Notes: generated by a model not told the origin, from the sequence alone. Shown: positions 1 through 57,834, numbered from the stretch's first letter. The stretch is 57,834 nucleotides of DNA from Calidithermus chliarophilus DSM 9957 (GCF_000430045.1 NZ_KE387023.1:77027-134860), one strand, 5' to 3'. Numbers and translations are program-made.

Positions 1-816
1 GCCCGCGCCCAGAGCGAGGCGGGGGTGCTCGAGGCCGCCCGCCAGCACCCCTGGGAGGCCCTCAGCCTCACCGCCGAGGCCGAGCGCTACCTGCGCGGCG
101 CCCGCGAGCGCCGCAGCGAGGCCCAGTACCGCTACCGCCGCACCATCTTCCGCCTGGCGGTGGCCTACTGGGTCTGGGAGACCGGCGACCCCTACCGCCC
201 GCCCTTCCACGGCGGCAAGCCCGCGCCCCAGGCCCAGCGCCTGCTCGAGGGCCTGTGGAAGGAGCTGCAGCAGGAGTCGCCCAAGGGCGACCGCTACACC
301 GGGCTGATGCTCGACACGGCGCTCATGCTCTCGCTCTTGCTCGAGCCCGCCGCCGCCCAGGCGCTGCTGCACCCCTTCCTCCGGCTGGAAAACCCCTACC
401 TGCGCGACCAGGCCCGCCTGGCCTATGCCGACGCGATGGGCCGCGAGCAGCGCTGGGGCGAGGTGCTGGCCCAGCTCGTGCAGCTCAGCGCGACGGAAAC
501 CCCCTCGGCCCGCGTCACCAGCGAACTCCCGCCCGGCAAGGGCCTCGGCCCCCAGGCCCCCGACCCCGGCGTCCAGGTCTGGAAGAGCGCCCTCGAGGCC
601 CAGGCCCTGCTCGGCCTCAAGCAGGAAGAGGCCGCCTGGGAGCGCCTGCAGAACCTGGGCCACCTCCCCGAGCCCTTCCGCGTCCAGCTCGGCCGCCTGC
701 TGGGCCGCGCCTGGCCGCCCAGGCTGCTCAAGGAGCGCCTGGGGCAGTTCGCGCCGCTCGAGGCGGGCGAGGCGCTGGCGATGTGGCTGCTGAGCCCGGC
801 GGCGGTGAGCGTTTGA
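1..816 (+). CDS. unrecognised protein, 5' end outside the window
   Basis: The frame is open from base 1, so the start codon probably lies upstream; the GTG at 25 is only a possible internal start. The visible part, about 271 residues, is rich in Ala, Leu, Glu and Arg and reads as a series of amphipathic helices, including a segment around WVWETGDPYRPPF and a later ALEAQALLGLKQEEAAWERL stretch. This looks like a helical-repeat (TPR-like) fold, but I see no catalytic motif or family signature. There is no signal peptide in the visible part. The gene ends at a TGA just before a composite repeat. Function is unknown. Codon use matches the neighbouring genes, with strong GC at third positions and CTCGAG for Leu-Glu, so it is very likely a real gene. 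Confidence 0.7.
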   Translation, partial: ARAQSEAGVLEAARQHPWEALSLTAEAERYLRGARERRSEAQYRYRRTIFRLAVAYWVWETGDPYRPPFHGGKPAPQAQRLLEGLWKELQQESPKGDRYTGLMLDTALMLSLLLEPAAAQALLHPFLRLENPYLRDQARLAYADAMGREQRWGEVLAQLVQLSATETPSARVTSELPPGKGLGPQAPDPGVQVWKSALEAQALLGLKQEEAAWERLQNLGHLPEPFRVQLGRLLGRAWPPRLLKERLGQFAPLEAGEALAMWLLSPAAVSV

Positions 817-825
817 GGGGGTGGC

Positions 826-1119
826 GATAGTCGATAGTCGATAGTCGATAGCTGATAGTCGATAGTCAGTAGTCGATAGCCGATAGCTAAACGCGGAACG
901 CGGGTCGGACGTCGTACGTCCTACGTCGTACGCCAAACGCAAAACGCCCTTTCTTCACCCCCTTTGGCAAGGGGGGCTGGGGGGATACCCCCTCCCCGCC
1001 GGCGGGGAGGGATGGGGAGGGGTGCTTTTCACCACACGCCACGCGCCACAGGCCGCTAGCCACGAGCCGCGGGCCTTCCGCTGACGGCCTGATAGCTGAA
1101 GGCTGACGGCTTGTCGCTT
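826..1119. repeat. composite intergenic repeat, copy A
   Basis: This copy fills most of the 467-base gap before sufC. Plus-strand order: about eight GTCGATAG-like units (826-888), an ACGTCGTACG segment with internal palindromes (about 909-931), CAAACGC-type heptamers (932-947), a GC-rich module with GGCAAGGGGGG and a CTCCCCGCCGGCGGGGAG palindrome (about 965-1010), then GCTGACGGCTGA-like units up to 1119. The same module order recurs at seven or more other places in the window. No ORF with native codon use lies here. Confidence 0.85.
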
Positions 1120-1210
1120 CCTACCCCCGGCCCCTCCCCGATTCGTGCACTAGCCCCAAACTTAACCCCGAATCCCGACTAGACTACTAGAGATTGTGGG
1201 GTCGAGGCCC

Positions 1211-1255
1211 TATACTCTTATTGCTATTGGTAACGGTTTGCAATAAGCGGTTACC
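1211..1255 (+). promoter_or_regulatory. probable sufC promoter and inverted repeat
   Basis: A TATACT -10-like box lies at 1211-1216 in the AT-richer stretch before sufC; I could not find a convincing -35 box. Downstream, GGTAAC (1229-1234) and GTTACC (1250-1255) form a 6-bp inverted repeat with a 15-base spacer. It could be an operator or a 5'-UTR hairpin. The suf operon is a natural target for an iron or redox regulator, but nothing here identifies one. Confidence 0.4.
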
Positions 1256-1283
1256 GGCCCGACCCCTACGGAGGAAAATACAG

Positions 1284-2042
1284 ATGGCAAACCAGCTCGA
1301 GATCAAGAACCTCTACGCTTCCATCGAAGGCGGCGAACCAATCCTCAAGGGCGTGAACCTGGTGGTCCCCAAGGGGCAGGTCCACGCCATCATGGGCCCC
1401 AACGGCGCGGGCAAGAGCACACTGGGCAAGATCATCGCCGGGGACCCCAGCTACACCATCGAGAAGGGCGAGATCCTCGTAGACGGCGAGAACATCCTGG
1501 AGATGGAGCCCGACGAGCGCGCCCGCAAGGGGCTGTTCCTCGCCTTCCAATACCCCGTCGAGGTGCCCGGCGTGACCAACGCCAACTTCCTGCGCCTGGC
1601 CCTGCAGGCCAAAAAGGGCGGGGAAGTGGGCGTGATGGAGTTCTACAACAAGCTGCAGAAGGCGCTGGAGGTGCTCGAGTGGGACGAGAGCATCCTCACC
1701 CGCTACCTCAACGACGGCTTCTCGGGCGGGGAGAAGAAGCGCAACGAGATCCTGCAGCTCATGGTGCTCGAGCCCACCTACGCCATCATGGACGAGACCG
1801 ACTCCGGCCTCGACATCGACGCGCTCAAGGTCGTCGCCAAGGGCGTCAACGCCATGCGCGGCCCCGACTTCGGCGCGCTGGTCATCACCCACTACCAGCG
1901 CCTGCTCAACTACATCGTCCCCGACGTGGTGCACGTGATGGTGGACGGCCGCATCGTGACCTCGGGCGGCCCCGAGCTCGCGCTCAAGCTCGAGGCCGAG
2001 GGCTACGAGTGGGTCAAAGAACTCGTCGTGGCTGGGAGCTGA
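1284..2042 (+). CDS. sufC: SufC, Fe-S assembly ATPase
   Basis: ABC-type ATPase of the SufBCD scaffold, which assembles Fe-S clusters in the cytosol. The 252-aa protein carries Walker [10 protein letters not shown] (residues 38-46), the signature FSGGEKKR, Walker [13 protein letters not shown] and the H-loop VITHYQ. The DETDSGLD form and the length are typical of SufC. I place the start at ATG 1284 because GGAGG stands 9-13 bases upstream; an in-frame ATG at 1194 would add 30 non-homologous residues that overlap the promoter. It is the first gene of the suf operon, followed after about 147 bases by sufB. The gap contains a small inverted repeat of the GGTGAAAAG family. Confidence 0.96.
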
Positions 2043-2079
2043 CCCGCACGGAGAGCTGGCAAGGGCTACAAAGCTAGGA

Positions 2080-2165
2080 GGTGAAAAGGGAAAAAGGTCA
2101 AAAGGGAAAGCTAAGGGCTTCACCGCTGCTTTTCACCTTTTCGCCTTTTCGCCTTTTCGCCTTCT
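2080..2165. repeat. GGTGAAAAGG/CCTTTTCACC repeat in the sufC-sufB gap
   Basis: GGTGAAAAG (2080-2088) and CTTTTCACC (2129-2137) form a 9-bp inverted repeat, followed by four TTTTCGCC-type units to about 2165. A second member of this family lies at 30271-30344, upstream of the DeoR gene. In this position the structure could tune expression of sufB relative to sufC, but that is inference. Confidence 0.6.
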
Positions 2166-2189
2166 GGCTCTACCCGGAGGAACCTAAAG

Positions 2190-3599
2190 ATGTCCGATAA
2201 CTTCGATGTTGCCACCATAGGCAGCGAATACAAATACGGCTTCGTCGACGAGGTCAAGCCGGTCTTCAAGGCCGAGAAGGGCCTGAGCCGGCGCGTGGTC
2301 GAGGCCATCAGCTACCACAAGGGCGAGCCGCAGTGGATGCTCGACTTCCGGCTGAAGGCGCTGGAGATCTTCGAGTCCAAGCCCATGCCCAAGTGGGGCG
2401 GCGACCTCGCGGGCCTCAACCTCGACGAGATCTACTTCTACGCCAAGCCCACCGACAAGCGCGACGCGCGCAGTTGGGACGAGGTGCCCGAGGAGATCCG
2501 CCAGACCTACGAGCGGCTGGGCATCCCCGAGGCCGAGCGCAAGGTGCTCGCCGGGGTGGGCGCGCAGTACGACTCCGAGATGGTGTACCACCAGGTCAAG
2601 GAGGAGCTGCAGCGCCTGGGCGTGATCTTCGTGAGCATCGAGGAGGGGCTCAAGCACCACGAGGACCTCTTCCGCGAGTACTTCGCCACCGTGATCCCCC
2701 CCGAGGACAACAAGTTCGCCGCGCTCAACAGCGCGGTGTGGTCGGGCGGGAGCTTCGTGTACGTGCCCAAGGGCGTGAAGGTGGACCTGCCTCTGCAGGC
2801 CTATTTCCGCGTCAACACCGCCGAGCTCGGCCAGTTCGAGCGCACCATCATCGTCGTGGACGAGGGCGCCGAGATGCACTACATCGAAGGCTGCACCGCC
2901 CCCACCTACTCCACCGACTCCTTCCACTCCGGCGTGATCGAGATCATCGTCAAGGAGGGGGCCAAGAGCCGCTACACCACGATCCAGAACTGGTCGCACA
3001 ACATGTACAACCTCGTGACCCAGCGCGCGCTGGTGCACAAGGACGCCTACCACATGTGGCTCGACGGCAACCTGGGCTCCAAGCTCACCATGAAGTACCC
3101 CTCCTCCTACCTCATCGAGGAAGGGGCCCGCTCCGACATCCTCTCCATCGCCTTCGCCGGCAGCGGCCAGCACCAGGACGCGGGCGGCAAGCTGATCTTC
3201 GCCGCCTCCAACACCGGCGGCAGCATCGTCTCCAAGAGCATCTCCAAGGGCTCGGGCCGCTCGTCCTACCGCGGCCTGATCAAGGTGTACGAGGGGGCCA
3301 AGAACGTCAAGGTCAACGTCGAGTGCGACGCGCTGCTCATCGACGAGGAGTCGCGCACCGACACCTACCCCTACATGGAGATCGAGGACGACACCGCCAG
3401 CGTGGGCCACGAGGCCACCGTGAGCCGCCTCAACGACGAGCAGATCTTCTACCTGCAAAGCCGCGGCCTGCCCGAGGACGAGGCCGCCGCCCTGATCGTG
3501 CGCGGCTTCATCGAGCCCGTCGCCAAGGAGCTGCCGCTGGAGTACGCCGTCGAGCTCAACCGCCTGATCGAGCTCGAGATGGAAGGCTCGGTGGGCTGA
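2190..3599 (+). CDS. sufB: SufB, Fe-S scaffold subunit
   Basis: Core scaffold subunit of SufBC2D, where Fe-S clusters are built on sulfur delivered from SufS. The 469-aa protein matches full-length SufB throughout. It has the parallel beta-helix core and the C-terminal LQSRGLPEDEAAALIVRGF helix. The Cys in NVECDALLID (about residue 379) falls where the conserved cluster or sulfur-accepting Cys of SufB lies. The start ATG is preceded by GGAGGAACC. It is the second gene of the operon and is followed by its paralogue sufD. I see no truncation. Confidence 0.97.
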   Translation: MSDNFDVATIGSEYKYGFVDEVKPVFKAEKGLSRRVVEAISYHKGEPQWMLDFRLKALEIFESKPMPKWGGDLAGLNLDEIYFYAKPTDKRDARSWDEVPEEIRQTYERLGIPEAERKVLAGVGAQYDSEMVYHQVKEELQRLGVIFVSIEEGLKHHEDLFREYFATVIPPEDNKFAALNSAVWSGGSFVYVPKGVKVDLPLQAYFRVNTAELGQFERTIIVVDEGAEMHYIEGCTAPTYSTDSFHSGVIEIIVKEGAKSRYTTIQNWSHNMYNLVTQRALVHKDAYHMWLDGNLGSKLTMKYPSSYLIEEGARSDILSIAFAGSGQHQDAGGKLIFAASNTGGSIVSKSISKGSGRSSYRGLIKVYEGAKNVKVNVECDALLIDEESRTDTYPYMEIEDDTASVGHEATVSRLNDEQIFYLQSRGLPEDEAAALIVRGFIEPVAKELPLEYAVELNRLIELEMEGSVG

Positions 3600-3678
3600 A
3601 GCCCGCCCCTAGCGGATAGCCAGCCGCCGGGCTTCCCGCCGCCGGCTACCGGTTATACGCACGTCTTGTGGAGAAACG

Positions 3679-5025
3679 ATGGAGCTGACCTCAACCCTAT
3701 CGCGCGACCTCGTGCTCGAGGTCTCCAAGAACCTGGGCGAGCCCACCTGGCTGCTCGAGCAGCGCCTGGCCGCCTGGGAAACCTTCGCCAAGCTGCCCTA
3801 CCCCACCACCCGCACCGAGGAGTGGAAGTACACCGACATCACCGAAGTCCCCTTCGAGGGGCTGGCGCTCGAGCAGCCCGCCGGCGCCCCCCTGCGCTCC
3901 CGCGAGGAGCTGCCCGAGGCCGTGCAGGCGCGCATCGCGCAGGCCGACCTGGCGGGCTTCGCGGTGTTCGTGGGGCCCGATCTGGTCTACGCCGAGCTGC
4001 CTGAAGAGCTCACGCGGCAGGGCGTGGTGCTCACCAGCCTGCACCAGGCCCTACGCTCGCACCCCGAGCAGGTGCAGGCCGCGCTGTTCAAGGCCGTGAA
4101 CTGGTCGGACCTGGTGGGCACCCAGCAGAACCGGCCCGACAACAGCAAGCTCCCCGCGCTGAACGCGGCGCTCTTCACCCACGGGGTCTTCCTCTACGTG
4201 CCGCGCGGCGTGGAGTTCAGCAAGCCGTTGGGCGTGTTCAAGTACCTCGAGGGCGGCAAGCTCTCGGCGGGCCGCACCCTCGTGGTGAGCGGGGCCAACA
4301 GCCAGGCGGTCTACATCGAGGAGTACGTCTCGCCCGCGCAGGTGCCGGCCTCGGTCAACCTCTCGGCCACCGAGATCGTGCTGGACAGCGGGGCCAAGGT
4401 GCGCCATGCCCACGTCCAGACCCTGGGCGAGGGCTTCTACCACTTCCACCGCCAGCGGGCCCACCTCGGCCGCGACGCCGCGCTCAACGACCTCGTGGTC
4501 AACATGGGCGCCACCATCAGCCGCGCCGACGTGCAGTCGCAGATGCTGGGGGCGGGCTCGTACTCGGAGATGCTGGGCCTGTACTTCACCGCCGGCAACC
4601 AGCACGTCGACCACTACACCCTCCAGCACCACGTCGCCGACCACGCCTACTCCGACGTGCTCTACAAGGGCGCGGCCAAGGACCAAAGCCGCACGGTCTA
4701 CGCCGGGCTGATCAAGCTCGAGCCCGGCGCGCAGAAGACCGACGCCTACCAGACCAACCGCAACCTGCTGCTCTCCCCCGACGCCCGCGCCGACAGCGTG
4801 CCGCAGCTCGAGATCGGCGCCAACGACGTCAAGTGCTCGCACGGCTCCTCCACCGCGCCCGTGGACGCGACGCAGCTTTTCTACCTCATGAGCCGCGGCC
4901 TGCCCCGGCACGTCGGGCAGCAGATCCTGGTCAAGGCCCACCTCGCCGACGTGCTCAGGCGCATCCCGCTCGAGGCCCTGCGCGCGCACATCGAGGGGAT
5001 CATCGAGGAGAAGGTCAAACTCTAA
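3679..5025 (+). CDS. sufD: SufD, Fe-S scaffold subunit
   Basis: Paralogue of SufB and partner in the SufBC2D complex. The 448-aa protein shares the beta-helix core and the MSRGLPRHVGQQILVKAHL C-terminal helix. KCSHGSSTAPVD places a His (about residue 388) where SufD has its conserved cluster-site His. The family gives SufD a role in iron entry. The start is ATG 3679, with no strong Shine-Dalgarno but GTGGAGAAACG upstream. The TAA at 5023-5025 is three bases from a long inverted repeat (copy B). Order and strand fit one operon with sufC and sufB. Confidence 0.96.
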   Translation: MELTSTLSRDLVLEVSKNLGEPTWLLEQRLAAWETFAKLPYPTTRTEEWKYTDITEVPFEGLALEQPAGAPLRSREELPEAVQARIAQADLAGFAVFVGPDLVYAELPEELTRQGVVLTSLHQALRSHPEQVQAALFKAVNWSDLVGTQQNRPDNSKLPALNAALFTHGVFLYVPRGVEFSKPLGVFKYLEGGKLSAGRTLVVSGANSQAVYIEEYVSPAQVPASVNLSATEIVLDSGAKVRHAHVQTLGEGFYHFHRQRAHLGRDAALNDLVVNMGATISRADVQSQMLGAGSYSEMLGLYFTAGNQHVDHYTLQHHVADHAYSDVLYKGAAKDQSRTVYAGLIKLEPGAQKTDAYQTNRNLLLSPDARADSVPQLEIGANDVKCSHGSSTAPVDATQLFYLMSRGLPRHVGQQILVKAHLADVLRRIPLEALRAHIEGIIEEKVKL

Positions 5026-5027
5026 TG

Positions 5028-5103
5028 CCTAACGCCCAACGCCGAAGGCCGAATGCCAGAGAAGCTCAGGGTTTTGGCGTTTAGCGTTGGGCGTTAGGCG
5101 TTC
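5028..5103. repeat. composite repeat copy B, heptamer module only
   Basis: A 15-bp perfect inverted repeat: CCTAACGCCCAACGC at 5028-5042 and GCGTTGGGCGTTAGG at 5084-5098. It is built from the same AACGCC/GGCGTT units as the larger composite repeats. It lies between sufD and the Rieske gene and could form a hairpin in the mRNA. It lacks the GC-rich palindromes and the GTCGATAG module. Confidence 0.75.
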
Positions 5104-5112
5104 GACTTCGCT

Positions 5113-5415
5113 ATGTGGATCCCCGTCGCCAACCCCGAAGACTTCGTGAACGGCCGCCTGGTGGTCAAGGTGGAGGGCGAGAAGACCCCCGTTCTGCTGC
5201 TGCTGGTGGACGAGGAGGTCTTCGCCATCTCCGACATCTGCACCCACGACAAGAACCCGCTCTCCGACGGGCCGCTCGAGGGGCACACCATCAAGTGCAC
5301 CCGCCACGGCGCCCGCTTCGACATCCGCACCGGCAAGCAGACCATGCCCGCCCCGCGCCCGGTGAAGGCGTACAAGGCCAAGCTGGAGGACGGGAAGGTC
5401 TGGCTCGAGGTCTAG
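5113..5415 (+). CDS. Rieske [2Fe-2S] ferredoxin-like protein in the suf operon
   Basis: A 100-aa single-domain Rieske protein with ligands Cys43 and His45 (ICTHDKNPL) and Cys62 and His65 (KCTRHGARFD), the CxH...CxxH pattern of Rieske clusters. Its size and the RHGARFDIRTG segment resemble ferredoxin subunits of ring-hydroxylating dioxygenases and NirD-like proteins. No oxygenase or reductase partner lies nearby, so it is probably an electron carrier linked to Fe-S assembly. That role is inferred from position alone. It is soluble, with no signal peptide or transmembrane segment. The start ATG 5113 lies just after repeat copy B with no clear ribosome binding site, which raises the possibility of weak translation or a local promoter. 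Confidence 0.88.
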   Translation: MWIPVANPEDFVNGRLVVKVEGEKTPVLLLLVDEEVFAISDICTHDKNPLSDGPLEGHTIKCTRHGARFDIRTGKQTMPAPRPVKAYKAKLEDGKVWLEV

Positions 5416-5477
5416 CTTTCCGCCGGGGGACGCCGCCAGCCGGCCCCAACCTGGACCAAAAGCTCCGACAAAAGTCC

Positions 5478-5509
5478 CCGGCCCCCTTGCCTAAGCTGAA
5501 GGGGGCCGG
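5478..5509. terminator. strong hairpin between the Rieske gene and sufS
   Basis: CCGGCCCCCTT (5478-5488) pairs with AAGGGGGCCGG (5499-5509), an 11-bp perfect stem with a 10-base loop. No T-run follows, so it may be a stabiliser or an attenuating hairpin rather than an efficient terminator. A TAGAAT -10-like box (5536-5541) downstream suggests that sufS-sufU can also be transcribed separately. Confidence 0.5.
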
Positions 5510-5578
5510 CCCACACCCCTCCCGCCGAACGCGGGTAGAATTGGGCAAGCCCTCCACAGCCCCCGAAGGGAGACCACC

Positions 5579-6802
5579 ATGCCCCTTACCCTCGAGTCCA
5601 TCCGTCAGGACTTCCCGCTGATCGCGGGGAGGCCCGACCTGGTCTACCTCGACTCCACCGCCAGCAGCCAGAAGCCCCAGGCGGTGATCGAGGCGATGTC
5701 GCGCTTCTACCGCGAGTCCTACGCCAACGTGCACCGCGGAGCCTACTCGCTCTCCTTGGCCGCCACCGACGCCTACGAGCAGGCCCGCCACACCCTGGCC
5801 CGCTTCATCGGGGCCGAGCCCGAAGAGGTTATCTTCGTCCGCAACACCACCGAAGCGCTCAACCTGGTGGCCTACGCCTGGGGCCTGCACAACCTGCGCG
5901 AGGACGACGAGATCTTGCTCACCGAGATGGAGCACCACGCCAACCTGGTGCCCTGGCACCTGGTGGCCCGGCGCACCGGCGCCCGCATCAAGGCCATCCC
6001 CGTCACGCCGGAGGGGCGGCTCGAGCTCGCCGCGCTGGACGAGCTGCTCACCGAGCGGGTGCGGGTGGTAAGCCTGGTGCACATGTCCAACGTGCTGGGC
6101 ACGGTCAACCCGGTGGTCGAGGTCGCGCGGCGGGCCAAGGCGGTGGGGGCGCTGGTGGTGGTGGACGGGGCGCAGTCGGCCCCGCACCTGCCCGTGGACG
6201 TGAAGGCCCTGGGGGCCGACTTCTTCGCCTTCTCCGGGCACAAGATGTGCGGCCCGACCGGCGCCGGGGTGCTGTGGGGCCGCGCCGAGGTGCTGCAGGA
6301 CCTCCCGCCCTTCCTGGGCGGGGGGGACATGATCCTCGAGGTCCACCTCGATCGCTCGACCTACGCCAAGCCGCCCCAGCGCTTCGAGGCGGGCACCCCG
6401 CCCATCGCCGAGGCCATCGCCCTGGGCGCGGCGGCCGAGTACCTGATGGGGGTGGGCATGGAGCGCGTCTGGCAGCACGACCGGGCGCTGCTCGAGCACT
6501 GCCTGGCTCGCCTGGACGCCGAGCTCCCCGAGGTCCGGACCTTCGGCCCGCGCGGGGAGGACCGGGGCGGGGTGGTGGCCTTCAGCCTGGGCGACCTGCA
6601 CGCCCACGACGTGGCCTGCGCCCTCGACCAGCACGGCATCGCGGTGCGGGCCGGGCACCACTGCGCCCAGCCCCTGCACCGCAAGCTGGGCCTGGCCTCG
6701 ACCGCGCGGGCCAGCTTCTACCTCTACACCACCTTCGAGGAGGTGGACCGCTTCGTCGAGGGGCTCAAGCAGGTGCGGGAGTTCTTCAAGGACTGGCTGT
6801 AG
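5579..6802 (+). CDS. sufS: SufS, cysteine desulfurase
   Basis: PLP enzyme that removes sulfur from cysteine as a persulfide for Fe-S assembly. The 407-aa protein has the PLP-binding Lys222 in FAFSGHKMCGPTGAG and the active-site Cys362 in RAGHHCAQPLHRKLG, the group II (SufS) arrangement. The N-terminal FPLIAGRPDLVYLDSTASSQKP is typical of SufS. The start ATG is preceded by GAAGGGAGACC. It follows a hairpin and a possible own promoter, and sufU begins three bases after its stop. This gene pair matches the SufS-SufU partnership of bacteria that lack SufE. Confidence 0.96.
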   Translation: MPLTLESIRQDFPLIAGRPDLVYLDSTASSQKPQAVIEAMSRFYRESYANVHRGAYSLSLAATDAYEQARHTLARFIGAEPEEVIFVRNTTEALNLVAYAWGLHNLREDDEILLTEMEHHANLVPWHLVARRTGARIKAIPVTPEGRLELAALDELLTERVRVVSLVHMSNVLGTVNPVVEVARRAKAVGALVVVDGAQSAPHLPVDVKALGADFFAFSGHKMCGPTGAGVLWGRAEVLQDLPPFLGGGDMILEVHLDRSTYAKPPQRFEAGTPPIAEAIALGAAAEYLMGVGMERVWQHDRALLEHCLARLDAELPEVRTFGPRGEDRGGVVAFSLGDLHAHDVACALDQHGIAVRAGHHCAQPLHRKLGLASTARASFYLYTTFEEVDRFVEGLKQVREFFKDWL

Positions 6803-6805
6803 GGG

Positions 6806-7231
6806 GTGCGCGTGAGCCTGCTCGAGGAGCTGTACAAGGAAATCCTGCTGCGCCACTACAAGCGGCCCCTCAACTTCGGGGTGCTGGAGAACCCCACCGT
6901 GCGCCAGCCCGGCGTCAACCCCTCCTGCGGCGACAGCCTCGAGCTCGAGCTGCGCCTGGAGGACGGCCGCATCGCGGAGGCGGCCTGGAAGGGCCAGGGC
7001 TGCGCCATCAGCATGGCCTCGGCCTCGCTGATGAGCGAGCTGATCAAGGGCCAGACCCTGCCGCAGGCGCTCGAGCTCGCCCGCAAGTTCAAGGCCATGG
7101 TCGTCGAGGGGGCCGAGCCCGCGCCCGAGCTGGGCGACCTCAGGGCGCTGGCCGGGGTCCACAAGCTGCACGCGCGGGTCAAGTGCGCCACGCTGGCGTG
7201 GAACGCGCTCGAGGAGGCGCTCAAGCCCTGA
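6806..7231 (+). CDS. sufU: SufU, zinc-dependent sulfurtransferase
   Basis: Accepts persulfide from SufS and passes it to SufBCD. The 141-aa IscU-like protein keeps the zinc and sulfur ligands Cys41 and Asp43 (NPSCGDS), Cys66 (GQGCAIS) and Cys127 (KCATLAW). It has the insertion relative to IscU that is typical of SufU. The start is GTG 6806, three bases after sufS; GTG 6812 in the same frame is an alternative. It ends the operon, since the next gene has its own promoter-like box. Confidence 0.94.
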   Translation: MRVSLLEELYKEILLRHYKRPLNFGVLENPTVRQPGVNPSCGDSLELELRLEDGRIAEAAWKGQGCAISMASASLMSELIKGQTLPQALELARKFKAMVVEGAEPAPELGDLRALAGVHKLHARVKCATLAWNALEEALKP

Positions 7232-7245
7232 CGTATCATGGCCGC

Positions 7246-7494
7246 ATGTACCGACCGCGCGCGGGGCTGGTGGTCACCGACCTGGGGCAGGAGCTGGTGC
7301 TCCTCGACAGCGCCAGCGGCAAGATGTACAGCCTCAACGCCACCGGCGGTCTGGTCTGGCGGCACCTGCACGACCTCGAGCGCGCCCGCCGGGCGCTGTG
7401 CGAGGCCTACGCCATCCCCCCCGAACAGGCCCAGGCCGACGTGGAGAAGCTGCTCGAGCACCTGCTGCGCCAGCGCCTGATCGAAGATGCTTGA
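7246..7494 (+). CDS. PqqD-family leader-peptide-binding protein (RRE / B1-like)
   Basis: An 82-aa protein of the PqqD fold, the RiPP recognition element that binds precursor leader peptides. It has the typical short strand pattern VVTDLGQELVLLDSASGKMY, then SLNATGGLVWRHL and a C-terminal helical part. Discrete proteins of this kind serve as B1 in lasso-peptide pathways and as the peptide chaperone of HPr-rel-A systems. TATCAT (7234-7239) lies six bases before ATG 7246, a leaderless-type promoter. Its 3' end overlaps the start of the HprK-like kinase by 8 bases, so the two are co-translated. Its likely partner is the 49-aa peptide at 9829. Confidence 0.85.
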   Translation: MYRPRAGLVVTDLGQELVLLDSASGKMYSLNATGGLVWRHLHDLERARRALCEAYAIPPEQAQADVEKLLEHLLRQRLIEDA

Positions 7495-8401
7495 GCTGAC
7501 GCTGCTGGCCTGCCGGGTGCGGGCCGCCGTAGACGGGCGCTGGGCCGCCTGGCTGGAGGAGCGCCTGGCCTTTCCCCACCCCGTCCTGCCCTCACGCCAC
7601 ACGCTGGAGGTCGCCCAGCTCGCCGCGCCGCCGGAGGGCGCGGGGGTGCTCGAGGCGGCGGATCCGTTGGCGCTGTTCCGCGGGCACAGCGGCTGGGTGA
7701 ACCGCGACCCGCTGTTCTGGCTGGGGAGCCCCCAGGGCGGGGTGCGGCTCGAGGCCACCGAGCGGCACACGCGGCTGGAGTTCTGGGGCCAGGGCCCCGA
7801 CCTGCCCGAGCTGGTGCTGCTGGGCCTGAGCGAGGGGCTGCGGGTGGCGGGGCTGCTGCCGGTCCACGCCGCCGGGGTCGTGCGCGACGGGAGGGTTTTG
7901 CTGCTGCTGGGCCCCAGCGGCACCGGCAAGACGACCACCCTGGTGCGGGCATTGCAGGCGGGGTGGCAGCCGGTGGCGGAGGACTTCCTGCTGCTCGAGG
8001 CCGAGGGCGCCACGGCCTACGGCATGGACCGGGGCCTGCGCCTGTGGCCCGACAGCCTCGAGCTGCTGCGCGAGGTCTATCCCCAGGCCGAGGGTGAGTG
8101 GCAGCAGGGCAAGTGCTTCATGCCCTACCAAAGCCTGGGGCTAGCACCCCAGTCGGGCCGGGTGGGTGGGATGGCCCTGCTGCTGCGGCAACCGGCCCGA
8201 CCCTCGGGCTGGGAGCCCGCCAGCCCGCGCCAGGCCACCCTAGCCCTGTGGCGGGCCACCGGCCTGCCCCTCTCCCGCCTGGGCCAGCGGCGGGTCGCGC
8301 AGGCGGTCCAGGGTCTAGTGCCGCGGCTCCGCTGCCGCTTCCTCGAGCTGGGGCAGGGCCCGCTCCCCCTGGGGGAAGCGGAACTGCTCGCGAAAGAGTA
8401 G
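7487..8401 (+). CDS. HprK-related P-loop kinase of a RiPP-like locus
   Basis: A 304-aa protein with a Walker A loop GPSGTGKT (residues 142-149) in LLLLGPSGTGKTTTLVRALQ, preceded by LLPVHAAGVVRDGRVLLL and followed by VAEDFLLLE. This layout is that of HprK-related kinases that accompany PqqD proteins. In paeninodin-type lasso clusters such kinases phosphorylate the precursor; in HPr-rel-A systems the substrate is unknown. It overlaps the PqqD gene by 8 bases. Its last 87 bases lie antisense to the end of the nucleotidyltransferase-B2 gene, an unusually long convergent overlap. The substrate is not determined by sequence. Confidence 0.8.
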   Translation: MLELTLLACRVRAAVDGRWAAWLEERLAFPHPVLPSRHTLEVAQLAAPPEGAGVLEAADPLALFRGHSGWVNRDPLFWLGSPQGGVRLEATERHTRLEFWGQGPDLPELVLLGLSEGLRVAGLLPVHAAGVVRDGRVLLLLGPSGTGKTTTLVRALQAGWQPVAEDFLLLEAEGATAYGMDRGLRLWPDSLELLREVYPQAEGEWQQGKCFMPYQSLGLAPQSGRVGGMALLLRQPARPSGWEPASPRQATLALWRATGLPLSRLGQRRVAQAVQGLVPRLRCRFLELGQGPLPLGEAELLAKE

Positions 8402-9664
8402 GGGGGCTTGCTCGTCCCCCGGGAGCGGCACCCCCTCGAGCTCGACCCAGGCGTGGCTCTCGAGCCCGCGCTCCCCCCGCCGCACCCCGCTGACGAAGGC
8501 CACCTCGAGCCCCGCCCCCTTCAGCGCCCGGTACAGCGCCGCCGAGCGCGGCAGGCAGGCGTCCTTGCGGCACCCCAGCAGCCACAAAGCCCAGCGGACC
8601 CCCCGCAGCACCCGGGCCCAGGAGACTCCCCGACGCTCGAGCGGCTGCGCCAGGCGGGTCACGAGGTCCCCGATCGAGGCGCCTTCCCGCAGGGCCGAGT
8701 GGACCTCGAGCACCCCCGGCAGCTCCCGCAACACGTCGGCGGCGACGGCGGGGAGGCTGACCAGGCGCTGCAGGTTGACCTCGGCGGCCTTGGAGCCGAC
8801 CTCGCCCAGGGTGAGCAGTTCCCACCCCCCCGCCCGCCAGCCGCGCACCGGGAACTGCCGCAACCGCCCCTCCCAGGGGTCGCAGTAGCGCAGCCACAGC
8901 TCGAGGGTGCGCCTCAGACGCAGCTCGGCGGCCCGCCGGCGCACGTCGGCGGGCTCGAGGCCGTGGCGCTGCACCAGGTAGCGGGCGTCGAGGTAGTCGT
9001 GGGGCTTGAGGGCGAAGCCGTCGCCCCGGACGCGGTTGGCCACCAGCCCTACCAGCAGGGCGTCGGCGGGCCGCATCAGGCGGAGGGGAACCCCGTCCCA
9101 CTCGGCCCGTACCGAAGCTTCCCACACCGCACGGGTCAGGCGGGCGGGCGCCCCCAGGAAGCAGTGCGCCTGCACCGGGTGGCGGTGCAGCTCCAGCCGC
9201 ACCAGCCCCCCATCGGGCGAGCGCAGCACCGCCTCCTCGTGGGAGAAGGGCAGCTCGGCCCGGCGGAACAGCGCCCTCCAGCCCGCCCCCCGGGCCAGCT
9301 CGAGCGCCCGGGGCGCCTCCTCCGGGCGGATGAGCAGGTCCACGTCGCCGTAGAAGCGCATCCCCGGGCGGGGGTAGACCGTCTGGGCCAGCGCGAAGCC
9401 CTTGTAGGGCATGGGCTCGAGGCCCGCCCCGGCCCAGGCCCGCATGAGCCCCAGGACCTGCCGGCGCACCTGCTCGTGCCTCAGCTCCGCGCCCAGCGCC
9501 GGGGCCTTCAGGGAGGCCCGCAGGGGGTCGCCCGGGGGGAGAGTGTGGTAGAAGTAAGCCTCCAGGCGGAATTTCCGGACGAGCTCGAGGTCGGGTGGCC
9601 CCCCGGCCAGCAGCAGGGCGTGAAGCCTGTCGGGGCCGTCGGCGGGGCGGGGGGCACGTTTCAC
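8315..9664 (-). CDS. nucleotidyltransferase fused to lasso-type B2 leader peptidase
   Basis: A 449-aa two-domain protein. Residues about 1-300 form an NTP_transf_5-type nucleotidyltransferase with PYKGFALAQTVYPRPG (about 86-101) and GDVDLLI (106-112), the metal-binding acidic strand. Residues about 330-449 form a transglutaminase-like B2 domain with Cys370 (KDACLPRSAALYRAL), His404 (LESHAWVELEG) and Asp417 (LPGDE), the triad expected of lasso-peptide leader peptidases. Both domains are known in lasso and HPr-rel-A clusters, usually as separate genes. The start is GTG 9664; an upstream ATG runs into a stop. It is divergent from the precursor-like peptide at 9829, with TATGCT (plus 9688-9693) as a possible -10. 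Confidence 0.82.
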   Translation of the reverse strand: MKRAPRPADGPDRLHALLLAGGPPDLELVRKFRLEAYFYHTLPPGDPLRASLKAPALGAELRHEQVRRQVLGLMRAWAGAGLEPMPYKGFALAQTVYPRPGMRFYGDVDLLIRPEEAPRALELARGAGWRALFRRAELPFSHEEAVLRSPDGGLVRLELHRHPVQAHCFLGAPARLTRAVWEASVRAEWDGVPLRLMRPADALLVGLVANRVRGDGFALKPHDYLDARYLVQRHGLEPADVRRRAAELRLRRTLELWLRYCDPWEGRLRQFPVRGWRAGGWELLTLGEVGSKAAEVNLQRLVSLPAVAADVLRELPGVLEVHSALREGASIGDLVTRLAQPLERRGVSWARVLRGVRWALWLLGCRKDACLPRSAALYRALKGAGLEVAFVSGVRRGERGLESHAWVELEGVPLPGDEQAPLLFREQFRFPQGERALPQLEEAAAEPRH

Positions 9665-9828
9665 AGCATTTTCTCACGTTGATGTTAGCATAGGGCGTCT
9701 CACCCGTCGGTTTTTGGACGCCTCCCCGCGATCTGAGCCGAACGGCAGGGCTGCAAAGAAGTCGGGGCCAGGGCTGCCGCACCGGCCACCGACGCGACCC
9801 GAGCAAACCGTGCGGCAGGAGGTCTGGC

Positions 9829-9978
9829 ATGGACACCGAGCGCAAGGAGCCGCCACAGGCTCGAGCGGAACACCCGATCCCCCAACCCCTCCCCCCCCTC
9901 TACGAGCCGCCGCGCCTCGAGGAGCACGGGGAATGGCAGCACGTCACCGGCCTCTCCCTGCCCATCGGGGAGCCGTGA
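9829..9978 (+). CDS. 49-aa lasso-type precursor-like peptide
   Basis: A small ORF with a perfect AGGAGGT Shine-Dalgarno (9817-9823) five bases before ATG 9829. The product has a Pro-rich N-terminal part, then Tyr25, Pro28, Leu30, Gly34 and Thr40 in the exact spacing YxxPxLxxxGxxxxxT. That is the leader motif bound by B1/RRE proteins in lasso-peptide systems. The tail after Thr40 is only nine residues, GLSLPIGEP. A Glu sits at position 8 of that tail, or 7 if the core starts one residue later. A PqqD protein, an HprK-like kinase and a B2 peptidase lie within 2.6 kb, but no asparagine-synthetase-like cyclase does. It is the strongest candidate substrate of this locus. Its mRNA may continue into the lipoprotein gene 78 bases downstream. 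Confidence 0.75.
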   Translation: MDTERKEPPQARAEHPIPQPLPPLYEPPRLEEHGEWQHVTGLSLPIGEP

Positions 9979-10055
9979 TCCCCGGCCGCTTCCGCCCGCC
10001 GGTCATCCCCCTCCCGAGGCTTCAGCTTTTCCGTACGACCGCGAAGGCCACGTGT

Positions 10056-12902
10056 ATGAAGCTGAGATTATCCCCACTGCCGCTCGTGCTGCTGGCCCTG
10101 AGCGCCTGCACCCAGGGCCCCGCTACCCCGAAACAGCCCCCAGCCACCCCCCCCGCCTTCAAGCCGCGCCTGGTGGGGAGCCTCGAGGCCAGCTTCGACG
10201 CGGGCGCCCGGACCGCCCGCGCGACCTTCACCCCACTTAAGAAGCGCCGCCTGCTCGGCACCGCCGCCCTCGTCAACGAGGCCGACCTCAAGCTCACGCC
10301 CCTGAGCTTCACCGCCATCGACGCCGGCGGCGGCCAGCGCTTCCTCAACGCCACCTTCAAGGTGCAAAACCTCGGCGCCACCGGGCTCAACAACCTGACC
10401 CTCGTGGCCTACTACCGCAAAAAGCCGGGGGCCGAGAACGTCAACGGCAGCGCCTTCTTCGACATCCGCGACTTCGGCGGGGGCTCGAGCAACGCCGGCG
10501 AGTGGGCGCTGCGGCTACAGCCCGCGCACGGGATGAAGACCCAGGGCGCGGGCGTGACGGTGGACGACAGCCACGCCGACTTGCAGATCTTTACCCCCGC
10601 TCAGGCCGCCACGCTGCAAAGCGACGCCCAGAGCGCCGGGCTGATCAACGCCGGGGGGGTGACGGGCGAAACGGTGCTTCAGTACGGCTACGTCGTCCGC
10701 AATGCCGGCGGGGGCCGCGCCGTCGCGGGCAATTCCGACGCCAACAGCGTGACCGTGGCCCTCAAGGTGCCCACCGACGGCGACGCGGGCCCCAACAGCG
10801 CCTACCGCTACTCCATGACCTTCCTGGTCTTCGAGGACAACATCACCCGCGTGACGGAGAGCCTCGAGGAGCAGCCGGCCTCGGGGGTCGCGGCTCGAGC
10901 CAGCGCCGTCGGTGCGGCCCAGGTGGCGGTGATGTGCGGCACCGGCTACTCCGGGGCCAACCCCCTCTACGTCCCCGGCGTGACCCTCTCGGTGGGGAGC
11001 GCCGCCGCCTACGACCGCTGGATGGGCGGCGACTTCACGATCACCGGCAGCACCCCGCCCACGCTCGCCGTGACGGGCAACGTGCCCAAGACCTTCGCCG
11101 ACAGCGCCGTGCTGGGCAACTACCAGCCTTTGGGCGGGGCCACCCTGGCCGCCAACAACTTCGCCAGCACCGACCCCAACACCCTCACCGACGGCAGCGG
11201 CGCCTTCACCTTCACCCGTGCCGCCGGCCAGCGCACCGCCAGCAGCTTCACCTTCGGCGTCTCGGACGGCAGTTGCACCCTCCCCGGGCAGAGCGCCAAC
11301 GTCACGGTGAGCGGGATGTACTGGTTCGTCAAGAACGACGCCGGCGCGGGCAACGGCTCCTTCGCCAGCCCCTTCAACACCCTGGCCGCGGCCCAGGCGG
11401 CCTCCCAGGCGGGCGACGTGATCTTCGTGTACCGGGGGAACGGCACCAGCGCCGGCCAGAACGCGGGCATCACCCTCAAGAACGGCCAGAAGCTCATCGG
11501 GGAGGGGGCCGGGCTGACCGTCGACGCCGTGAACATCCCCGCCGGGGCCAGCCCGCTGATCGGGAACGCCGCCGGGGCGGGCGTCAGCCTGGCCCAGGAC
11601 AACGAGGTCAGGGGCCTCGACGTCGGCGGGACCTCCGGCGGCCTCACCGGCTCCAACTTCGGCACCCTCACGGCCTCGAGCCTCTCGGTGACGGCCAGCG
11701 CCGGCCCGGCCCTCAACCTCAGCAACGGCAACCTCGCCGCGACCTTCCGCAGCCTCAGCTCGAGCGGGGGCGCCAACAACCTGGCCCTCTCGAACACCAC
11801 CGGCAGCCTCACCGTCACCGGCGACGGCTCGACGGCGGGCAGCGGCGGGACGCTGCAGAACGCCTCCGCTGAGGCGGTGAAGCTCAGCAACCCGGGCAGC
11901 GTCACCCTGCGCTTCGTGAATGTCAAGAACAGCGGCACCCACGCCGTGAGCTTCACCGCCAGCAGTGGCACCCAGGGCCTCACCCTGCAAAACGCCGTGG
12001 TCGAGTCGGCGGGTCAGGGCGGAGGCATCTCGGGGCACGGGGTCCTGGCCGACGTGACGGGCAGCGGGACCGTCGCCAGCCTCAGCCTCAGCGGCTCGAC
12101 CCTCCGCCAGCACGAGCAGAGCGGGATGTTCGTGTGGGGCAGGCCCGGCTCCAACGCTACCGTGCACCTCACCGCCACGGGCAACACCTTCCAGAACAAC
12201 GCCGCCAACGGGCTCGACCTGGTGCTCGAGAGCAGCGGGGCCAGCACCTACACCGTCTCCAACAACACCCTCACCAACGCCCCGAGCCTCTACGGGGGCA
12301 TCACGGTGCGCACCGAGGTCGCCGGGAGCAGCCCCCTCATCCAGGGCCGGATCAGCGGCAACACCTTCGACCTCAACCCCGGCACGGCCTCGAGCAGCGC
12401 GGGCAGCGTGGGCATCCTCGTCGAGATGAACGGCAGCGAGACCTCGAGGCTCGAGCTGAGCGGGAACAACCCCATCCGCGACTACGACACCTACGGGGTG
12501 GGGGTGTCCACCGGCAGCACCACCGGCGGACGCCTCGACCTCACCCTCAGCAACAACGACGTCAGCAACCCCAGCGACCCCGGCAACCTCGCGCTCCGGG
12601 GCTTCAACCTCCACGCCGGCAGCACCACCACCGCCGGCGGGAGCAACCGCAGCACCCTGTGCCTGAACATGACCGGCAACACCACCCCGGCCAACACCGG
12701 GGCTTACCAGGGCGCCCGGCTGCGCCAGTTCAGCGGCCACAACTTCCTCATCCAGGGCTTCAGCGGCCCCGGCACCGACGCCGGCACTGTGCAGAGCTAC
12801 GTGCAGGGGCAGAACCCGGCCTCCGCGGTCAACGTCCACGCCGCCGGCACCGGCACCGTGGTCAACTACGCCGGCGGCACCTGCACCCCCCCCAGCTTCT
12901 GA
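10056..12902 (+). CDS. large beta-helix lipoprotein
   Basis: A 948-aa exported protein. It begins with a lipoprotein signal, MKLRLSPLPLVLLALSAC, with Cys18 as the lipidation site. Residues about 25-290 form a domain shared with the lipoprotein at 16272-17198: LTPLSF, VQNLGATGLNNLTL, LQYGYVVR and YRYSMTFLVFEDNITRVTESL all have counterparts there. From about residue 430 the sequence turns into a repetitive Asn, Gly, Ser and Thr-rich right-handed beta-helix, opened by NGSFASPFNTLAAAQAASQA and rich in SNNTLTN-like turns. Such proteins are usually surface or secreted. The start is ATG 10056; upstream codons in the same frame do not look coding. Three tail-collar genes follow at once. Function is unknown; adhesion or carbohydrate binding is a guess. 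Confidence 0.85.
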   Translation: MKLRLSPLPLVLLALSACTQGPATPKQPPATPPAFKPRLVGSLEASFDAGARTARATFTPLKKRRLLGTAALVNEADLKLTPLSFTAIDAGGGQRFLNATFKVQNLGATGLNNLTLVAYYRKKPGAENVNGSAFFDIRDFGGGSSNAGEWALRLQPAHGMKTQGAGVTVDDSHADLQIFTPAQAATLQSDAQSAGLINAGGVTGETVLQYGYVVRNAGGGRAVAGNSDANSVTVALKVPTDGDAGPNSAYRYSMTFLVFEDNITRVTESLEEQPASGVAARASAVGAAQVAVMCGTGYSGANPLYVPGVTLSVGSAAAYDRWMGGDFTITGSTPPTLAVTGNVPKTFADSAVLGNYQPLGGATLAANNFASTDPNTLTDGSGAFTFTRAAGQRTASSFTFGVSDGSCTLPGQSANVTVSGMYWFVKNDAGAGNGSFASPFNTLAAAQAASQAGDVIFVYRGNGTSAGQNAGITLKNGQKLIGEGAGLTVDAVNIPAGASPLIGNAAGAGVSLAQDNEVRGLDVGGTSGGLTGSNFGTLTASSLSVTASAGPALNLSNGNLAATFRSLSSSGGANNLALSNTTGSLTVTGDGSTAGSGGTLQNASAEAVKLSNPGSVTLRFVNVKNSGTHAVSFTASSGTQGLTLQNAVVESAGQGGGISGHGVLADVTGSGTVASLSLSGSTLRQHEQSGMFVWGRPGSNATVHLTATGNTFQNNAANGLDLVLESSGASTYTVSNNTLTNAPSLYGGITVRTEVAGSSPLIQGRISGNTFDLNPGTASSSAGSVGILVEMNGSETSRLELSGNNPIRDYDTYGVGVSTGSTTGGRLDLTLSNNDVSNPSDPGNLALRGFNLHAGSTTTAGGSNRSTLCLNMTGNTTPANTGAYQGARLRQFSGHNFLIQGFSGPGTDAGTVQSYVQGQNPASAVNVHAAGTGTVVNYAGGTCTPPSF

Positions 12903-12914
12903 AGGAGGCCACCC

Positions 12915-13415
12915 GTGTCCGATCCCTTCCTCGCCGAGATCAAGATCGTGAGCTTCGACTTCGCCCCGCAAGGCTGGGCGAGGTGCGACGGCCAGCTCCT
13001 GCCCATCAGCCAGAACACCGCGCTGTTCTCGCTGCTGGGCACCACCTACGGGGGCGACGGGCGCACCACCTTCGCCCTGCCCGACCTGCGGGGGCGGGTG
13101 CCCTTCCACGTAGGCGGCGGCTTCGTCCAGGGCCAAACCGGGGGTGAGGAAAACCACACCCTGACCCTGAGTGAGCTCCCTGCCCACACCCACAACCTCC
13201 AGGCCAGCACCGCCGCCGCCAGCAGCGTGTTCCCGGCGAACAACGCCCTGGCCCAAGGCAGCGCTCCCCTTTACGGCCCGGCCAACAACCTCGCCCCGCT
13301 GGGCGTGCAGAGCGTCGGCGAGGCGGGCGGGTCGCAGCCGCACGAGAACATGCAGCCCTACCTGGTGCTCAACTTCGTCATCGCGCTCCAGGGCATCTTC
13401 CCTCCGAGGGACTGA
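12915..13415 (+). CDS. tail-collar (MdpB-like) protein 1
   Basis: A 166-aa protein of the phage tail-collar / microcystin-dependent protein family. Signatures are APQGWARCDGQLLPI, SLLGTTYGGDGRTTFALPDL, RGRVPFHVG and the C-terminal GGSQPHENMQPYLVLNF. Chromosomal sets of two or three such genes are common in bacteria without other phage genes nearby; their role is not established. The start is GTG 12915 with AAGGAGG upstream. It is the first of three tandem copies, 12 bases after the beta-helix lipoprotein, and clearly shares its operon. Its N-terminal half is nearly identical at the DNA level to collar 3. Confidence 0.9.
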   Translation: MSDPFLAEIKIVSFDFAPQGWARCDGQLLPISQNTALFSLLGTTYGGDGRTTFALPDLRGRVPFHVGGGFVQGQTGGEENHTLTLSELPAHTHNLQASTAAASSVFPANNALAQGSAPLYGPANNLAPLGVQSVGEAGGSQPHENMQPYLVLNFVIALQGIFPPRD

Positions 13416-13422
13416 GGTCGCT

Positions 13423-13941
13423 ATGTCGCAACCGTTTGTCGGTGAAATCCGGATGTTCGCGGGGAACTTCGCCCCGCAAGGCTGGGCGTTTTGCGACGGC
13501 TCGATCCTACCCATCAACCAATACGACGTCCTCTTCAGCCTCATCGGCACCACCTACGGGGGGGACGGGCAGACCGATTTCGCCCTCCCCGACCTGCGTG
13601 GGCGGGTCCCGATCCACGTGGGCGCGGCGCCGGGCGGCCAATTCCGGCTTCTGGGGGAAGCAGGCGGCGCGGAAACGGTGACGCTGAGCGTCCAGCAGAT
13701 CCCCAGCCACAGCCACGGCCTGCTGGCCTCGAGCGACACCGCCACCCAGACCGCCCCGGCTTCGAACGTGCTGGCCCAGCCGGTTGGCGGCCAGCTCTAC
13801 CTGGCCGACGCCCCCAGCGTGAGCTTGAACGCCGCGTCGCTGGCCCCGGCGGGCGGCAGCCAGCCCCACGACAACATGGGGCCTTTCCTGTGCGTCAACT
13901 TCATCATCTCGCTGTTCGGGATCTACCCGTTCCGGGCCTGA
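13423..13941 (+). CDS. tail-collar (MdpB-like) protein 2
   Basis: A 172-aa second copy, with APQGWAFCDGSILPI, SLIGTTYGGDGQTDFALPDL, RGRVPIHVG and GGSQPHDNMGPFLCVNF. It differs from copies 1 and 3 in the Asp for Thr change after GGDGQT, in the middle region and in the C-terminal ISLFGIYPFRA. The start is ATG 13423, seven bases after the collar 1 stop. It is probably a subunit of the same assembly as its neighbours. It shows less DNA identity to copies 1 and 3 than those show to each other. Confidence 0.9.
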   Translation: MSQPFVGEIRMFAGNFAPQGWAFCDGSILPINQYDVLFSLIGTTYGGDGQTDFALPDLRGRVPIHVGAAPGGQFRLLGEAGGAETVTLSVQQIPSHSHGLLASSDTATQTAPASNVLAQPVGGQLYLADAPSVSLNAASLAPAGGSQPHDNMGPFLCVNFIISLFGIYPFRA

Positions 13942-13951
13942 GGAGGCTAGC

Positions 13952-14467
13952 GTGTCCGACCCTTTCATAGCGGAAATCCGCATCGTAGGCTTCCAATTCG
14001 CCCCCAGGGGCTGGGCGAGGTGCGACGGCCAGCTCCTGCCCATCAACCAGAACACCTTGCTGTTCTCGCTGCTGGGCACCACCTACGGGGGCAACGGGCG
14101 CACCACCTTCGCCCTGCCCGACCTGCGGGGCCGTGCGCCCGTGCAGCCCGGTCAGGGGCCGGGCCTCAGCAACCGCACCCTGGGCCAGAGCGGGGGCTCG
14201 CAGACCGTGACCCTGCTGCAAACCCAGATCCCCGCGCATAACCACGCCCTCCGGGCCGTCAACGACCTAGCCGACAGCAGCAACCCCGGCGGGAGCCTGG
14301 CCAGGGCGGCCGGCGTGCAGCCCTACGGCACGGGCAGCCCCAACGCCGTGCTCGCGCCGCAGTCGGTCGGGGCGGCCGGGGGGAGCCAGCCGCACAACAA
14401 CCTCCAGCCCTACCTGATGCTCAACTTCGTCATCGCCCTGCAGGGCGTCTTCCCCCAGAGGTCGTGA
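13952..14467 (+). CDS. tail-collar (MdpB-like) protein 3
   Basis: A 171-aa third copy, with GWARCDGQLLPINQNTLLFS, LLGTTYGGNGRTTFALPDL and GGSQPHNNLQPYLMLNFVIA. The start is GTG 13952 with GAGGAGGC upstream. The stretch around 14010-14137 is almost the same DNA as 12973-13100 in collar 1, which suggests recent duplication or gene conversion. The middle region, with VQPGQGPGLSNRTLGQS, is its own. Its stop lies one base before the next ATG, so the binding protein follows in the same operon. Confidence 0.9.
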   Translation: MSDPFIAEIRIVGFQFAPRGWARCDGQLLPINQNTLLFSLLGTTYGGNGRTTFALPDLRGRAPVQPGQGPGLSNRTLGQSGGSQTVTLLQTQIPAHNHALRAVNDLADSSNPGGSLARAAGVQPYGTGSPNAVLAPQSVGAAGGSQPHNNLQPYLMLNFVIALQGVFPQRS

Positions 14468-14468
14468 C

Positions 14469-15485
14469 ATGGCGACGCGTCGCAACTTCTTCAAAACCGT
14501 CCTCGGCCTGGGCGCGGGCGCTTCGGCGTTCGGCCTAGCGCAGCAGGCCCGGCCGAAGCTGCGGGTAGGCGTGCTGGCCCCGGCGGGGGCGAAGGGCTTT
14601 CGGGCGGCCCTCGAGCGCTCGGGCGGCGAGGGTGTGGAATGGCTGCACCGGGCCATCGGGGCCACCCCCCGTTCCGCCGTGCGGGAGGCCCGGGAACTGC
14701 TCGAGGCCGGGGTTTCGGCGCTAGTCGCCCTGGGCGACGGGCTCGAGGAGGCCCTGCGCCCCCTGGCCGAGGAGCACGCCGCCGTGCTGATCCTGAGCGA
14801 GGTGGGCGTGCTGATGCCGCGCCGGGTGGCCCCAGGCGTTTTCGTCTTCAGAAACTCCCTGCGGCAGTGGCAGGCCGAGTGGGCCATGGGCGCGTGGAGC
14901 GCGGCGCACCGGGGCCCGACCGCCGTGGTGGTGACGGGCCTGCTCGAGGCCGGCTACGACCTGCCCTACGCCTTCCGCTCGGGCTTCGAGGCGGCGGGCG
15001 GGCGGGTGCTGGCGACACTGGTCAGCGACGCGGCCACCGGGAAGCACGACTTCGCCTCGGCGCTCGCCCAGGTCCGCTCGCTGGGCCCCGCCACGGTCCA
15101 CCTCATCGGGAGCAGCCGGGAGGGGCTGGAGTTCGCCCAGCACTGCCCGAACGTCACGGTCAGCGGGTTCAGCCTGGGGGCGCTGCCCAGCGCTTTACAA
15201 GGAGCCTACGGCGCGACCACCGCGCCCGGCCAGGACGGGCTCGAGGCCCTCGGGCAGCGGGCGGGAGCCTGGCTTAAAGCGGCGGCGGTGCGGGCGGGCT
15301 CGAGGGGGCTGCTGGCCGCCCTGCGCGAGACCGCCCGCACCGACCCGATCTTCCTCAGCCGGGTCCAGGGCGGCGAGCGCGTCAAGCTGGAACAGCTCGC
15401 CGAGCCCCCGGCGCACCACCCCGCGCTGCTCAGCCTCGCCGCGCACCCCCGCAGCGGCTGGACCAACCTGTACCCCCATGTTTGA
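14469..15485 (+). CDS. Tat-exported ABC-type substrate-binding protein
   Basis: A 338-aa protein with a twin-arginine signal, ATRRNFFKTVLGLGAGASA, and a two-lobed periplasmic-binding fold of the branched-chain amino acid or ABC-substrate type. Examples are RVGVLAPAGAKGFRAALERS, VVVTGLLEAGYDLPYAFRSG and VSDAATGKHDFASALAQVRS. No ABC permease or ATPase is next to it, so it may act as a sensor or scaffold for the collar cassette rather than in transport. It begins one base after the collar 3 stop and overlaps the GNAT gene by 8 bases. The ligand is unknown. Confidence 0.82.
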   Translation: MATRRNFFKTVLGLGAGASAFGLAQQARPKLRVGVLAPAGAKGFRAALERSGGEGVEWLHRAIGATPRSAVREARELLEAGVSALVALGDGLEEALRPLAEEHAAVLILSEVGVLMPRRVAPGVFVFRNSLRQWQAEWAMGAWSAAHRGPTAVVVTGLLEAGYDLPYAFRSGFEAAGGRVLATLVSDAATGKHDFASALAQVRSLGPATVHLIGSSREGLEFAQHCPNVTVSGFSLGALPSALQGAYGATTAPGQDGLEALGQRAGAWLKAAAVRAGSRGLLAALRETARTDPIFLSRVQGGERVKLEQLAEPPAHHPALLSLAAHPRSGWTNLYPHV

Positions 15486-15969
15486 AACCCCCGCCGGAGT
15501 CGTACGCCTGCGCCCTGAAACGCCGGAGGACCTCCCCTTCCTCCGGCGCCTGTACGCCAGCACCCGCGAGGAGGAGCTGGCCCCGGTGCCCTGGACCCTC
15601 GAGCAGAAGCAGGCCTTCCTCGAGTCCCAGTTCGAGCTGCAGCACCGCCACTACCGCGAGCACTACGCCGGGGCGCGTTTCGACGTGGTTGAGCTGGAGG
15701 GCCAGCCCGTCGGGCGGATCTACGTCCACCGCACGCCCCAGGAGGTCCGCCTCATGGACATCGCCCTGCTGCCGGAGCACCGGGGAAAAGGCATAGGGGG
15801 GATGCTGATGGGCAACCTGCTCGAGCAGGCCCGGCGGGCGGGCCAGAGCGTCACCCTGCACGTCGAGGAGAACAACCCGGCCCGCCTGTGGTACGAGCGG
15901 CTGGGCTTCGAGAGGCTCGAGGAGCGCGGGGTCTACTGGTTCATGCGCTGGAGGGCGGCCCCCGGCTAG
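15478..15969 (+). CDS. GNAT-family N-acetyltransferase
   Basis: A 163-aa acetyltransferase. The acetyl-CoA loop appears as LLPEHRGKGIGGMLMGNLLE and the C-terminal part as NNPARLWYERLGF, both classic GNAT features. The start ATG 15478 overlaps the end of the binding-protein gene by 8 bases, so translation is coupled. GNAT genes recur beside tail-collar gene sets in other bacteria, as far as I recall. The substrate cannot be told from the sequence. It ends four bases into the convergent DUF6916-like gene. Confidence 0.88.
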   Translation: MFETPAGVVRLRPETPEDLPFLRRLYASTREEELAPVPWTLEQKQAFLESQFELQHRHYREHYAGARFDVVELEGQPVGRIYVHRTPQEVRLMDIALLPEHRGKGIGGMLMGNLLEQARRAGQSVTLHVEENNPARLWYERLGFERLEERGVYWFMRWRAAPG

Positions 15970-16262
15970 CCGAAGACCGCCTCGTAGCGCATCCCGGCGT
16001 CGTCGGGGCCGATGGGGACGACGAAGATTTCCTGCCGCCCCAGGGTGGGGTGCTCGAGGGGATAGATGCGCTGGGGCAGCACCGGCGAGCGCGGCCCGCG
16101 GAACAGCAGGGCGAAGGGCTCGCGCCGGGCGCCGGGCACCCGCGGGGGGAGGGGCTGGGCTTCGATCAGGGTCAGCTCGAAGGACCCCTCGACGAAGGGG
16201 ATGCTGAAGACCGAGCCCACCAGCGGCTCGAAGAGGGCGAGGGTGAGGAGGGGGCCGGACAC
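15966..16262 (-). CDS. DUF6916-like small protein of the collar cassette
   Basis: A 98-aa protein with FEPLVGSVFSIPF, FALLFRGPRSPVLPQRIYPL and VPIGPDDAGMRYEAVFG. I recognise this as the ~100-aa family that often sits beside tail-collar genes, named DUF6916 as I recall. It has no signal peptide or catalytic motif. The start is GTG 16262 on the minus strand. It converges with the GNAT gene, overlapping it by 4 bases, and lies just downstream of the second lipoprotein on the same strand, probably as part of its transcript. The function is undescribed; a structural partner of the collar proteins is a reasonable inference. Confidence 0.75.
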   Translation of the reverse strand: MSGPLLTLALFEPLVGSVFSIPFVEGSFELTLIEAQPLPPRVPGARREPFALLFRGPRSPVLPQRIYPLEHPTLGRQEIFVVPIGPDDAGMRYEAVFG

Positions 16263-16271
16263 ACCGGCATT

Positions 16272-17198
16272 CTACGGCAGCAAGTAGGTGGGCGCGGTGC
16301 CGATGCGCAGGTTCTCCAGCCGCACCACCCCGATACCGGCCCCGGCGGGGTTGTCGGCGTCGGGGCCGACCAGGACCAGTTGCACGGGCCGCTCGGCACC
16401 CGCCAGGCCCCGGGCGCGGCCCAAAGCCTGCGCGGTGGTCTCGCCCAGCGCCCGGCTGACGCGGGTGAGGGGCATCTCCCCGACCAGGAAGGTCGCCTTG
16501 AAGCGGTAAGGCTTGGGCTCGCCGGGGAAGGTGCGGGGCAGGCGGAAGGCCACGCTGAGGGTTCCCGCTTCCCCCGGCCCCAGCCGCCGCCCGTCGCCCG
16601 GGGCGTCCCGGGCGGTAAAGCCGTAGTCGAGCACCGCGTCGGCGGCGGCGATCAGGCCCAGGGCGCGGGCCCTGCCCTCGAGGCCCGCGCTCTCGGCCAG
16701 GGCGAAGGCCTGGAAGTCGCTGTTGAGCGGGTCGGGCTGTGGCGCGGCGACGCCCATCACGGTGGCCTGGACGGGCCGGAAGCTCCGGGCCACGCCGGGG
16801 TCGGCGATCTCCTGCCCGTCGGGGAAGGCAGCGTCGGGGAAGGCCCGGACCTCCCGGATCGCCGTGCCGCCCGCGTTGCCCGCCCGGGCATAGGCTTGCA
16901 GGGTGAGGTTCTCCAGCGGCACGCTGCCCAGGTTCTCGACCCGGTAGGTGAGGGTGAGGTAGCGCACGCCCTCGCCGAGGGCGTCGAGGTCGGTGTAGGA
17001 CAGCGGGGTGAAGCGCACGGTCCGGCTGCTGTCGAGCAGGCTCTGCCAGGAGGTGGTGTCCCAGGCCAGGGTGACGCTGCCGAAGGGCTCGAGCGCGGCG
17101 GTCGCGGGGGGCCTCGAGCAGGCCGCCAGCAACCCCAGGAGCCCCAGCAGCGCGGCCCGCAGTGCCGCCGGCCCAAATCCTGCGGCGGGGGCGCTCAA
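16272..17198 (-). CDS. lipoprotein related to the N-terminal domain of the beta-helix lipoprotein
   Basis: A 308-aa exported protein. I place the start at TTG 17198: GAGGAGGAG lies just upstream, and the codon overlaps the TGA of the ABC exporter gene by two bases. The signal RAALLGLLGLLAAC has a lipobox Cys. The mature part mirrors residues about 25-290 of the lipoprotein at 10056-12902: RFTPLSY, VENLGSVPLENLTL, LDYGFTAR and YRFKATFLVGEMPLTRVSRAL. It lacks any beta-helix. It is downstream of the exporter, which may export it or its partners, and just upstream of the DUF6916-like gene. The function is unknown. Confidence 0.8.
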   Translation of the reverse strand: MSAPAAGFGPAALRAALLGLLGLLAACSRPPATAALEPFGSVTLAWDTTSWQSLLDSSRTVRFTPLSYTDLDALGEGVRYLTLTYRVENLGSVPLENLTLQAYARAGNAGGTAIREVRAFPDAAFPDGQEIADPGVARSFRPVQATVMGVAAPQPDPLNSDFQAFALAESAGLEGRARALGLIAAADAVLDYGFTARDAPGDGRRLGPGEAGTLSVAFRLPRTFPGEPKPYRFKATFLVGEMPLTRVSRALGETTAQALGRARGLAGAERPVQLVLVGPDADNPAGAGIGVVRLENLRIGTAPTYLLP

Positions 17199-18982
17199 TC
17201 CTCCTCCTCGCGGAATTGCAGCTCGTAGAGGTCGCGGTACAAGCCGCCCGCCGCCAGCAACTCCTCGTGGGTGCCCTGCTGCACCACCCGGCCGTCCTCG
17301 AGCACCACGATCATGTCGGCGCGGCGCACCGTGGAGAGGCGGTGGGCGATGACGAAGGTGGTGCGGCCTCGCATCAGGGTCTCCAGGGCTTCCTGCACCA
17401 GCATCTCCGACTCGGAGTCGAGGGAGCTGGTGGCCTCGTCGAGGATGAGGATGCGGGGGTTCTTGAGCAGCGCCCGGGCGATGGCGATGCGCTGCCGCTG
17501 CCCGCCCGAGAGCTTGACCCCGCGCTCGCCCACCAGGGTGCCGTAGCCCTCCGGGAAGGCGCTGATGAAGTCGTGGGCGTTGGCGGCCTTGGCCGCCGCC
17601 ACGATCTCGGCCTCGCCGGCCCCGGGGCGGCCGTAGCCGATGTTCTCGGCGATGGAGCCGGAGAAGAGCAGGGTCTCCTGCGGCACGGTGCCCACGTGCG
17701 AGCGCAGCTCGCGCAGGGAGACCTCGCGCACGTCGAGGCCGTCTATGGTGATGCCGCCGCCGGTCACGTCGTAGAAGCGGGGGATCAGGGCCACAAGCGT
17801 GCTCTTGCCCGCGCCGCTGGGGCCCACGACGGCCACCACCTGGCCGGGCTTGGCCTCGAGGCTCACCCCCCGCAGCACCTCCCCCCGCTCGCCGTAGCCG
17901 AAGCGCACGTTCTGGAAGCGGACGTGCCCCTGCACCGCGCTCAGCGGCTTGGGGTGGGCGGGCTCGGGCAGGTCGGGGCGCTCGTCGAGGAGCTCGAAGA
18001 TGCGGCTGCTGGCCCCCAGCGCGCTCTGGAGCTGGGTGAAGATGCCGGTGAAGGTGCCCACCGTGGCCGCGATGTTGAAGGTGTAGAGCACGAAGGTGAA
18101 GAGCTGGCCCGGCCCGATCTCCTTCAGCGCCACCAGCCGCCCGCCGTACCACAGCACCAGCCCCAGCGCGGCGAAGATGGCGAAGAAGACGACGGGGTTG
18201 AGCACGGCCCCCAGCAGCGCGCGGCGCATGGCGACCTGGAAGGACTTGCCGATGAGCTGGCCGTAGCGCCGGGTCTCCTGCGGCTCGGCCGTGAAGGACT
18301 GCACCACCCGGATGCCCGAGAGGGTCTCCTCGGCGCGGGCGTTGGCGTCGGCCACGCGGTCCTGGAACTCCTTGGAAGCCCGCCGGATCATGCGGCCCAG
18401 GAAGATCGCGGCCAGGATCACCACCGGCACCACCGCCAGGATCAGCGCGGTGAGCTTCCAGTTGGTGAGGAAGAGGATCGCCAGGGTGCTCACCAGCACC
18501 AAAGGCTGGGTGAAGAGCTGGACGAGGGTGCTCGAGACCACCGCCTGCACGGTGGAGATGTCGGAGGTCAGGCGGCTGGTGATGTCGCCGGTCTTGTTGC
18601 GCTCGAAGAAGCGCGGGGAGAGGGTGAGCAGGTGGGCGTAGAGCGACTTGCGCAGGTCGGCCACCACCCCCTCGCCCGCGCGGGCCACCAGGTAGCTCTG
18701 CACCCCGCTGAAGACGGCCTGCCCCGCGAAGACCCCGAGCAACACGAACAGGAGCTGGTCGAGGCGGGCGAGGTTGGCCTCGAGGAAGGACACGTCGATG
18801 AGGCGGCCCACCACCTGGGGAAAGATCAGGTTGAAGGCGGTGGAGACCAGGCTGGCGAGCCCGGCCACCACCAGGCCCCAGCGGTAGGGCCTCGTGTAGG
18901 CCAGCAGGCGGCGCAACTGGCCCAGGTCGCGGCGGCTGGGGGGGCGGGCGGGCTCGCGGCGGCTGCGCGGCAGCGAAAACAT
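17195..18982 (-). CDS. ABC-type exporter, fused membrane and ATPase domains
   Basis: A 595-aa half-transporter of the ABCB/MsbA type. The N-terminal part (about 1-330) has six membrane helices, and the C-terminal part is the ATPase. Walker [10 protein letters not shown] lies near residue 387, followed by the Q-loop [11 protein letters not shown], signature LSGGQRQR (about 490), Walker [13 protein letters not shown] (about 505) and H-loop AHRLST. The family exports lipids, drugs or peptides. Since the locus holds lipoproteins and a RiPP-like peptide, a peptide or lipid substrate is possible but not shown. The start is ATG 18982. Its stop overlaps the TTG start of the lipoprotein, so they form one operon. 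Confidence 0.93.
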
Positions 18983-19035
18983 GAGCGCATTCTAGCCCTT
19001 CCTCAGGGGCCGACCCTCGCCCCGGACACGGTTGG

Positions 19036-19041
19036 TAGACT
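19036..19041 (+). promoter_or_regulatory. leaderless-type -10 box of trmI
   Basis: TAGACT stands seven bases before the GTG start at 19049 with no Shine-Dalgarno between them. This geometry recurs in the window before 7246, 43806, 46004 and 49619 and implies a transcript that begins at or next to the start codon. No clear -35 box was found. Confidence 0.5.
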
Positions 19042-19048
19042 GGCCTTC

Positions 19049-19831
19049 GTGAACTACGGCGAGTGGGTCCTGCTCCAGGACCGGCGCGGGCGCAATTACC
19101 TCTTCCGCCTGAAGGAGGGCGGCAGCTTCGACACCCAGCGGGGCTCCATCCGGCACGAGCAGGTCCTGGGGGCCGGATATGGCCGCACCGTCGCCACGCC
19201 GCAGGGCGAGCCCTTCAGCGTGCACAAGCCCACCCTCGAGGACTACGTGCTGCACATGCCGCGCGAGGCCACACCCACCTACCCCAAGGACGCCGCCACC
19301 ATCGCCTTCCTGCTCGACCTAGCCCCTGGGATGCGGGTGCTCGAGGCCGGCTCGGGCTCGGGCGGCCTCACCCTCTTCCTCGCCCGCGCGGTGGGCCCCG
19401 GCGGGGAGGTCTGGAGCTACGAGACCCGCGAGCGCCACCAACAAAAGGCCCGCCACAACCTGCAAGCCTTCGAGGACTGGGGCAACGTGACGTGGGTGCT
19501 GGGCGACCTCTCGGCCCTCGAGCCCCCCGCCGAACCCTTCGACGGCGTCGCCCTCGACCTGATGGAGCCCTGGAGCGTCCTCCCCGCCCTCACCCCCGCC
19601 CTCAAGCCCGACCGCTTCCTGGTGTGCTACCTGCCCAACCTCACCCAGGTGGTCACCTTGCTCGAGCACCTCAAGGCCCAGGCCCTCCCCTACCTCCACG
19701 AGCGAACGCTCGAGGTCATCCACCGCGAGTGGGACGTGCGCCCCCCCATCGCCCACCCCAAGTTCCAACAGGTAGGCCACACCGCCTTCCTGGTGCAGTT
19801 GCGGCGGCTGGCGGGGAGCGGTAAGCCCTAA
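19049..19831 (+). CDS. trmI: TrmI, tRNA (adenine-58-N1)-methyltransferase
   Basis: Methylates A58 in the T-loop of tRNA using S-adenosylmethionine. The 260-aa protein follows T. thermophilus TrmI closely, by recall: RPTLEEYLLHM there, KPTLEDYVLHM here; then TPTYPKDAATIAFLLDLAPG, the SAM loop RVLEAGSGSGGLTLFLARAV, LDLMEPW and HPKFQQVGHTAFLV. In the family this modification supports growth at high temperature. The start is GTG 19049, chosen from the family N-terminus and the TAGACT box just upstream; the longer open frame upstream is antisense to the exporter. A GC hairpin (19839-19860) follows the stop. Confidence 0.95.
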   Translation: MNYGEWVLLQDRRGRNYLFRLKEGGSFDTQRGSIRHEQVLGAGYGRTVATPQGEPFSVHKPTLEDYVLHMPREATPTYPKDAATIAFLLDLAPGMRVLEAGSGSGGLTLFLARAVGPGGEVWSYETRERHQQKARHNLQAFEDWGNVTWVLGDLSALEPPAEPFDGVALDLMEPWSVLPALTPALKPDRFLVCYLPNLTQVVTLLEHLKAQALPYLHERTLEVIHREWDVRPPIAHPKFQQVGHTAFLVQLRRLAGSGKP

Positions 19832-19838
19832 GGAAAAA

Positions 19839-19860
19839 GGGCGGGCACGGGGGCCCGCCC
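19839..19860. terminator. GC-rich hairpin after trmI
   Basis: GGGCGGGC (19839-19846) pairs with GCCCGCCC (19853-19860) around a six-base loop. No T-run follows on the plus strand, but a run of five A (19834-19838) precedes it, so it would read as an intrinsic terminator on the minus strand. Together with TGTAGGGGC on its flank it resembles the hairpin at 25496-25519, so it may be a dispersed palindrome rather than a dedicated terminator. Confidence 0.45.
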
Positions 19861-19861
19861 C

Positions 19862-19950
19862 TACAGAAGGCGTCTTGCGTTTTGCGTTTGGCGTTTGGCG
19901 TCTTGCGTTTGGCGTTTGGCGTTTGGCGTACGGCGTAGGACGTACGACCC
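19862..19950. repeat. composite repeat copy C, heptamer and ACGTACG modules
   Basis: Minus orientation relative to copy A. About nine GCGTTTG/GCGTCTT-type heptamers span 19869-19930, followed by GTACGGCGTAGGACGTACGA at 19927-19946. The GC-rich double palindrome and the GTCGATAG module are absent. It lies directly upstream of the alpha/beta hydrolase gene, whose promoter must therefore sit within or against the repeat. Confidence 0.75.
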
Positions 19951-19964
19951 TGTAAGGTAGACCT

Positions 19965-20675
19965 ATGACCGGAGTGGTATTGCTCCACGCCTTCCCCTAC
20001 CCCACGATGTGGGGGCCGCAGCTCGAGGTGCTCCAGCCGCGCTATCCGGTGATCGCGCCCGACTACCTGGGCAAGCCCCTCCCCGAAGCCGCCTCACAGG
20101 TGTTGCGGGCGATGGACTGGCTCGAGTGGGAGCGGGCCGTGCTGGTGGGGCTGTCGATGGGCGGCTACCTGGCCTTCGAGCTGTGGCGACAGGCCCCGGA
20201 GCGCGTGGCCGGGCTGGTGCTGGCCGATACCCGCGCGGGGGCCGACGACGAGGCGGGCCGGCGCACCCGTGACCAGCAGGCCGCCCGCGTCCGGGCCGAG
20301 GGGCTGGACTGGCTGCCCGAAGCCCTGCTGCCCAACCACCTGGGCAAGACCACCCGCGAGCACGAGGCCGAGATCGTGCAAAACGCCGCTCAGATGATCC
20401 TGGCCAACGAGCCCGAGCGGGTGGCGCGCAGCCTCGAGGCCCTGCGCGACCGCCCCGACTCGAGGCCCCTGCTCGCCAGCATCACCGCCCCCACCCTGAT
20501 CCTGGTGGGCGAGGAGGACGCCGTGACCCCCGTAGCCGAGGCGCGGGCCATGTACGAGGCCATCGAGGGCAGCCAGATGCTGATCCTGCCCGAGGCCGGG
20601 CACCTCTCGAGCCTGGAGAGCCCCGCCGCCTTCAACACCGCGCTGCTGGGCTTTCTGGCCCAGGTCCTGAGCTGA
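19965..20675 (+). CDS. alpha/beta-hydrolase
   Basis: A 236-aa hydrolase of the esterase or carboxylesterase type. The catalytic triad is visible: Ser in VLVGLSMGGYLAFEL, Asp in ILVGEEDAVTPV and His in LPEAGHLSSLE. The oxyanion loop begins at LLHAFPYPTMW. It is cytosolic with no signal peptide. Similar proteins act on small esters, lactones or enol-lactones; the substrate cannot be told here. The start ATG 19965 has no Shine-Dalgarno; TAAGGT-like bases a few nucleotides upstream suggest a leaderless transcript. It converges with the LacI-family gene across 8 bases. Confidence 0.87.
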   Translation: MTGVVLLHAFPYPTMWGPQLEVLQPRYPVIAPDYLGKPLPEAASQVLRAMDWLEWERAVLVGLSMGGYLAFELWRQAPERVAGLVLADTRAGADDEAGRRTRDQQAARVRAEGLDWLPEALLPNHLGKTTREHEAEIVQNAAQMILANEPERVARSLEALRDRPDSRPLLASITAPTLILVGEEDAVTPVAEARAMYEAIEGSQMLILPEAGHLSSLESPAAFNTALLGFLAQVLS

Positions 20676-20683
20676 GCCCCTGC

Positions 20684-21769
20684 TCAGGGGCGAGGGGGCG
20701 GCCCGCTGGACTCCCGCACGATGAGCCGGGTGGGCAGCACCACGGGCTCCAGGGGTTCGCGGCCCTCGAGATGCGCGATGAGCATCTGCCCGGCGCGGCG
20801 CCCCTTCTCCACGTGGTCCTGCCGCACCGTCGTCAGGGGCGGGGACGTGCGGGCCGCCACCGGCGCGTCGTCGTAGCCTACGACCGAGAGCTCGCGCGGC
20901 ACGGCGACGCCCTGCTGGGCCGCGTAGCCCAGCACCCCCAGCGCGAGCTGGTCGCTCATGGCCAGGACGGCGGTTGGCCTGGGCTCCAGCCGCAGCAGCG
21001 CCTCGGCCGCCTCCCGGCCCGCCTCGGGGGTGTTGTCGGGGCACTCGAACACGGCCACGTCGCGCTCCCAGGACAGGCCGGCCGCCTCGAGCGCGGCCCG
21101 GTAGCCCTGCAGGCGGGCGCGGGTAGGGCCGTAGGAGGCGCGGGACTGCTGAGGCGGGGAGAGGAACCCCCCAGTGCTGTCGTGGGCTAGCTGCAGCGAG
21201 ACGACCCCCAGGCGGCGGTGACCGAGCCCCAGAAGGTGCTCGGCGGCCGCGCGGGCCCCGCCCACGTCGTCCACGGTGACGAACGGGAAACCAGGTGCGG
21301 TGCGGAAGTTGTCGACGAGCACCGTGGGCAATTTGCGCCCGACCACCGCCTCGTACAGCGGGTCGCCGTCGGCGAAGCACTGCACCACGAAGCCGTCCAC
21401 GCTGGCGGTGGCGGCGAGGGTGAGGCTCTGGTCGGGCGCCGTGCCCACCAGCAGCAGCCCGTAGCCGGCCTGTTCGGCCTCGAGGGCGATGCCCTGGATG
21501 AACAGCGGGGCCACGGGGTCGGTAAAGGCGTAGGACAGGCGGTCCGGGTAGACCACGCCGATGGCCCCCACCCGGCCGCGGCGCAGCCCCCGGGCCATGG
21601 GGTCGGGGCCGGAGTAGCCCAGCCGCCGCGCGGTCTCGAAGACGCGCTCCCGCAGCTCGGGCGATAGCTGGTCGGGACGGTTGTAGGCATTGGAAACTGT
21701 GGAGGTCGCCACCCCCAGCGCCTCGGCGATGTCCTTGAGCGTGACCTTCTTGTCCGGCTTGACACCCAT
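20684..21769 (-). CDS. LacI-family transcriptional regulator
   Basis: A 361-aa repressor-like protein. The N-terminal helix-turn-helix VTLKDIAEALGVATSTVSNA and hinge RLGYSGPDPMARGLRRGR lead into a sugar-binding periplasmic-fold domain with VDGFVVQCF, FVTVDDVGGARAAAEHLL and LSVVGYDDAPVA. The effector is probably a sugar or nucleoside but is not defined. Its start ATG 21769 is divergent from a promoter that drives the 69-aa gene at 21836. The palindrome CTGAAACGATTCAG (21788-21801), of LacI operator type, overlaps both start regions, so it probably controls itself and the small gene. No transport or catabolic gene is next to it. Confidence 0.92.
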   Translation of the reverse strand: MGVKPDKKVTLKDIAEALGVATSTVSNAYNRPDQLSPELRERVFETARRLGYSGPDPMARGLRRGRVGAIGVVYPDRLSYAFTDPVAPLFIQGIALEAEQAGYGLLLVGTAPDQSLTLAATASVDGFVVQCFADGDPLYEAVVGRKLPTVLVDNFRTAPGFPFVTVDDVGGARAAAEHLLGLGHRRLGVVSLQLAHDSTGGFLSPPQQSRASYGPTRARLQGYRAALEAAGLSWERDVAVFECPDNTPEAGREAAEALLRLEPRPTAVLAMSDQLALGVLGYAAQQGVAVPRELSVVGYDDAPVAARTSPPLTTVRQDHVEKGRRAGQMLIAHLEGREPLEPVVLPTRLIVRESSGPPPRP

Positions 21770-21820
21770 CCCCGCTATGCTATACTACTGAAACGATTCA
21801 GATGCGTCCCCGTCTGAATC
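21759..21820 (+). promoter_or_regulatory. LacI-type operator and strong divergent promoter
   Basis: On the plus strand TTGACA (21759-21764) and TATACT (21781-21786), 16 bases apart, form a near-consensus promoter. CTGAAACGATTCAG (21788-21801) is a LacI-type palindrome immediately downstream, where a bound repressor would block initiation. A second inverted repeat, GATTCAGA (21795-21802) and TCTGAATC (21813-21820), overlaps it. On the minus strand TAGCAT (plus 21777-21782) lies seven bases before the LacI start codon, so the two promoters are interleaved. Confidence 0.8.
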
Positions 21821-21835
21821 CCACAGGAGGAAGCC

Positions 21836-22045
21836 ATGCTTGATCAACACTTCGTCTCGGTGGTTCTGGCCCGCGAACTCATGGAAGAGACCCTCGAGGG
21901 CAGCCGTCCCGGCACAGCTTCTGGTCGCGACACGCAGGAAATCCTTCTGGGGGCTGCGGCGCCCCGGCGCGGGGGCTGGCTCGAGTTCCTGCTGCGGCGC
22001 TGGACTGTGCGGCATCCCGTGGCCAAGACCCAGGCCGAGTGCTGA
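21836..22045 (+). CDS. 69-aa small protein under a LacI-type promoter
   Basis: A small ORF with AGGAGGA seven to eight bases before ATG 21836 and codon use like the neighbouring genes. The product starts MLDQHFVSVVLARELMEET, has a Gly/Arg-rich centre and ends WLEFLLRRWTVRHPVAKT. It has no transmembrane segment or recognisable domain; helical N- and C-terminal parts are likely. It is the only gene on its transcript, because a hairpin follows (22065-22084) and the next gene is on the other strand. A dedicated operator for a lone small protein is unusual. The transcript could also act as a regulatory RNA. Confidence 0.6.
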   Translation: MLDQHFVSVVLARELMEETLEGSRPGTASGRDTQEILLGAAAPRRGGWLEFLLRRWTVRHPVAKTQAEC

Positions 22046-22064
22046 TTCGACCCCCCGACCTATC

Positions 22065-22084
22065 GGGCACCCTGGCGGGTGCCC
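22065..22084 (+). terminator. hairpin after the small gene
   Basis: GGGCACC (22065-22071) pairs with GGTGCCC (22078-22084) around a six-base loop; the downstream stretch TCGCGTTT has only a short T-run. It is a likely terminator for the 69-aa gene, and it also stands before the 3' end of ppsR on the other strand. Confidence 0.5.
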
Positions 22085-22110
22085 TCGCGTTTGGACCGGT
22101 CCGGGTGGCC

Positions 22111-22938
22111 CTACCCGATGCGCCGCGTTAGGTGCGCGGTCTGCACGATGGTGGTGGCGATCTCCTCGATGGAGGCGGCGGTGGTGTCGAAGAAGCGGAT
22201 GCCGTTGGCACGGAAGAGCTGCTCGGCCCGCCGCACCTCGTACTCGCAGCGCTCGAGCGCCGCGTAGGAGCTGCCGGGGCGCCGCTGGGTGCGGATCTGG
22301 TGGAGCCGGGCGGGGTCGATGGTGAGGCCGAAGATCTTGCCCCGGTGGGGCTTGAGCGGCTCGGGCAGCTCCTGGCGCTCGAAGTCGTCCTCGGCCAGGG
22401 GGTAGTTGGAGGCGCGGATGCCGTACTGCAGGCCCAGGAAGAGGCAGGTGGGGGTCTTGCCCGCCCGCGAGACCCCGATGAGGATCACGTCGGCGAGCTG
22501 GTAGTGCTTCTCCCCCACCCCGTCGTCGGTGGTGAGGGCGAAGTCCACCGCGTCGATGCGGGTGAAGTAGGCGCTCACGTCGCCGATGCTGTGGTAGCGG
22601 CCCACCCGGGGCGTGGTGGGCTGGCCGAGCTCGGCCTCGAGCACGCTCAGGTAGGGCGTGAAGAGGTCGAAGAACAGGGCGGGGGCGGTCTCGAGCCGCG
22701 CCAGCAGGCCGGGGTTGGTGAGGGTGCTGAAGAGGATGGGCCGCTCGCCCCCGCCGCGGTAGCGCGCGGTGATCTCCTCCACCACCGCCTGCACCTCGGC
22801 CTCGGTGTCCGTGAAGGGGCGCGTTAAGTATTCGAAACGCACCCCCTCGAAGTGGGCCAGCAGGCTACGGGCCACCGCCTCGGCGGTGAGGCCGGTGTGG
22901 TCGGAAACGATGAAGACGGCGCGGGAACGGGGCTCCAT
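22111..22938 (-). CDS. ppsR: PEP synthase regulatory kinase/phosphorylase (PpsR, DUF299)
   Basis: Controls PEP synthase by ADP-dependent phosphorylation and Pi-dependent dephosphorylation of a Thr next to the catalytic His. The 275-aa protein has the family start [20 protein letters not shown], the P-loop [10 protein letters not shown] (about 155-164) in [20 protein letters not shown], and HYQLADV. The start is ATG 22938. It is divergent from ppsA, its expected target, with a 143-base shared promoter region. The pairing of the two genes supports both calls. Confidence 0.93.
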
Positions 22939-22989
22939 GCCCCAAGTGTAATCGGGCCCGGGAGCACCGCGCCGGTGGTGTAGGTGTGC

Positions 22990-23018
22990 TTGTTACAGGC
23001 CCCGTAACGGTGTACACA
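22990..23018 (+). promoter_or_regulatory. probable ppsA promoter with inverted repeat
   Basis: TTGTTA (22990-22995) and TACACA (23013-23018) are spaced by 17 bases. GTTAC (22992-22996) and GTAAC (23004-23008) form an inverted repeat inside the promoter, a possible operator. The region is shared with the divergent ppsR gene. Confidence 0.45.
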
Positions 23019-23081
23019 AGAACCGGGGGCGGCCTTTTTACACCCTGCCGCTTAATGCACCCTGGAGCGCAGGAGGAAGGC

Positions 23082-25475
23082 ATGGCCTACATTCGCTGGT
23101 TCGACACCCTGAGCATGAACGACCTACCCCACGTCGGGGGCAAGAACGCCTCCATCGGGGAGATGATCGCCAAGCTTTCGCAAGCCGGGGTGCGGGTGCC
23201 CGGAGGATTCGCCACCACCGCGCTGGCCTTCCAGGACTTCCTGGCCCACAACGGCCTCGAGGGCTTCATCCGCCAGGCCCTGCAGGGCCTCGACACCGAC
23301 GACGTGGACGCGCTGGCCCGAGTAGGCGCCCGCATCCGGGCCGCCGTAGAGGCCGCCGAGCTACCCAAGGCCCTCGAGGTAGCCATCGTAGACGCCTACA
23401 TCCGCCTTCAGCGCCAGTCCGGCGCTGATTTTTCCGTCGCGGTGCGCTCTTCGGCCACCGCCGAGGACCTGCCCGAGGCCAGCTTCGCCGGCCAGCAGGA
23501 GACCTTCCTCAACGTGCGGGGCGTGGACGGCGTGCTGCTGCACGTCAAAAAGGTCTTCGCCTCGCTCTACAACGACCGGGCCATCGCCTACCGCGTGCAC
23601 CACGGCTTCGCCCACGAGGAGGTGGCGCTGTCGGCCGGGGTGCAGCGCATGGTGCGAAGCGACCTGGGCGCCAGCGGCGTGGCCTTCACCCTCGACACCG
23701 AGTCGGGCTTCCGCGACGCGGTGTTCATCACCTCCAGCTACGGCCTGGGCGAACTGCTGGTGCAGGGCGCGGTCAACCCCGACGAGTTCTACGTCTACAA
23801 GCCCGCCCTGCGCGCGGGCAAAAAGGCCATCCTCCAGCGCAGCCTGGGCAGCAAGCTGCAGAAGATGGTCTACGGCGAGGGCGGCGTGCAGACGGTGGAG
23901 ACCTCGCCCGAGGAGCGCCGCCGCTTCTCGCTGTCCGACGAGGACGTGCTCGAGCTCGCCCGCCAGGCCCTCCTCATCGAGGAGCACTACGGCCGCCCCA
24001 TGGACATCGAGTGGGCCAAGGACGGCCAGGACGGCAAGATCTACATCCTGCAGGCCCGGCCCGAGACGGTGCAAAGCCGCAGCGGGCGGGTCATCGAGCG
24101 CTTCAGCATGACCGAGCGGGCCGAGATCCTGGTGACGGGCCGCGCGGTGGGCTCGCGCATCGGGGCGGGCACCGTGCGCGTGATCTCCTCCCCCAAGGAG
24201 ATGAACCGGGTGCAGCCGGGCGACGTGCTGGTGGCCGACATGACCGACCCCGACTGGGAGCCGGTGATGAAGCGGGCCGCGGCCATCGTGACCAACCGGG
24301 GCGGGCGCACCTGCCACGCCGCCATCGTCGCCCGCGAGCTGGGCATCCCGGCGGTGGTGGGCACCGGCGACGCCACCCGCGTGCTGCGCGACGGCGACGC
24401 CGTGACGGTCTCCTGCGCCGAGGGCGACACCGGGCGGGTCTACAAGGGGAGCCCGAAGTTCGAGCTGCGGCGCATCGAGCTCGACAAGATGCCCGAGATC
24501 CCGGTCAAGATCATGATGAACGTCGCCAGCCCCGAGCGGGCCTTCAGCTTCGCCAACTTGCCCCACGCGGGGGTGGGGCTGGCGCGCCTCGAGTTCATCA
24601 TCAACAACGTCATCGGGGTGCACCCCAAGGCCCTGCTGGACTTCGAGCGCCTCGAGCCCGCCCTCAAGGCCGAGATCGAGCGGCGCACCGCCGGCTACGC
24701 CTCCCCCGCCGACTTCTTCCGCGAGAAGCTGGCCGAGGGCGTGGGGATGATCGCCGCGGCCTTCGCGCCCCACCCCGTGATCGTGCGGCTGTCGGACTTC
24801 AAGTCCAACGAGTACGCGCACCTCCTGGGCGGCACCCTCTACGAGCCCAAGGAGGAAAACCCCATGATCGGCTTCCGGGGTGCCTCGCGCTACCGCAGCG
24901 CCGACTTCGCCGAAGCTTTCGCGCTCGAGTGCCAGGCACTCAAAAAAGTACGGGACGAGTTCGGTCTGACCAACGTATGGGTCATGATCCCCTTCGTGCG
25001 CACCGTGGGTGAGGCACGGCAGGTGATCGAGATCCTGAAGTCCCACGGCCTTGAGAGGCAGGTTTCGGAGCCGGATGGCTCCGTGCGCGGCCAGAACGGT
25101 CTGAAGCTCATCATGATGTGCGAGGTGCCCTCCAACGCCATCCTGGCCGAGGCCTTCCTGGAGCTCTTCGACGGCTTCTCCATCGGCTCCAACGACCTCA
25201 CCCAGCTCACCCTGGCCCTCGACCGCGACTCGGGGCTGGTGGCCGAGCTCTTCGACGAGCAGGACGAGGCGGTGAAGTTCCTGCTCGCGCGCGCCATCCA
25301 GGCGGCCAAGAAGATGGGCAAGTACATCGGCATCTGCGGGCAGGGCCCCTCCGACCACCCCGAGCTCGCCGAGTGGCTGGTGCAGCAGGGCATCGAGAGC
25401 ATGTCGCTCAACCCCGACAGCGTGCTCGAGACCTGGCTCTACCTGGCCGAGCGGCAAAAGGCGGCCGTGGGCTGA
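23082..25475 (+). CDS. ppsA: phosphoenolpyruvate synthase
   Basis: Converts pyruvate, ATP and water to PEP, AMP and phosphate in gluconeogenesis. The 797-aa protein has the N-terminal ATP-binding domain ([40 protein letters not shown]), the swivelling phosphohistidine domain with [18 protein letters not shown] (His412), and the C-terminal PEP/pyruvate barrel with [11 protein letters not shown] and [18 protein letters not shown] chose ATG 23082 because of AGGAGGA just upstream and the family N-terminus; the open frame from 22986 crosses the promoter. It is divergent from ppsR. Confidence 0.96.
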
Positions 25476-25495
25476 GCCGACGGAGCACTTTTGTA

Positions 25496-25519
25496 GGGGC
25501 AGGCCCAGCGGCCTGCCCC
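25496..25519. terminator. hairpin between ppsA and the convergent oxidoreductase gene
   Basis: GGGGCAGGCC (25496-25505) pairs with GGCCTGCCCC (25510-25519) around CAGC. It lies between two convergent genes and could end both transcripts, although the T-runs are weak. With TGTAGGGGC at its left edge it resembles the element after trmI. Confidence 0.5.
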
Positions 25520-25559
25520 GGCTCGTTTGAAGAAGGGGGCCACGGGGGCCGCCCTCCCT

Positions 25560-26525
25560 TCACCCCTTGTGGACCTCGACGACCACCTTCCCCCGGGTGT
25601 GCCCGTGCTCGACGTGGCGGTGGGCCTCGACGATCTGCTCGAGGGGGTAGGTCTTCTCGATCACCGGCCTCAGCCTGCCCGCCTCGGCCATCTCGCGCAG
25701 GAAGTCCATGTCCTTGGCGTTGGGTTCGGAGAGGTGGGTCCTCGCCCGCTTGTTCTTCGTCAGCAGGGCGAAGAGGATCTGGAAGATCTGGAAGCCCGGC
25801 TTCAGGGGGTTTTCGGTGATGTAGACGCCGTCGGCGCTCAGGGCGCGCCTGCAACTGAGGTAGGTCCGCTTGGCCACGGCGTCGAGGATGATGTCGTACT
25901 TCTCCCCGCGCCGGGCGAAGTCCTCCTGGGTGTAGTCGATCACGCGGTCGGCCCCGAGACCCCTGACCCACTCGAGGTTGGGGGTGCTGCACACCGCCGT
26001 CACCTCGGCCCCGTAGAACTTGGCGATCTGCACCGCGAAGTGCCCGACCCCGCCCGAGGCCCCGTAGACCAGGACCCGGTGCCCTTTCTTTATCCGGCCT
26101 ACGTCCCGCAGGGCCTGCAGCGCGGTGATGGCGGCGGTGGGGACGGCGGCGGCCTCGCGGAAGGTGAGGTTGGAGGGCATCCGGCCGATCGCGCCCTCGC
26201 GGGCGCGCACGTACTCGGCGTGGGAGCCGAAGCAGTTTCCGAAGACGGCGTCGCCGACCTTGAAGCGGGTCACGTCCTTCCCGACGGCCACCACCTCCCC
26301 GGCGAAGTCGATGCCCAGTTTGTGGGTCTTGGGTTTCATAAAGCCGTGGGAGGGCCGCACGGGGAGGTAGCCCTTGCGGTGCAGGTAGTCGAAGGGGTTG
26401 ACCGAGGCGTAGCGCACCCGCACGAGCACCCGGTCGCCGTGCTCGTCCTGCAGTGCGGGCACCTCGACGCGCTCGATCTTGAGGACCTCGGGGGGGCCGT
26501 AGGACTTGTAGATGGCGGCTTTCAT
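25560..26525 (-). CDS. MDR-family NADPH:quinone reductase-like oxidoreductase
   Basis: A medium-chain dehydrogenase/reductase of about 321 aa without zinc ligands. It has [18 protein letters not shown], the nucleotide-binding loop [19 protein letters not shown] and [14 protein letters not shown], as in zeta-crystallin-like quinone reductases. The substrate is probably a quinone, enal or similar electrophile. I chose ATG 26525 because [15 protein letters not shown] is the family start; ATG 26534 would add MNT, and the longer frame from 26609 is unlikely. It is divergent from an ArsR-like regulator gene, which may control it. Confidence 0.88.
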
Positions 26526-26607
26526 CGTGTTCATGGCTTTCCGACACCGTAGCACCGCCGGTCGTGCAAATAGAACGGGGGGATTTGAGTGATAGAATTT
26601 CTCGACC

Positions 26608-27240
26608 ATGAGCCAAGGGGTGGCGTGCAGGACCCGGAACCTGGAGGACCCGGAGGCGGCGCTGTTCTTCGTGCAGCCGGCGAGCGTGCGGCACCTCTAC
26701 CCCTTCATGGGCCGCGAGGCCAGCCTGGCCGAGGCCGCCCGGGCCGTCGGGATCAGCAAGAGCCACATGAGCTACTGGCTGCAGAAGATGCTGCGCCTGG
26801 GGCTCGTCGAGAAGGTGCGGGTGGAGAAGCGCGGCAAGCACGACGTGCCGCTCTACCGCGCGACCGCCGAGGTCTTCACCATCCCCCTCGAGCGCGTCCC
26901 GGTGGGCTCGGACGAGGAGATCCTCATCCTCAACAGCCGCGACTTCGAGCGGATCGAGCGGCGCTCGATCATCCGACTGACCAGCAACAACGCCGGGGGC
27001 TGGTACATCCGCTTCAGCCGGGGGGACGAGACGCCGCGGCTGGAGCTGTTCCCGCGCAGCGGGCAGCCGGTCGAGCCCAGGGTCCTCAACAAGTGGGGCT
27101 GCCTGAGCCTCACCGAGCAGCAGGCCAGGGCCCTGCGCGCCGAGATCGCGGCGCTGCTCGAGCGCTACGCGGGCGCGGAGACGGGCGAGGGCAAGGACTA
27201 CTTGTACAAGTTCCTGCTCGTCGAGGCCTGCCTGGACTAG
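26608..27240 (+). CDS. winged-helix (ArsR/MarR-like) regulator-like protein
   Basis: A 210-aa protein with a winged-helix DNA-binding domain at about residues 25-85: [20 protein letters not shown], then [20 protein letters not shown] and the wing [17 protein letters not shown]. The C-terminal part (90-210) has alternating strands and helices and no cofactor motif I recognise. TAGAAT (26593-26598) lies nine bases before ATG 26608, again without a Shine-Dalgarno. It is divergent from the MDR oxidoreductase and 20 bases upstream of the WYL regulator gene on the same strand. The target is unknown. Confidence 0.72.
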
Positions 27241-27260
27241 CCCCGGCGCCGTGGGTCCGG

Positions 27261-28178
27261 ATGAACCGCATCGACCGGCTCTTCGCCATCACCCTCCTGC
27301 TGCAACGCCGCAAGCGGCTGCGGGCCGCCGACCTGGCCCGCCTCTTCGAGGTCAGCGAGCGCACCGTCTACCGCGACATCATGGCCCTGAACGAGGGCGG
27401 CGTGCCCATCGTCTCGATCCCGGGCGGGGGCTACGAGCTGATGGAGGGCTATTACCTGCCGCCCCTGGTCTTCACCCCGCGCGAGGCCAGGGGGCTATTT
27501 CTGGCCGCGCGGATGCTCCAGGCCCACAGCACCGGCGAGTTGCCCAAAGAACTCGAGCAGGCCCTGGCCAAGCTCGCCGTCGCCCTGCCCGAGGCCACCC
27601 GCGCCGAAGCCGAGCAGATCGCCCAGGCAGTGAGCTTCATGCTGCCCCGCCAGCCCTTCGACCTCGACGAGCCCCGGCTGGCCATCCTGCAACAGGCCCT
27701 GCGCGAGCGGCGGGTGGTGTGGCTGGCCTACCACGGCCAAAACCGCAACCGGCTCAGCCGGCGCGAGGTGGAGCCCCACCGGCTCAGCTATTCCGAGGGG
27801 GCCTGGTACCTCGACGCCTACTGCCGCCTGCGCCAGGGGGTGAGGGGCTTCCGGCTCGACCGCATCGAAGAACTGCGGCTGCTGGAGGAGGTTTTCGAGC
27901 CCCGCAGCCTCGAGCCCGCCCCCGCCCCGCGGCTCGAGGTGCGCGTCCGCTTCGCCCGCGAGGTGGCGCGCTGGGTGCGCGAACGGCAGCACTACGGCTT
28001 CGTGGACGAAGCCCCCGAGGCCGGCGGCGTGGTGATGCGCTACCGGGTGGAGTCACTGGGCGAGATGGTGCCCTGGCTGCTGGGCTGGGGGGTCGCCGCC
28101 GAGCCGCTGGCCCCGCCTGGGCTGCGCCAGCAGGTGCGGGAAGTGCTCGAGCGGATACTCGAGCGGCTGGACTCCTGA
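27261..28178 (+). CDS. WYL-domain transcriptional regulator (YafY-like)
   Basis: A 305-aa regulator. The N-terminal DeoR-type helix-turn-helix is RAADLARLFEVSERTVYRDI with IVSIPGGGYELMEGYYLPP, followed by a WYL domain with RRVVWLAYHGQNRNRLSRRE, WYLDAYCRLRQGVRGFRLDR and a C-terminal WCX-like part. WYL proteins sense nucleic acid or small ligands and regulate stress and defence genes. It is the second gene of a likely operon that continues into small alpha-beta proteins and tag. CTGACA and TGTCAG (28175-28192) overlap its stop and may be its operator for the genes that follow. Confidence 0.88.
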   Translation: MNRIDRLFAITLLLQRRKRLRAADLARLFEVSERTVYRDIMALNEGGVPIVSIPGGGYELMEGYYLPPLVFTPREARGLFLAARMLQAHSTGELPKELEQALAKLAVALPEATRAEAEQIAQAVSFMLPRQPFDLDEPRLAILQQALRERRVVWLAYHGQNRNRLSRREVEPHRLSYSEGAWYLDAYCRLRQGVRGFRLDRIEELRLLEEVFEPRSLEPAPAPRLEVRVRFAREVARWVRERQHYGFVDEAPEAGGVVMRYRVESLGEMVPWLLGWGVAAEPLAPPGLRQQVREVLERILERLDS

Positions 28179-28208
28179 CATAGGGCTGTCAGTGGAGCGC
28201 CCTACACT
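28175..28208 (+). promoter_or_regulatory. inverted repeat and -10-like box before the 28228 gene
   Basis: CTGACA (28175-28180) and TGTCAG (28187-28192) form a perfect 6-bp inverted repeat. TACACT (28203-28208) is a possible -10. The spacing to any -35 is not ideal, so this is a candidate operator and promoter only. The WYL regulator encoded just upstream is a likely binder. Confidence 0.35.
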
Positions 28209-28227
28209 CACGGCTGGAGGTAGCCAG

Positions 28228-28530
28228 ATGAGCAAACCGGCCATCGAGGTCGTCGTGTTCAAACTCAAGGAAGGCGTTTCCGACGAAGCGTTCCTGCAGG
28301 CCGCCGCGGCGCTGAACCCCGAGCTCAAGCGCATGCCGGGCTTCTTGAAGCGCGAGCTGGGCAAGGACGCCGGCGGAACGTGGGTAGATATCCTGCACTG
28401 GAGCAGCCTGGAAGCAGCCATGCAGGCCCTGGAGGGCATGGCCGACGCGCCCGGCATGGCCCCCTTCATGGAGCTGATCGACGCCGCGCAGGATTCCATG
28501 CTGCACGTCGAACCCAGGCTCGAGGTCTGA
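28228..28530 (+). CDS. small dimeric alpha-beta barrel protein
   Basis: A 100-aa protein of ferredoxin-like fold: IEVVVFKLKEGVSDEAFLQA, MPGFLKRELGKDAGGTWVDI, LHWSSLEAAMQALEGM. This pattern is that of Dabb/ABM-type dimeric proteins, found in monooxygenases and heme-related enzymes. I see no defined active-site motif. GGAGG lies before ATG 28228. The next gene starts at the base after its stop, so they share a transcript. Confidence 0.72.
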   Translation: MSKPAIEVVVFKLKEGVSDEAFLQAAAALNPELKRMPGFLKRELGKDAGGTWVDILHWSSLEAAMQALEGMADAPGMAPFMELIDAAQDSMLHVEPRLEV

Positions 28531-28932
28531 ATGGAAATAGGCGAGCTGCTGATGAACCACACCCCGGAGGTGCGCTCCCTCGTGGAGCGCCTCCGGCGGC
28601 TGGTGCGCGGGAGCGTGCCCGAGGCCCGCGAGAAGGTTTACCCCGTCTGGCGCGGTATCGGCTACACCCATCCCCGGGCCGGGTACTTCTGCGCGATCTT
28701 CCCCCAGGCCGACCACGTGCGGCTGGGCTTCGAGTTCGGGGTGCTCCTGCCCGACCCCCAGCGGCTGCTGGAAGGCACGGGGAGCCAGGTGCGCTACCTG
28801 AGCCTCCGGCAGGGGGAGTTCCCGGAGCAGGCCGTCCGGCGGCTGGTCCGGGCGGCGCTGGACCTGCCCGCCCGGCGGGCCGACAAGCTGGCCCTGGTCA
28901 CGTCCCGGGCCAGGCCCATCGGGGGCGAGTAA
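28531..28932 (+). CDS. DUF1801-type (YdhG-like) protein
   Basis: A 133-aa cytosolic protein with the YdhG/DUF1801 pattern: a helical start PEVRSLVERLRRLVRGSVPE, then VYPVWRGIGYTHPRAGYFCA, VRLGFEFGVLLPDPQRLLEG and YLSLRQG. These proteins are structurally SCP2-like or alpha-beta and have no known catalytic role. The start ATG follows the previous stop with no gap. Its TAA overlaps the ATG of tag by one base, which suggests coupled translation. A second DUF1801-type protein is at 48458-48829. Confidence 0.78.
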   Translation: MEIGELLMNHTPEVRSLVERLRRLVRGSVPEAREKVYPVWRGIGYTHPRAGYFCAIFPQADHVRLGFEFGVLLPDPQRLLEGTGSQVRYLSLRQGEFPEQAVRRLVRAALDLPARRADKLALVTSRARPIGGE

Positions 28933-29480
28933 TGGCCCACAGCTACTGCGCCGCCGTGCGCTCGGGCAAGCTCCACCCCGTGCACACCGCCTACCACGAC
29001 CTCGAGTACGGCTTCCCGGTGCGCGAGGACCACCGACTCTTCGAGCGGCTGGTGCTGGAGATCAATCAGGCCGGGCTGTCGTGGGAGACCGTCCTCAAGA
29101 AGCGGGCCGCCTTCCGCCGGGCCTACGACGGCTTCGACCTCGAGCGCGTCGCCGCCTACGCCGAGGCCGACCGCGCGCGGCTGCTGGCCGACCCCGGCAT
29201 CGTCCGCAACCGGCTCAAGGTGCAGGCCGCCGTCGAGAACGCCCGGCGGCTGCTGAAGATCCGCGAGGAGCACGGCTCCTTCGCGGCCTGGCTGGACCAC
29301 CACCACCCGCTCGAGCCCCTGCAGTGGCAGAAGCTCTTCAAGAAGACCTTCGTCTTCACCGGCGGCGAGATCGTGCGGGAGTTCTTGCTCAGCACCGGCT
29401 ACCTGAACGGGGCCCACGACCCCGACTGCCCGCAGCACGCGCGGGTCGTGGCGCTCAACCCGCCCTGGACGCGGGGTTGA
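28932..29480 (+). CDS. tag: DNA-3-methyladenine glycosylase I
   Basis: Removes 3-methyladenine from alkylated DNA in base-excision repair. The 182-aa protein has the catalytic region LEINQAGLSWETVLKKRAAF, with the Glu and Trp that bind the base, and the C-terminal zinc ligands in NGAHDPDCPQH, paired with Cys6 and His15-type ligands near the N-terminus. The length is typical of Tag. The start ATG overlaps the previous stop. Its 3' end overlaps the convergent DeoR gene by 26 bases. It belongs to the operon headed by the ArsR-like and WYL regulators. Confidence 0.92.
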   Translation: MAHSYCAAVRSGKLHPVHTAYHDLEYGFPVREDHRLFERLVLEINQAGLSWETVLKKRAAFRRAYDGFDLERVAAYAEADRARLLADPGIVRNRLKVQAAVENARRLLKIREEHGSFAAWLDHHHPLEPLQWQKLFKKTFVFTGGEIVREFLLSTGYLNGAHDPDCPQHARVVALNPPWTRG

Positions 29481-30261
29481 GGGCGGGGCCGGCCTCGAGC
29501 TCGGCCAGCCGGTAGCCCAGGCCCTGGCGCTCCAGGTGCTGCAGGAAGTCGCGGGGGGCGGCGGGGTCGGTGATGAGCAGGTGGACCTCCTCGAGCGCGG
29601 CGAAGCTCGCCAGGGTGGCGCGGCCGAGCTTGCTGGAGTCGACGAGGGCGTAGACCGTGTCCACCGAGCGGATCATGGCCTGCTTGGTCTGGGCCTCGTA
29701 GGGGTTGGGGGTGCTGTAGCCCTTGTGGACCGAGACGCCCGTGGCGCACACGAAGGCCTTGTCGGCGTGGTAGACCTCCAGGGCGCGCACGGTGGCCGGG
29801 CCGATGAGGGCCATGCTGTGGTGGCGCACCTGCCCGCCGGTGAGCAGCACGTCCCAGCGGGTCTCGGCGAGCTCGAGGGCGATGGGCACCGAGTTGGTGA
29901 TGACGTAGAGCGAGCGGAAGCGGTGCTTGATGAGCCGGGCTAAGGTCAGGCTGGTGGTGCCCGCGTCGAGGATGAGGGAGTCGCCCTCCTCGATGTGCTC
30001 CAGGGCGGCGCGGGCGATGGCCTGCTTCTCGGCCTGCTGCAGGTGGAGCTTCTCGCGGAAGGAGGGGTTGAAGAGGCTCTTGTGGGCGAAGGTCGCCCCG
30101 CCGTGGGTGCGGTGGAGCAGCCCGCGCTCCTCGAGCTCGCTGAGGTCCTTGCGGACGGTCACCTGGCTCACCCCGAACTCCGCCGCGAGCTCCTCCACCA
30201 GCACCGAGCCCTTCTGCTCCAAGAGCTCGATGATCTTCCTGCGCCGGTCCTCGGTTTTCAT
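29455..30261 (-). CDS. iolR: DeoR-family regulator of the inositol operon
   Basis: A 268-aa regulator with the DeoR helix-turn-helix RRRKIIELLEQKGSVLVEEL, AAEFGVSQVTVRKDLSELE and the sugar-phosphate sensor domain DSLILDAGTTSLTLARLI. It is the last gene of an 11-gene inositol catabolic operon, which suggests it senses an inositol-derived phosphate such as DKG-6-phosphate. That assignment is by position. I chose ATG 30261 from the family start MKTEDRRRKIIELL; the longer frame to 30327 runs into a repeat. The gap between it and iolB holds a GGTGAAAAGG-type inverted repeat. Likely sites are the GGTTTCGT boxes at the operon promoter. Confidence 0.85.
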   Translation of the reverse strand: MKTEDRRRKIIELLEQKGSVLVEELAAEFGVSQVTVRKDLSELEERGLLHRTHGGATFAHKSLFNPSFREKLHLQQAEKQAIARAALEHIEEGDSLILDAGTTSLTLARLIKHRFRSLYVITNSVPIALELAETRWDVLLTGGQVRHHSMALIGPATVRALEVYHADKAFVCATGVSVHKGYSTPNPYEAQTKQAMIRSVDTVYALVDSSKLGRATLASFAALEEVHLLITDPAAPRDFLQHLERQGLGYRLAELEAGPALNPASRAG

Positions 30262-30270
30262 AAAGACCCA

Positions 30271-30344
30271 GGTGAAAAGGTTAACGGGTAAAAAGGTGAA
30301 AAGCGAGTAACCGGCCGGGCTCTTCACCTTTTTGCCTTTTCACC
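30271..30344. repeat. GGTGAAAAGG/CCTTTTCACC repeat between iolB and iolR
   Basis: GGTGAAAAGG (30271-30280) and a second AAGGTGAAAAG (about 30293-30303) face CCTTTTCACC (30335-30344). The same repeat family occurs between sufC and sufB (2080-2165). It could separate regulator expression from the catabolic genes. Confidence 0.6.
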
Positions 30345-30347
30345 TCT

Positions 30348-31208
30348 TCACCCCTTACCCCCTTCCCCTTCCGGCCCGCCCCCGACGGGGAGTTTCAGCG
30401 GCTTCCCCGCCCAGTCCTGCCGCATCCAGCCCCACTGTGGGTCATCAACCGGGGGCGTGGCCCGCTGCGCGTCCAGCGCCTCGCCCGCCATGTAGTTGAG
30501 GTAGTACACGTTGGAGCCCGGCGGGGCGCTCACCGGATGATAGCCCCTGGGGGCCAGGATCAGGTCGCCGTCGCGGGCCAGCAAGAGCTCGTCCAGGCCG
30601 TCCTCGGGGCTGTAGTTGCGGTGGACGGCCCAGCCGGACGGGGGGCTGATCTTGTAGTAGTAGGTCTCCTCGACGTACAGCGAGCCCATGCGCCCGTCGT
30701 GGCGGTGCGGCGGCCAGCCCGACCAGAAGCCCGAGGGCGTGTAGACCTCGTAGAGCAGCAGGCGCTCGGCGGGCAGGTGCGGCCCCAGGACGTGCGAGAC
30801 CTGGCGGGTGGCGTTGGCGCCCCCGCGCATCTCCACGCGCATCTCCTGCGGGCGGAACAGGCGCAGCGGGTAGCGGCCCTCGGCCGGCGCGCCCCCCAGC
30901 GCGAACTCGGCGCCGGTGCGGGCCTCGACCTCGAAGCGGGTGCCGGGGGGCAGGTACAGCACCGAGGGAAGCTCGGCGAAGACGCTCTCGCGCCCGAGCT
31001 CGAAGGCCTCGTCCCCGGCCCTCACCCAGAGCTCGCCCGACAGCGGCACCAGCGCCATCTCCTGGCCCCCGGTGTCGCCGGGGTAAAGGGCAGCCGCGGG
31101 CAGGGCGACGACCCGGAAGGAGAGGTACTTCCAGCCCACGGTGGCCGGGCTCGCCTCGACGACGACGCCGGGCCCGGCGCGGGGCTTGAGGTGGTTGGGC
31201 GAGCTCAC
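30348..31208 (-). CDS. iolB: IolB, 5-deoxy-glucuronate isomerase
   Basis: Isomerises 5-deoxy-glucuronate to 2-deoxy-5-keto-gluconate in myo-inositol breakdown. The 286-aa bicupin has the metal site region SGWPPHRHDGRMGSLYVEET, with His and Glu ligands, then YYYKISPPSGWAVHRNYS and GYHPVSAPPGSNVYYLNYMA. The start is GTG 31208, which overlaps the TGA of iolG (GTGA), so they are translated together. The length matches IolB. The gene lies between iolG and the regulator. Confidence 0.93.
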   Translation of the reverse strand: MSSPNHLKPRAGPGVVVEASPATVGWKYLSFRVVALPAAALYPGDTGGQEMALVPLSGELWVRAGDEAFELGRESVFAELPSVLYLPPGTRFEVEARTGAEFALGGAPAEGRYPLRLFRPQEMRVEMRGGANATRQVSHVLGPHLPAERLLLYEVYTPSGFWSGWPPHRHDGRMGSLYVEETYYYKISPPSGWAVHRNYSPEDGLDELLLARDGDLILAPRGYHPVSAPPGSNVYYLNYMAGEALDAQRATPPVDDPQWGWMRQDWAGKPLKLPVGGGPEGEGGKG

Positions 31209-32215
31209 CCGACCTCCTCCAGCCGCACCGCCCGCCCCTCCTTGAGGCTGCGGGTGGCAGCTATGGCGATGCGGAGGGACTCGAGCGCGTCGCGCCCGCC
31301 GGGGGTGGGCCGCTCGCCCTTGCTCAGGGAGCGGAAGAAGGCCTCGAGCTCCAGGCGGTAGGCCTCCTTGAAGCGGTCCATGAAGAAGTGGTAGTGGTCG
31401 GCGCTCACCCCGCTGCCGTACTGCCACAGGGGGGTCTTGGGGGTCGCGTCCATCACCAGCTTGCCCCTCGAGCCGAACACCTCGGTGCGCACGTCGTAGC
31501 CGTAGACCGCGCGCCTGGAGTTCTGGATGACCCCCAGCGCGCCGCCCGCGAAGCGCAGGCTCAGGTTGGTGGTGTCCACGTCGCCGATCTCGCCGATCCT
31601 GGGGTCTACGCGCACCGCGCCCCAGGCGTGGACCTCCTCCACCTCCCCCACCAAAAAGCGCGCGCAGTCGATGTCGTGGATGGACTGGTCGATGAAGATG
31701 CCCCCCGAGCCCGCGAGGTACTCCAGCGGCGCGGGGGCCGGGTCACGCATGACCGCGATGAACTGCTCGACCTCCCCGACCTCCCCCGCCTCGATCTTGT
31801 CCCTGGCCTGGCGGTAGGGCGGGTCGTAGCGGCGCTGGAAGCCGATCTGGAAGGGCACGCCCTTCTGCTCGACGACCTCGAGCACCCGCCGGGTCTCCCC
31901 CAGGTCCTTGGCCACGGGCTTCTCGCAGAAGATGGCCTTGCCCGAGCGGGCCGCGAGCTCAATGTAGCGGGCGTGGGTATCGGTGGGCGTGACGATGACC
32001 ACCGCCTCCACCCCGGGGTGGGCGATTGCCTCCTCGGGGTCGGCGTACACCGCCTCGGCCCGCAGCAAGCCCCCGGCTGCCTCCGCCGCCCGGGTGTTGG
32101 GGTCGGCCACCGCCAGCACCCGGGCCTCGGCCAAGCCCAGCATGGTCCGGGCGTGCTCCATGCCCATCCGTCCTGCGCCCAACAACGCCACCCCGAAACT
32201 CTCCGGCATATTCAC
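31205..32215 (-). CDS. iolG: IolG, inositol 2-dehydrogenase
   Basis: Oxidises myo-inositol to 2-keto-myo-inositol with NAD+, the first catabolic step. The 336-aa Gfo/Idh/MocA protein has the Rossmann loop VALLGAGRMGMEHARTML, the catalytic Lys in FCEKPVAKDLGETRRVLE, and SIHDIDCARFLVGEVEEVHA with the Asp and His of the active site. The start is GTG 32215; ATG 32209 is an alternative. Its stop overlaps iolB. A second Gfo/Idh gene of the operon is at 37062, so the two may differ in isomer preference (myo versus scyllo). Confidence 0.93.
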   Translation of the reverse strand: MNMPESFGVALLGAGRMGMEHARTMLGLAEARVLAVADPNTRAAEAAGGLLRAEAVYADPEEAIAHPGVEAVVIVTPTDTHARYIELAARSGKAIFCEKPVAKDLGETRRVLEVVEQKGVPFQIGFQRRYDPPYRQARDKIEAGEVGEVEQFIAVMRDPAPAPLEYLAGSGGIFIDQSIHDIDCARFLVGEVEEVHAWGAVRVDPRIGEIGDVDTTNLSLRFAGGALGVIQNSRRAVYGYDVRTEVFGSRGKLVMDATPKTPLWQYGSGVSADHYHFFMDRFKEAYRLELEAFFRSLSKGERPTPGGRDALESLRIAIAATRSLKEGRAVRLEEVG

Positions 32216-32218
32216 CTC

Positions 32219-33043
32219 TCACGCGCTGAACAGTTTGGCTTTCCCCGCCGCGCCCAGCAGGGCGATGTAGTTCCTGGCCTGCTCGCCCACGGCGGCGCGG
32301 GCCTCGGCGTAGACCGCGCGGTGGGTAGAGAGCTCGCCCGCACGTTCGCGCCAGACCCGCAGCAAAGCCCGGTACGAGGCCGAGCCCACGTTGACCTTCG
32401 CCACCCCCAGCCCCACCGCCCGGGCGAGGTCGGCGGGCTCGACGCCGCTGCCGCCGTGCAGCACCAGCGGGCCCCGCACCGCGCCGGCGACGGCCTCGAG
32501 CCGCCCCAGGTCCAGGCGGCTGTGGCGCCCGTGCTCCGAGCCCACCGCGCAGGCCACCATGTCGGCCCCGGCCTCGCGCACCCGCGCCGCCTCCTCGGGG
32601 TCGGTGGCCCCGGCCTCGCCCGGGTTGAAGCTCTCGGCGGCGACCTCGAGCGCGGCCCCCGCGGCGTGGGCGACCTCCGCCGCCCGGCGGGTGGCCTCGA
32701 GCACCTGTGCCAGGGCCATCCCCCCGCCGTCGAGCATCGCCGAGGAGTAGCCCGCCCGCAGGCACTCCACCACCGCCCCCAGCCCCCCGCCGTGGTCGAG
32801 GTGCAGCATGACGGGCACGCCCGCCTCCTCCGCCAGCGCCCGGACCATAGCCGCCATCACCCGCGGCGAGCCGAAGGAGAGGTCGGCCGGGTAGGTCTGG
32901 AGGATGACGGGCGCCTGCAATTCCTCGGCGGCCTCCACGCAGGCTTTGGCCATCTCGAGGCTGCAGAAGTTGAAGGCGGGCAGGGCGTAGCCGTGCCGGA
33001 AGGCGTGCTCGATGAGTTTGCGGCCGTCGCTCACGTAGGGCAT
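32219..33043 (-). CDS. iolJ: class II aldolase, IolJ-type
   Basis: Likely cleaves DKG-6-phosphate to malonate semialdehyde and dihydroxyacetone phosphate. The 274-aa class II aldolase has HAFRHGYALPAFNFCSLEMA, the zinc site in PVMLHLDHGGGLGAVVECLR, LEVAAESFNPGEAG and the phosphate-binding LVLHGGSGVEP and VAKVNVGSASYRALL. It resembles FbaA-type aldolases; the operon context supports the inositol role over glycolysis. The start is ATG 33043 with GGGAGGA upstream. It lies between iolC and iolG with only a few bases on each side. Confidence 0.9.
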   Translation of the reverse strand: MPYVSDGRKLIEHAFRHGYALPAFNFCSLEMAKACVEAAEELQAPVILQTYPADLSFGSPRVMAAMVRALAEEAGVPVMLHLDHGGGLGAVVECLRAGYSSAMLDGGGMALAQVLEATRRAAEVAHAAGAALEVAAESFNPGEAGATDPEEAARVREAGADMVACAVGSEHGRHSRLDLGRLEAVAGAVRGPLVLHGGSGVEPADLARAVGLGVAKVNVGSASYRALLRVWRERAGELSTHRAVYAEARAAVGEQARNYIALLGAAGKAKLFSA

Positions 33044-33060
33044 CGCGCTCCTCCCCTCAC

Positions 33061-34137
33061 TCAGAAGCCCCCGTTCGCCTCGACGAAGGCCAGGGCCTCC
33101 TCGAGGTAGGGCGTGAAGTCGGCGCAGCCGATGCGCGTGACCACGATGGCCCCGCAGGCGTTGCCCATGCGGGCGCTCGTGTACCAGTCCCAGCCCTGCA
33201 GCCGCCCGTAGATGAAGCCGGCGGCGAAGGCGTCGCCCGCCCCCAGCACGCTCAGCACCTCCACCGCGAAGCCCGGCGCGTGCACGGCGCCGCCGCCTTG
33301 CAGGTAGACGTCCGAGCCCCGGGCCCCGCGCTTGACCACCAGGGCCCCCGGGCCCCGCGCCAGCAGGGCCCGCACGTTGGCCTCCACGTCCCCCCGGATC
33401 TCCGGCGCCGTGACCTGCGAGTGCCGGATGACGACGTCCTCCGGGCGGCGCAGCATGGCGGCGTTGACCTCCTCCTCGGTGCCGAAGGCCACGTCCACCA
33501 AAGGCAGCAGGGCCCGCACCTGCACGCCGTAGGCCCGGGGGTCGTGCCACTGGTCGGCGCGGAAGTCGAGGTCGAGGAAGACGGTCACCCCCGCGGCTTT
33601 GGCCTGCTCGGCGGCGAAGAAGGTCGCGCTGCGGCTGGGCTCCTTCGCCAGGGCCACCCCCGAGAGCTGGACGGCCCTGGCGGCGGCGATCGGCACGGCC
33701 AGCACGTCGTCGATGGAGAGCTGGGTGTCGGCGGCGTTGTCGCGGTAGAAGGTGATGGGGAAGCGGTCGGGCGGCTCGATGCCCAGCACCACCGCGCTGC
33801 TGCGGGCCCCGGGCTTCTGCGGGATGTAGCACGTCTCGACCCCCTCGCGCCGGAGGCGCTCGAGGATGAACTCCCCCACCTTGTCCGGCCCCACCGCCGT
33901 CAGCAGCGCGGTCCTGAGGCCCAGGCGCCGCGCCCCCACCGCGATGTTGAGCGGGCTGCCGCCGATGTAGGCCCCGAAGGAGGTGATGTCGGGGAAGGCC
34001 GCGCCCACGTCGTTGGAGTAGAGGTCGATGGAGGAGCGCCCGATGGTGATCAGGTCGAACGTCGGGGGCCGAGGGCCGGGCGTCCTTTGGGACTTCGCGC
34101 TCTTGGCCCTCGACCTCTGACCCTCGCCCTTCTTCAT
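33061..34137 (-). CDS. iolC: IolC, 5-dehydro-2-deoxygluconokinase
   Basis: Phosphorylates 2-deoxy-5-keto-gluconate to DKG-6-phosphate. The 358-aa PfkB-type kinase has the family start FDLITIGRSSIDLYSNDVGA, FLDLDFRADQWHDPR and the anion hole and catalytic Asp VLGAGDAFAAGFIYGRL. Its first about 26 residues, MKKGEGQRSRAKSAKSQRTP onward, are low-complexity and lack family similarity. The underlying DNA has GGGTCAGAGGTCGAGGGCCA-type repeats, so this extension seems to come from a repeat. The ATG overlaps the iolE stop (ATGA), which supports this start. Confidence 0.93.
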   Translation of the reverse strand: MKKGEGQRSRAKSAKSQRTPGPRPPTFDLITIGRSSIDLYSNDVGAAFPDITSFGAYIGGSPLNIAVGARRLGLRTALLTAVGPDKVGEFILERLRREGVETCYIPQKPGARSSAVVLGIEPPDRFPITFYRDNAADTQLSIDDVLAVPIAAARAVQLSGVALAKEPSRSATFFAAEQAKAAGVTVFLDLDFRADQWHDPRAYGVQVRALLPLVDVAFGTEEEVNAAMLRRPEDVVIRHSQVTAPEIRGDVEANVRALLARGPGALVVKRGARGSDVYLQGGGAVHAPGFAVEVLSVLGAGDAFAAGFIYGRLQGWDWYTSARMGNACGAIVVTRIGCADFTPYLEEALAFVEANGGF

Positions 34138-35060
34138 CGCCCCGTCACCTGCCGCAGGTGCTCGCGGTTGTGCGCCGCGCTGACGCGGGGCTCGCCCATG
34201 CCGGGGAGCACGTCCTGCTCGACGGTGATCCAGCCGTCATAGCCCAGCGCCTCGAGCTTGCGCGTCACCGCGCCGAAGTCGATCTGGCCCCGGCCCAGCT
34301 CGCAGAAGACCCCCCTGCCGACGGCCTCCTTGTAGTTCCAGCCCTGGCGGCGGGCCTCGCCGGCGACGGCGGGGTGGCAGTCCTTGTAGTGCACGTACCA
34401 CAGGCGCCCCTGGAAGCGCTCGAGGCCCTCCAGCACCTGCTCCGGCTCGTTCACGCCCGTCCCGTAGAGGTAGTGGCCGGTGTCGAACACCAGCCCCAGC
34501 ACCGCGCCGTCGGTGTGCTCGAGCAGCGCCTCGATCTCCCAGGGGGCCTCGACGTAGCCCGCGCAGTGGTGGTGGAACACCGTGCGCAGGCCGGTCTCGT
34601 CGTGGACGGCCCGGGCGATGCGGTCGGCGCCCGACGCGAAGACCTTCCACTGCCGGGCGTCGAGGCTCATCTCGGGCCGGACCCGCCCGGCGTTGGCGAA
34701 GCGCACGGGGTCGCGGCTGTGCTCGTCGGCCAGCACCACGAAGGGCTGCCAGCCGTCGCCCACGTCGGCCACGCTCCTGAGCAGGCGCGCGGTGCGCAGC
34801 ACGCGCTGTTCGCCCGGGCCGTGCTCGGCGGGCTCGAGCAGGTAGACCCCCTCGTAGGCGCCCAGCATGGTCAGGCCGCGCGAGGTGAGCTCCTGGCGCA
34901 GGCGCTCGGGCTCGGTGGGCATGTAGCCCCAGTCGCCCAGCTCGGTGCCGCCGTAGCCGGTGGCCCTGAGCTCGTCGAGCATCTGGCGGTAGCCAATGCC
35001 CTGCCCCCAGCCCTCGATGGTGCCCCACGAACACGGTGCGTTGCCGAAACGGATTGCCAT
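34134..35060 (-). CDS. iolE: IolE-like, 2-keto-myo-inositol dehydratase
   Basis: Dehydrates 2-keto-myo-inositol to trihydroxycyclohexane-dione. The 308-aa TIM-barrel of the AP-endonuclease-2 type has FGNAPCSWGTIEGWGQGIGY, TGYGGTELGDWGYMP, VFHHHCAGYVEAPWE, LGLVFDTGHYLYGTGVNEPE, WYVHYKDCHP and GYDGWITVEQDVLPGMGE, with Glu, Asp and His metal ligands. The start is ATG 35060. A 121-base gap upstream, with a short GTCGATAG-type repeat, separates it from iolD. Its TGA overlaps the ATG of iolC. Confidence 0.92.
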   Translation of the reverse strand: MAIRFGNAPCSWGTIEGWGQGIGYRQMLDELRATGYGGTELGDWGYMPTEPERLRQELTSRGLTMLGAYEGVYLLEPAEHGPGEQRVLRTARLLRSVADVGDGWQPFVVLADEHSRDPVRFANAGRVRPEMSLDARQWKVFASGADRIARAVHDETGLRTVFHHHCAGYVEAPWEIEALLEHTDGAVLGLVFDTGHYLYGTGVNEPEQVLEGLERFQGRLWYVHYKDCHPAVAGEARRQGWNYKEAVGRGVFCELGRGQIDFGAVTRKLEALGYDGWITVEQDVLPGMGEPRVSAAHNREHLRQVTGR

Positions 35061-35080
35061 TCTCGAGTGTTCCTTTCTGG

Positions 35081-35103
35081 GTCGATAGTCGATGGTCGAT
35101 AGC
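35081..35103. repeat. short GTCGATAG-type repeat in the iolD-iolE gap
   Basis: GTCGATAGTCGATGGTCGATAG-like units, the first module of the composite repeat, followed by degenerate AAAGGCGAAAGGCTCGTAG bases. The other modules are absent. The gap of 121 bases inside an otherwise compact operon is due to this insertion-like block. Confidence 0.6.
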
Positions 35104-35181
35104 CAAAGGCGAAAGGCTCGTAGCTCGTGGTGACAAGGGCGTTCAGCGCTTCGCGTCTTGCGCCTTCCCTCTGCCTCCCCC

Positions 35182-37065
35182 TCAGAAATAGCGCCGCTGC
35201 TTCTTCAGATGCGCCTCGTACTCCTCGCGGGCCTTCCTCACCCCGGGCTGGCTCGAGACCTCGGCCACGGGGACGTCCCACCAGCTCTCGAAGCCCGGCA
35301 CCCGGTCGTCTAGGCTCACCGGGACGACGATCACCCGCACGCCCCGGGCGGCTCGAGCCTCGCGGAGGGCTTTTTCCAGCTCGGCGTAGCTCCTGGGGCT
35401 CCACACGCTCGCCCCCATGGCCCGGGCGTGGGCGGCGAAGTCCACCTCCACCGGCGGCCCGTCGGTGCGGCCGGTCCCGGCGTCGCGCCGCCGCAGCTCG
35501 TTGTTGAAGGAGGGCGAGCCCAGCGACATCTGCAGGCCGCGGATCGAGCCGAAGGCCCGGTTGTCGAGGAGCAGCACGGTGAGGTCGAGGCCCTCGGCCA
35601 CCGCCGTGACGACCTCGGAGTTCATCATCAGGTAGCTGCCGTCGCCGATGAAGACCACCACCTCGCGCCCCGGCTCGGCCATTGCCACCCCCAGCCCGGC
35701 GGGGATCTCGTAGCCCATGCAGGAGAAGCCGTACTCGAGGTGGTAGGCCCTGGGGTCCTCGCAGCGCCAGAGCTTGAGCAGGTCGCCCGGCAGGCTGCCC
35801 GCCGCGCAGATCACGGTGGCCTTGCCGCCGAAAGCCTCGTTGGCGAGGCCGATGACCTCGGCTTGGGCCATCTCCGCCTTCTCGGGGCGGGGCGTGCGGT
35901 AGCCCTGGACGAGGTCGTCCCACTCCCGCTTGAGCCGCCCCACCTCCGCGCGGTAGGCGGCCGGGCTGCCCTCGAAGCCCGCCAGGGCCGCCTCGAGCGC
36001 CTCGAGGCCGCGCCTGGCGTCGGCCACCAGCGACACCCCGCCCAGCTTGCCCGCGTCGAAGGGGAGCACGTTGAGCCCCACGAAGCGCACCCCGGGGTTC
36101 TGGAAGGCGGTCTTGGAGGCGGTCACGAAGTCGCCCAGCCGCGTCCCGACCGCCAGTACCACGTCGGCCTCGCGGGCGAGGCGGTTGGCGGCGGTGCCGC
36201 CGTTGGAGCCCACCGGCCCCACGCACATGGGGTGGTCCCAGGGCAGCGCGCCCTTGCCCCCCTGCGACTCGGCGACCGGGATGCCGAAGGCCTCGGCGAA
36301 GCGCGCGAGCTCGGCGTGGGCCTCGGAGTAGAGGGTGCCACCGCCCGTGACGATCAGGGGGCGCCGGGCGCCGCGGATGAGCTCGGCGGCCTGCGCCAGC
36401 GCCTCCGGCTCGGGCACCGGGCGGCGGACGCGCCACACCCGCGGGGCGAAGAACTCGGCGGGCCAGTCGTAGGCCTCGGTCTGCACGTCCTCGGGCAGGC
36501 AGATTGTGACCGCGCCGGTCTCGGCGGGGTCGGTGAGCACGCGCATGGCCTCGGGCAGCGCGGAGAGGAGCTGAGAGGGCCGGGTGATGCGGGTGAAGAA
36601 GCGGCTCACCACCCGGAAGGCGTCGTTGACGCTCACGTCGTGCTCGCTGGGGTGCTCGAGCTGCTGCAGCACGGGGTCGGGGATGCGGCCCGCGAAGTAG
36701 TCGGAGGGCAGGAGCAGCACCGGCAGGCGGTTGACGGTCGCGCCCGCCGCGGCCGTGAGCATGTTGACCGAGCCCGGCCCCACCGAGGCCGTGCAGGCGA
36801 AGGTGCTCATGCGGGCGGTGTGCTTGGCGTAGGCCGCCGCCGCGTGCACCATGGCCTGCTCGTTCTGCGGGCGGTAGGTGGGCAGGCCCACCGCGTCGCC
36901 GTACTCCTCCAGAGCCTGCCCCAGCCCCGAGACGTTGCCGTGCCCGAAGATGGCCCACACCCCCGCGATCAGGCGGGCCCGCCGCCCGTCGCGCTCGGTG
37001 TGCTGCGCGGCCAGGAACTTCACGAGGGCCTGGGCCACGGTCAGGCGCTCGGTCGCGCGGCTCAC
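35182..37065 (-). CDS. iolD: IolD, THcHDO hydrolase (TPP enzyme)
   Basis: Opens the ring of 3D-(3,5/4)-trihydroxycyclohexane-1,2-dione to give 5-deoxy-glucuronate. The 627-aa TPP enzyme has the pyrimidine-binding Glu in YRPQNEQAMVHAAAAYAK, FGHGNVSGLGQALEEYGD, VVTGGGTLYSEAHAELARF-like middle domain and the TPP/Mg loop VVVFIGDGSYLMMNSEVVTA. The start is GTG 37065, overlapping the TGA of the upstream Gfo/Idh gene. It comes before iolE in the operon, with a repeat-containing gap. Confidence 0.95.
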   Translation of the reverse strand: MSRATERLTVAQALVKFLAAQHTERDGRRARLIAGVWAIFGHGNVSGLGQALEEYGDAVGLPTYRPQNEQAMVHAAAAYAKHTARMSTFACTASVGPGSVNMLTAAAGATVNRLPVLLLPSDYFAGRIPDPVLQQLEHPSEHDVSVNDAFRVVSRFFTRITRPSQLLSALPEAMRVLTDPAETGAVTICLPEDVQTEAYDWPAEFFAPRVWRVRRPVPEPEALAQAAELIRGARRPLIVTGGGTLYSEAHAELARFAEAFGIPVAESQGGKGALPWDHPMCVGPVGSNGGTAANRLAREADVVLAVGTRLGDFVTASKTAFQNPGVRFVGLNVLPFDAGKLGGVSLVADARRGLEALEAALAGFEGSPAAYRAEVGRLKREWDDLVQGYRTPRPEKAEMAQAEVIGLANEAFGGKATVICAAGSLPGDLLKLWRCEDPRAYHLEYGFSCMGYEIPAGLGVAMAEPGREVVVFIGDGSYLMMNSEVVTAVAEGLDLTVLLLDNRAFGSIRGLQMSLGSPSFNNELRRRDAGTGRTDGPPVEVDFAAHARAMGASVWSPRSYAELEKALREARAARGVRVIVVPVSLDDRVPGFESWWDVPVAEVSSQPGVRKAREEYEAHLKKQRRYF

Positions 37066-38072
37066 AGCTCACCCCCGAACTCCCGCACCCGCACCACCTG
37101 TCCGGTCTCGAGGGCGTGCTGGGCGGCCTTGGCCAGCCGCAGGGAGTACCACGCGTCGCGCACGTCGGGCGTCACGGGCTTGCCGGCGTGCAGGTTGCGG
37201 GCGAAGGCCACCATCTCGGCCGCGTAGGCCTCGGGGAAGCGCTGCTCGAAGTTGCGGGGGCGGTCGAAGTTCCCCCCGCGCTCGTCGTAGAAGGTGAGGT
37301 CGGGGCGGCGGTCGCGCTCGATGTGGATGCGGCCCTTCTCGCCCAGCACCTCGGTGCGGATGTCGTAGCCGTAGGCCGTGCGCAGGGCGACCTCGAGCGT
37401 CCCCACCGCGCCGCCCTCGAAGCGCAGGGTGGCCACGGCGGTGTCGAAAAGGCCGTAGTGCTGGAGTTCGGGTTCGATCAAGGTGCCTCCGATGGCGTAG
37501 ACCTCGGCCACCTCGCCCACGAAGAAGCGGGCGGCGTCGAGGTCGTGGATGCCCATGTCCAGCAGCAGGCCGCCGCTGGTCTTGAGGAAGTCGAGGCTGG
37601 GCGGGTGGGGGTCGCGGCCCACGGCGCGGAAGCCCTCCACGCGGCCGAGCTCGCCGTGCTCGATCATCTCCTTGGCCCGCCGGTAGGCCGGGTCGTAGCG
37701 CCGCTGGAAGCCCACCTGGCAGGGCACCCCGGCGCGCTCGACGGCCTGCACCACCCGCCGCCCGGCCTCGAGGCCGTCGGCGACGGGCTTCTCCACGAAG
37801 ATGGCCTTGCCCGCCCGCGCGGCCGCCTCCACCACGTCGGCGTGGGTGGGGGTGGGGGTGGTGACCACCACCGCGTCAACGGCGGGGTCCTCGAGGGCGT
37901 CCTCCAGGAGGGTGCTCGCCTGCGCCCCCAGCTCCTCGGCCACGCGCCGGGCGTTCTCGGCGGAGGTGTCGATCACCCGGCTCACCCGGCACTCCGCCAG
38001 CCCCGCCAGCACCCGCGCGTGGGCCTGGCCCATGCGGCCCGCGCCGATCATCGCCATGTTCAGTGCCTTCAC
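37062..38072 (-). CDS. second Gfo/Idh/MocA inositol dehydrogenase
   Basis: A 336-aa NAD(P)-dependent dehydrogenase. The Rossmann loop MAMIGAGRMGQAHARVLAG, catalytic Lys in IFVEKPVADGLEAGRRVVQA, and MGIHDLDAARFFVGEVAEVY match the inositol dehydrogenase subfamily. It is a paralogue of IolG at 31205 with similar length and layout. One is likely specific for myo-inositol and the other for scyllo- or chiro-inositol, which the sequence cannot decide. The start is GTG 38072 with GAGGA upstream. It lies between the ABC ATPase and iolD. Confidence 0.9.
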   Translation of the reverse strand: MKALNMAMIGAGRMGQAHARVLAGLAECRVSRVIDTSAENARRVAEELGAQASTLLEDALEDPAVDAVVVTTPTPTHADVVEAAARAGKAIFVEKPVADGLEAGRRVVQAVERAGVPCQVGFQRRYDPAYRRAKEMIEHGELGRVEGFRAVGRDPHPPSLDFLKTSGGLLLDMGIHDLDAARFFVGEVAEVYAIGGTLIEPELQHYGLFDTAVATLRFEGGAVGTLEVALRTAYGYDIRTEVLGEKGRIHIERDRRPDLTFYDERGGNFDRPRNFEQRFPEAYAAEMVAFARNLHAGKPVTPDVRDAWYSLRLAKAAQHALETGQVVRVREFGGEL

Positions 38073-38084
38073 GCGTCCTCCTGC

Positions 38085-38933
<849 letters not shown>

Positions 38934-38937
38934 GGCC

Positions 38938-39972
38938 TCACCTCCGCACCTGCATGCTGAGCTTGCGCAGGTAGTTGTTGAGGATCACCGCGCCCAGGAT
39001 CATGCCGCCCACCATCACCTTGAACCAGTCGAGGTCGATGTTGGTGTACACGATGCCCTGCTGCACCACCGCCAGGATCAAGGCCCCGATGCCCGCGCCC
39101 ACCACCGAGCCGTAGCCGCCCGTCAGCAAGCAGCCCCCGATCACCGCGGCGGCCACGGCCTCGAGCTCCTTCTGCTGCCCCTGCAGCACGTTGGCCGAGC
39201 CCAGCCCCATCACCTGGATCGCCGCCACCAGCGTGGCCGCGACGGCGGTGAGCATGAAGAGGGTGATCTTGACCCGGCGCACCGGCACCCCCACGTTGCG
39301 CGCGGCGTTGGGGTCGCCGCCCGCCCCGAAGACCCAGTTGCCGAAGGGGGTGCGCAGCAGCACCCAGCTCAGCGCCGCCGTCACCGCCAGCCACCACCAC
39401 ACCGCCGCCGGCAGCCCCAGCAGCGCGCCGGTGAACAGCGGGCTCAGGGGGTCACGCGCCACCGCCTCCCCGATCCCCGAGACGATGGTGATCTTGGTGA
39501 TCAGCTTGGTGAAGCCGATGTTGGCCCCCGCCAGGATGAACATCATCGCCAGCGTCACGATGAAGGAGGGCAGGCCCGTGCGCAGCACCAGCCAGCCGTT
39601 GACGTAGCCCACCCCCAGGGCAAAGCCCGCCGTGAGGAAGAAGGCCAGCGAGACCGGCAGGCCGGCGTAGTCGGGGTGGCTCAGCAGGGCCATCAGGATG
39701 GCCGCGACCCCGATCATCGAGCCCACCGAGAGGTCGAACTCGCCGCCGATCATGAGCATGGCGACCGCCGCCGCCAGGATGCCCAGTTGCGCGGCGACCT
39801 CGAGGTAGTTGCGCGCGCTGCCCCAGGTGAGGAAGCCGCTGCCGCCCGCGACGACGGCGAAGAACAAGAACACCACCACCAAGCCCGCGATCGAGCCCAG
39901 CTCCGGCCGCAGCAGCAGCCGCTTCCACAGGCTCACCGGTTGCAGCCGCTCGTCGGGCAGCCCTACCGCCAT
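38938..39972 (-). CDS. inositol/sugar ABC transporter permease
   Basis: A 344-aa integral membrane protein of the RbsC/CUT2 permease type with about ten hydrophobic segments. It has [60 protein letters not shown]-like coupling loop, and [20 protein letters not shown]. It forms the pore for the ligand delivered by the binding protein. The start is ATG 39972. It lies between the ATPase and binding-protein genes with a gap of 100 bases to the latter. Confidence 0.93.
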
Positions 39973-40072
39973 GGCGTCACCTCCGATCCTTAGCTCTCTA
40001 GACGGCGAGGCCCCCAGCGAGCGCGTTGGGAGCCTCGAGCCGTGCGACCGATCCCGAAGGGCTACTCGAGGG

Positions 40073-40987
40073 CTACCGGATCCCCCGCTTGCTCAGGTCG
40101 ATCACCCGCGCCGCGTTCTCCGGGGTCACGAAGCCCGGCCCGGTGAGGATGACGGGGTTGGCGGGCAGCAGGCCGTAGCGCGCGTAGTTGGTGAGGATCA
40201 CGACGGGCAAGTAGCCCTGCAGCCACTGCTGCTGGTCGATGGCGAAGGCCATCTTCTTCTCGCTCAGCGCCTTGAGCACGGCCGGCGAGAGGTCGAAGGT
40301 GCCGAAGGTGATCTTCTTGCCCTCCACCGCCTGCAGCACCGGCTCGGCTGCGGTGGGGCCCAGCGTCAGGATGCCGTCGATGGTGGGGTCTTTCTGCAAG
40401 GCCGCGGCCACCGCGTTCTTGATGCCCGTGGGGTCGCCGATCTTCACCGGCAGCACGTTGGCCTTGATGCCCAGCCCGTCGAAGAAGCCCTTGCAGCGCA
40501 GGTCCAGGGCCACGTTGCCCACTTCCTGGTTGACGCAGATGGCGTTCTTGACCCCGGCGGCCTTCATGCGCTTGCCGGCCCCCAGCCCCGCCTCGTACTC
40601 GGTCTGGCCCACGTGGACCAGCACGCCCAGTTTCTCGGCCACGTCGGAGCCAGAGTTCATCGAGACCACGGGAATCCCCGCCTTCACCGCCGCGGTGATG
40701 GACTTCTCCAGCGCCTTGGCGTCGGGGATGGAGACCACGATCCCGTTGGGCTTGGAGGCCACCGCCGCGTCGATGAGCTGGGCCATGCGCACCATGTCGA
40801 AGGTCTCGGGCGCGCGGTACTCCACCCGCACGTTCATGTCCTTGGCCGCCTGGTCCACGCCGTTCTTGACCACCGACCAGAAGGGGTCGGCCGCCTGCCC
40901 GTGCGAGATGACCACGATGCGAATCTGCTGGGCCATCGCCAGGCCCATCCCCATCACCAGCAACACCCCCAACAGCAATTTCTTCAT
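40073..40987 (-). CDS. inositol/sugar-binding protein of the ABC transporter
   Basis: A 304-aa periplasmic-type binding protein of the ribose/inositol class. The signal peptide [19 protein letters not shown] precedes the mature protein. Fold signatures are [55 protein letters not shown] and [17 protein letters not shown]. The start is ATG 40987; the longer frame to 41065 crosses the leader. It is the first gene of the operon, 120 bases downstream of a TTGACA-18-TACAAT promoter. High expression of the first gene fits a binding protein. Confidence 0.93.
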
Positions 40988-41106
40988 GCCTGTACCCCTC
41001 CCCCCACCCGGAGAAACAAAAGCACCTCTGGGGCTAAACCACAACCGGCTCGCCCACAGCGCCATCGCTCCCCTGGCGGCGACCGTCTAACTCTCAGGTC
41101 AGCGGT

Positions 41107-41183
41107 ATTGTAAGCAGGTCAGGTTTCGTTTGTCAACCGCTTGCCGGTCTTAATGTAAGAGAAACGAAAGACGTAGGTTTCGT
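41107..41183 (-). promoter_or_regulatory. inositol operon promoter with GGTTTCGT boxes
   Basis: On the minus strand TTGACA (plus 41131-41136) and TACAAT (plus 41107-41112) are 18 bases apart. The plus-strand word GGTTTCGT occurs at 41122-41129, inside the promoter spacer, and again at 41176-41183, 54 bases upstream, about five helical turns. The related word AAACGAAAG lies between them in inverse orientation at 41162-41170. This is the pattern expected for a repressor that binds several sites; the DeoR-type protein at 29455 is the best candidate. Confidence 0.8.
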
Positions 41184-41200
41184 ATTGAAAGTGACGGGGA

Positions 41201-41449
41201 AGCCGTAAGCGGTCAGCCCTCAGCCTTCAGCTATCCGCGAAAGGCCCGTGGAGATCCCTTCCCCGTCCCTCCCCGCGCGCGGGGAGGGGGTATCCCCCCC
41301 AGCCCCCCTTGCCAAGGGGGGTGACAAGGCGTCTGGCGTCTTGCGTCTTGCGTCTTGCGTCTTGCGTTTGGCGTTTGGCGTTTGGCGTTTTGCGTTCGGC
41401 GTTCGGCGTTTTGCGTTTAGCATTTTGCTATCAGCTATCGGCTATCAGC
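41201..41449. repeat. composite repeat copy D
   Basis: Minus orientation relative to copy A. AGCGGTCAGCCCTCAGCCTT units (about 41205-41230) are followed by the GC-rich double palindrome (about 41258-41325; CTCCCCGCGCGCGGGGAG and CCCCCCTTGCCAAGGGGGG), about thirteen GCGTCTT/GCGTTTG heptamers (41331-41425) and CTATCAGCTATCGGCTATCA at 41428-41447. It fills most of the 478-base gap between the inositol operon and gpsA. With the promoter at 41107-41183, nothing else is seen in that gap. Confidence 0.85.
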
Positions 41450-41465
41450 GCCCACCCATCAACCC

Positions 41466-42443
41466 CTACTCCGGCTTCGCCTCCCGCCCCATCAGGGCCG
41501 ACAGCACCTCGAGCGGCTTCTCCCCCCGGTACACCACCCGGTACACCGCCTCGGTGATGGGCAACTCGACCCCCGACTCCTGCCCCCAGGCGTGCAGGGC
41601 CTTGACGGTGTAGACGCCCTCGACCACCTGCTTGCTGGCCTCGAGCTCCTCCAGCGTGGCCCCGCGGGCGATCTTCTCCCCGGCGCCGCGGTTGCGCGAG
41701 TGCAGGCTGGTGCAGGTGGCGATCAGGTCGCCCAGGCCGGAGAGGCCGTAGAAGGTTTCGCTGTGTGCCCCCTGGGCCACGCCGAAGCGCACGATCTCGC
41801 GCAGGGCGCGGGTCATCAAGGAGGCCTTGGCGTTGTCGCCCAGCCGCAGGCCGTCGACCATGCCCGCCGCCAGGGCGATGACGTTCTTGAGGGCCCCGCC
41901 GAGCTCGACGCCGACGATGTCGCGGCTGGTGTAGACCCGGAAGCTGGGGCCGCCCAGGAGTTGCTGCACCTGCTGGGCCAGCCCCGGCTCCACGGCGGCC
42001 ACCACCGAGGCGGCGGGCTGGAAGCGGGCGATCTCCTCGGCCAGGTTGGGGCCCGAGAGGGCCGCCACCCGCTCCACGCCGGTCGCCTCCGCGATGACCT
42101 GGCTCATGCGGGTCAGGCCGTGGCCGGTGTAGGCCAGGCCCTTGGTGAGCGAGAGGTAGGCCGGGGCCTTGGGCATGGGGGCCAGGGTCTGGGCCAGGGC
42201 CCTCGAGGGCACCGCCACCACCGCCAAGGCGGTGCCCTGGAGCGCCTCGTCGGCGCTCGAGGTGGGGCGGAGGTTGGCGGGCAGGGCCACCCCCGGCAGG
42301 TACTCGCGGTTCTCCCGCATGGCCTGCAGGGCCTCGGCCTGCTCGGGGCGGCGGGCCCAAAGCGCGACCTCGAGGCCCTTCTGCGCCGCCAGCAGGGCAA
42401 CCGCCGTGCCCCAGGCACCCGCGCCGATGACGGTGATCTTCAT
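41466..42443 (-). CDS. gpsA: glycerol-3-phosphate dehydrogenase [NAD(P)+]
   Basis: Reduces dihydroxyacetone phosphate to sn-glycerol-3-phosphate for phospholipid synthesis. The 325-aa protein has the NAD loop ITVIGAGAWGTAVALLAA, LSGPNLAEEIARFQPAASVV, the catalytic Lys in GVELGGALKNVIALAAG, and FYGLSGLGDLIATCTS. It is typical GpsA in length and order of motifs. The start is ATG 42443. Its TAG is 17 bases from repeat copy D. DHAP is also a product of the inositol operon next door, but the link may be coincidental. Confidence 0.95.
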   Translation of the reverse strand: MKITVIGAGAWGTAVALLAAQKGLEVALWARRPEQAEALQAMRENREYLPGVALPANLRPTSSADEALQGTALAVVAVPSRALAQTLAPMPKAPAYLSLTKGLAYTGHGLTRMSQVIAEATGVERVAALSGPNLAEEIARFQPAASVVAAVEPGLAQQVQQLLGGPSFRVYTSRDIVGVELGGALKNVIALAAGMVDGLRLGDNAKASLMTRALREIVRFGVAQGAHSETFYGLSGLGDLIATCTSLHSRNRGAGEKIARGATLEELEASKQVVEGVYTVKALHAWGQESGVELPITEAVYRVVYRGEKPLEVLSALMGREAKPE

Positions 42444-42564
42444 GCTCGCAAAGCCCCTTTCAGGTGCATGGTCTTACGTCCTAGGTCCTGCGCCGGGGGC
42501 CCGGAGGTGAAGCACTCTCGCCCGGCCTTGCCTCTCCCGCCTCCTCTTCCCCCGTGCCCCGGCT

Positions 42565-43686
42565 TCACCGCCCGAGCAGCACCAGGATCTCGAAGGCCTC
42601 GTACCAGGCGCCCAGCAGCAGGAAGAAGGCGCCGAGGTACAGCGTGAGCCCCACCGCCCGCAGCCCCGCCCGGAAGCCCTCCCCCTTGAGCACCTTGCTC
42701 GCCAGCACCATGCCGCCGAAGGTGCCCAGGATGTAGGCCTGCAGCTCGATGAGCAGCGTGGGCACGTGGGCCAGGAAAGCCACCGCCGGGAACAGCGCCG
42801 GGCTCAGGGCGAAGCCGAAGAGGAAGTAGCGGAAGGCGTTGATGAGCAGCGCCGGAACCCCCAGCAGCAGCCCCGGCAGCGCGGTGGTGAGCACCAGGCC
42901 GCGGGTGAAGTTCCAGTAGAAGATCAGCAGGGCGAACTCGAGCACCCCGCCCCTGCTCTCCCCCTCCCCGATGCCGATCTGCTCGAGGGCGCCCCCCACC
43001 ACCCGCTGCACCAGGCCCGCCATCTCGGGCGAGGCATAGGCCGCCAGCGCGCCCAGCGCGAACAGCCCGTAGAGCACGGCGTTGAGCGTCAGGTACATGC
43101 GCCAGTGCTGCCGCACCAGGGCCCAGCCCTCGCGCCACCAGCGCCCCAGGACGTTGTCGCCCCGCAGGGCCAGCAGCCAGCCCAGGGAGACGAAGGCGAA
43201 CAGGCCCCAGGCCAGCGGGCTGCTGATCCACGGCGGCAGTTGCCCCCCAGCCGGAACCCAACTGATGCGAACGGGCTCACCGCTTTGCACCAGCACCCGC
43301 ACCTCGCCGGTGCGCTCGCCCACGCTGGCCGGGAAGCTCACCACCGTGCCGCGGGTGCCCTCCTCCTCGAGCGGGGCCTCGAGGTTGACCTCCAGATCCT
43401 CCGGCGGGGGCGGGAAGGCGATGTAGCGCTCGAGGAGGCGCACCGCCTCCTCGGTGGGCTTGCCGAAGGCCTGGCTGGGGTCGACGGTGTACTTCCCCTC
43501 CTGCCACTCCCGCACGGCCTGCTTGGCCGCGTCGATCTCCTCGCCGTGCGCGAGGGCGAGGGAGAAGCCGAAAGCCAGGCACAGGCTCAGCAGCAGCGCC
43601 CACGCCGGCCCCCAAAGCTTGGCGAATCCCCGAAGCGCCGGGCCTGCGGCGCCGGGCCGATGACGGTTGAGCTCGAGCGGTCTCAT
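42565..43686 (-). CDS. SpoIIM-family membrane protein
   Basis: A 373-aa membrane protein. The N-terminal part has one hydrophobic segment (WALLLSLCLAFGFSLALA) and a soluble, probably external, domain of about 100 residues. Then come at least five membrane helices with FALLIFYWNFTRGLVLTTAL, PALLINAFRYFLFGFALSPA and VPTLLIELQAYILGTFGGMV, the SpoIIM/DUF95 pattern. Outside spore formers the family has no settled role; envelope functions are suggested by its fold. The start is ATG 43686. The first 121 bases downstream before gpsA contain no gene. An IS-like TnpB unit begins about 120 bases upstream. Confidence 0.82.
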   Translation of the reverse strand: MRPLELNRHRPGAAGPALRGFAKLWGPAWALLLSLCLAFGFSLALAHGEEIDAAKQAVREWQEGKYTVDPSQAFGKPTEEAVRLLERYIAFPPPPEDLEVNLEAPLEEEGTRGTVVSFPASVGERTGEVRVLVQSGEPVRISWVPAGGQLPPWISSPLAWGLFAFVSLGWLLALRGDNVLGRWWREGWALVRQHWRMYLTLNAVLYGLFALGALAAYASPEMAGLVQRVVGGALEQIGIGEGESRGGVLEFALLIFYWNFTRGLVLTTALPGLLLGVPALLINAFRYFLFGFALSPALFPAVAFLAHVPTLLIELQAYILGTFGGMVLASKVLKGEGFRAGLRAVGLTLYLGAFFLLLGAWYEAFEILVLLGR

Positions 43687-43748
43687 CGGATTGGGGTCTG
43701 GGGCGGGAGACCCGGACCAAGTTTGGTCGGGGAGGTAGGGCCCCAGGC

Positions 43749-43762
43749 CGCCGTCAGGCGGC
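43749..43762 (+). repeat. small hairpin upstream of tnpB, possible left end
   Basis: GCCGCC and GGCGGC around GTCA form a 6-bp stem with a four-base loop, about 45 bases upstream of the TnpB start. IS200/IS605 elements have such subterminal hairpins at their left end. I could not fix the exact element boundary or the target tetra/pentanucleotide. Confidence 0.35.
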
Positions 43763-43805
43763 TATACCCGCTCACCTCCTTCACATGATGTGTTATACTG
43801 CGTCT

Positions 43806-45104
43806 ATGCAGACCCTCACGCTCCGCTGCACCCTCAAGCCCACCCCCGAACAGGCGGCGGCGCTGGAGGCCACGGCGCGGCGGTTCGCCGAGGGCTGCAA
43901 CCACGCCCTGCGGGTGGCCAAGGAGCACGGGGAGTTCCGTAGGTTCAAGCTGCACCGCCTGGTCTACCGCGACCTCCGGGCGATGGGCTTGAGCGCTAAC
44001 CTCGCGGTGCAGGCGATTGCCCGCGTGGGCCGGAAGCGGGGCAGCCGGGCCAGGTTCTACCAGCCCACCTCCTGCGCCTTTGACCAGCGCACCCTGTCCC
44101 TGCGGGGGGAAGACGAGAGCGTCTCGCTGACCACCACGGCGGGGCGGCTGGTGATCCCGATGAGGCTGGGCAACTACCAGCGCGGCTTGCTGGCGCGGGC
44201 CAGGGGCGTGCAGGGCGGGGTGCTGACCCAGGGGCCGAGGGGGAAGTGGTACATCAACCTGGTTCTGCGCATTGAGACCCCGACCCCTCCCGGCGGCGGT
44301 GGAACAATCGTTGGTCTGGACATGGGCCAGAAAACCCTGGCTATGCTTTCCAGCGGCGTACGGTTCTCCGGCGGCCCCCTGAAGGGCGTGCGCCTGAACT
44401 ACCTGAAGAAGCGGGCCGAGGTCAGGAGCAGGCTCGACCGCCCTTCCCAACGCACCAGGGGTGTAAAACGCCTTTGGGAACGGCTTACGGGGAGGGAAGC
44501 CCGCTTCGTGAGCCACGCCCTGCACGCCCTGGCGAGGCGGATCGTGGACGGCCTCGACCCCGGAGACACCCTCGCCATTGAGGATTTGACCCACCTCAGG
44601 TGCCGTACCACCAAACGCGGCAGGGAGGCCCGGCACCTGCACCACCTGTGGCCCTACGCCAAGCTGCGCTTCCTGCTGGGGTACAAGGCGGCCCTGAGGG
44701 GGGTGCGGGTGGTGGCGGTGGACCCCCGGCACACCAGCCAGGGGTGCCCCCGCTGCGGCCACACCGCCAGGGAGAACCGCCGGAGCCAGGCCCTCTTCCG
44801 CTGCACGGCGTGCGGCTTCCAGCACAACGAGGGGGTGGCCGTAGGCCATACCGGCTTTGCCGGTAACCTGGCCGACTGGGTGGCCGCGTATAACATCGCC
44901 TTGCGTGCACGGGGTTGCAGCCCCGTCCCGCAGGGGATCGTCGCCCGGAGAGCGGGCTCGACGGGCGAGGGCCGCGAGGGGAGCGGCATAGCCGCTGGGC
45001 GCTGTGCGCCTGACCTGTGTAAACCGGCCCGGATTCTGAGGGTGTCGTCTGTGCATCGTCTCCTCTCGGAAAGCCCTAACCAGAACGCGCTAGCGTTTGG
45101 TTAG
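43806..45104 (+). CDS. tnpB: TnpB, RNA-guided nuclease of an IS200/IS605-type element
   Basis: A 432-aa OrfB/TnpB protein, a reRNA-guided DNA nuclease related to Cas12. It has the N-terminal TLRCTLKPTPEQAAALEA, RuvC-I Asp172 (IVGLDMGQKT), RuvC-II Glu259 (LAIEDLTHL), zinc-finger pairs CPRCGHT and CTACGFQ, and RuvC-III Asp357 (LADWVAAYNIAL). Between the zinc finger and Asp357 there are about 14 extra residues, EGVAVGHTGFAGN, not seen in the usual CGF..ADxNAAxNI arrangement. TATACT lies six bases before ATG 43806, so the mRNA is probably leaderless. No tnpA is present. The stop codon lies inside a right-end hairpin, next to pyrE. Confidence 0.9.
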   Translation: MQTLTLRCTLKPTPEQAAALEATARRFAEGCNHALRVAKEHGEFRRFKLHRLVYRDLRAMGLSANLAVQAIARVGRKRGSRARFYQPTSCAFDQRTLSLRGEDESVSLTTTAGRLVIPMRLGNYQRGLLARARGVQGGVLTQGPRGKWYINLVLRIETPTPPGGGGTIVGLDMGQKTLAMLSSGVRFSGGPLKGVRLNYLKKRAEVRSRLDRPSQRTRGVKRLWERLTGREARFVSHALHALARRIVDGLDPGDTLAIEDLTHLRCRTTKRGREARHLHHLWPYAKLRFLLGYKAALRGVRVVAVDPRHTSQGCPRCGHTARENRRSQALFRCTACGFQHNEGVAVGHTGFAGNLADWVAAYNIALRARGCSPVPQGIVARRAGSTGEGREGSGIAAGRCAPDLCKPARILRVSSVHRLLSESPNQNALAFG

Positions 45105-45107
45105 GGT
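45074..45107 (+). ncRNA. right-end hairpin and probable 3' end of the TnpB guide RNA
   Basis: CCTAACCA and TGGTTAGG form the outer stem and AACGC/GCGTT the inner stem of a long hairpin that contains the tnpB stop codon. In IS605-type elements the reRNA (omega RNA) overlaps the 3' end of tnpB and ends at the element's right end, with the guide in the flank. Here the flank is the 3' end of pyrE (from 45111). The exact RNA boundaries are inferred, not seen. Confidence 0.5.
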
Positions 45108-45110
45108 GGT

Positions 45111-45662
45111 TTACATCTCGAGTAAGGGTATCCCCTGGCGGCACAGGGGACAGTCACCCGGGTCATAAGTGGGGAACTCGAGGGCGGTGAGGGTCTTGAA
45201 GGGCACGCCGAAGTCGGCCTTCCCGCCGCTGCGGTCCACGATGCCCCCCACCCCGATGCACCTCGCCCCCTTGGCCTGGGCCGCCTCGATGGCCCGCTTC
45301 ACCGAACCCCCCGTGGTGATCACGTCCTCGACCGCCAGGAAGCGCTCGCCGGGCCGGATGAGCAGCCCCTCGCGCACGTACATCCCTCCCTGCCCGTCCT
45401 TCTCGGCGAACAACGCCCGCACCCCCAGCGCCCGGGCCACCACGAAGGCCAGCGTGACCCCGCCCATCGCGGGCCCGATCACGAAGTCCAACCCCACGTC
45501 CTCGAACAGCCCACCGATGGCCTCCCCGATCGCGTCGGCGTACAGCGGGTGCTGCATCAGCGTCACCGACTGCATGAACATCGGCGAGTGCCGCCCGCTG
45601 CGCAGCAGGAAATGGCCCTCGTGCAAGGCCCCCGTCTCACGGTACATCTGAAGCACGTCCAT
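45111..45662 (-). CDS. pyrE: orotate phosphoribosyltransferase
   Basis: Forms orotidine-5'-monophosphate from orotate and PRPP in pyrimidine synthesis. The 183-aa protein resembles T. thermophilus PyrE along its length: ETGALHEGHFLLRSGRHSP, ALFAEKDGQGGMYVREG, the PRPP loop FLAVEDVITTGGSVKRAIEA and the Cys-containing end CPLCRQGIPLLEM. The C-terminus is intact although a TnpB unit abuts the stop codon. The start is ATG 45662. pyrF lies 3 kb away at 48804 on the same strand. Confidence 0.95.
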   Translation of the reverse strand: MDVLQMYRETGALHEGHFLLRSGRHSPMFMQSVTLMQHPLYADAIGEAIGGLFEDVGLDFVIGPAMGGVTLAFVVARALGVRALFAEKDGQGGMYVREGLLIRPGERFLAVEDVITTGGSVKRAIEAAQAKGARCIGVGGIVDRSGGKADFGVPFKTLTALEFPTYDPGDCPLCRQGIPLLEM

Positions 45663-45746
45663 CAGGCTCTATGCTAACGGGCACCCAGGAAAAGTGCGCG
45701 TCACGGATGGCGCGTGGCGTGCGGGAGACTCCGCCCCGGCCCTCAA

Positions 45747-45969
45747 GCGGTAAGCCATCAGCGGTCAGCCGTCAGCCTTCAGCGAAAGGCTCGGCCGGTG
45801 CTAAACCCCTCCCGGCCCGCGGGGAGGGGGTATCCCCCCCCAGCCCCCCTTGTTAAGGGGGGTGAAGAAAAGGCGTTTAGCGTTTAGCGTTTGGCGTTTA
45901 GCGTTTGGCGTTCGGCGTTTGGCGTCTCGCGTACGACGTACGACCCGCGCCCGGCGTTCAGCCATCGCC
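45747..45969. repeat. composite repeat copy E
   Basis: Minus orientation. AGCGGTCAGCCGTCAGCCTT units at the start, the GC-rich palindromes (about 45805-45860), about nine GCGTTTA/GCGTTTG heptamers (45872-45930), CGTACGACGTACGA (45930-45943) and a CAGCCATCGCC end. It fills most of the 341-base gap between pyrE and the ADP-ribosylglycohydrolase gene. No ORF with native codon use lies in the rest of the gap. Confidence 0.85.
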
Positions 45970-46003
45970 ACCCCCCGCCCTCCCCATGACGTATAAATAA
46001 CCC

Positions 46004-46939
46004 ATGCCAACCTCGCAGGACCGGGTCGCCGGAGGGCTCGTCGGGCTGCTGGTCGGGGATGCGCTGGGGGTGCCGTACGAGTTCCACCCTCCCGAGGCGA
46101 TCCCCGCGCCCGGCCTGATCGAATTCAGCCCCCCGGAGGGCTTCGCCCGCTCGCACGCACACGTCCCGCCCGGGACCTGGTCGGACGACGGGGCGCAGGC
46201 GCTGGCGCTGCTGGCGTCGCTGCTCGAGCGCGGCCACCTCGACCCCGACGACCTCGCGCGGCGGCTGGTGGCCTGGTACACCCAGGGCTACATGGCGGTG
46301 GACTTCACGGTCTTCGACGTGGGGATCCAGACCGCCAAAGCCGTCCAGCGGATCATGGGCGGGGTGCGTGCGCTCGAGGCGGGCGGCGCGGGCGAGCGCG
46401 ACAACGGCAACGGGTCGCTCATGCGGGTGCTGCCGCTGGCCTTGTGGCACCGGGGGACCGACGCGGAGCTGGTGCGCGACGCTCAGCTCCAGTCCCTCAT
46501 CACCCACGCGCACCCGCGCGCGCAGGTCTGCTGCGCCCTTTACTGCCTGTGGGCCCGCCGCACCCTGCAGGCCCACCCCGAGCCCTGGGGCGCGGCGGTG
46601 GCGGCCTTGCGGGCGATGTACCCGGAGGGCAGCCCCGAGCGGGGGGAGCTCGAGACCCACGTCCGCCCCGACGACCCGCCCAAAGGCGGGGGCAGCGGCT
46701 ACGTGGTGGACACCCTGCACTCCGCCCGATGGGCCCTGCAGGCCGATAGCTACGAGGCCGTGGTCAAGCGCGCGGTCTCGCTGGGCCACGACACCGACAC
46801 CACCGCCTGCGTCGCCGGGGGGATCGCGGGGATCCGGCACGGCCTGGAAGGCATCCCCTCCCGCTGGCGCGAGGCGCTGCGGGGCCGGGAACTGTACGAG
46901 GGGCTGCTGCGGCGGCTCGTGGAGCGGGCCTCGAGCTGA
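46004..46939 (+). CDS. ADP-ribosylglycohydrolase family protein
   Basis: A 311-aa DraG/ARH-type hydrolase that removes ADP-ribose from proteins or small molecules. The metal-binding motifs are complete: GLLVGDALGVPYEF, GTWSDDGAQALALL, and GHDTDTTACVAGGIAG. DNGNGSLMRVLPLAL is also typical. TATAAA (45992-45997) lies six bases before ATG 46004, so the mRNA is probably leaderless. No mono-ADP-ribosyltransferase gene is visible nearby, so the substrate is unknown. It is convergent with the radical SAM gene. Confidence 0.92.
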   Translation: MPTSQDRVAGGLVGLLVGDALGVPYEFHPPEAIPAPGLIEFSPPEGFARSHAHVPPGTWSDDGAQALALLASLLERGHLDPDDLARRLVAWYTQGYMAVDFTVFDVGIQTAKAVQRIMGGVRALEAGGAGERDNGNGSLMRVLPLALWHRGTDAELVRDAQLQSLITHAHPRAQVCCALYCLWARRTLQAHPEPWGAAVAALRAMYPEGSPERGELETHVRPDDPPKGGGSGYVVDTLHSARWALQADSYEAVVKRAVSLGHDTDTTACVAGGIAGIRHGLEGIPSRWREALRGRELYEGLLRRLVERASS

Positions 46940-46949
46940 CGAGACCCCT

Positions 46950-48023
46950 TCACCACAGCCGGGGCTGGTGCACCCCGGGCACCCGGAAGTGCTCGGTGGT
47001 GAGCCGGTAGGCGGGCTTGGGCAACCCTGCCCTGCGGCAGGCGGTGCGGAAGAGCTGGCGGATCTGGTCGGCGAAGACGCCCTCGCCGGTCATGCGGTAG
47101 CCGAAGCGGGGGTCGTTGAGCTGGCCGCCCCGCATGGCCCGGATGCGCCCGAGCACCTTCTCCTTGCGCTCGGGGTAGTGGCGGGAGAGCCAGTCGGTGA
47201 AGAGGTCCTTGAGCCCGTAGGGCAAGTGCACGACGGTGTAGGCGGCCCACCTGGCCCCGGCCTGGGCCGCCTCGCGGATCAGGGCGGGGATCTCGTGGTC
47301 GTTGAGGCCGGGGATGATGGGCGCGGTCATCACCCCCACCTGCACCCCGGCGCTCACCAGGGCCTCGATGGCCGCCAGGCGGCGCCTGGGCGCCGAGGTG
47401 CGCGGCTCCATCAGCCGCCGCAGTTCCTCGTCGAGGGTGGTGAGCGAGATGCCCACCGACACGCAGCGGTAGCGGGCCATCTCCCGCAGGAGGTCGAGGT
47501 CGCGGGTGATGAGGTAGTTCTTGGTGACCATCCCCACGGGGTTGCGGAACTCGAGGAAGACCTCGAGGCAGCGGCGGGTGAGCTCGAAGTGGCGCTCGGC
47601 CGGCTGGTAGATGTCGGTCACGCCGCTGAACATCACCACCTGCGGCTGCCAGCGCGGGTGCGCGAGCTCCTTGCGCAGCAGCTCGGGCGCGTCGGTCTTG
47701 ACCATGATCTTGGTCTCGAAGTCCAGGCCCAGGGAGAAGCCCAGGTATTCGTGCGTGGGCCGGGCATAGCAATACACACAACCATGCTCGCACCCGCGGT
47801 ACGGGTTGATGCTGACCTTGGCCCCCACGTCGGGGGAGTCGTTGCGGGCGATGATCGAGCGGGAATGGTCCTTGAAATACTGGGTTTGTGGCTTGATCGC
47901 CTCGGGCTCGAAGTAGTCGTCGTGCGGGTCGAGGGTGACCTGCAGCCGCTCGAAGCGGTTGGAGGGGTTGGAGGCTGCGCCACGCCCGACGATGCCGGGG
48001 AGGGGATGCTCGGGGTGCCCCAT
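46950..48023 (-). CDS. radical SAM protein (PA0069/Rv2578c-like)
   Basis: A 357-aa radical SAM protein with the [4Fe-4S] motif in NPYRGCEHGCVYCYARPTHE (CxxxCxxC), preceded by DVGAKVSINP. Further features are QVVMFSGVTDIYQPAERHFE, VSVGISLTTLDEELRRLMEP and GVMTAPIIPGLND. This subfamily is widespread, sometimes described as SPL-like or DNA repair related, with no firm reaction. The start is ATG 48023. It is divergent from the TfoX-like gene across a short AT-rich region with a possible shared operator. Confidence 0.85.
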   Translation of the reverse strand: MGHPEHPLPGIVGRGAASNPSNRFERLQVTLDPHDDYFEPEAIKPQTQYFKDHSRSIIARNDSPDVGAKVSINPYRGCEHGCVYCYARPTHEYLGFSLGLDFETKIMVKTDAPELLRKELAHPRWQPQVVMFSGVTDIYQPAERHFELTRRCLEVFLEFRNPVGMVTKNYLITRDLDLLREMARYRCVSVGISLTTLDEELRRLMEPRTSAPRRRLAAIEALVSAGVQVGVMTAPIIPGLNDHEIPALIREAAQAGARWAAYTVVHLPYGLKDLFTDWLSRHYPERKEKVLGRIRAMRGGQLNDPRFGYRMTGEGVFADQIRQLFRTACRRAGLPKPAYRLTTEHFRVPGVHQPRLW

Positions 48024-48032
48024 GGGGTGATG

Positions 48033-48076
48033 TTAGCATATTATGAGTTGATATTTTGCTGTGAGCATAATAGACT
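48033..48076 (+). promoter_or_regulatory. divergent promoter with TATTATG/CATAATA inverted repeat
   Basis: On the plus strand TTGATA (48048-48053) and TAGACT (48071-48076), 17 bases apart, form a promoter for the TfoX-like gene. TATTATG (about 48039-48045) and CATAATA (about 48066-48072) make a 7-bp inverted repeat that flanks the -35 and overlaps the -10. On the minus strand TATGCT is a possible -10 for the radical SAM gene. One regulator could control both. Confidence 0.6.
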
Positions 48077-48101
48077 GGCCTCGAGCCCCCCAGGAGGTCT
48101 C

Positions 48102-48455
48102 ATGGAGCCTCAAGCATTAAGGCAGCACCTGGAAGAAGCCGCGAAGCAGGTCGCCCCCGGCGTCCCCCTGAGCTTTCGGGCGATGTTCGGCGGGCTGGCG
48201 GCCTACGCCTACGGGCAGGTCTTCGCCTCGCTCTCCGACGTGGGCCTCGCGCTCAAGCTGCCCGCGCAGGCCCAGGCGGCGCTGCTGGAGGAGGCCGGGG
48301 CCCGGCGCCTGCAGTACGACCCCGGCTCGCCGCCGAGCAGGCAGTACGTGGTGGTGCCGGAGGGCTTCCTCGCCCGGCCCGAGGCGCTGGCCCCCTGGGT
48401 CAAAACCAGCCTGGAGCACGTCGCCAGCCTGCCGCCCAAGGCCCGGCGGAGGTAA
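48102..48455 (+). CDS. TfoX N-terminal-domain protein
   Basis: A 117-aa protein with the TfoX_N pattern: LSFRAMFGGLAAYAYGQVFA, VGLALKLPAQAQAALLEEAG and VVVPEGFLARPEALAPWVKT. Such stand-alone domains are related to competence regulators but have no established biochemical role. AGGAGG lies before ATG 48102. The next gene (DUF1801-type) starts two bases after its stop, so they are co-transcribed. Confidence 0.85.
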   Translation: MEPQALRQHLEEAAKQVAPGVPLSFRAMFGGLAAYAYGQVFASLSDVGLALKLPAQAQAALLEEAGARRLQYDPGSPPSRQYVVVPEGFLARPEALAPWVKTSLEHVASLPPKARRR

Positions 48456-48457
48456 CC

Positions 48458-48829
48458 ATGCCCAAGGAAAGCGACTTTCAGGCGGTGTTCACCCAGTTGA
48501 AGGCCCTGCTCGAGCCCTACGCCCCGCGCCTCGAGGTCAAGGCCGACGCCCCCGACAACTACGTGCTCTACACCCACCACAAGCGTCCCGACGGCTACCA
48601 GTTCGCCTTCGGCAGCGTCCAGCTCAAGAAGAACTACGTCAGCTACCACCTGATCCCGGTCTACAACCACCCGGAGCTGCTCGAGGGCATCTCCCCGGCC
48701 CTGCGCAAGCGGATGCAGGGCAAGTCCTGCTTCAACTTCAAAGCCGCCGAGCCCGCGCTGCTCGAGGAGCTCTCCGAGCTCACCCGGCGGGGCTTCGAAC
48801 ACTTCAGAGCGACGGGGTGGGTGAGCTAA
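48458..48829 (+). CDS. DUF1801-type protein
   Basis: A 123-aa protein that resembles the DUF1801/YdhG group: [40 protein letters not shown] and [20 protein letters not shown]. The last segment, with GKSCFNFK, is typical. It has no signal or catalytic motif. The gene follows the TfoX-like gene in the same operon and overlaps the convergent pyrF by 26 bases. It is a distant relative of the protein at 28531-28932. Confidence 0.75.
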
Positions 48830-49619
48830 GGGCGCTCAGGTAGGCCTCGGCCTGGGCCACGGCGGCCTCGAGCCGGGGCTCCCCACCCGGGTAGTACAGC
48901 GCCCGGCTGGCCGAGTTGAGCAGCCCCGCGCCCCGCAAGGGCTCCCCGCCCTGCGCCCCCAGCCCGGGCAGCAGCAGCGGCGAGCGCGGCATGGCGGCCC
49001 GCAGACCGGCCACCTGCTCGGGGTAGGTCACGCCCACCACCGCCCCCACCCGGCTCCACTCCCCCACCCGGTAGCGCTCGGCCTGCTCGGCCACCCACCC
49101 CGCCACCACCTGGGCCAGGGTGCGCCCGTCGGCCAGCGGGAGGTCCTGGAAGAGCCCCGAGCCGGGGTTGGAGGTCTTGACCAGCACGAACAGCGCCCCC
49201 CGGCTGCGCTCGGCCGAGCGCAGGAAGGGCTCGAGCGCGTCCTCGCCCAGGTAGGGGTTCACGGTGAGCGCGCTGCCGGGGTAGGCCTCGAGGTAGGCCC
49301 GGGCGTAGGCCTCGGCGGTCGAGCCGATGTCCCCCCGCTTGGCGTCGAGGATCACCGGCAGCGCCAGCACCCGCGCCCCCGCCACCAGCTCGTGCATCAG
49401 GGCGAAGCCCTCCGGCCCCAAGGCCTCGAAGAACGCCGCCTGGAACTTGACCGCGCAGAGCCTGGGGGCCAAAGCCTCCATGAGCTCGAGGGTGTACCGC
49501 CGCACGTGCGGCAGGGGCGACCCGCGCCCAGCCGCCGCCCGGTGCAGCTCAGGCCGCGGGTCCACGCCCAGCACCAGCGGCGGGCGCTGCATCACCTCTT
49601 CGACGAAATCGACGATCAC
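48804..49619 (-). CDS. pyrF: orotidine-5'-phosphate decarboxylase, type 2
   Basis: Decarboxylates OMP to UMP, the last step of pyrimidine nucleotide synthesis. The 271-aa protein has the type 2 motif [20 protein letters not shown], with [12 protein letters not shown] at the start, [20 protein letters not shown] and [15 protein letters not shown] chose GTG 49619: TACTAT on the minus strand (plus 49626-49631) lies six bases upstream, the leaderless pattern, and the family N-terminus fits. The upstream part of the open frame reads through repeat copy F. Confidence 0.93.
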
Positions 49620-49652
49620 GCACCCATAGTAGCGGGAAGCGAGGGGGTAGGG

Positions 49653-49892
49653 GGTCGATGGTCGATGGTCGATGGTCGATAGCTGATAGCCCATAGCCGG
49701 GCGCGGGTCGTACGTCGTACGCGAGACGCCAAACGCCGAACGCCGAACGCAAAACGCAAAACGACTATTCTCTACCCCCCTTAGCAAGGGGGGTTAGGGG
49801 GGATAAACCCTCCCCGCGCGGGGAGGGCCGGGGTGGGGCAACCACGGGCCATGAGCTGATGGCTGACCGCTTACGGCTGACCGCTTACCGCT
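49653..49892. repeat. composite repeat copy F
   Basis: Plus orientation. Four GTCGATGG/GTCGATAG units (49653-49682), GGTCGTACGTCGTACGCGAG (49707-49726), AAACGCCGAACGC heptamers (49728-49763), the palindromes CCCCCCTTAGCAAGGGGGG and CTCCCCGCGCGGGGAG (about 49777-49827), then GCTGATGGCTGACCGCTTAC units. Its core is a near-perfect reverse complement of copy G. It provides the stop codon and last residues of the OsmC-like gene. Confidence 0.88.
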
Positions 49893-50317
49893 TCCCCTGA
49901 CACCAGCTTCGCCCGTAGCTCGATCTCGGGGACGGCGGCTAGGGCCTTGGAGATGGGGCACTTGGTCTTGGCTTCCTGGGCGAGTTCGTGGAACTTCTCC
50001 TCGGAGAGGCCGGGGACGGCGGCCTCGAGCTCGAGCACGATCTTGGTGATAGTGGGGCCCTCGCCCAGGTGGACGTTGGACTTCGCGTGCAGGCGCTCGG
50101 GGGTGAAGCCGTTGTTGGTCAGCAGGGCCGAGAGGAACATGGCGAAGCAGCCCGCGTGGGCCGCGCCGACGAGCTCTTCGGGGTTGGTCTCGGGCCCACT
50201 CTCGAAGCGCGAGGCGTAGGTGTAGGGGCCCTCGTAGACCCCGCTCTGGAGCTTCAGGTGGCCCTTGCCCTCCTTGAGGGTACCCTGCCAGATGGCTTCC
50301 GCGGAACGTACAGGCAT
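49871..50317 (-). CDS. OsmC/Ohr-family peroxiredoxin
   Basis: A 148-aa OsmC-type thiol peroxidase that reduces organic hydroperoxides. The catalytic Cys57 (GAAHAGCFAMFLSALL) and resolving Cys120 (EAKTKCPISKAL) are both present. GGTACCCTCAAGGAGGGCAA-encoded TLKEGKG and TYASRFESGPETNPEELVGA are typical of OsmC rather than Ohr. The start is ATG 50317 with AGGAGGA upstream. The last residues, about GEAVSGQP and the stop, lie within the GGTCAGCCGTAAGCGG-type module of repeat copy F, so the natural C-terminus was extended or replaced. Confidence 0.92.
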   Translation of the reverse strand: MPVRSAEAIWQGTLKEGKGHLKLQSGVYEGPYTYASRFESGPETNPEELVGAAHAGCFAMFLSALLTNNGFTPERLHAKSNVHLGEGPTITKIVLELEAAVPGLSEEKFHELAQEAKTKCPISKALAAVPEIELRAKLVSGEAVSGQP

Positions 50318-50393
50318 AGCTTCCTCCTGGTAGGCGTCAGCATATCCACACTTCGGAGCCTGTAGATATTCTCTGGCTCACCATCTCTCGCCG

Positions 50394-52052
50394 CTACGAA
50401 GCCGTCGTCCCGCGGGGTTCGACGTCGGGGTTGCGCGGGGGCTCGGAGACCATCACCCGGTCGCGGCCCGCCTCCTTGGCGTGCAGCAGGGTCCAGTCGG
50501 CCTGGAGGATCCAGGCCTCGAGCAGGCCCTCCGAGCTGGGGACGCTGCCGCCGGTGAGGCCGGCCGAGAGGGTGACGTTCCAGGGGATGGGCTCGATGTC
50601 CAGGGCCCCGAGCTCGGCCCGGATGCGCTCGAGCACCCGCCGGGCCTCCTCCAGGCCCGCCCCGTAGAGCAGCAGCGCGAACTCCTCCCCGCCCCAGCGC
50701 ACCGCCAGGTCCTCGGTGCGGAGGTGGCGGCGCAGCACCCCGGCGAGGGTCTGGAGCACCCGGTCGCCGACGGGGTGGCCGTAGGTGTCGTTGATGCGCT
50801 TGAAGTGGTCGAGGTCGACCATCGCCACGCTCAGCGGGCGCTGGTTCTTGTGGCACAAGTCGATGAGGCGGGGGATCTGGCGCTCGAGGCCCCGCCGGTT
50901 GAGCAGCCCGGTGAGGGGGTCGGTGAGGGCGCGGTGGCGCCACTCCTCCAGCGACAGCGCCGAGCGCAGCTTCTCCGAGACGAAGGGCCCGAGCACCTCG
51001 AGGTCGTGGGCGTCGGAGGGGCTGGGGGTGCGCTCGAAGTACAGCCGCCCCTCGGCGTCGTCGACGTAGAGGGGGAAGTGCTTTACGTAGAGCGCGGCCT
51101 TGCCCACCCGCACCGCCTCGCGGTTGCGGATCTCGATGCCCACCAGGTCGGGGAACACCGGCTGCAAGGCCTCCAGCACCCGCTTCATCAGGGCCGGGGC
51201 CCCCATCGTCTGGGTCGAGTGCACGCCGGCCTCGAGCTCGCCCAGCCGCTCGAGCAGCGACAGCCAGCGCGCCAGCCGGTCCTCGGCCCGCCGGCGGTCG
51301 CGGTAGAGCACGCCCAGGAAGGCCAGCAGGATCACCAGCAGCGGGTACGCCGCCAGCAGCGCGGCCTCGACCAGCATGGAGGTGCGCAGGACGCTGGCGG
51401 CCTGCAGGAAGAGCAGGTAGACGCCCAGGCTGCTGACGACCCCCAGCAGGTAGGGCCAAAAACGTGCCCGCCGCTCGAGCTCGCGCGCCTCGAGGTAGGC
51501 CCCCAGGCCCATCAGCGCGTAGCTGCCGCCCCACATGCTGAAGTCCAGCAGCCCCAGCGCGGGCTCGCCCAGCCAGTAGTACGCGCTGTGCACGCTCACC
51601 CGGAAGAAGATCCCCAGGCCCAGCAGCAGCCGCCCCACCGAGGCCTGCCCCCGCAGGGCGGGCTCGAGGACGGGCAGCGCGAAGATCAGAAGCAGCAGGT
51701 CGAGGGAGGACACCACGGCCGAGAACAGCGCCGAGGGCCGGGCCAGCAGGGCCGCCGCGCACAGCCCCAGCGCCGGGACGATCAGCAGGCCCCAGCGCGG
51801 GGTGCCGCGCGCCTCGAGGCGGATGAGCGTGGTCATCCAGCTCGCCGCCCCCGCATAAAACAGCGCGTCGGCCGGGGTCACGACGGCGGTGAAGCCCTCG
51901 CCGCGCTGCACCCACCAGGCCAGCTCTTCCATCGACCACAGCAACAGCCCCCAGGCCGCCCCCTGCCACACCGGCTGACGCCGGGCCGCGCGCAGGAGCG
52001 CGAGGCCGAATCCTAGAGCTATTGCACAGAGCACGAGCTCGGGCGCTAGCAC
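50394..52052 (-). CDS. GGDEF diguanylate cyclase with membrane sensor
   Basis: A 552-aa protein likely to make cyclic di-GMP. Residues about 1-235 have seven to eight hydrophobic segments, starting APELVLCAIALGFGLALLRA, a membrane sensor. A linker and possibly a GAF-like region (about 240-360) follow. The C-terminal GGDEF domain has DPLTGLLNRRGLERQIPRLI, VDLDHFKRINDTYGHPVGDR and the active-site WGGEEFALLL. The RxxD inhibitory site is not obvious, though RAELGALD may be in that place. The start is GTG 52052. No partner EAL or receiver gene lies nearby. The signal sensed is unknown. Confidence 0.9.
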   Translation of the reverse strand: MLAPELVLCAIALGFGLALLRAARRQPVWQGAAWGLLLWSMEELAWWVQRGEGFTAVVTPADALFYAGAASWMTTLIRLEARGTPRWGLLIVPALGLCAAALLARPSALFSAVVSSLDLLLLIFALPVLEPALRGQASVGRLLLGLGIFFRVSVHSAYYWLGEPALGLLDFSMWGGSYALMGLGAYLEARELERRARFWPYLLGVVSSLGVYLLFLQAASVLRTSMLVEAALLAAYPLLVILLAFLGVLYRDRRRAEDRLARWLSLLERLGELEAGVHSTQTMGAPALMKRVLEALQPVFPDLVGIEIRNREAVRVGKAALYVKHFPLYVDDAEGRLYFERTPSPSDAHDLEVLGPFVSEKLRSALSLEEWRHRALTDPLTGLLNRRGLERQIPRLIDLCHKNQRPLSVAMVDLDHFKRINDTYGHPVGDRVLQTLAGVLRRHLRTEDLAVRWGGEEFALLLYGAGLEEARRVLERIRAELGALDIEPIPWNVTLSAGLTGGSVPSSEGLLEAWILQADWTLLHAKEAGRDRVMVSEPPRNPDVEPRGTTAS

Positions 52053-52309
52053 ATGACTCCCCGGAGTATCCTAGCACGAAGGTGGGGTGGTTCTGGGTTG
52101 AATAAGGCCGAAATTGCTCTGCGCGAGGGTTTCTGTGCCCCGAAAGCCGGGTTTATGAGCCCGGTTTCTCAGAGTTTGGAGGCCTCCAGCCTACCGCCGC
52201 CGCTCCGCCAAGCGCCCTCCTCGAGGGCTAAATCCTGCCGCCACCTCTGCCGGGAAAGCACCGGATCGGCCGGTTTGGGCCCCAACCTGCCGCTAAGCGG
52301 CCTTCCTTC
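52053..52309. other. intergenic region without recognised gene
   Basis: Between the GGDEF gene and trmL. A short open frame (from 52053) reads MTPRSILARRWGGSG and has poor codon fit and no family resemblance, so I do not call it. Promoters for the GGDEF gene (TAGGAT-like on the minus strand) are expected here. I see no strong repeat. Confidence 0.4.
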
Positions 52310-52351
52310 ATGAACCCCCCCATCTGGCAAACTGGCGGTGGAGGCACCTGG

Positions 52352-52824
52352 ATGCTGCGCGTAGTCCTTTACCAGCCCGACATCCCGCAAAACACCGGCA
52401 ACATCGCCCGCACCTGCGCCTCGGCCGGGGCCGAGCTGCACCTCGTCCGCCCCTTCGGCTTCCGCTGGTTCGGCGCCGCAGCCGCCGGCGACCCCCGGCT
52501 CAGGCGTGTCGGCCTCGACTACTGGCCCTACGTGCGCCACGTGTTGCACGACTCCTGGGAGAAGTTCGTCGAGGGGCTCGAGCCCGGCGCCCGGGTGTGG
52601 GCCTTCAGCTCCAAGGCCCAGCAGCCCTACACCGCCGTGGCCTACCACCCCGGCGACTACCTCCTCTTCGGCCCGGAAACCCGCGGCCTCCCCGACGAAG
52701 TCCTGCGCCAGTTCCCCGCCGTCACCATCCCCATGCCCGGCCCCGTGCGCTCGCTCAACCTCTCGGTGGCGGTGGGGATCGGGCTGTTCGAGGCGTTGAG
52801 GCAACTGGGGGTAAGCGGCGAAGG

Positions 52825-52828
<4 letters not shown>
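52352..52828 (+). CDS. trmL: TrmL, tRNA (cytidine/uridine-34-2'-O)-methyltransferase
   Basis: Methylates the 2'-OH of the wobble nucleotide in certain leucine tRNAs. The 158-aa SPOUT protein has RVVLYQPDIPQNTGNIARTC, LHLVRPFGFRW, YLLFGPETRGLPDEVL and the knotted SAM site PMPGPVRSLNLSVAVGIGLF. The length is typical. I chose ATG 52352 over the in-frame ATG 52310 because the family starts at MLRVVLYQPDIPQNTGN and GTGGAGG lies just upstream. The gene runs up to repeat copy G; its last codons (GVSGEG) may derive from it. Confidence 0.93.
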
Positions 52829-54182
<1,354 letters not shown>

Positions 54183-54233
54183 TCAGGCGGTGGTCAGTTG
54201 CGCCACCCATACTCAGCTCGACAGGAGGTGTTC

Positions 54234-54773
54234 ATGGCTACGCCCAACAAGACCGAAGCGGCCAGCCTGCGCTCGAGGGTCAAGCGCTCCGCCGCGACCA
54301 AGAAGGACCAGATCCTCGCGCTCTACCTCTCCGGCGTGTCCGAAGTGGAGGACCTTGCCATGATCACCGGGACGCGCTCGAGCTACGTGGGCACGGTGCT
54401 GCAGCAGGCGGGCCTGCTGGCGGGCTATTACGACCTCTACACCTCGACCGCCCACCCCATGAACGTCTACTCCAAGTACTTCGCCAACCAGCTCGGCTTC
54501 AAGGACGAGGCCACCGCGCGGCGCAGCGTCGAGCAGATCGACCGGCTCTACCGCCAGTTCGGCCTCGGGCAGGACCGCGCGGGGCAGCACCACGCCATGC
54601 TCATGGCCCTGACCATGTTCAACCGCGCCCGCTGGACCGGCAAGGGCCGCGAGGCCGACGTCTACCGCCGCTGGCTGCTGGAGCGGCTGCTGGAAGCGGG
54701 GCCGCTCGACGAGGGCGAGACACCCGCCGACTCCGACAACCTCCCCGAGGTCCTGCCCGCCCTCATTCCTTAG
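54234..54773 (+). CDS. unrecognised HTH-like protein between lysK and lysJ
   Basis: A 179-aa protein with a strong AGGAGGT ribosome binding site before ATG 54234. Residues about 20-65, [20 protein letters not shown] followed by [20 protein letters not shown], read as a helix-turn-helix of the resolvase or sigma-like type. The rest has long helices with [20 protein letters not shown] and [18 protein letters not shown] do not recognise a named family. It could be a regulator or a DNA-binding protein peculiar to Thermaceae. It converges with lysJ and overlaps it by 11 bases. The GC content and codon use are ordinary. Confidence 0.75.
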
Positions 54774-55950
54774 GGCTCCAGGCCAGCACCTCGCGCACGG
54801 CCTCCACGACGCGCTCGAGGTCGACTTTTTCGATGACCAGGGGCGGCAGGAAGCGGATGACGGTGGGGCCGGCCTGCAGGGTGAGCACGCGGTGCTGGTG
54901 CTCGAGGCGGTGGATGTAGGGCGCGCTCTTCTCCTTGAGCTCCATGCCGATCATCAGGCCCAGGCCGCGCACCTCGCGCACCTTGGGCGAGCCGATGGCC
55001 CGCAGCTGCTCCACGAACCACGGGCCCAGCTCGGCGGCCCGCTCCCACAGGCGGGTGTGCTCGAGGTAGCGGATCGCCGCGACCCCGGCGGCCATCGCCA
55101 GCGGGTTGCCGCCGAAGGTGGTGCCGTGCCCGCCCTTGGGCATCTTGTCGGCCACCGCGTCGGTCATGACCATGCAGCCGATGGGCACGCCTCCGCCCAG
55201 CGCCTTGGCCATGGTGATCATGTCGGGCACGACGCCGAAGTGCTCGAAGGCCCAGCGCTTGCCGGTGCGGCCCATGCCGGTCTGGATCTCGTCGAGGATC
55301 AGCAGGCAGCCGCGCTCGGAGGTGACCTGGCGCGCCGCCTGGATGAACTCGGGCGTGGCCGGGCGCACCCCGCCCTCACCCTGGACGGGCTCGAGGAAGA
55401 CCGCCGCCGTGTTCTCGTCCACCGCATTCCTCAGGGCCTCGACGTCGTTGTAGGGGATGAACACCACGTCGTGGCCGTAGGGGCCGAAGGGCTCGCGGTA
55501 CTTGGGCTCGTACGACAGCGCCACCGCGCCCAGGGTACGGCCCGAGAAGCCGCGCATGGCCGCCACGAACTTGCGCTTGCCCGTCGCCATCATGGCGAAC
55601 TTGAGCGCCGCCTCGTTGGCCTCGGTGCCCGAGTTGCAGGGGAACACCCGCCGCAAGGAAGGGGGCAGGATGCCGGTGATGGCCGCGTAGAACTCGGCCC
55701 GCTTGTCGTTGGGCAGGGTCTGGGGCATCACCATCAGCGTGGCCGCCTGCCGCTGCACGGCCTCGACCACGTAGGGGTTGGAGTGCCCCAGGTTGGCCAC
55801 CCCGTAGCCGCCCACGCAGTCGATGTATTCGTTGCCCTCGCTGTCCCACACGCGGGCACCCTCGCCCCGCACGATCACCACGTCGTGCTTGTTGTACACG
55901 CCGGAGTCGTGGGCCTTCTCCACCTCGAGCCAGTTCAGCGTGCTTTGCAT
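54763..55950 (-). CDS. lysJ: LysJ, [LysW]-aminoadipate semialdehyde/glutamate semialdehyde transaminase
   Basis: PLP aminotransferase that makes LysW-gamma-lysine from its semialdehyde; in this phylum it may also serve ornithine synthesis. The 395-aa class III enzyme has [63 protein letters not shown] Lys in [20 protein letters not shown], and [19 protein letters not shown]. The start is ATG 55950 with GGAGGG upstream. Its leader contains a 14-codon ORF and an intrinsic terminator (55979-56011), as in an attenuator. Confidence 0.93.
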
Positions 55951-55978
55951 GGTCCCTCCATTCTACGTTCGCCTCCCC

Positions 55979-56011
55979 AAACAAAAACCCGGCCCACGCG
56001 AAAGGGCCGGG
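55979..56011 (-). terminator. intrinsic terminator in the lysJ leader
   Basis: On the minus strand CCCGGCCC (plus 56004-56011) pairs with GGGCCGGG (plus 55988-55995) around an eight-base loop, followed by the T-rich run TTTTTGTTT (plus 55979-55987). It lies between the lysJ promoter and its start codon, and no upstream gene on that strand ends here. This is the geometry of transcription attenuation. Confidence 0.8.
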
Positions 56012-56035
56012 AGCAGGGTTCGAAGCCTATAGGGC

Positions 56036-56080
56036 CTAACCCACCTCCCGTTGCACAGGTTTGCGCGAAGACGCGAACAT
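56036..56080 (-). CDS. 14-aa leader peptide of lysJ
   Basis: The ORF reads MFASSRKPVQREVG and ends at TAG. It starts seven bases after a -10-like TAGCCT, with TTGACA 18 bases further upstream, so translation would begin on a leaderless transcript. It contains two Arg codons and one Lys codon. A stem GGGTT/AACCC overlaps its stop and precedes the terminator. Leader-peptide attenuation of a lysine gene cluster has been reported in T. thermophilus, to my recollection. Here the fit is by position and structure only. Confidence 0.55.
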   Translation of the reverse strand: MFASSRKPVQREVG

Positions 56081-56087
56081 CGGGGTC

Positions 56088-56117
56088 AGGCTACCGTCTG
56101 GCTTTCGGCCCTGTCAA
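56088..56117 (-). promoter_or_regulatory. lysJ leader promoter
   Basis: TTGACA (plus 56112-56117 as TGTCAA) and TAGCCT (plus 56088-56093 as AGGCTA) are 18 bases apart on the minus strand. The start point would lie at or next to the leader peptide ATG at 56080. Divergent on the plus strand, GATAAT (56123-56128) stands ten bases before the glycerate kinase ATG, so both promoters share this short region. Confidence 0.65.
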
Positions 56118-56138
56118 CCCCGGATAATCGAGCCGTTC

Positions 56139-57404
56139 ATGCGCGAGAAGCTGCTCGAGTCCTTCCGCTTCGCCCTGGAGGCCACCCACCCCTACCGCCT
56201 GGCCCGCCAGGCGCTGCCCGAGGCCCCGCCCACCCACGTGCTGGCGCTGGGGAAGGCGGCCTTCCCGATGCTCGAGGCCGTCAGCGAGGCTTACGGGGAG
56301 TTGCCGGGCCTGGGCGTCACGCGCTACGGGCACCTCGAGCCCGGCGCCCGCCTTCCGGGGTTCGAGTTGCTCGAGGCGGGCCACCCCGTGCCCGACGAGA
56401 GGAGCCTGCTCGCGGGGGAACGGGTGCTCGAGTTCGTGGGGCGGCTCTCCCCCACCGACCACCTGCTGGTGCTGATCTCGGGCGGCGGGAGCGCTTTGGT
56501 GAGCGCCCCCTGGGGGATTTCGGGCGAGGAGAAGCGGGCGCTCAGCCGGGCGTTGCTGGCCTCGGGGGCCGACATCCGGGAGGTCAACGCGGTGCGCAAG
56601 CACCTCTCGAGGCTCAAGGGCGGGCGCCTGGCCGCGGCGACCCGGGCCCGCGTCAGCAGCCTGCTGCTCTCCGACGTGCCCGGCGACGACCCCTCGGTGA
56701 TCGCCTCCGGGCCCACCGTGCCCGACCCCAGCACCTTTGCCGAAGCGCTGGAGGTGCTGGAGCGCTACGGCATCGAGAGCCCGGCCCGCGAGCACCTCGA
56801 GCGCGGCGCGCGCGGCGAGCTTCCCGAGACCCCCAAACCCGGCGACCCCGTGTTCGGGCGGGTGGAGAACCGGCTCATCGGGGCGGCGCGGCACCTGTTG
56901 GGGGCCGCCAAAAGCTACTGGGAGGGGCAGGGCTACCGCGTGCTGGTCCTCTCCGACCGCTTCGTGGGCGAGGCCCGCGAGCTGGCCCGCTTCCACGCGG
57001 CGATGGTGCAGAGCATCCGCGAGACCCGCCGGCCGGTCGCGCCGCCGGTGGTGTTGCTCTCGGGGGGTGAGGCCGGGGTGACGGTCAGGGGTACGGGCAA
57101 AGGGGGACGTAACCAGGAGTTTTTGCTGTGGCTGGCCTACTTCCTGGGCGAGCGCGGGGTGTGGGGCATGGCCTGCGACTCCGACGGCATCGACGGGAAC
57201 ACCGAGGCGGCGGGGGCGGTAATTCACCCCGGTTCGCTGAGCGAGGAGCGGCTCGATACGGGGGGTAGCGGTTCGCGCCTCGAGGCCAAACAGCACCTCG
57301 CCAACAACGACGCCTACGGCTTTTTCAAAGCCCACGACGGCTTGGTGATCACCGGCCCCACCCAGAACAACCTCAACGACTACCGGGCGATTGTTGTCGA
57401 GTGA
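56139..57404 (+). CDS. glycerate 2-kinase (MOFRL/GckA type)
   Basis: Phosphorylates D-glycerate to 2-phosphoglycerate, feeding glycolysis. The 421-aa protein has THVLALGKAAFPMLEAVSEA, VLISGGGSALVSAPWGISG, VRKHLSRLKGGRLAAATRAR, LLLSDVPGDDPSVIASGPTV and the MOFRL domain with VVLLSGGEAGVTVRGTGKGG, RNQEFLLWLAYFLGERG and DSDGIDGNTEAAGAVI. The start ATG 56139 has GATAAT ten bases upstream and no Shine-Dalgarno. The longer frame to 56061 enters the lysJ leader. The stop is followed by a 430-base hairpin-rich stretch. Confidence 0.93.
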   Translation: MREKLLESFRFALEATHPYRLARQALPEAPPTHVLALGKAAFPMLEAVSEAYGELPGLGVTRYGHLEPGARLPGFELLEAGHPVPDERSLLAGERVLEFVGRLSPTDHLLVLISGGGSALVSAPWGISGEEKRALSRALLASGADIREVNAVRKHLSRLKGGRLAAATRARVSSLLLSDVPGDDPSVIASGPTVPDPSTFAEALEVLERYGIESPAREHLERGARGELPETPKPGDPVFGRVENRLIGAARHLLGAAKSYWEGQGYRVLVLSDRFVGEARELARFHAAMVQSIRETRRPVAPPVVLLSGGEAGVTVRGTGKGGRNQEFLLWLAYFLGERGVWGMACDSDGIDGNTEAAGAVIHPGSLSEERLDTGGSGSRLEAKQHLANNDAYGFFKAHDGLVITGPTQNNLNDYRAIVVE

Positions 57405-57803
57405 CGCTCTTCCCGGATGGTGGGAGTGGGGACCGGTGTGGGGTGCTTTGGTTTGGTGTCCCCCGCTCCGCCGTCGGGGGAGCGAGGGGGAGGCCATTCC
57501 ACGTGGCGAGGGCATCGCAGTACGCGATCCGGCATACGCCGGAAACCTGCTCCCCCTGGCGGCCCCCGAGGGACTCGCGGGCATGCCGCCGGGCCTCAGT
57601 GCCCGCGTACGCGGGGGTGCGGGCCGCACCTTGACCCGGCGGCATGCTCGTCTGCGCCACCCCGCCCACCCCCTCCCCCGTGAGCCGCATAGTCACGACT
57701 GGGGCACGGCAGCGACCACCGAGCGCCCGTCCACGGGGAAGTGGGGCTGTAGTTGGCTTACAGGCCGGGCACAACCCCAGTGGATGATTTATCCCAATAG
57801 GGC
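57405..57803. other. hairpin-rich non-coding stretch, possible structured RNA or element remnant
   Basis: No convincing gene. A 13-bp inverted repeat, GCATGCCGCCGGG (57581-57593) and CCCGGCGGCATGC (57635-57647), encloses two hairpins: the palindrome CCCGCGTACGCGGG (57602-57615) and GGTGCG/CGCACC (57616-57630). Upstream are ATCGC/GCGAT around 57508-57524, CCGGCATACGCCGG (about 57530-57543) and CGCTCC/GGAGCG near 57470. Together they would fold as a three-way junction with side hairpins. A minus-strand open frame (57373-57774) has unusual codon use and overlaps the end of the glycerate kinase gene, so I do not call it as a gene. A cryptic ncRNA or the end of a decayed transposon is possible. 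Confidence 0.45.
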
Positions 57804-57834
57804 GTTCAGCTATCGGCTATCAGCTATGGGCTAT
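57804..57834. repeat. composite repeat copy H, cut by the window end
   Basis: GTTCAGCTATCGGCTATCAG and following CTATGGGCTAT units, the GTCGATAG/GCTATC-type module, start here and run off the end of the window. The orientation and other modules cannot be judged. Confidence 0.5.

What the first reader, a model, noticed from the sequence alone, without database searches (positions are those of the whole stretch)
7246..9978. RiPP-like locus with an unannotated lasso-type precursor peptide
Seen: a PqqD/RRE protein, an HprK-like kinase, a protein with a B2 leader-peptidase domain, and a 49-aa ORF (9829-9978) with a perfect ribosome binding site and Tyr25, Pro28, Leu30, Gly34 and Thr40 in the exact YxxPxLxxxGxxxxxT spacing. 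Known: this leader motif is bound by B1/RRE proteins of lasso pathways. Inference: the peptide is the substrate of this locus. The predicted core (GLSLPIGEP) is only nine residues and no cyclase gene is present, so the product would be a short, cleaved and perhaps phosphorylated or nucleotidylated peptide, unlike known lasso peptides.
Basis: partly seen in the sequence, partly recalled or inferred. Interest (0 to 1): 0.9.

Follow-up and report, generated by a model that had tools for sequence, protein, structure and literature searches.

The report
Hidden modified-peptide family paired with lipoproteins
The small gene is real: it belongs to a so far undescribed family of short peptides in heat- and radiation-resistant bacteria (including Deinococcus radiodurans) that look set up to be tagged and cut by a lasso-peptide-like enzyme set without the ring-closing enzyme, and almost every copy sits directly in front of a gene for a secreted surface protein, which hints that the two work together.

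Summary
The 49-aa ORF (9829-9978) has AGGAGGT 5 nt before its ATG and exact Tyr25/Pro28/Leu30/Gly34/Thr40 spacing. An HMM built only from 11 Deinococcus plasmid peptides finds it as the sole hit in the six-frame window (E=5e-8; next 0.7). I collected 21 homologous precursors across Deinococcota, including two on D. radiodurans MP1. In a 12-member alignment Tyr, Pro, Trp and Thr are invariant and Gly34, Ser43 and Gly47 nearly so. Among 111 class genomes, precursors occur only where the fused nucleotidyltransferase-B2 protein is (Fisher p=8e-7); a PqqD/HprK-like pair accompanies it. No lasso cyclase lies nearby, and most cores lack the Asp/Glu a lasso ring needs. Closest described kind: cyclase-less linear polyphosphorylated peptides (LPP) of Bacillota; here a B2 domain replaces their signal-peptidase-like enzyme. 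Missed at first: 20 of 21 precursors lie directly upstream of, and 10 overlap, a lipoprotein gene with a shared, unclassified N-terminal domain; in D. radiodurans one is the ExeM/NucH secreted DNase. Best reading: a Deinococcota RiPP family of leader-cleaved linear peptides, probably phosphorylated on the core Ser. Chemistry and function are untested.

The parts
7246..7494 (+). PqqD-family stand-alone RRE (B1-like), overlaps the kinase gene
   Evidence: PF05402 E=1.4e-17. Family profile A3 hits only RRE structures TfuB1, PbaB1, TbiB1 and LppB in the PDB. Asp65 invariant in 7 homologues and aligned with the Asp of LppB/TbiB1/TfuB1.
7487..8401 (+). HprK-like kinase, predicted to phosphorylate the precursor
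   Evidence: TIGR04352 E=1e-8, sub-cut-off. Family profile A5 best PDB hits are HPr kinase/phosphorylase. His127, Lys148, Glu165-Asp166 invariant in 8 homologues.
8315..9664 (-). nucleotidyltransferase (PF14907) fused to a B2-type leader peptidase domain
   Evidence: PF14907 E=1e-28, NF033537 42.2 bits over cut-off 33. KGF, GDxD, Cys370 and His404 invariant in 9 homologues.
9683..9694 (+). TGTTAGCATAGG, promoter-like element ahead of the precursor, shared with the G011 contig end after its HprK gene
   Evidence: only exact GTTAGCATAGG in the window; same string at L046:6134-6145. Promoter role is inference.
9817..9823 (+). Shine-Dalgarno AGGAGGT of the precursor
   Evidence: sequence
9829..9978 (+). 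precursor peptide, 49 aa: leader with YxxPxLxxHGxW...VT, short core GLSLPIGEP (Ser43 conserved)
   Evidence: Deinococcus-only HMM E=5.2e-8; alignment A2
10056..12902 (+). paired lipoprotein: signal peptide with lipobox Cys, shared N-terminal domain (here called LPN, about residues 26-302), beta-helix-like rest
   Evidence: sequence; no Pfam family in its first 300 aa; LPN domain found in every precursor-linked lipoprotein tested
12915..13415 (+). phage tail collar domain protein 1, accompanies this lipoprotein
   Evidence: PF07484 E=6.5e-29; conserved order in L006, L116, L117, L154, L157, L159
13423..13941 (+). phage tail collar domain protein 2
   Evidence: PF07484 E=8.5e-31
13952..14467 (+). 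phage tail collar domain protein 3
   Evidence: PF07484 E=1.1e-27
14469..15485 (+). substrate-binding-protein-like gene of the same module
   Evidence: homologues at the same position in G011, G055, G056 and Deinococcus plasmids
15478..15969 (+). GNAT acetyltransferase of the same module
   Evidence: PF00583 E=1.9e-16; same position in related loci
16278..17039 (-). second LPN-domain lipoprotein segment, without a precursor found in front of it
   Evidence: 35% identical to the LPN domain of 10056-12902
17195..18982 (-). MsbA-like ABC exporter, candidate exporter (the LPP core set includes an MsbA-like transporter)
   Evidence: TIGR02204 E=2.6e-193 (sub-cut-off), PF00664/PF00005. Not seen beside the G011 genes; role is inference.

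Best explanation
The ORF 9829-9978 is the precursor of a Deinococcota family of RiPP-like linear peptides. Proposed mechanism: (1) the leader motif YxxPx[LV]xxxGxWxxVT is bound by the stand-alone PqqD/RRE protein (inferred from motif, fold and a conserved Asp); (2) the HprK-like kinase phosphorylates a core hydroxyl, most likely the conserved Ser43 of SLPIG (inferred from LPP and paeninodin kinases); (3) the nucleotidyltransferase domain adds a further group to the phosphate (inferred from PsmN, weakest step); (4) the fused B2 cysteine-peptidase domain removes the leader at or just after Thr40 (inferred). No cyclase acts, so the product stays linear. One enzyme set serves several precursors in some genomes. 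Each precursor is nearly always encoded directly upstream of one LPN-domain surface lipoprotein (shown), so peptide and lipoprotein are probably co-expressed and act together at the cell surface (inferred).
For: Shown: independent HMM hit E=5e-8; 21 homologues, most with conserved Tyr, Pro, Trp, Thr and Ser; the profile search finds E<1e-3 hits only in G000, G052, G055 and G056, all among the 5 of 111 genomes with the full-length NTase-B2 fusion (p=8e-7), and the fifth, G011, has its expected site in an assembly gap. The same genomes carry the PqqD-HprK pair. D. radiodurans MP1 holds NTase-B2, two precursors, HprK and PqqD within about 12 kb. Catalytic residues of B2, NTase and kinase and the RRE Asp are invariant. 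Pairing with an LPN lipoprotein in 20 of 21 cases, 10 with overlapping stop/start. Literature: LPP and paeninodin/pseudomycoidin chemistry.
Against: No product, phosphorylation, cleavage or expression is shown. The kinase has Glu165-Asp166 where characterised kinases have Asp-Asp. Window Ser43 and the Deinococcus Ser lie at different distances from Thr (3 and 4 residues). The G056 copy at L116 lacks Tyr, Thr and any core Ser/Thr. The core in the window is only 9 residues. Enzymes are unlinked to precursors in G055 and G056. NTase-B2 was not found for KNUC1210, D. ficus and D. gobiensis, whose chromosomes were not searched.
Confidence: 0.68

Rival explanations
1. The short ORF is a translational coupler or regulatory upstream ORF for the lipoprotein gene and is not processed by the RRE/kinase/peptidase.
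For: Stop and start overlap (ATGA, TGATG) in 10 of 21 cases; the ORF is always short.
Against: Coupling would not need conserved Tyr, Pro, Trp, Thr and S-x-P-x-G nor strict co-occurrence with NTase-B2. In 10 cases, the window included, there is a gap of 41-265 nt.
Confidence: 0.1
2. The enzymes modify the lipoprotein or collar proteins and the peptide is only a docking cofactor or bystander.
For: The lipoproteins share one N-terminal domain and are the most constant partner; NTase-B2 also lies next to another lipoprotein in G056.
Against: The leader carries the standard RRE motif with a conserved core beyond it. PqqD, HprK and B2 homologues act on short precursors (PMC9266682, PMC13381572).
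Confidence: 0.12
3. It is a lasso pathway whose cyclase has been lost or is supplied from elsewhere in the genome.
For: Leader, B1 and B2 are lasso-like; some related order-level loci do hold asparagine-synthase-like genes (G079, G102).
Against: No cyclase beside the window or D. radiodurans locus. D. radiodurans cores such as IYSLPIGPGGSRPTGGNSNVW have no Asp/Glu at ring-closing positions. The window core leaves a one-residue tail.
Confidence: 0.05
4. The 49-aa ORF is a chance ORF.
For: Weak NF033521 score, below cut-off.
Against: E=5e-8 with an independent profile, conserved position, RBS, codon pattern.
Confidence: 0.01

Closest known systems
Linear polyphosphorylated peptides (LPP), Bacillota (PMC13381572, 2026)
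   Same: Stand-alone RRE, HprK-like kinase, NTP-transferase, MsbA-like exporter (in the window), no cyclase. Leader YxxPx[V/L]..H......T with Ser at core position 3 if cleavage follows Thr, as in the window peptide.
   Different: LPP use a SipW-like signal peptidase LppS and longer cores (45 aa in the studied case); here a B2 cysteine peptidase fused to the NTase. LPP are reported as restricted to Bacillota and near capsule genes; here Deinococcota, paired with LPN lipoproteins, often several precursors for one enzyme set.
Paeninodin / pseudomycoidin-type lasso peptides (PadeK, PsmK, PsmN)
   Same: B1, B2, HprK-like kinase, nucleotidyltransferase, [Y/W]xxPxL leader.
   Different: They have a macrolactam cyclase, an acidic ring residue and a C-terminal Ser as phosphorylation site; none of these is met here.
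NCBIfam HPr-rel-A and SynChlorMet cassettes (TIGR04352/04353, TIGR04248/04249)
   Same: HprK-related kinase beside a PqqD-family protein.
   Different: Window and D. radiodurans proteins score below the curated cut-offs.
NF033521 lasso leader domain proteins
   Same: The 20-aa leader model aligns to residues 25-40.
   Different: Only 2 of 12 family members match at E<=1, and the window ORF scores below the cut-off.

Membership tests
Lasso peptide | leader with YxxPxL and Thr near the cleavage site | tested here: met
Lasso peptide | B1 (RRE) and B2 (Cys peptidase) | tested here: met
Lasso peptide | macrolactam synthetase (asparagine-synthase-like) in the cluster | tested here: not met
   no such gene in the window locus; genome hit about 620 kb away; none in the annotated D. 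radiodurans MP1 locus
Lasso peptide | Asp/Glu at core position 7-9 with a threading tail | tested here: not met
   window E48 with a one-residue tail; most homologues have no acid there
LPP (Bacillota) | discrete RRE, HprK-like kinase and NTP-transferase without cyclase | tested here: met
LPP (Bacillota) | precursor motif YxxPxVLxHQxIxFETxxS | tested here: inconclusive
   window matches Tyr, Pro, Leu(V), His, Thr and Ser spacing; HQ only in G055; Deinococcus members have Ser one residue later
LPP (Bacillota) | SpI-like leader peptidase | tested here: not met
   no such gene found among the genes identified from 7.2 to 19 kb, nor in the annotated D. radiodurans locus; B2 domain instead
LPP (Bacillota) | polyphosphorylation of core Ser3 and cleavage after Thr-1 | not testable with these tools
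   needs mass spectrometry
HPr-rel-A system | scores above TIGR04352/TIGR04353 cut-offs | tested here: not met
   34.6 and 25.7 bits against 200 and 35

The most novel reading that the evidence does not exclude
A peptide-lipoprotein pairing system: one RRE/kinase/NTase-peptidase set modifies short peptides, each translated together with its own LPN-domain surface lipoprotein, and the modified peptide binds, is joined to, or licenses that lipoprotein (DNases, DNA-binding and beta-helix proteins), rather than being a free natural product.
Probability: 0.3. Interest if true: 0.92.

Novelty: new variant of a known kind. Interest (0 to 1): 0.75.

Why it matters
It adds a cyclase-less, B2-processed branch to the lasso/LPP group of RiPPs, in a phylum from which LPP were reported absent. 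It places two such precursors, not annotated in the reference MP1 record examined, in the model organism D. radiodurans, one overlapping the ExeM/NucH nuclease gene; drb0067, named as the only extracellular nuclease gene there, affects oxidative-stress and radiation tolerance (PMC3554781). The tight pairing of peptide and lipoprotein makes a function for such peptides testable in a genetically tractable bacterium.

Tried and rejected
G011 could not show its precursor: contig C42 ends about 20 nt after HprK and C3 starts inside the lipoprotein gene. Single-protein PDB search with the PqqD protein and the NTase-B2 profile gave TAL-effector hits; these are repeat artefacts made of many weak stretches. 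Structure prediction of the LPN domain with two sequences failed (pLDDT 41) and was not searched further. Viral contigs and phage records gave nothing. Order- and class-level searches returned the same 111 genomes; none of their precursor hits came from the Deinococcus species, which were reached only through plasmid records, so chromosomes of those species are untested. Considered and dropped: true lasso peptide; phage origin of the collar genes (they form a conserved chromosomal/plasmid module with the lipoprotein). The 20-of-21 pairing count is partly biased, since several precursors were found by looking in front of lipoproteins; 11 were found by peptide sequence alone, and 10 of these are paired.

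Full report
Check of the finding. The ORF has AGGAGGT five bases before ATG, coding-like GC by codon position (0.82/0.47/0.88), and the exact leader motif occurs once in the window and not at all in 40 simulated windows. The public lasso-leader model NF033521 gives only 16.7 bits (cut-off 19), so on its own that would be weak.

Relatives. The fused nucleotidyltransferase-B2 protein is rare: 2 of 50 genomes of the family, and among 111 genomes of the class five give the full-length fusion-type match (G000, G011, G052, G055, G056). The partial matches elsewhere are NTases of other, partly true lasso-type clusters with asparagine-synthase genes. G011 repeats the order lipoprotein, three collar proteins, substrate-binding-like protein, GNAT, and has the PqqD-HprK pair at the end of another contig; the place where the precursor should lie is the gap between the two contigs. 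The last bases of that contig carry TGTTAGCATAGG, which in the window occurs once, just upstream of the 49-aa ORF.

In G055 the ORF directly upstream of the same lipoprotein reads MPPEDLQKQFYTPPQLEAHQWKFVTGGTTLPIGTN..., clearly the same gene, its stop overlapping the lipoprotein start. Deinococcus plasmids then gave many more: D. radiodurans MP1 (two copies), D. gobiensis, D. ficus (two), D. psychrotolerans, D. wulumuqiensis, Deinococcus sp. QL22 (two) and KNUC1210 (three). A profile search of 111 genomes added four copies in G052 and second copies in G055 and G056. In the 12-member alignment Tyr25, Pro28, Trp36 and Thr40 are invariant, and Gly34, Ser43 and Gly47 nearly so. A profile from the 11 Deinococcus peptides alone finds the window ORF with E=5.2e-8, next best 0.7. 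In 371 kb of other related DNA its 14 best hits are all precursor or leader ORFs. The window core GLSLPIGEP is therefore a short version of a conserved core (D. radiodurans IYSLPIGPGG..., G055 copy 2 GVSLPIGLN...).

Enzymes. Genomes with precursors (E<1e-3: G000, G052, G055, G056) all lie among the five with the fusion (p=8e-7), and they have the PqqD-HprK gene pair. D. radiodurans MP1 carries NTase-B2, precursor a, ExeM/NucH, precursor b, an Ig-like lipoprotein, an S8 peptidase, HprK and PqqD within about 12 kb. Alignment shows invariant B2 Cys370 and His404, NTase KGF and GDxD, kinase His127, Lys148 and Glu165-Asp166, and PqqD Asp65. The PqqD profile matches only the four RRE structures TfuB1, PbaB1, TbiB1 and LppB. 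Asp65 aligns with the Asp before IEAF in LppB, which by the numbering in PMC13381572 (D70, F74) is the residue that holds the leader Tyr; PbaB1, which binds Trp, has Gln there. The kinase profile matches HPr kinase, with Glu in place of the first Asp of the pair.

Partner. Immediately downstream of 20 of 21 precursors is a lipoprotein gene (signal peptide and lipobox Cys) with a common N-terminal domain of about 270 aa that has no Pfam match. Ten of the 21 stops overlap the next start. A profile from only three of these proteins found 13 of 15 others, and iteration found all, while an S8 peptidase and other lipoproteins tested as controls did not match. The iterated profile contains its own members, so the first, three-member profile is the fair test. 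The exception is G052 contig C551, where the precursor lies beside PqqD-HprK. The C-terminal parts differ: beta-helix, ExeM/NucH DNase, DRA0282-type DNA-binding, RCC1 repeats, lamin-tail domains. The collar, substrate-binding and GNAT genes accompany only the beta-helix type.

What it is. The parts work like a RiPP pathway of the lasso/LPP group without a cyclase. LPP (PMC13381572) share RRE, kinase, NTP-transferase, exporter and leader spacing, including Ser at core position 3 if cleavage follows Thr; the window peptide fits this. But the LPP leader peptidase is SpI-like, and LPP are reported from Bacillota only, so this is a related variant and not a member. It is not a lasso peptide: no cyclase, and most cores have no suitable acidic residue. 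The chemical steps are inferred from the families (PadeK/PsmK/PsmN, PMC9266682).

Function. The strict pairing with a surface lipoprotein is new to me and was found in no paper returned by my searches. In D. radiodurans one partner is the ExeM/NucH secreted nuclease on MP1; PMC3554781 describes drb0067 as the only extracellular nuclease gene there and reports that its loss increases sensitivity to H2O2 and gamma radiation. That DR_RS15795 is drb0067 is my inference from these two facts. Whether peptide and lipoprotein act together is the main open question.

Limits. No expression data, no product; Deinococcus chromosomes not searched; some pairing counts are biased by how precursors were found; one divergent copy (G056, L116) lacks Tyr and Thr.

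Noticed in passing
L149 (G003 contig C145, same genus as the window genome), about 4665-7535: Radical SAM protein, transglutaminase-like protein, PqqD and a short ORF ending MEKPAKTYEAPKLVPKYEPPVLLDLEQFVTVAGSCSTGGGSCSGSGYTPGGG with two YxxPxL motifs: another candidate RiPP cluster.
   Followed up: no
L051 (G096 contig C285), 2030-9953; L052, L094: PqqD, B2, large lipoprotein, precursor (LEYTPPKLQEHGNVEDVTLQTFFGTFSPP...), small lipoprotein, HprK-like, radical SAM and NTase in one locus; a sister system whose lipoproteins lack the LPN domain.
   Followed up: partly
L161 (D. radiodurans MP1, NC_000958 78605-78766 and about 82450-82633): Two short ORFs of the precursor family not annotated in the reference MP1 record; the first overlaps the ExeM/NucH nuclease gene.
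   Followed up: partly
window 12915-15969: Three tail collar proteins, a substrate-binding-like protein and a GNAT form a conserved module with the beta-helix LPN lipoprotein across Deinococcota.
   Followed up: partly
L164 18886 and 30441, L165 32225 (Deinococcus sp. KNUC1210 plasmid unnamed9): At least three precursor copies on one plasmid, each with TGATG overlap to a lipoprotein gene.
   Followed up: partly
window 16278-17039 (-): A second LPN-domain lipoprotein downstream of an MsbA-like exporter, with no precursor found in front of it.
   Followed up: no
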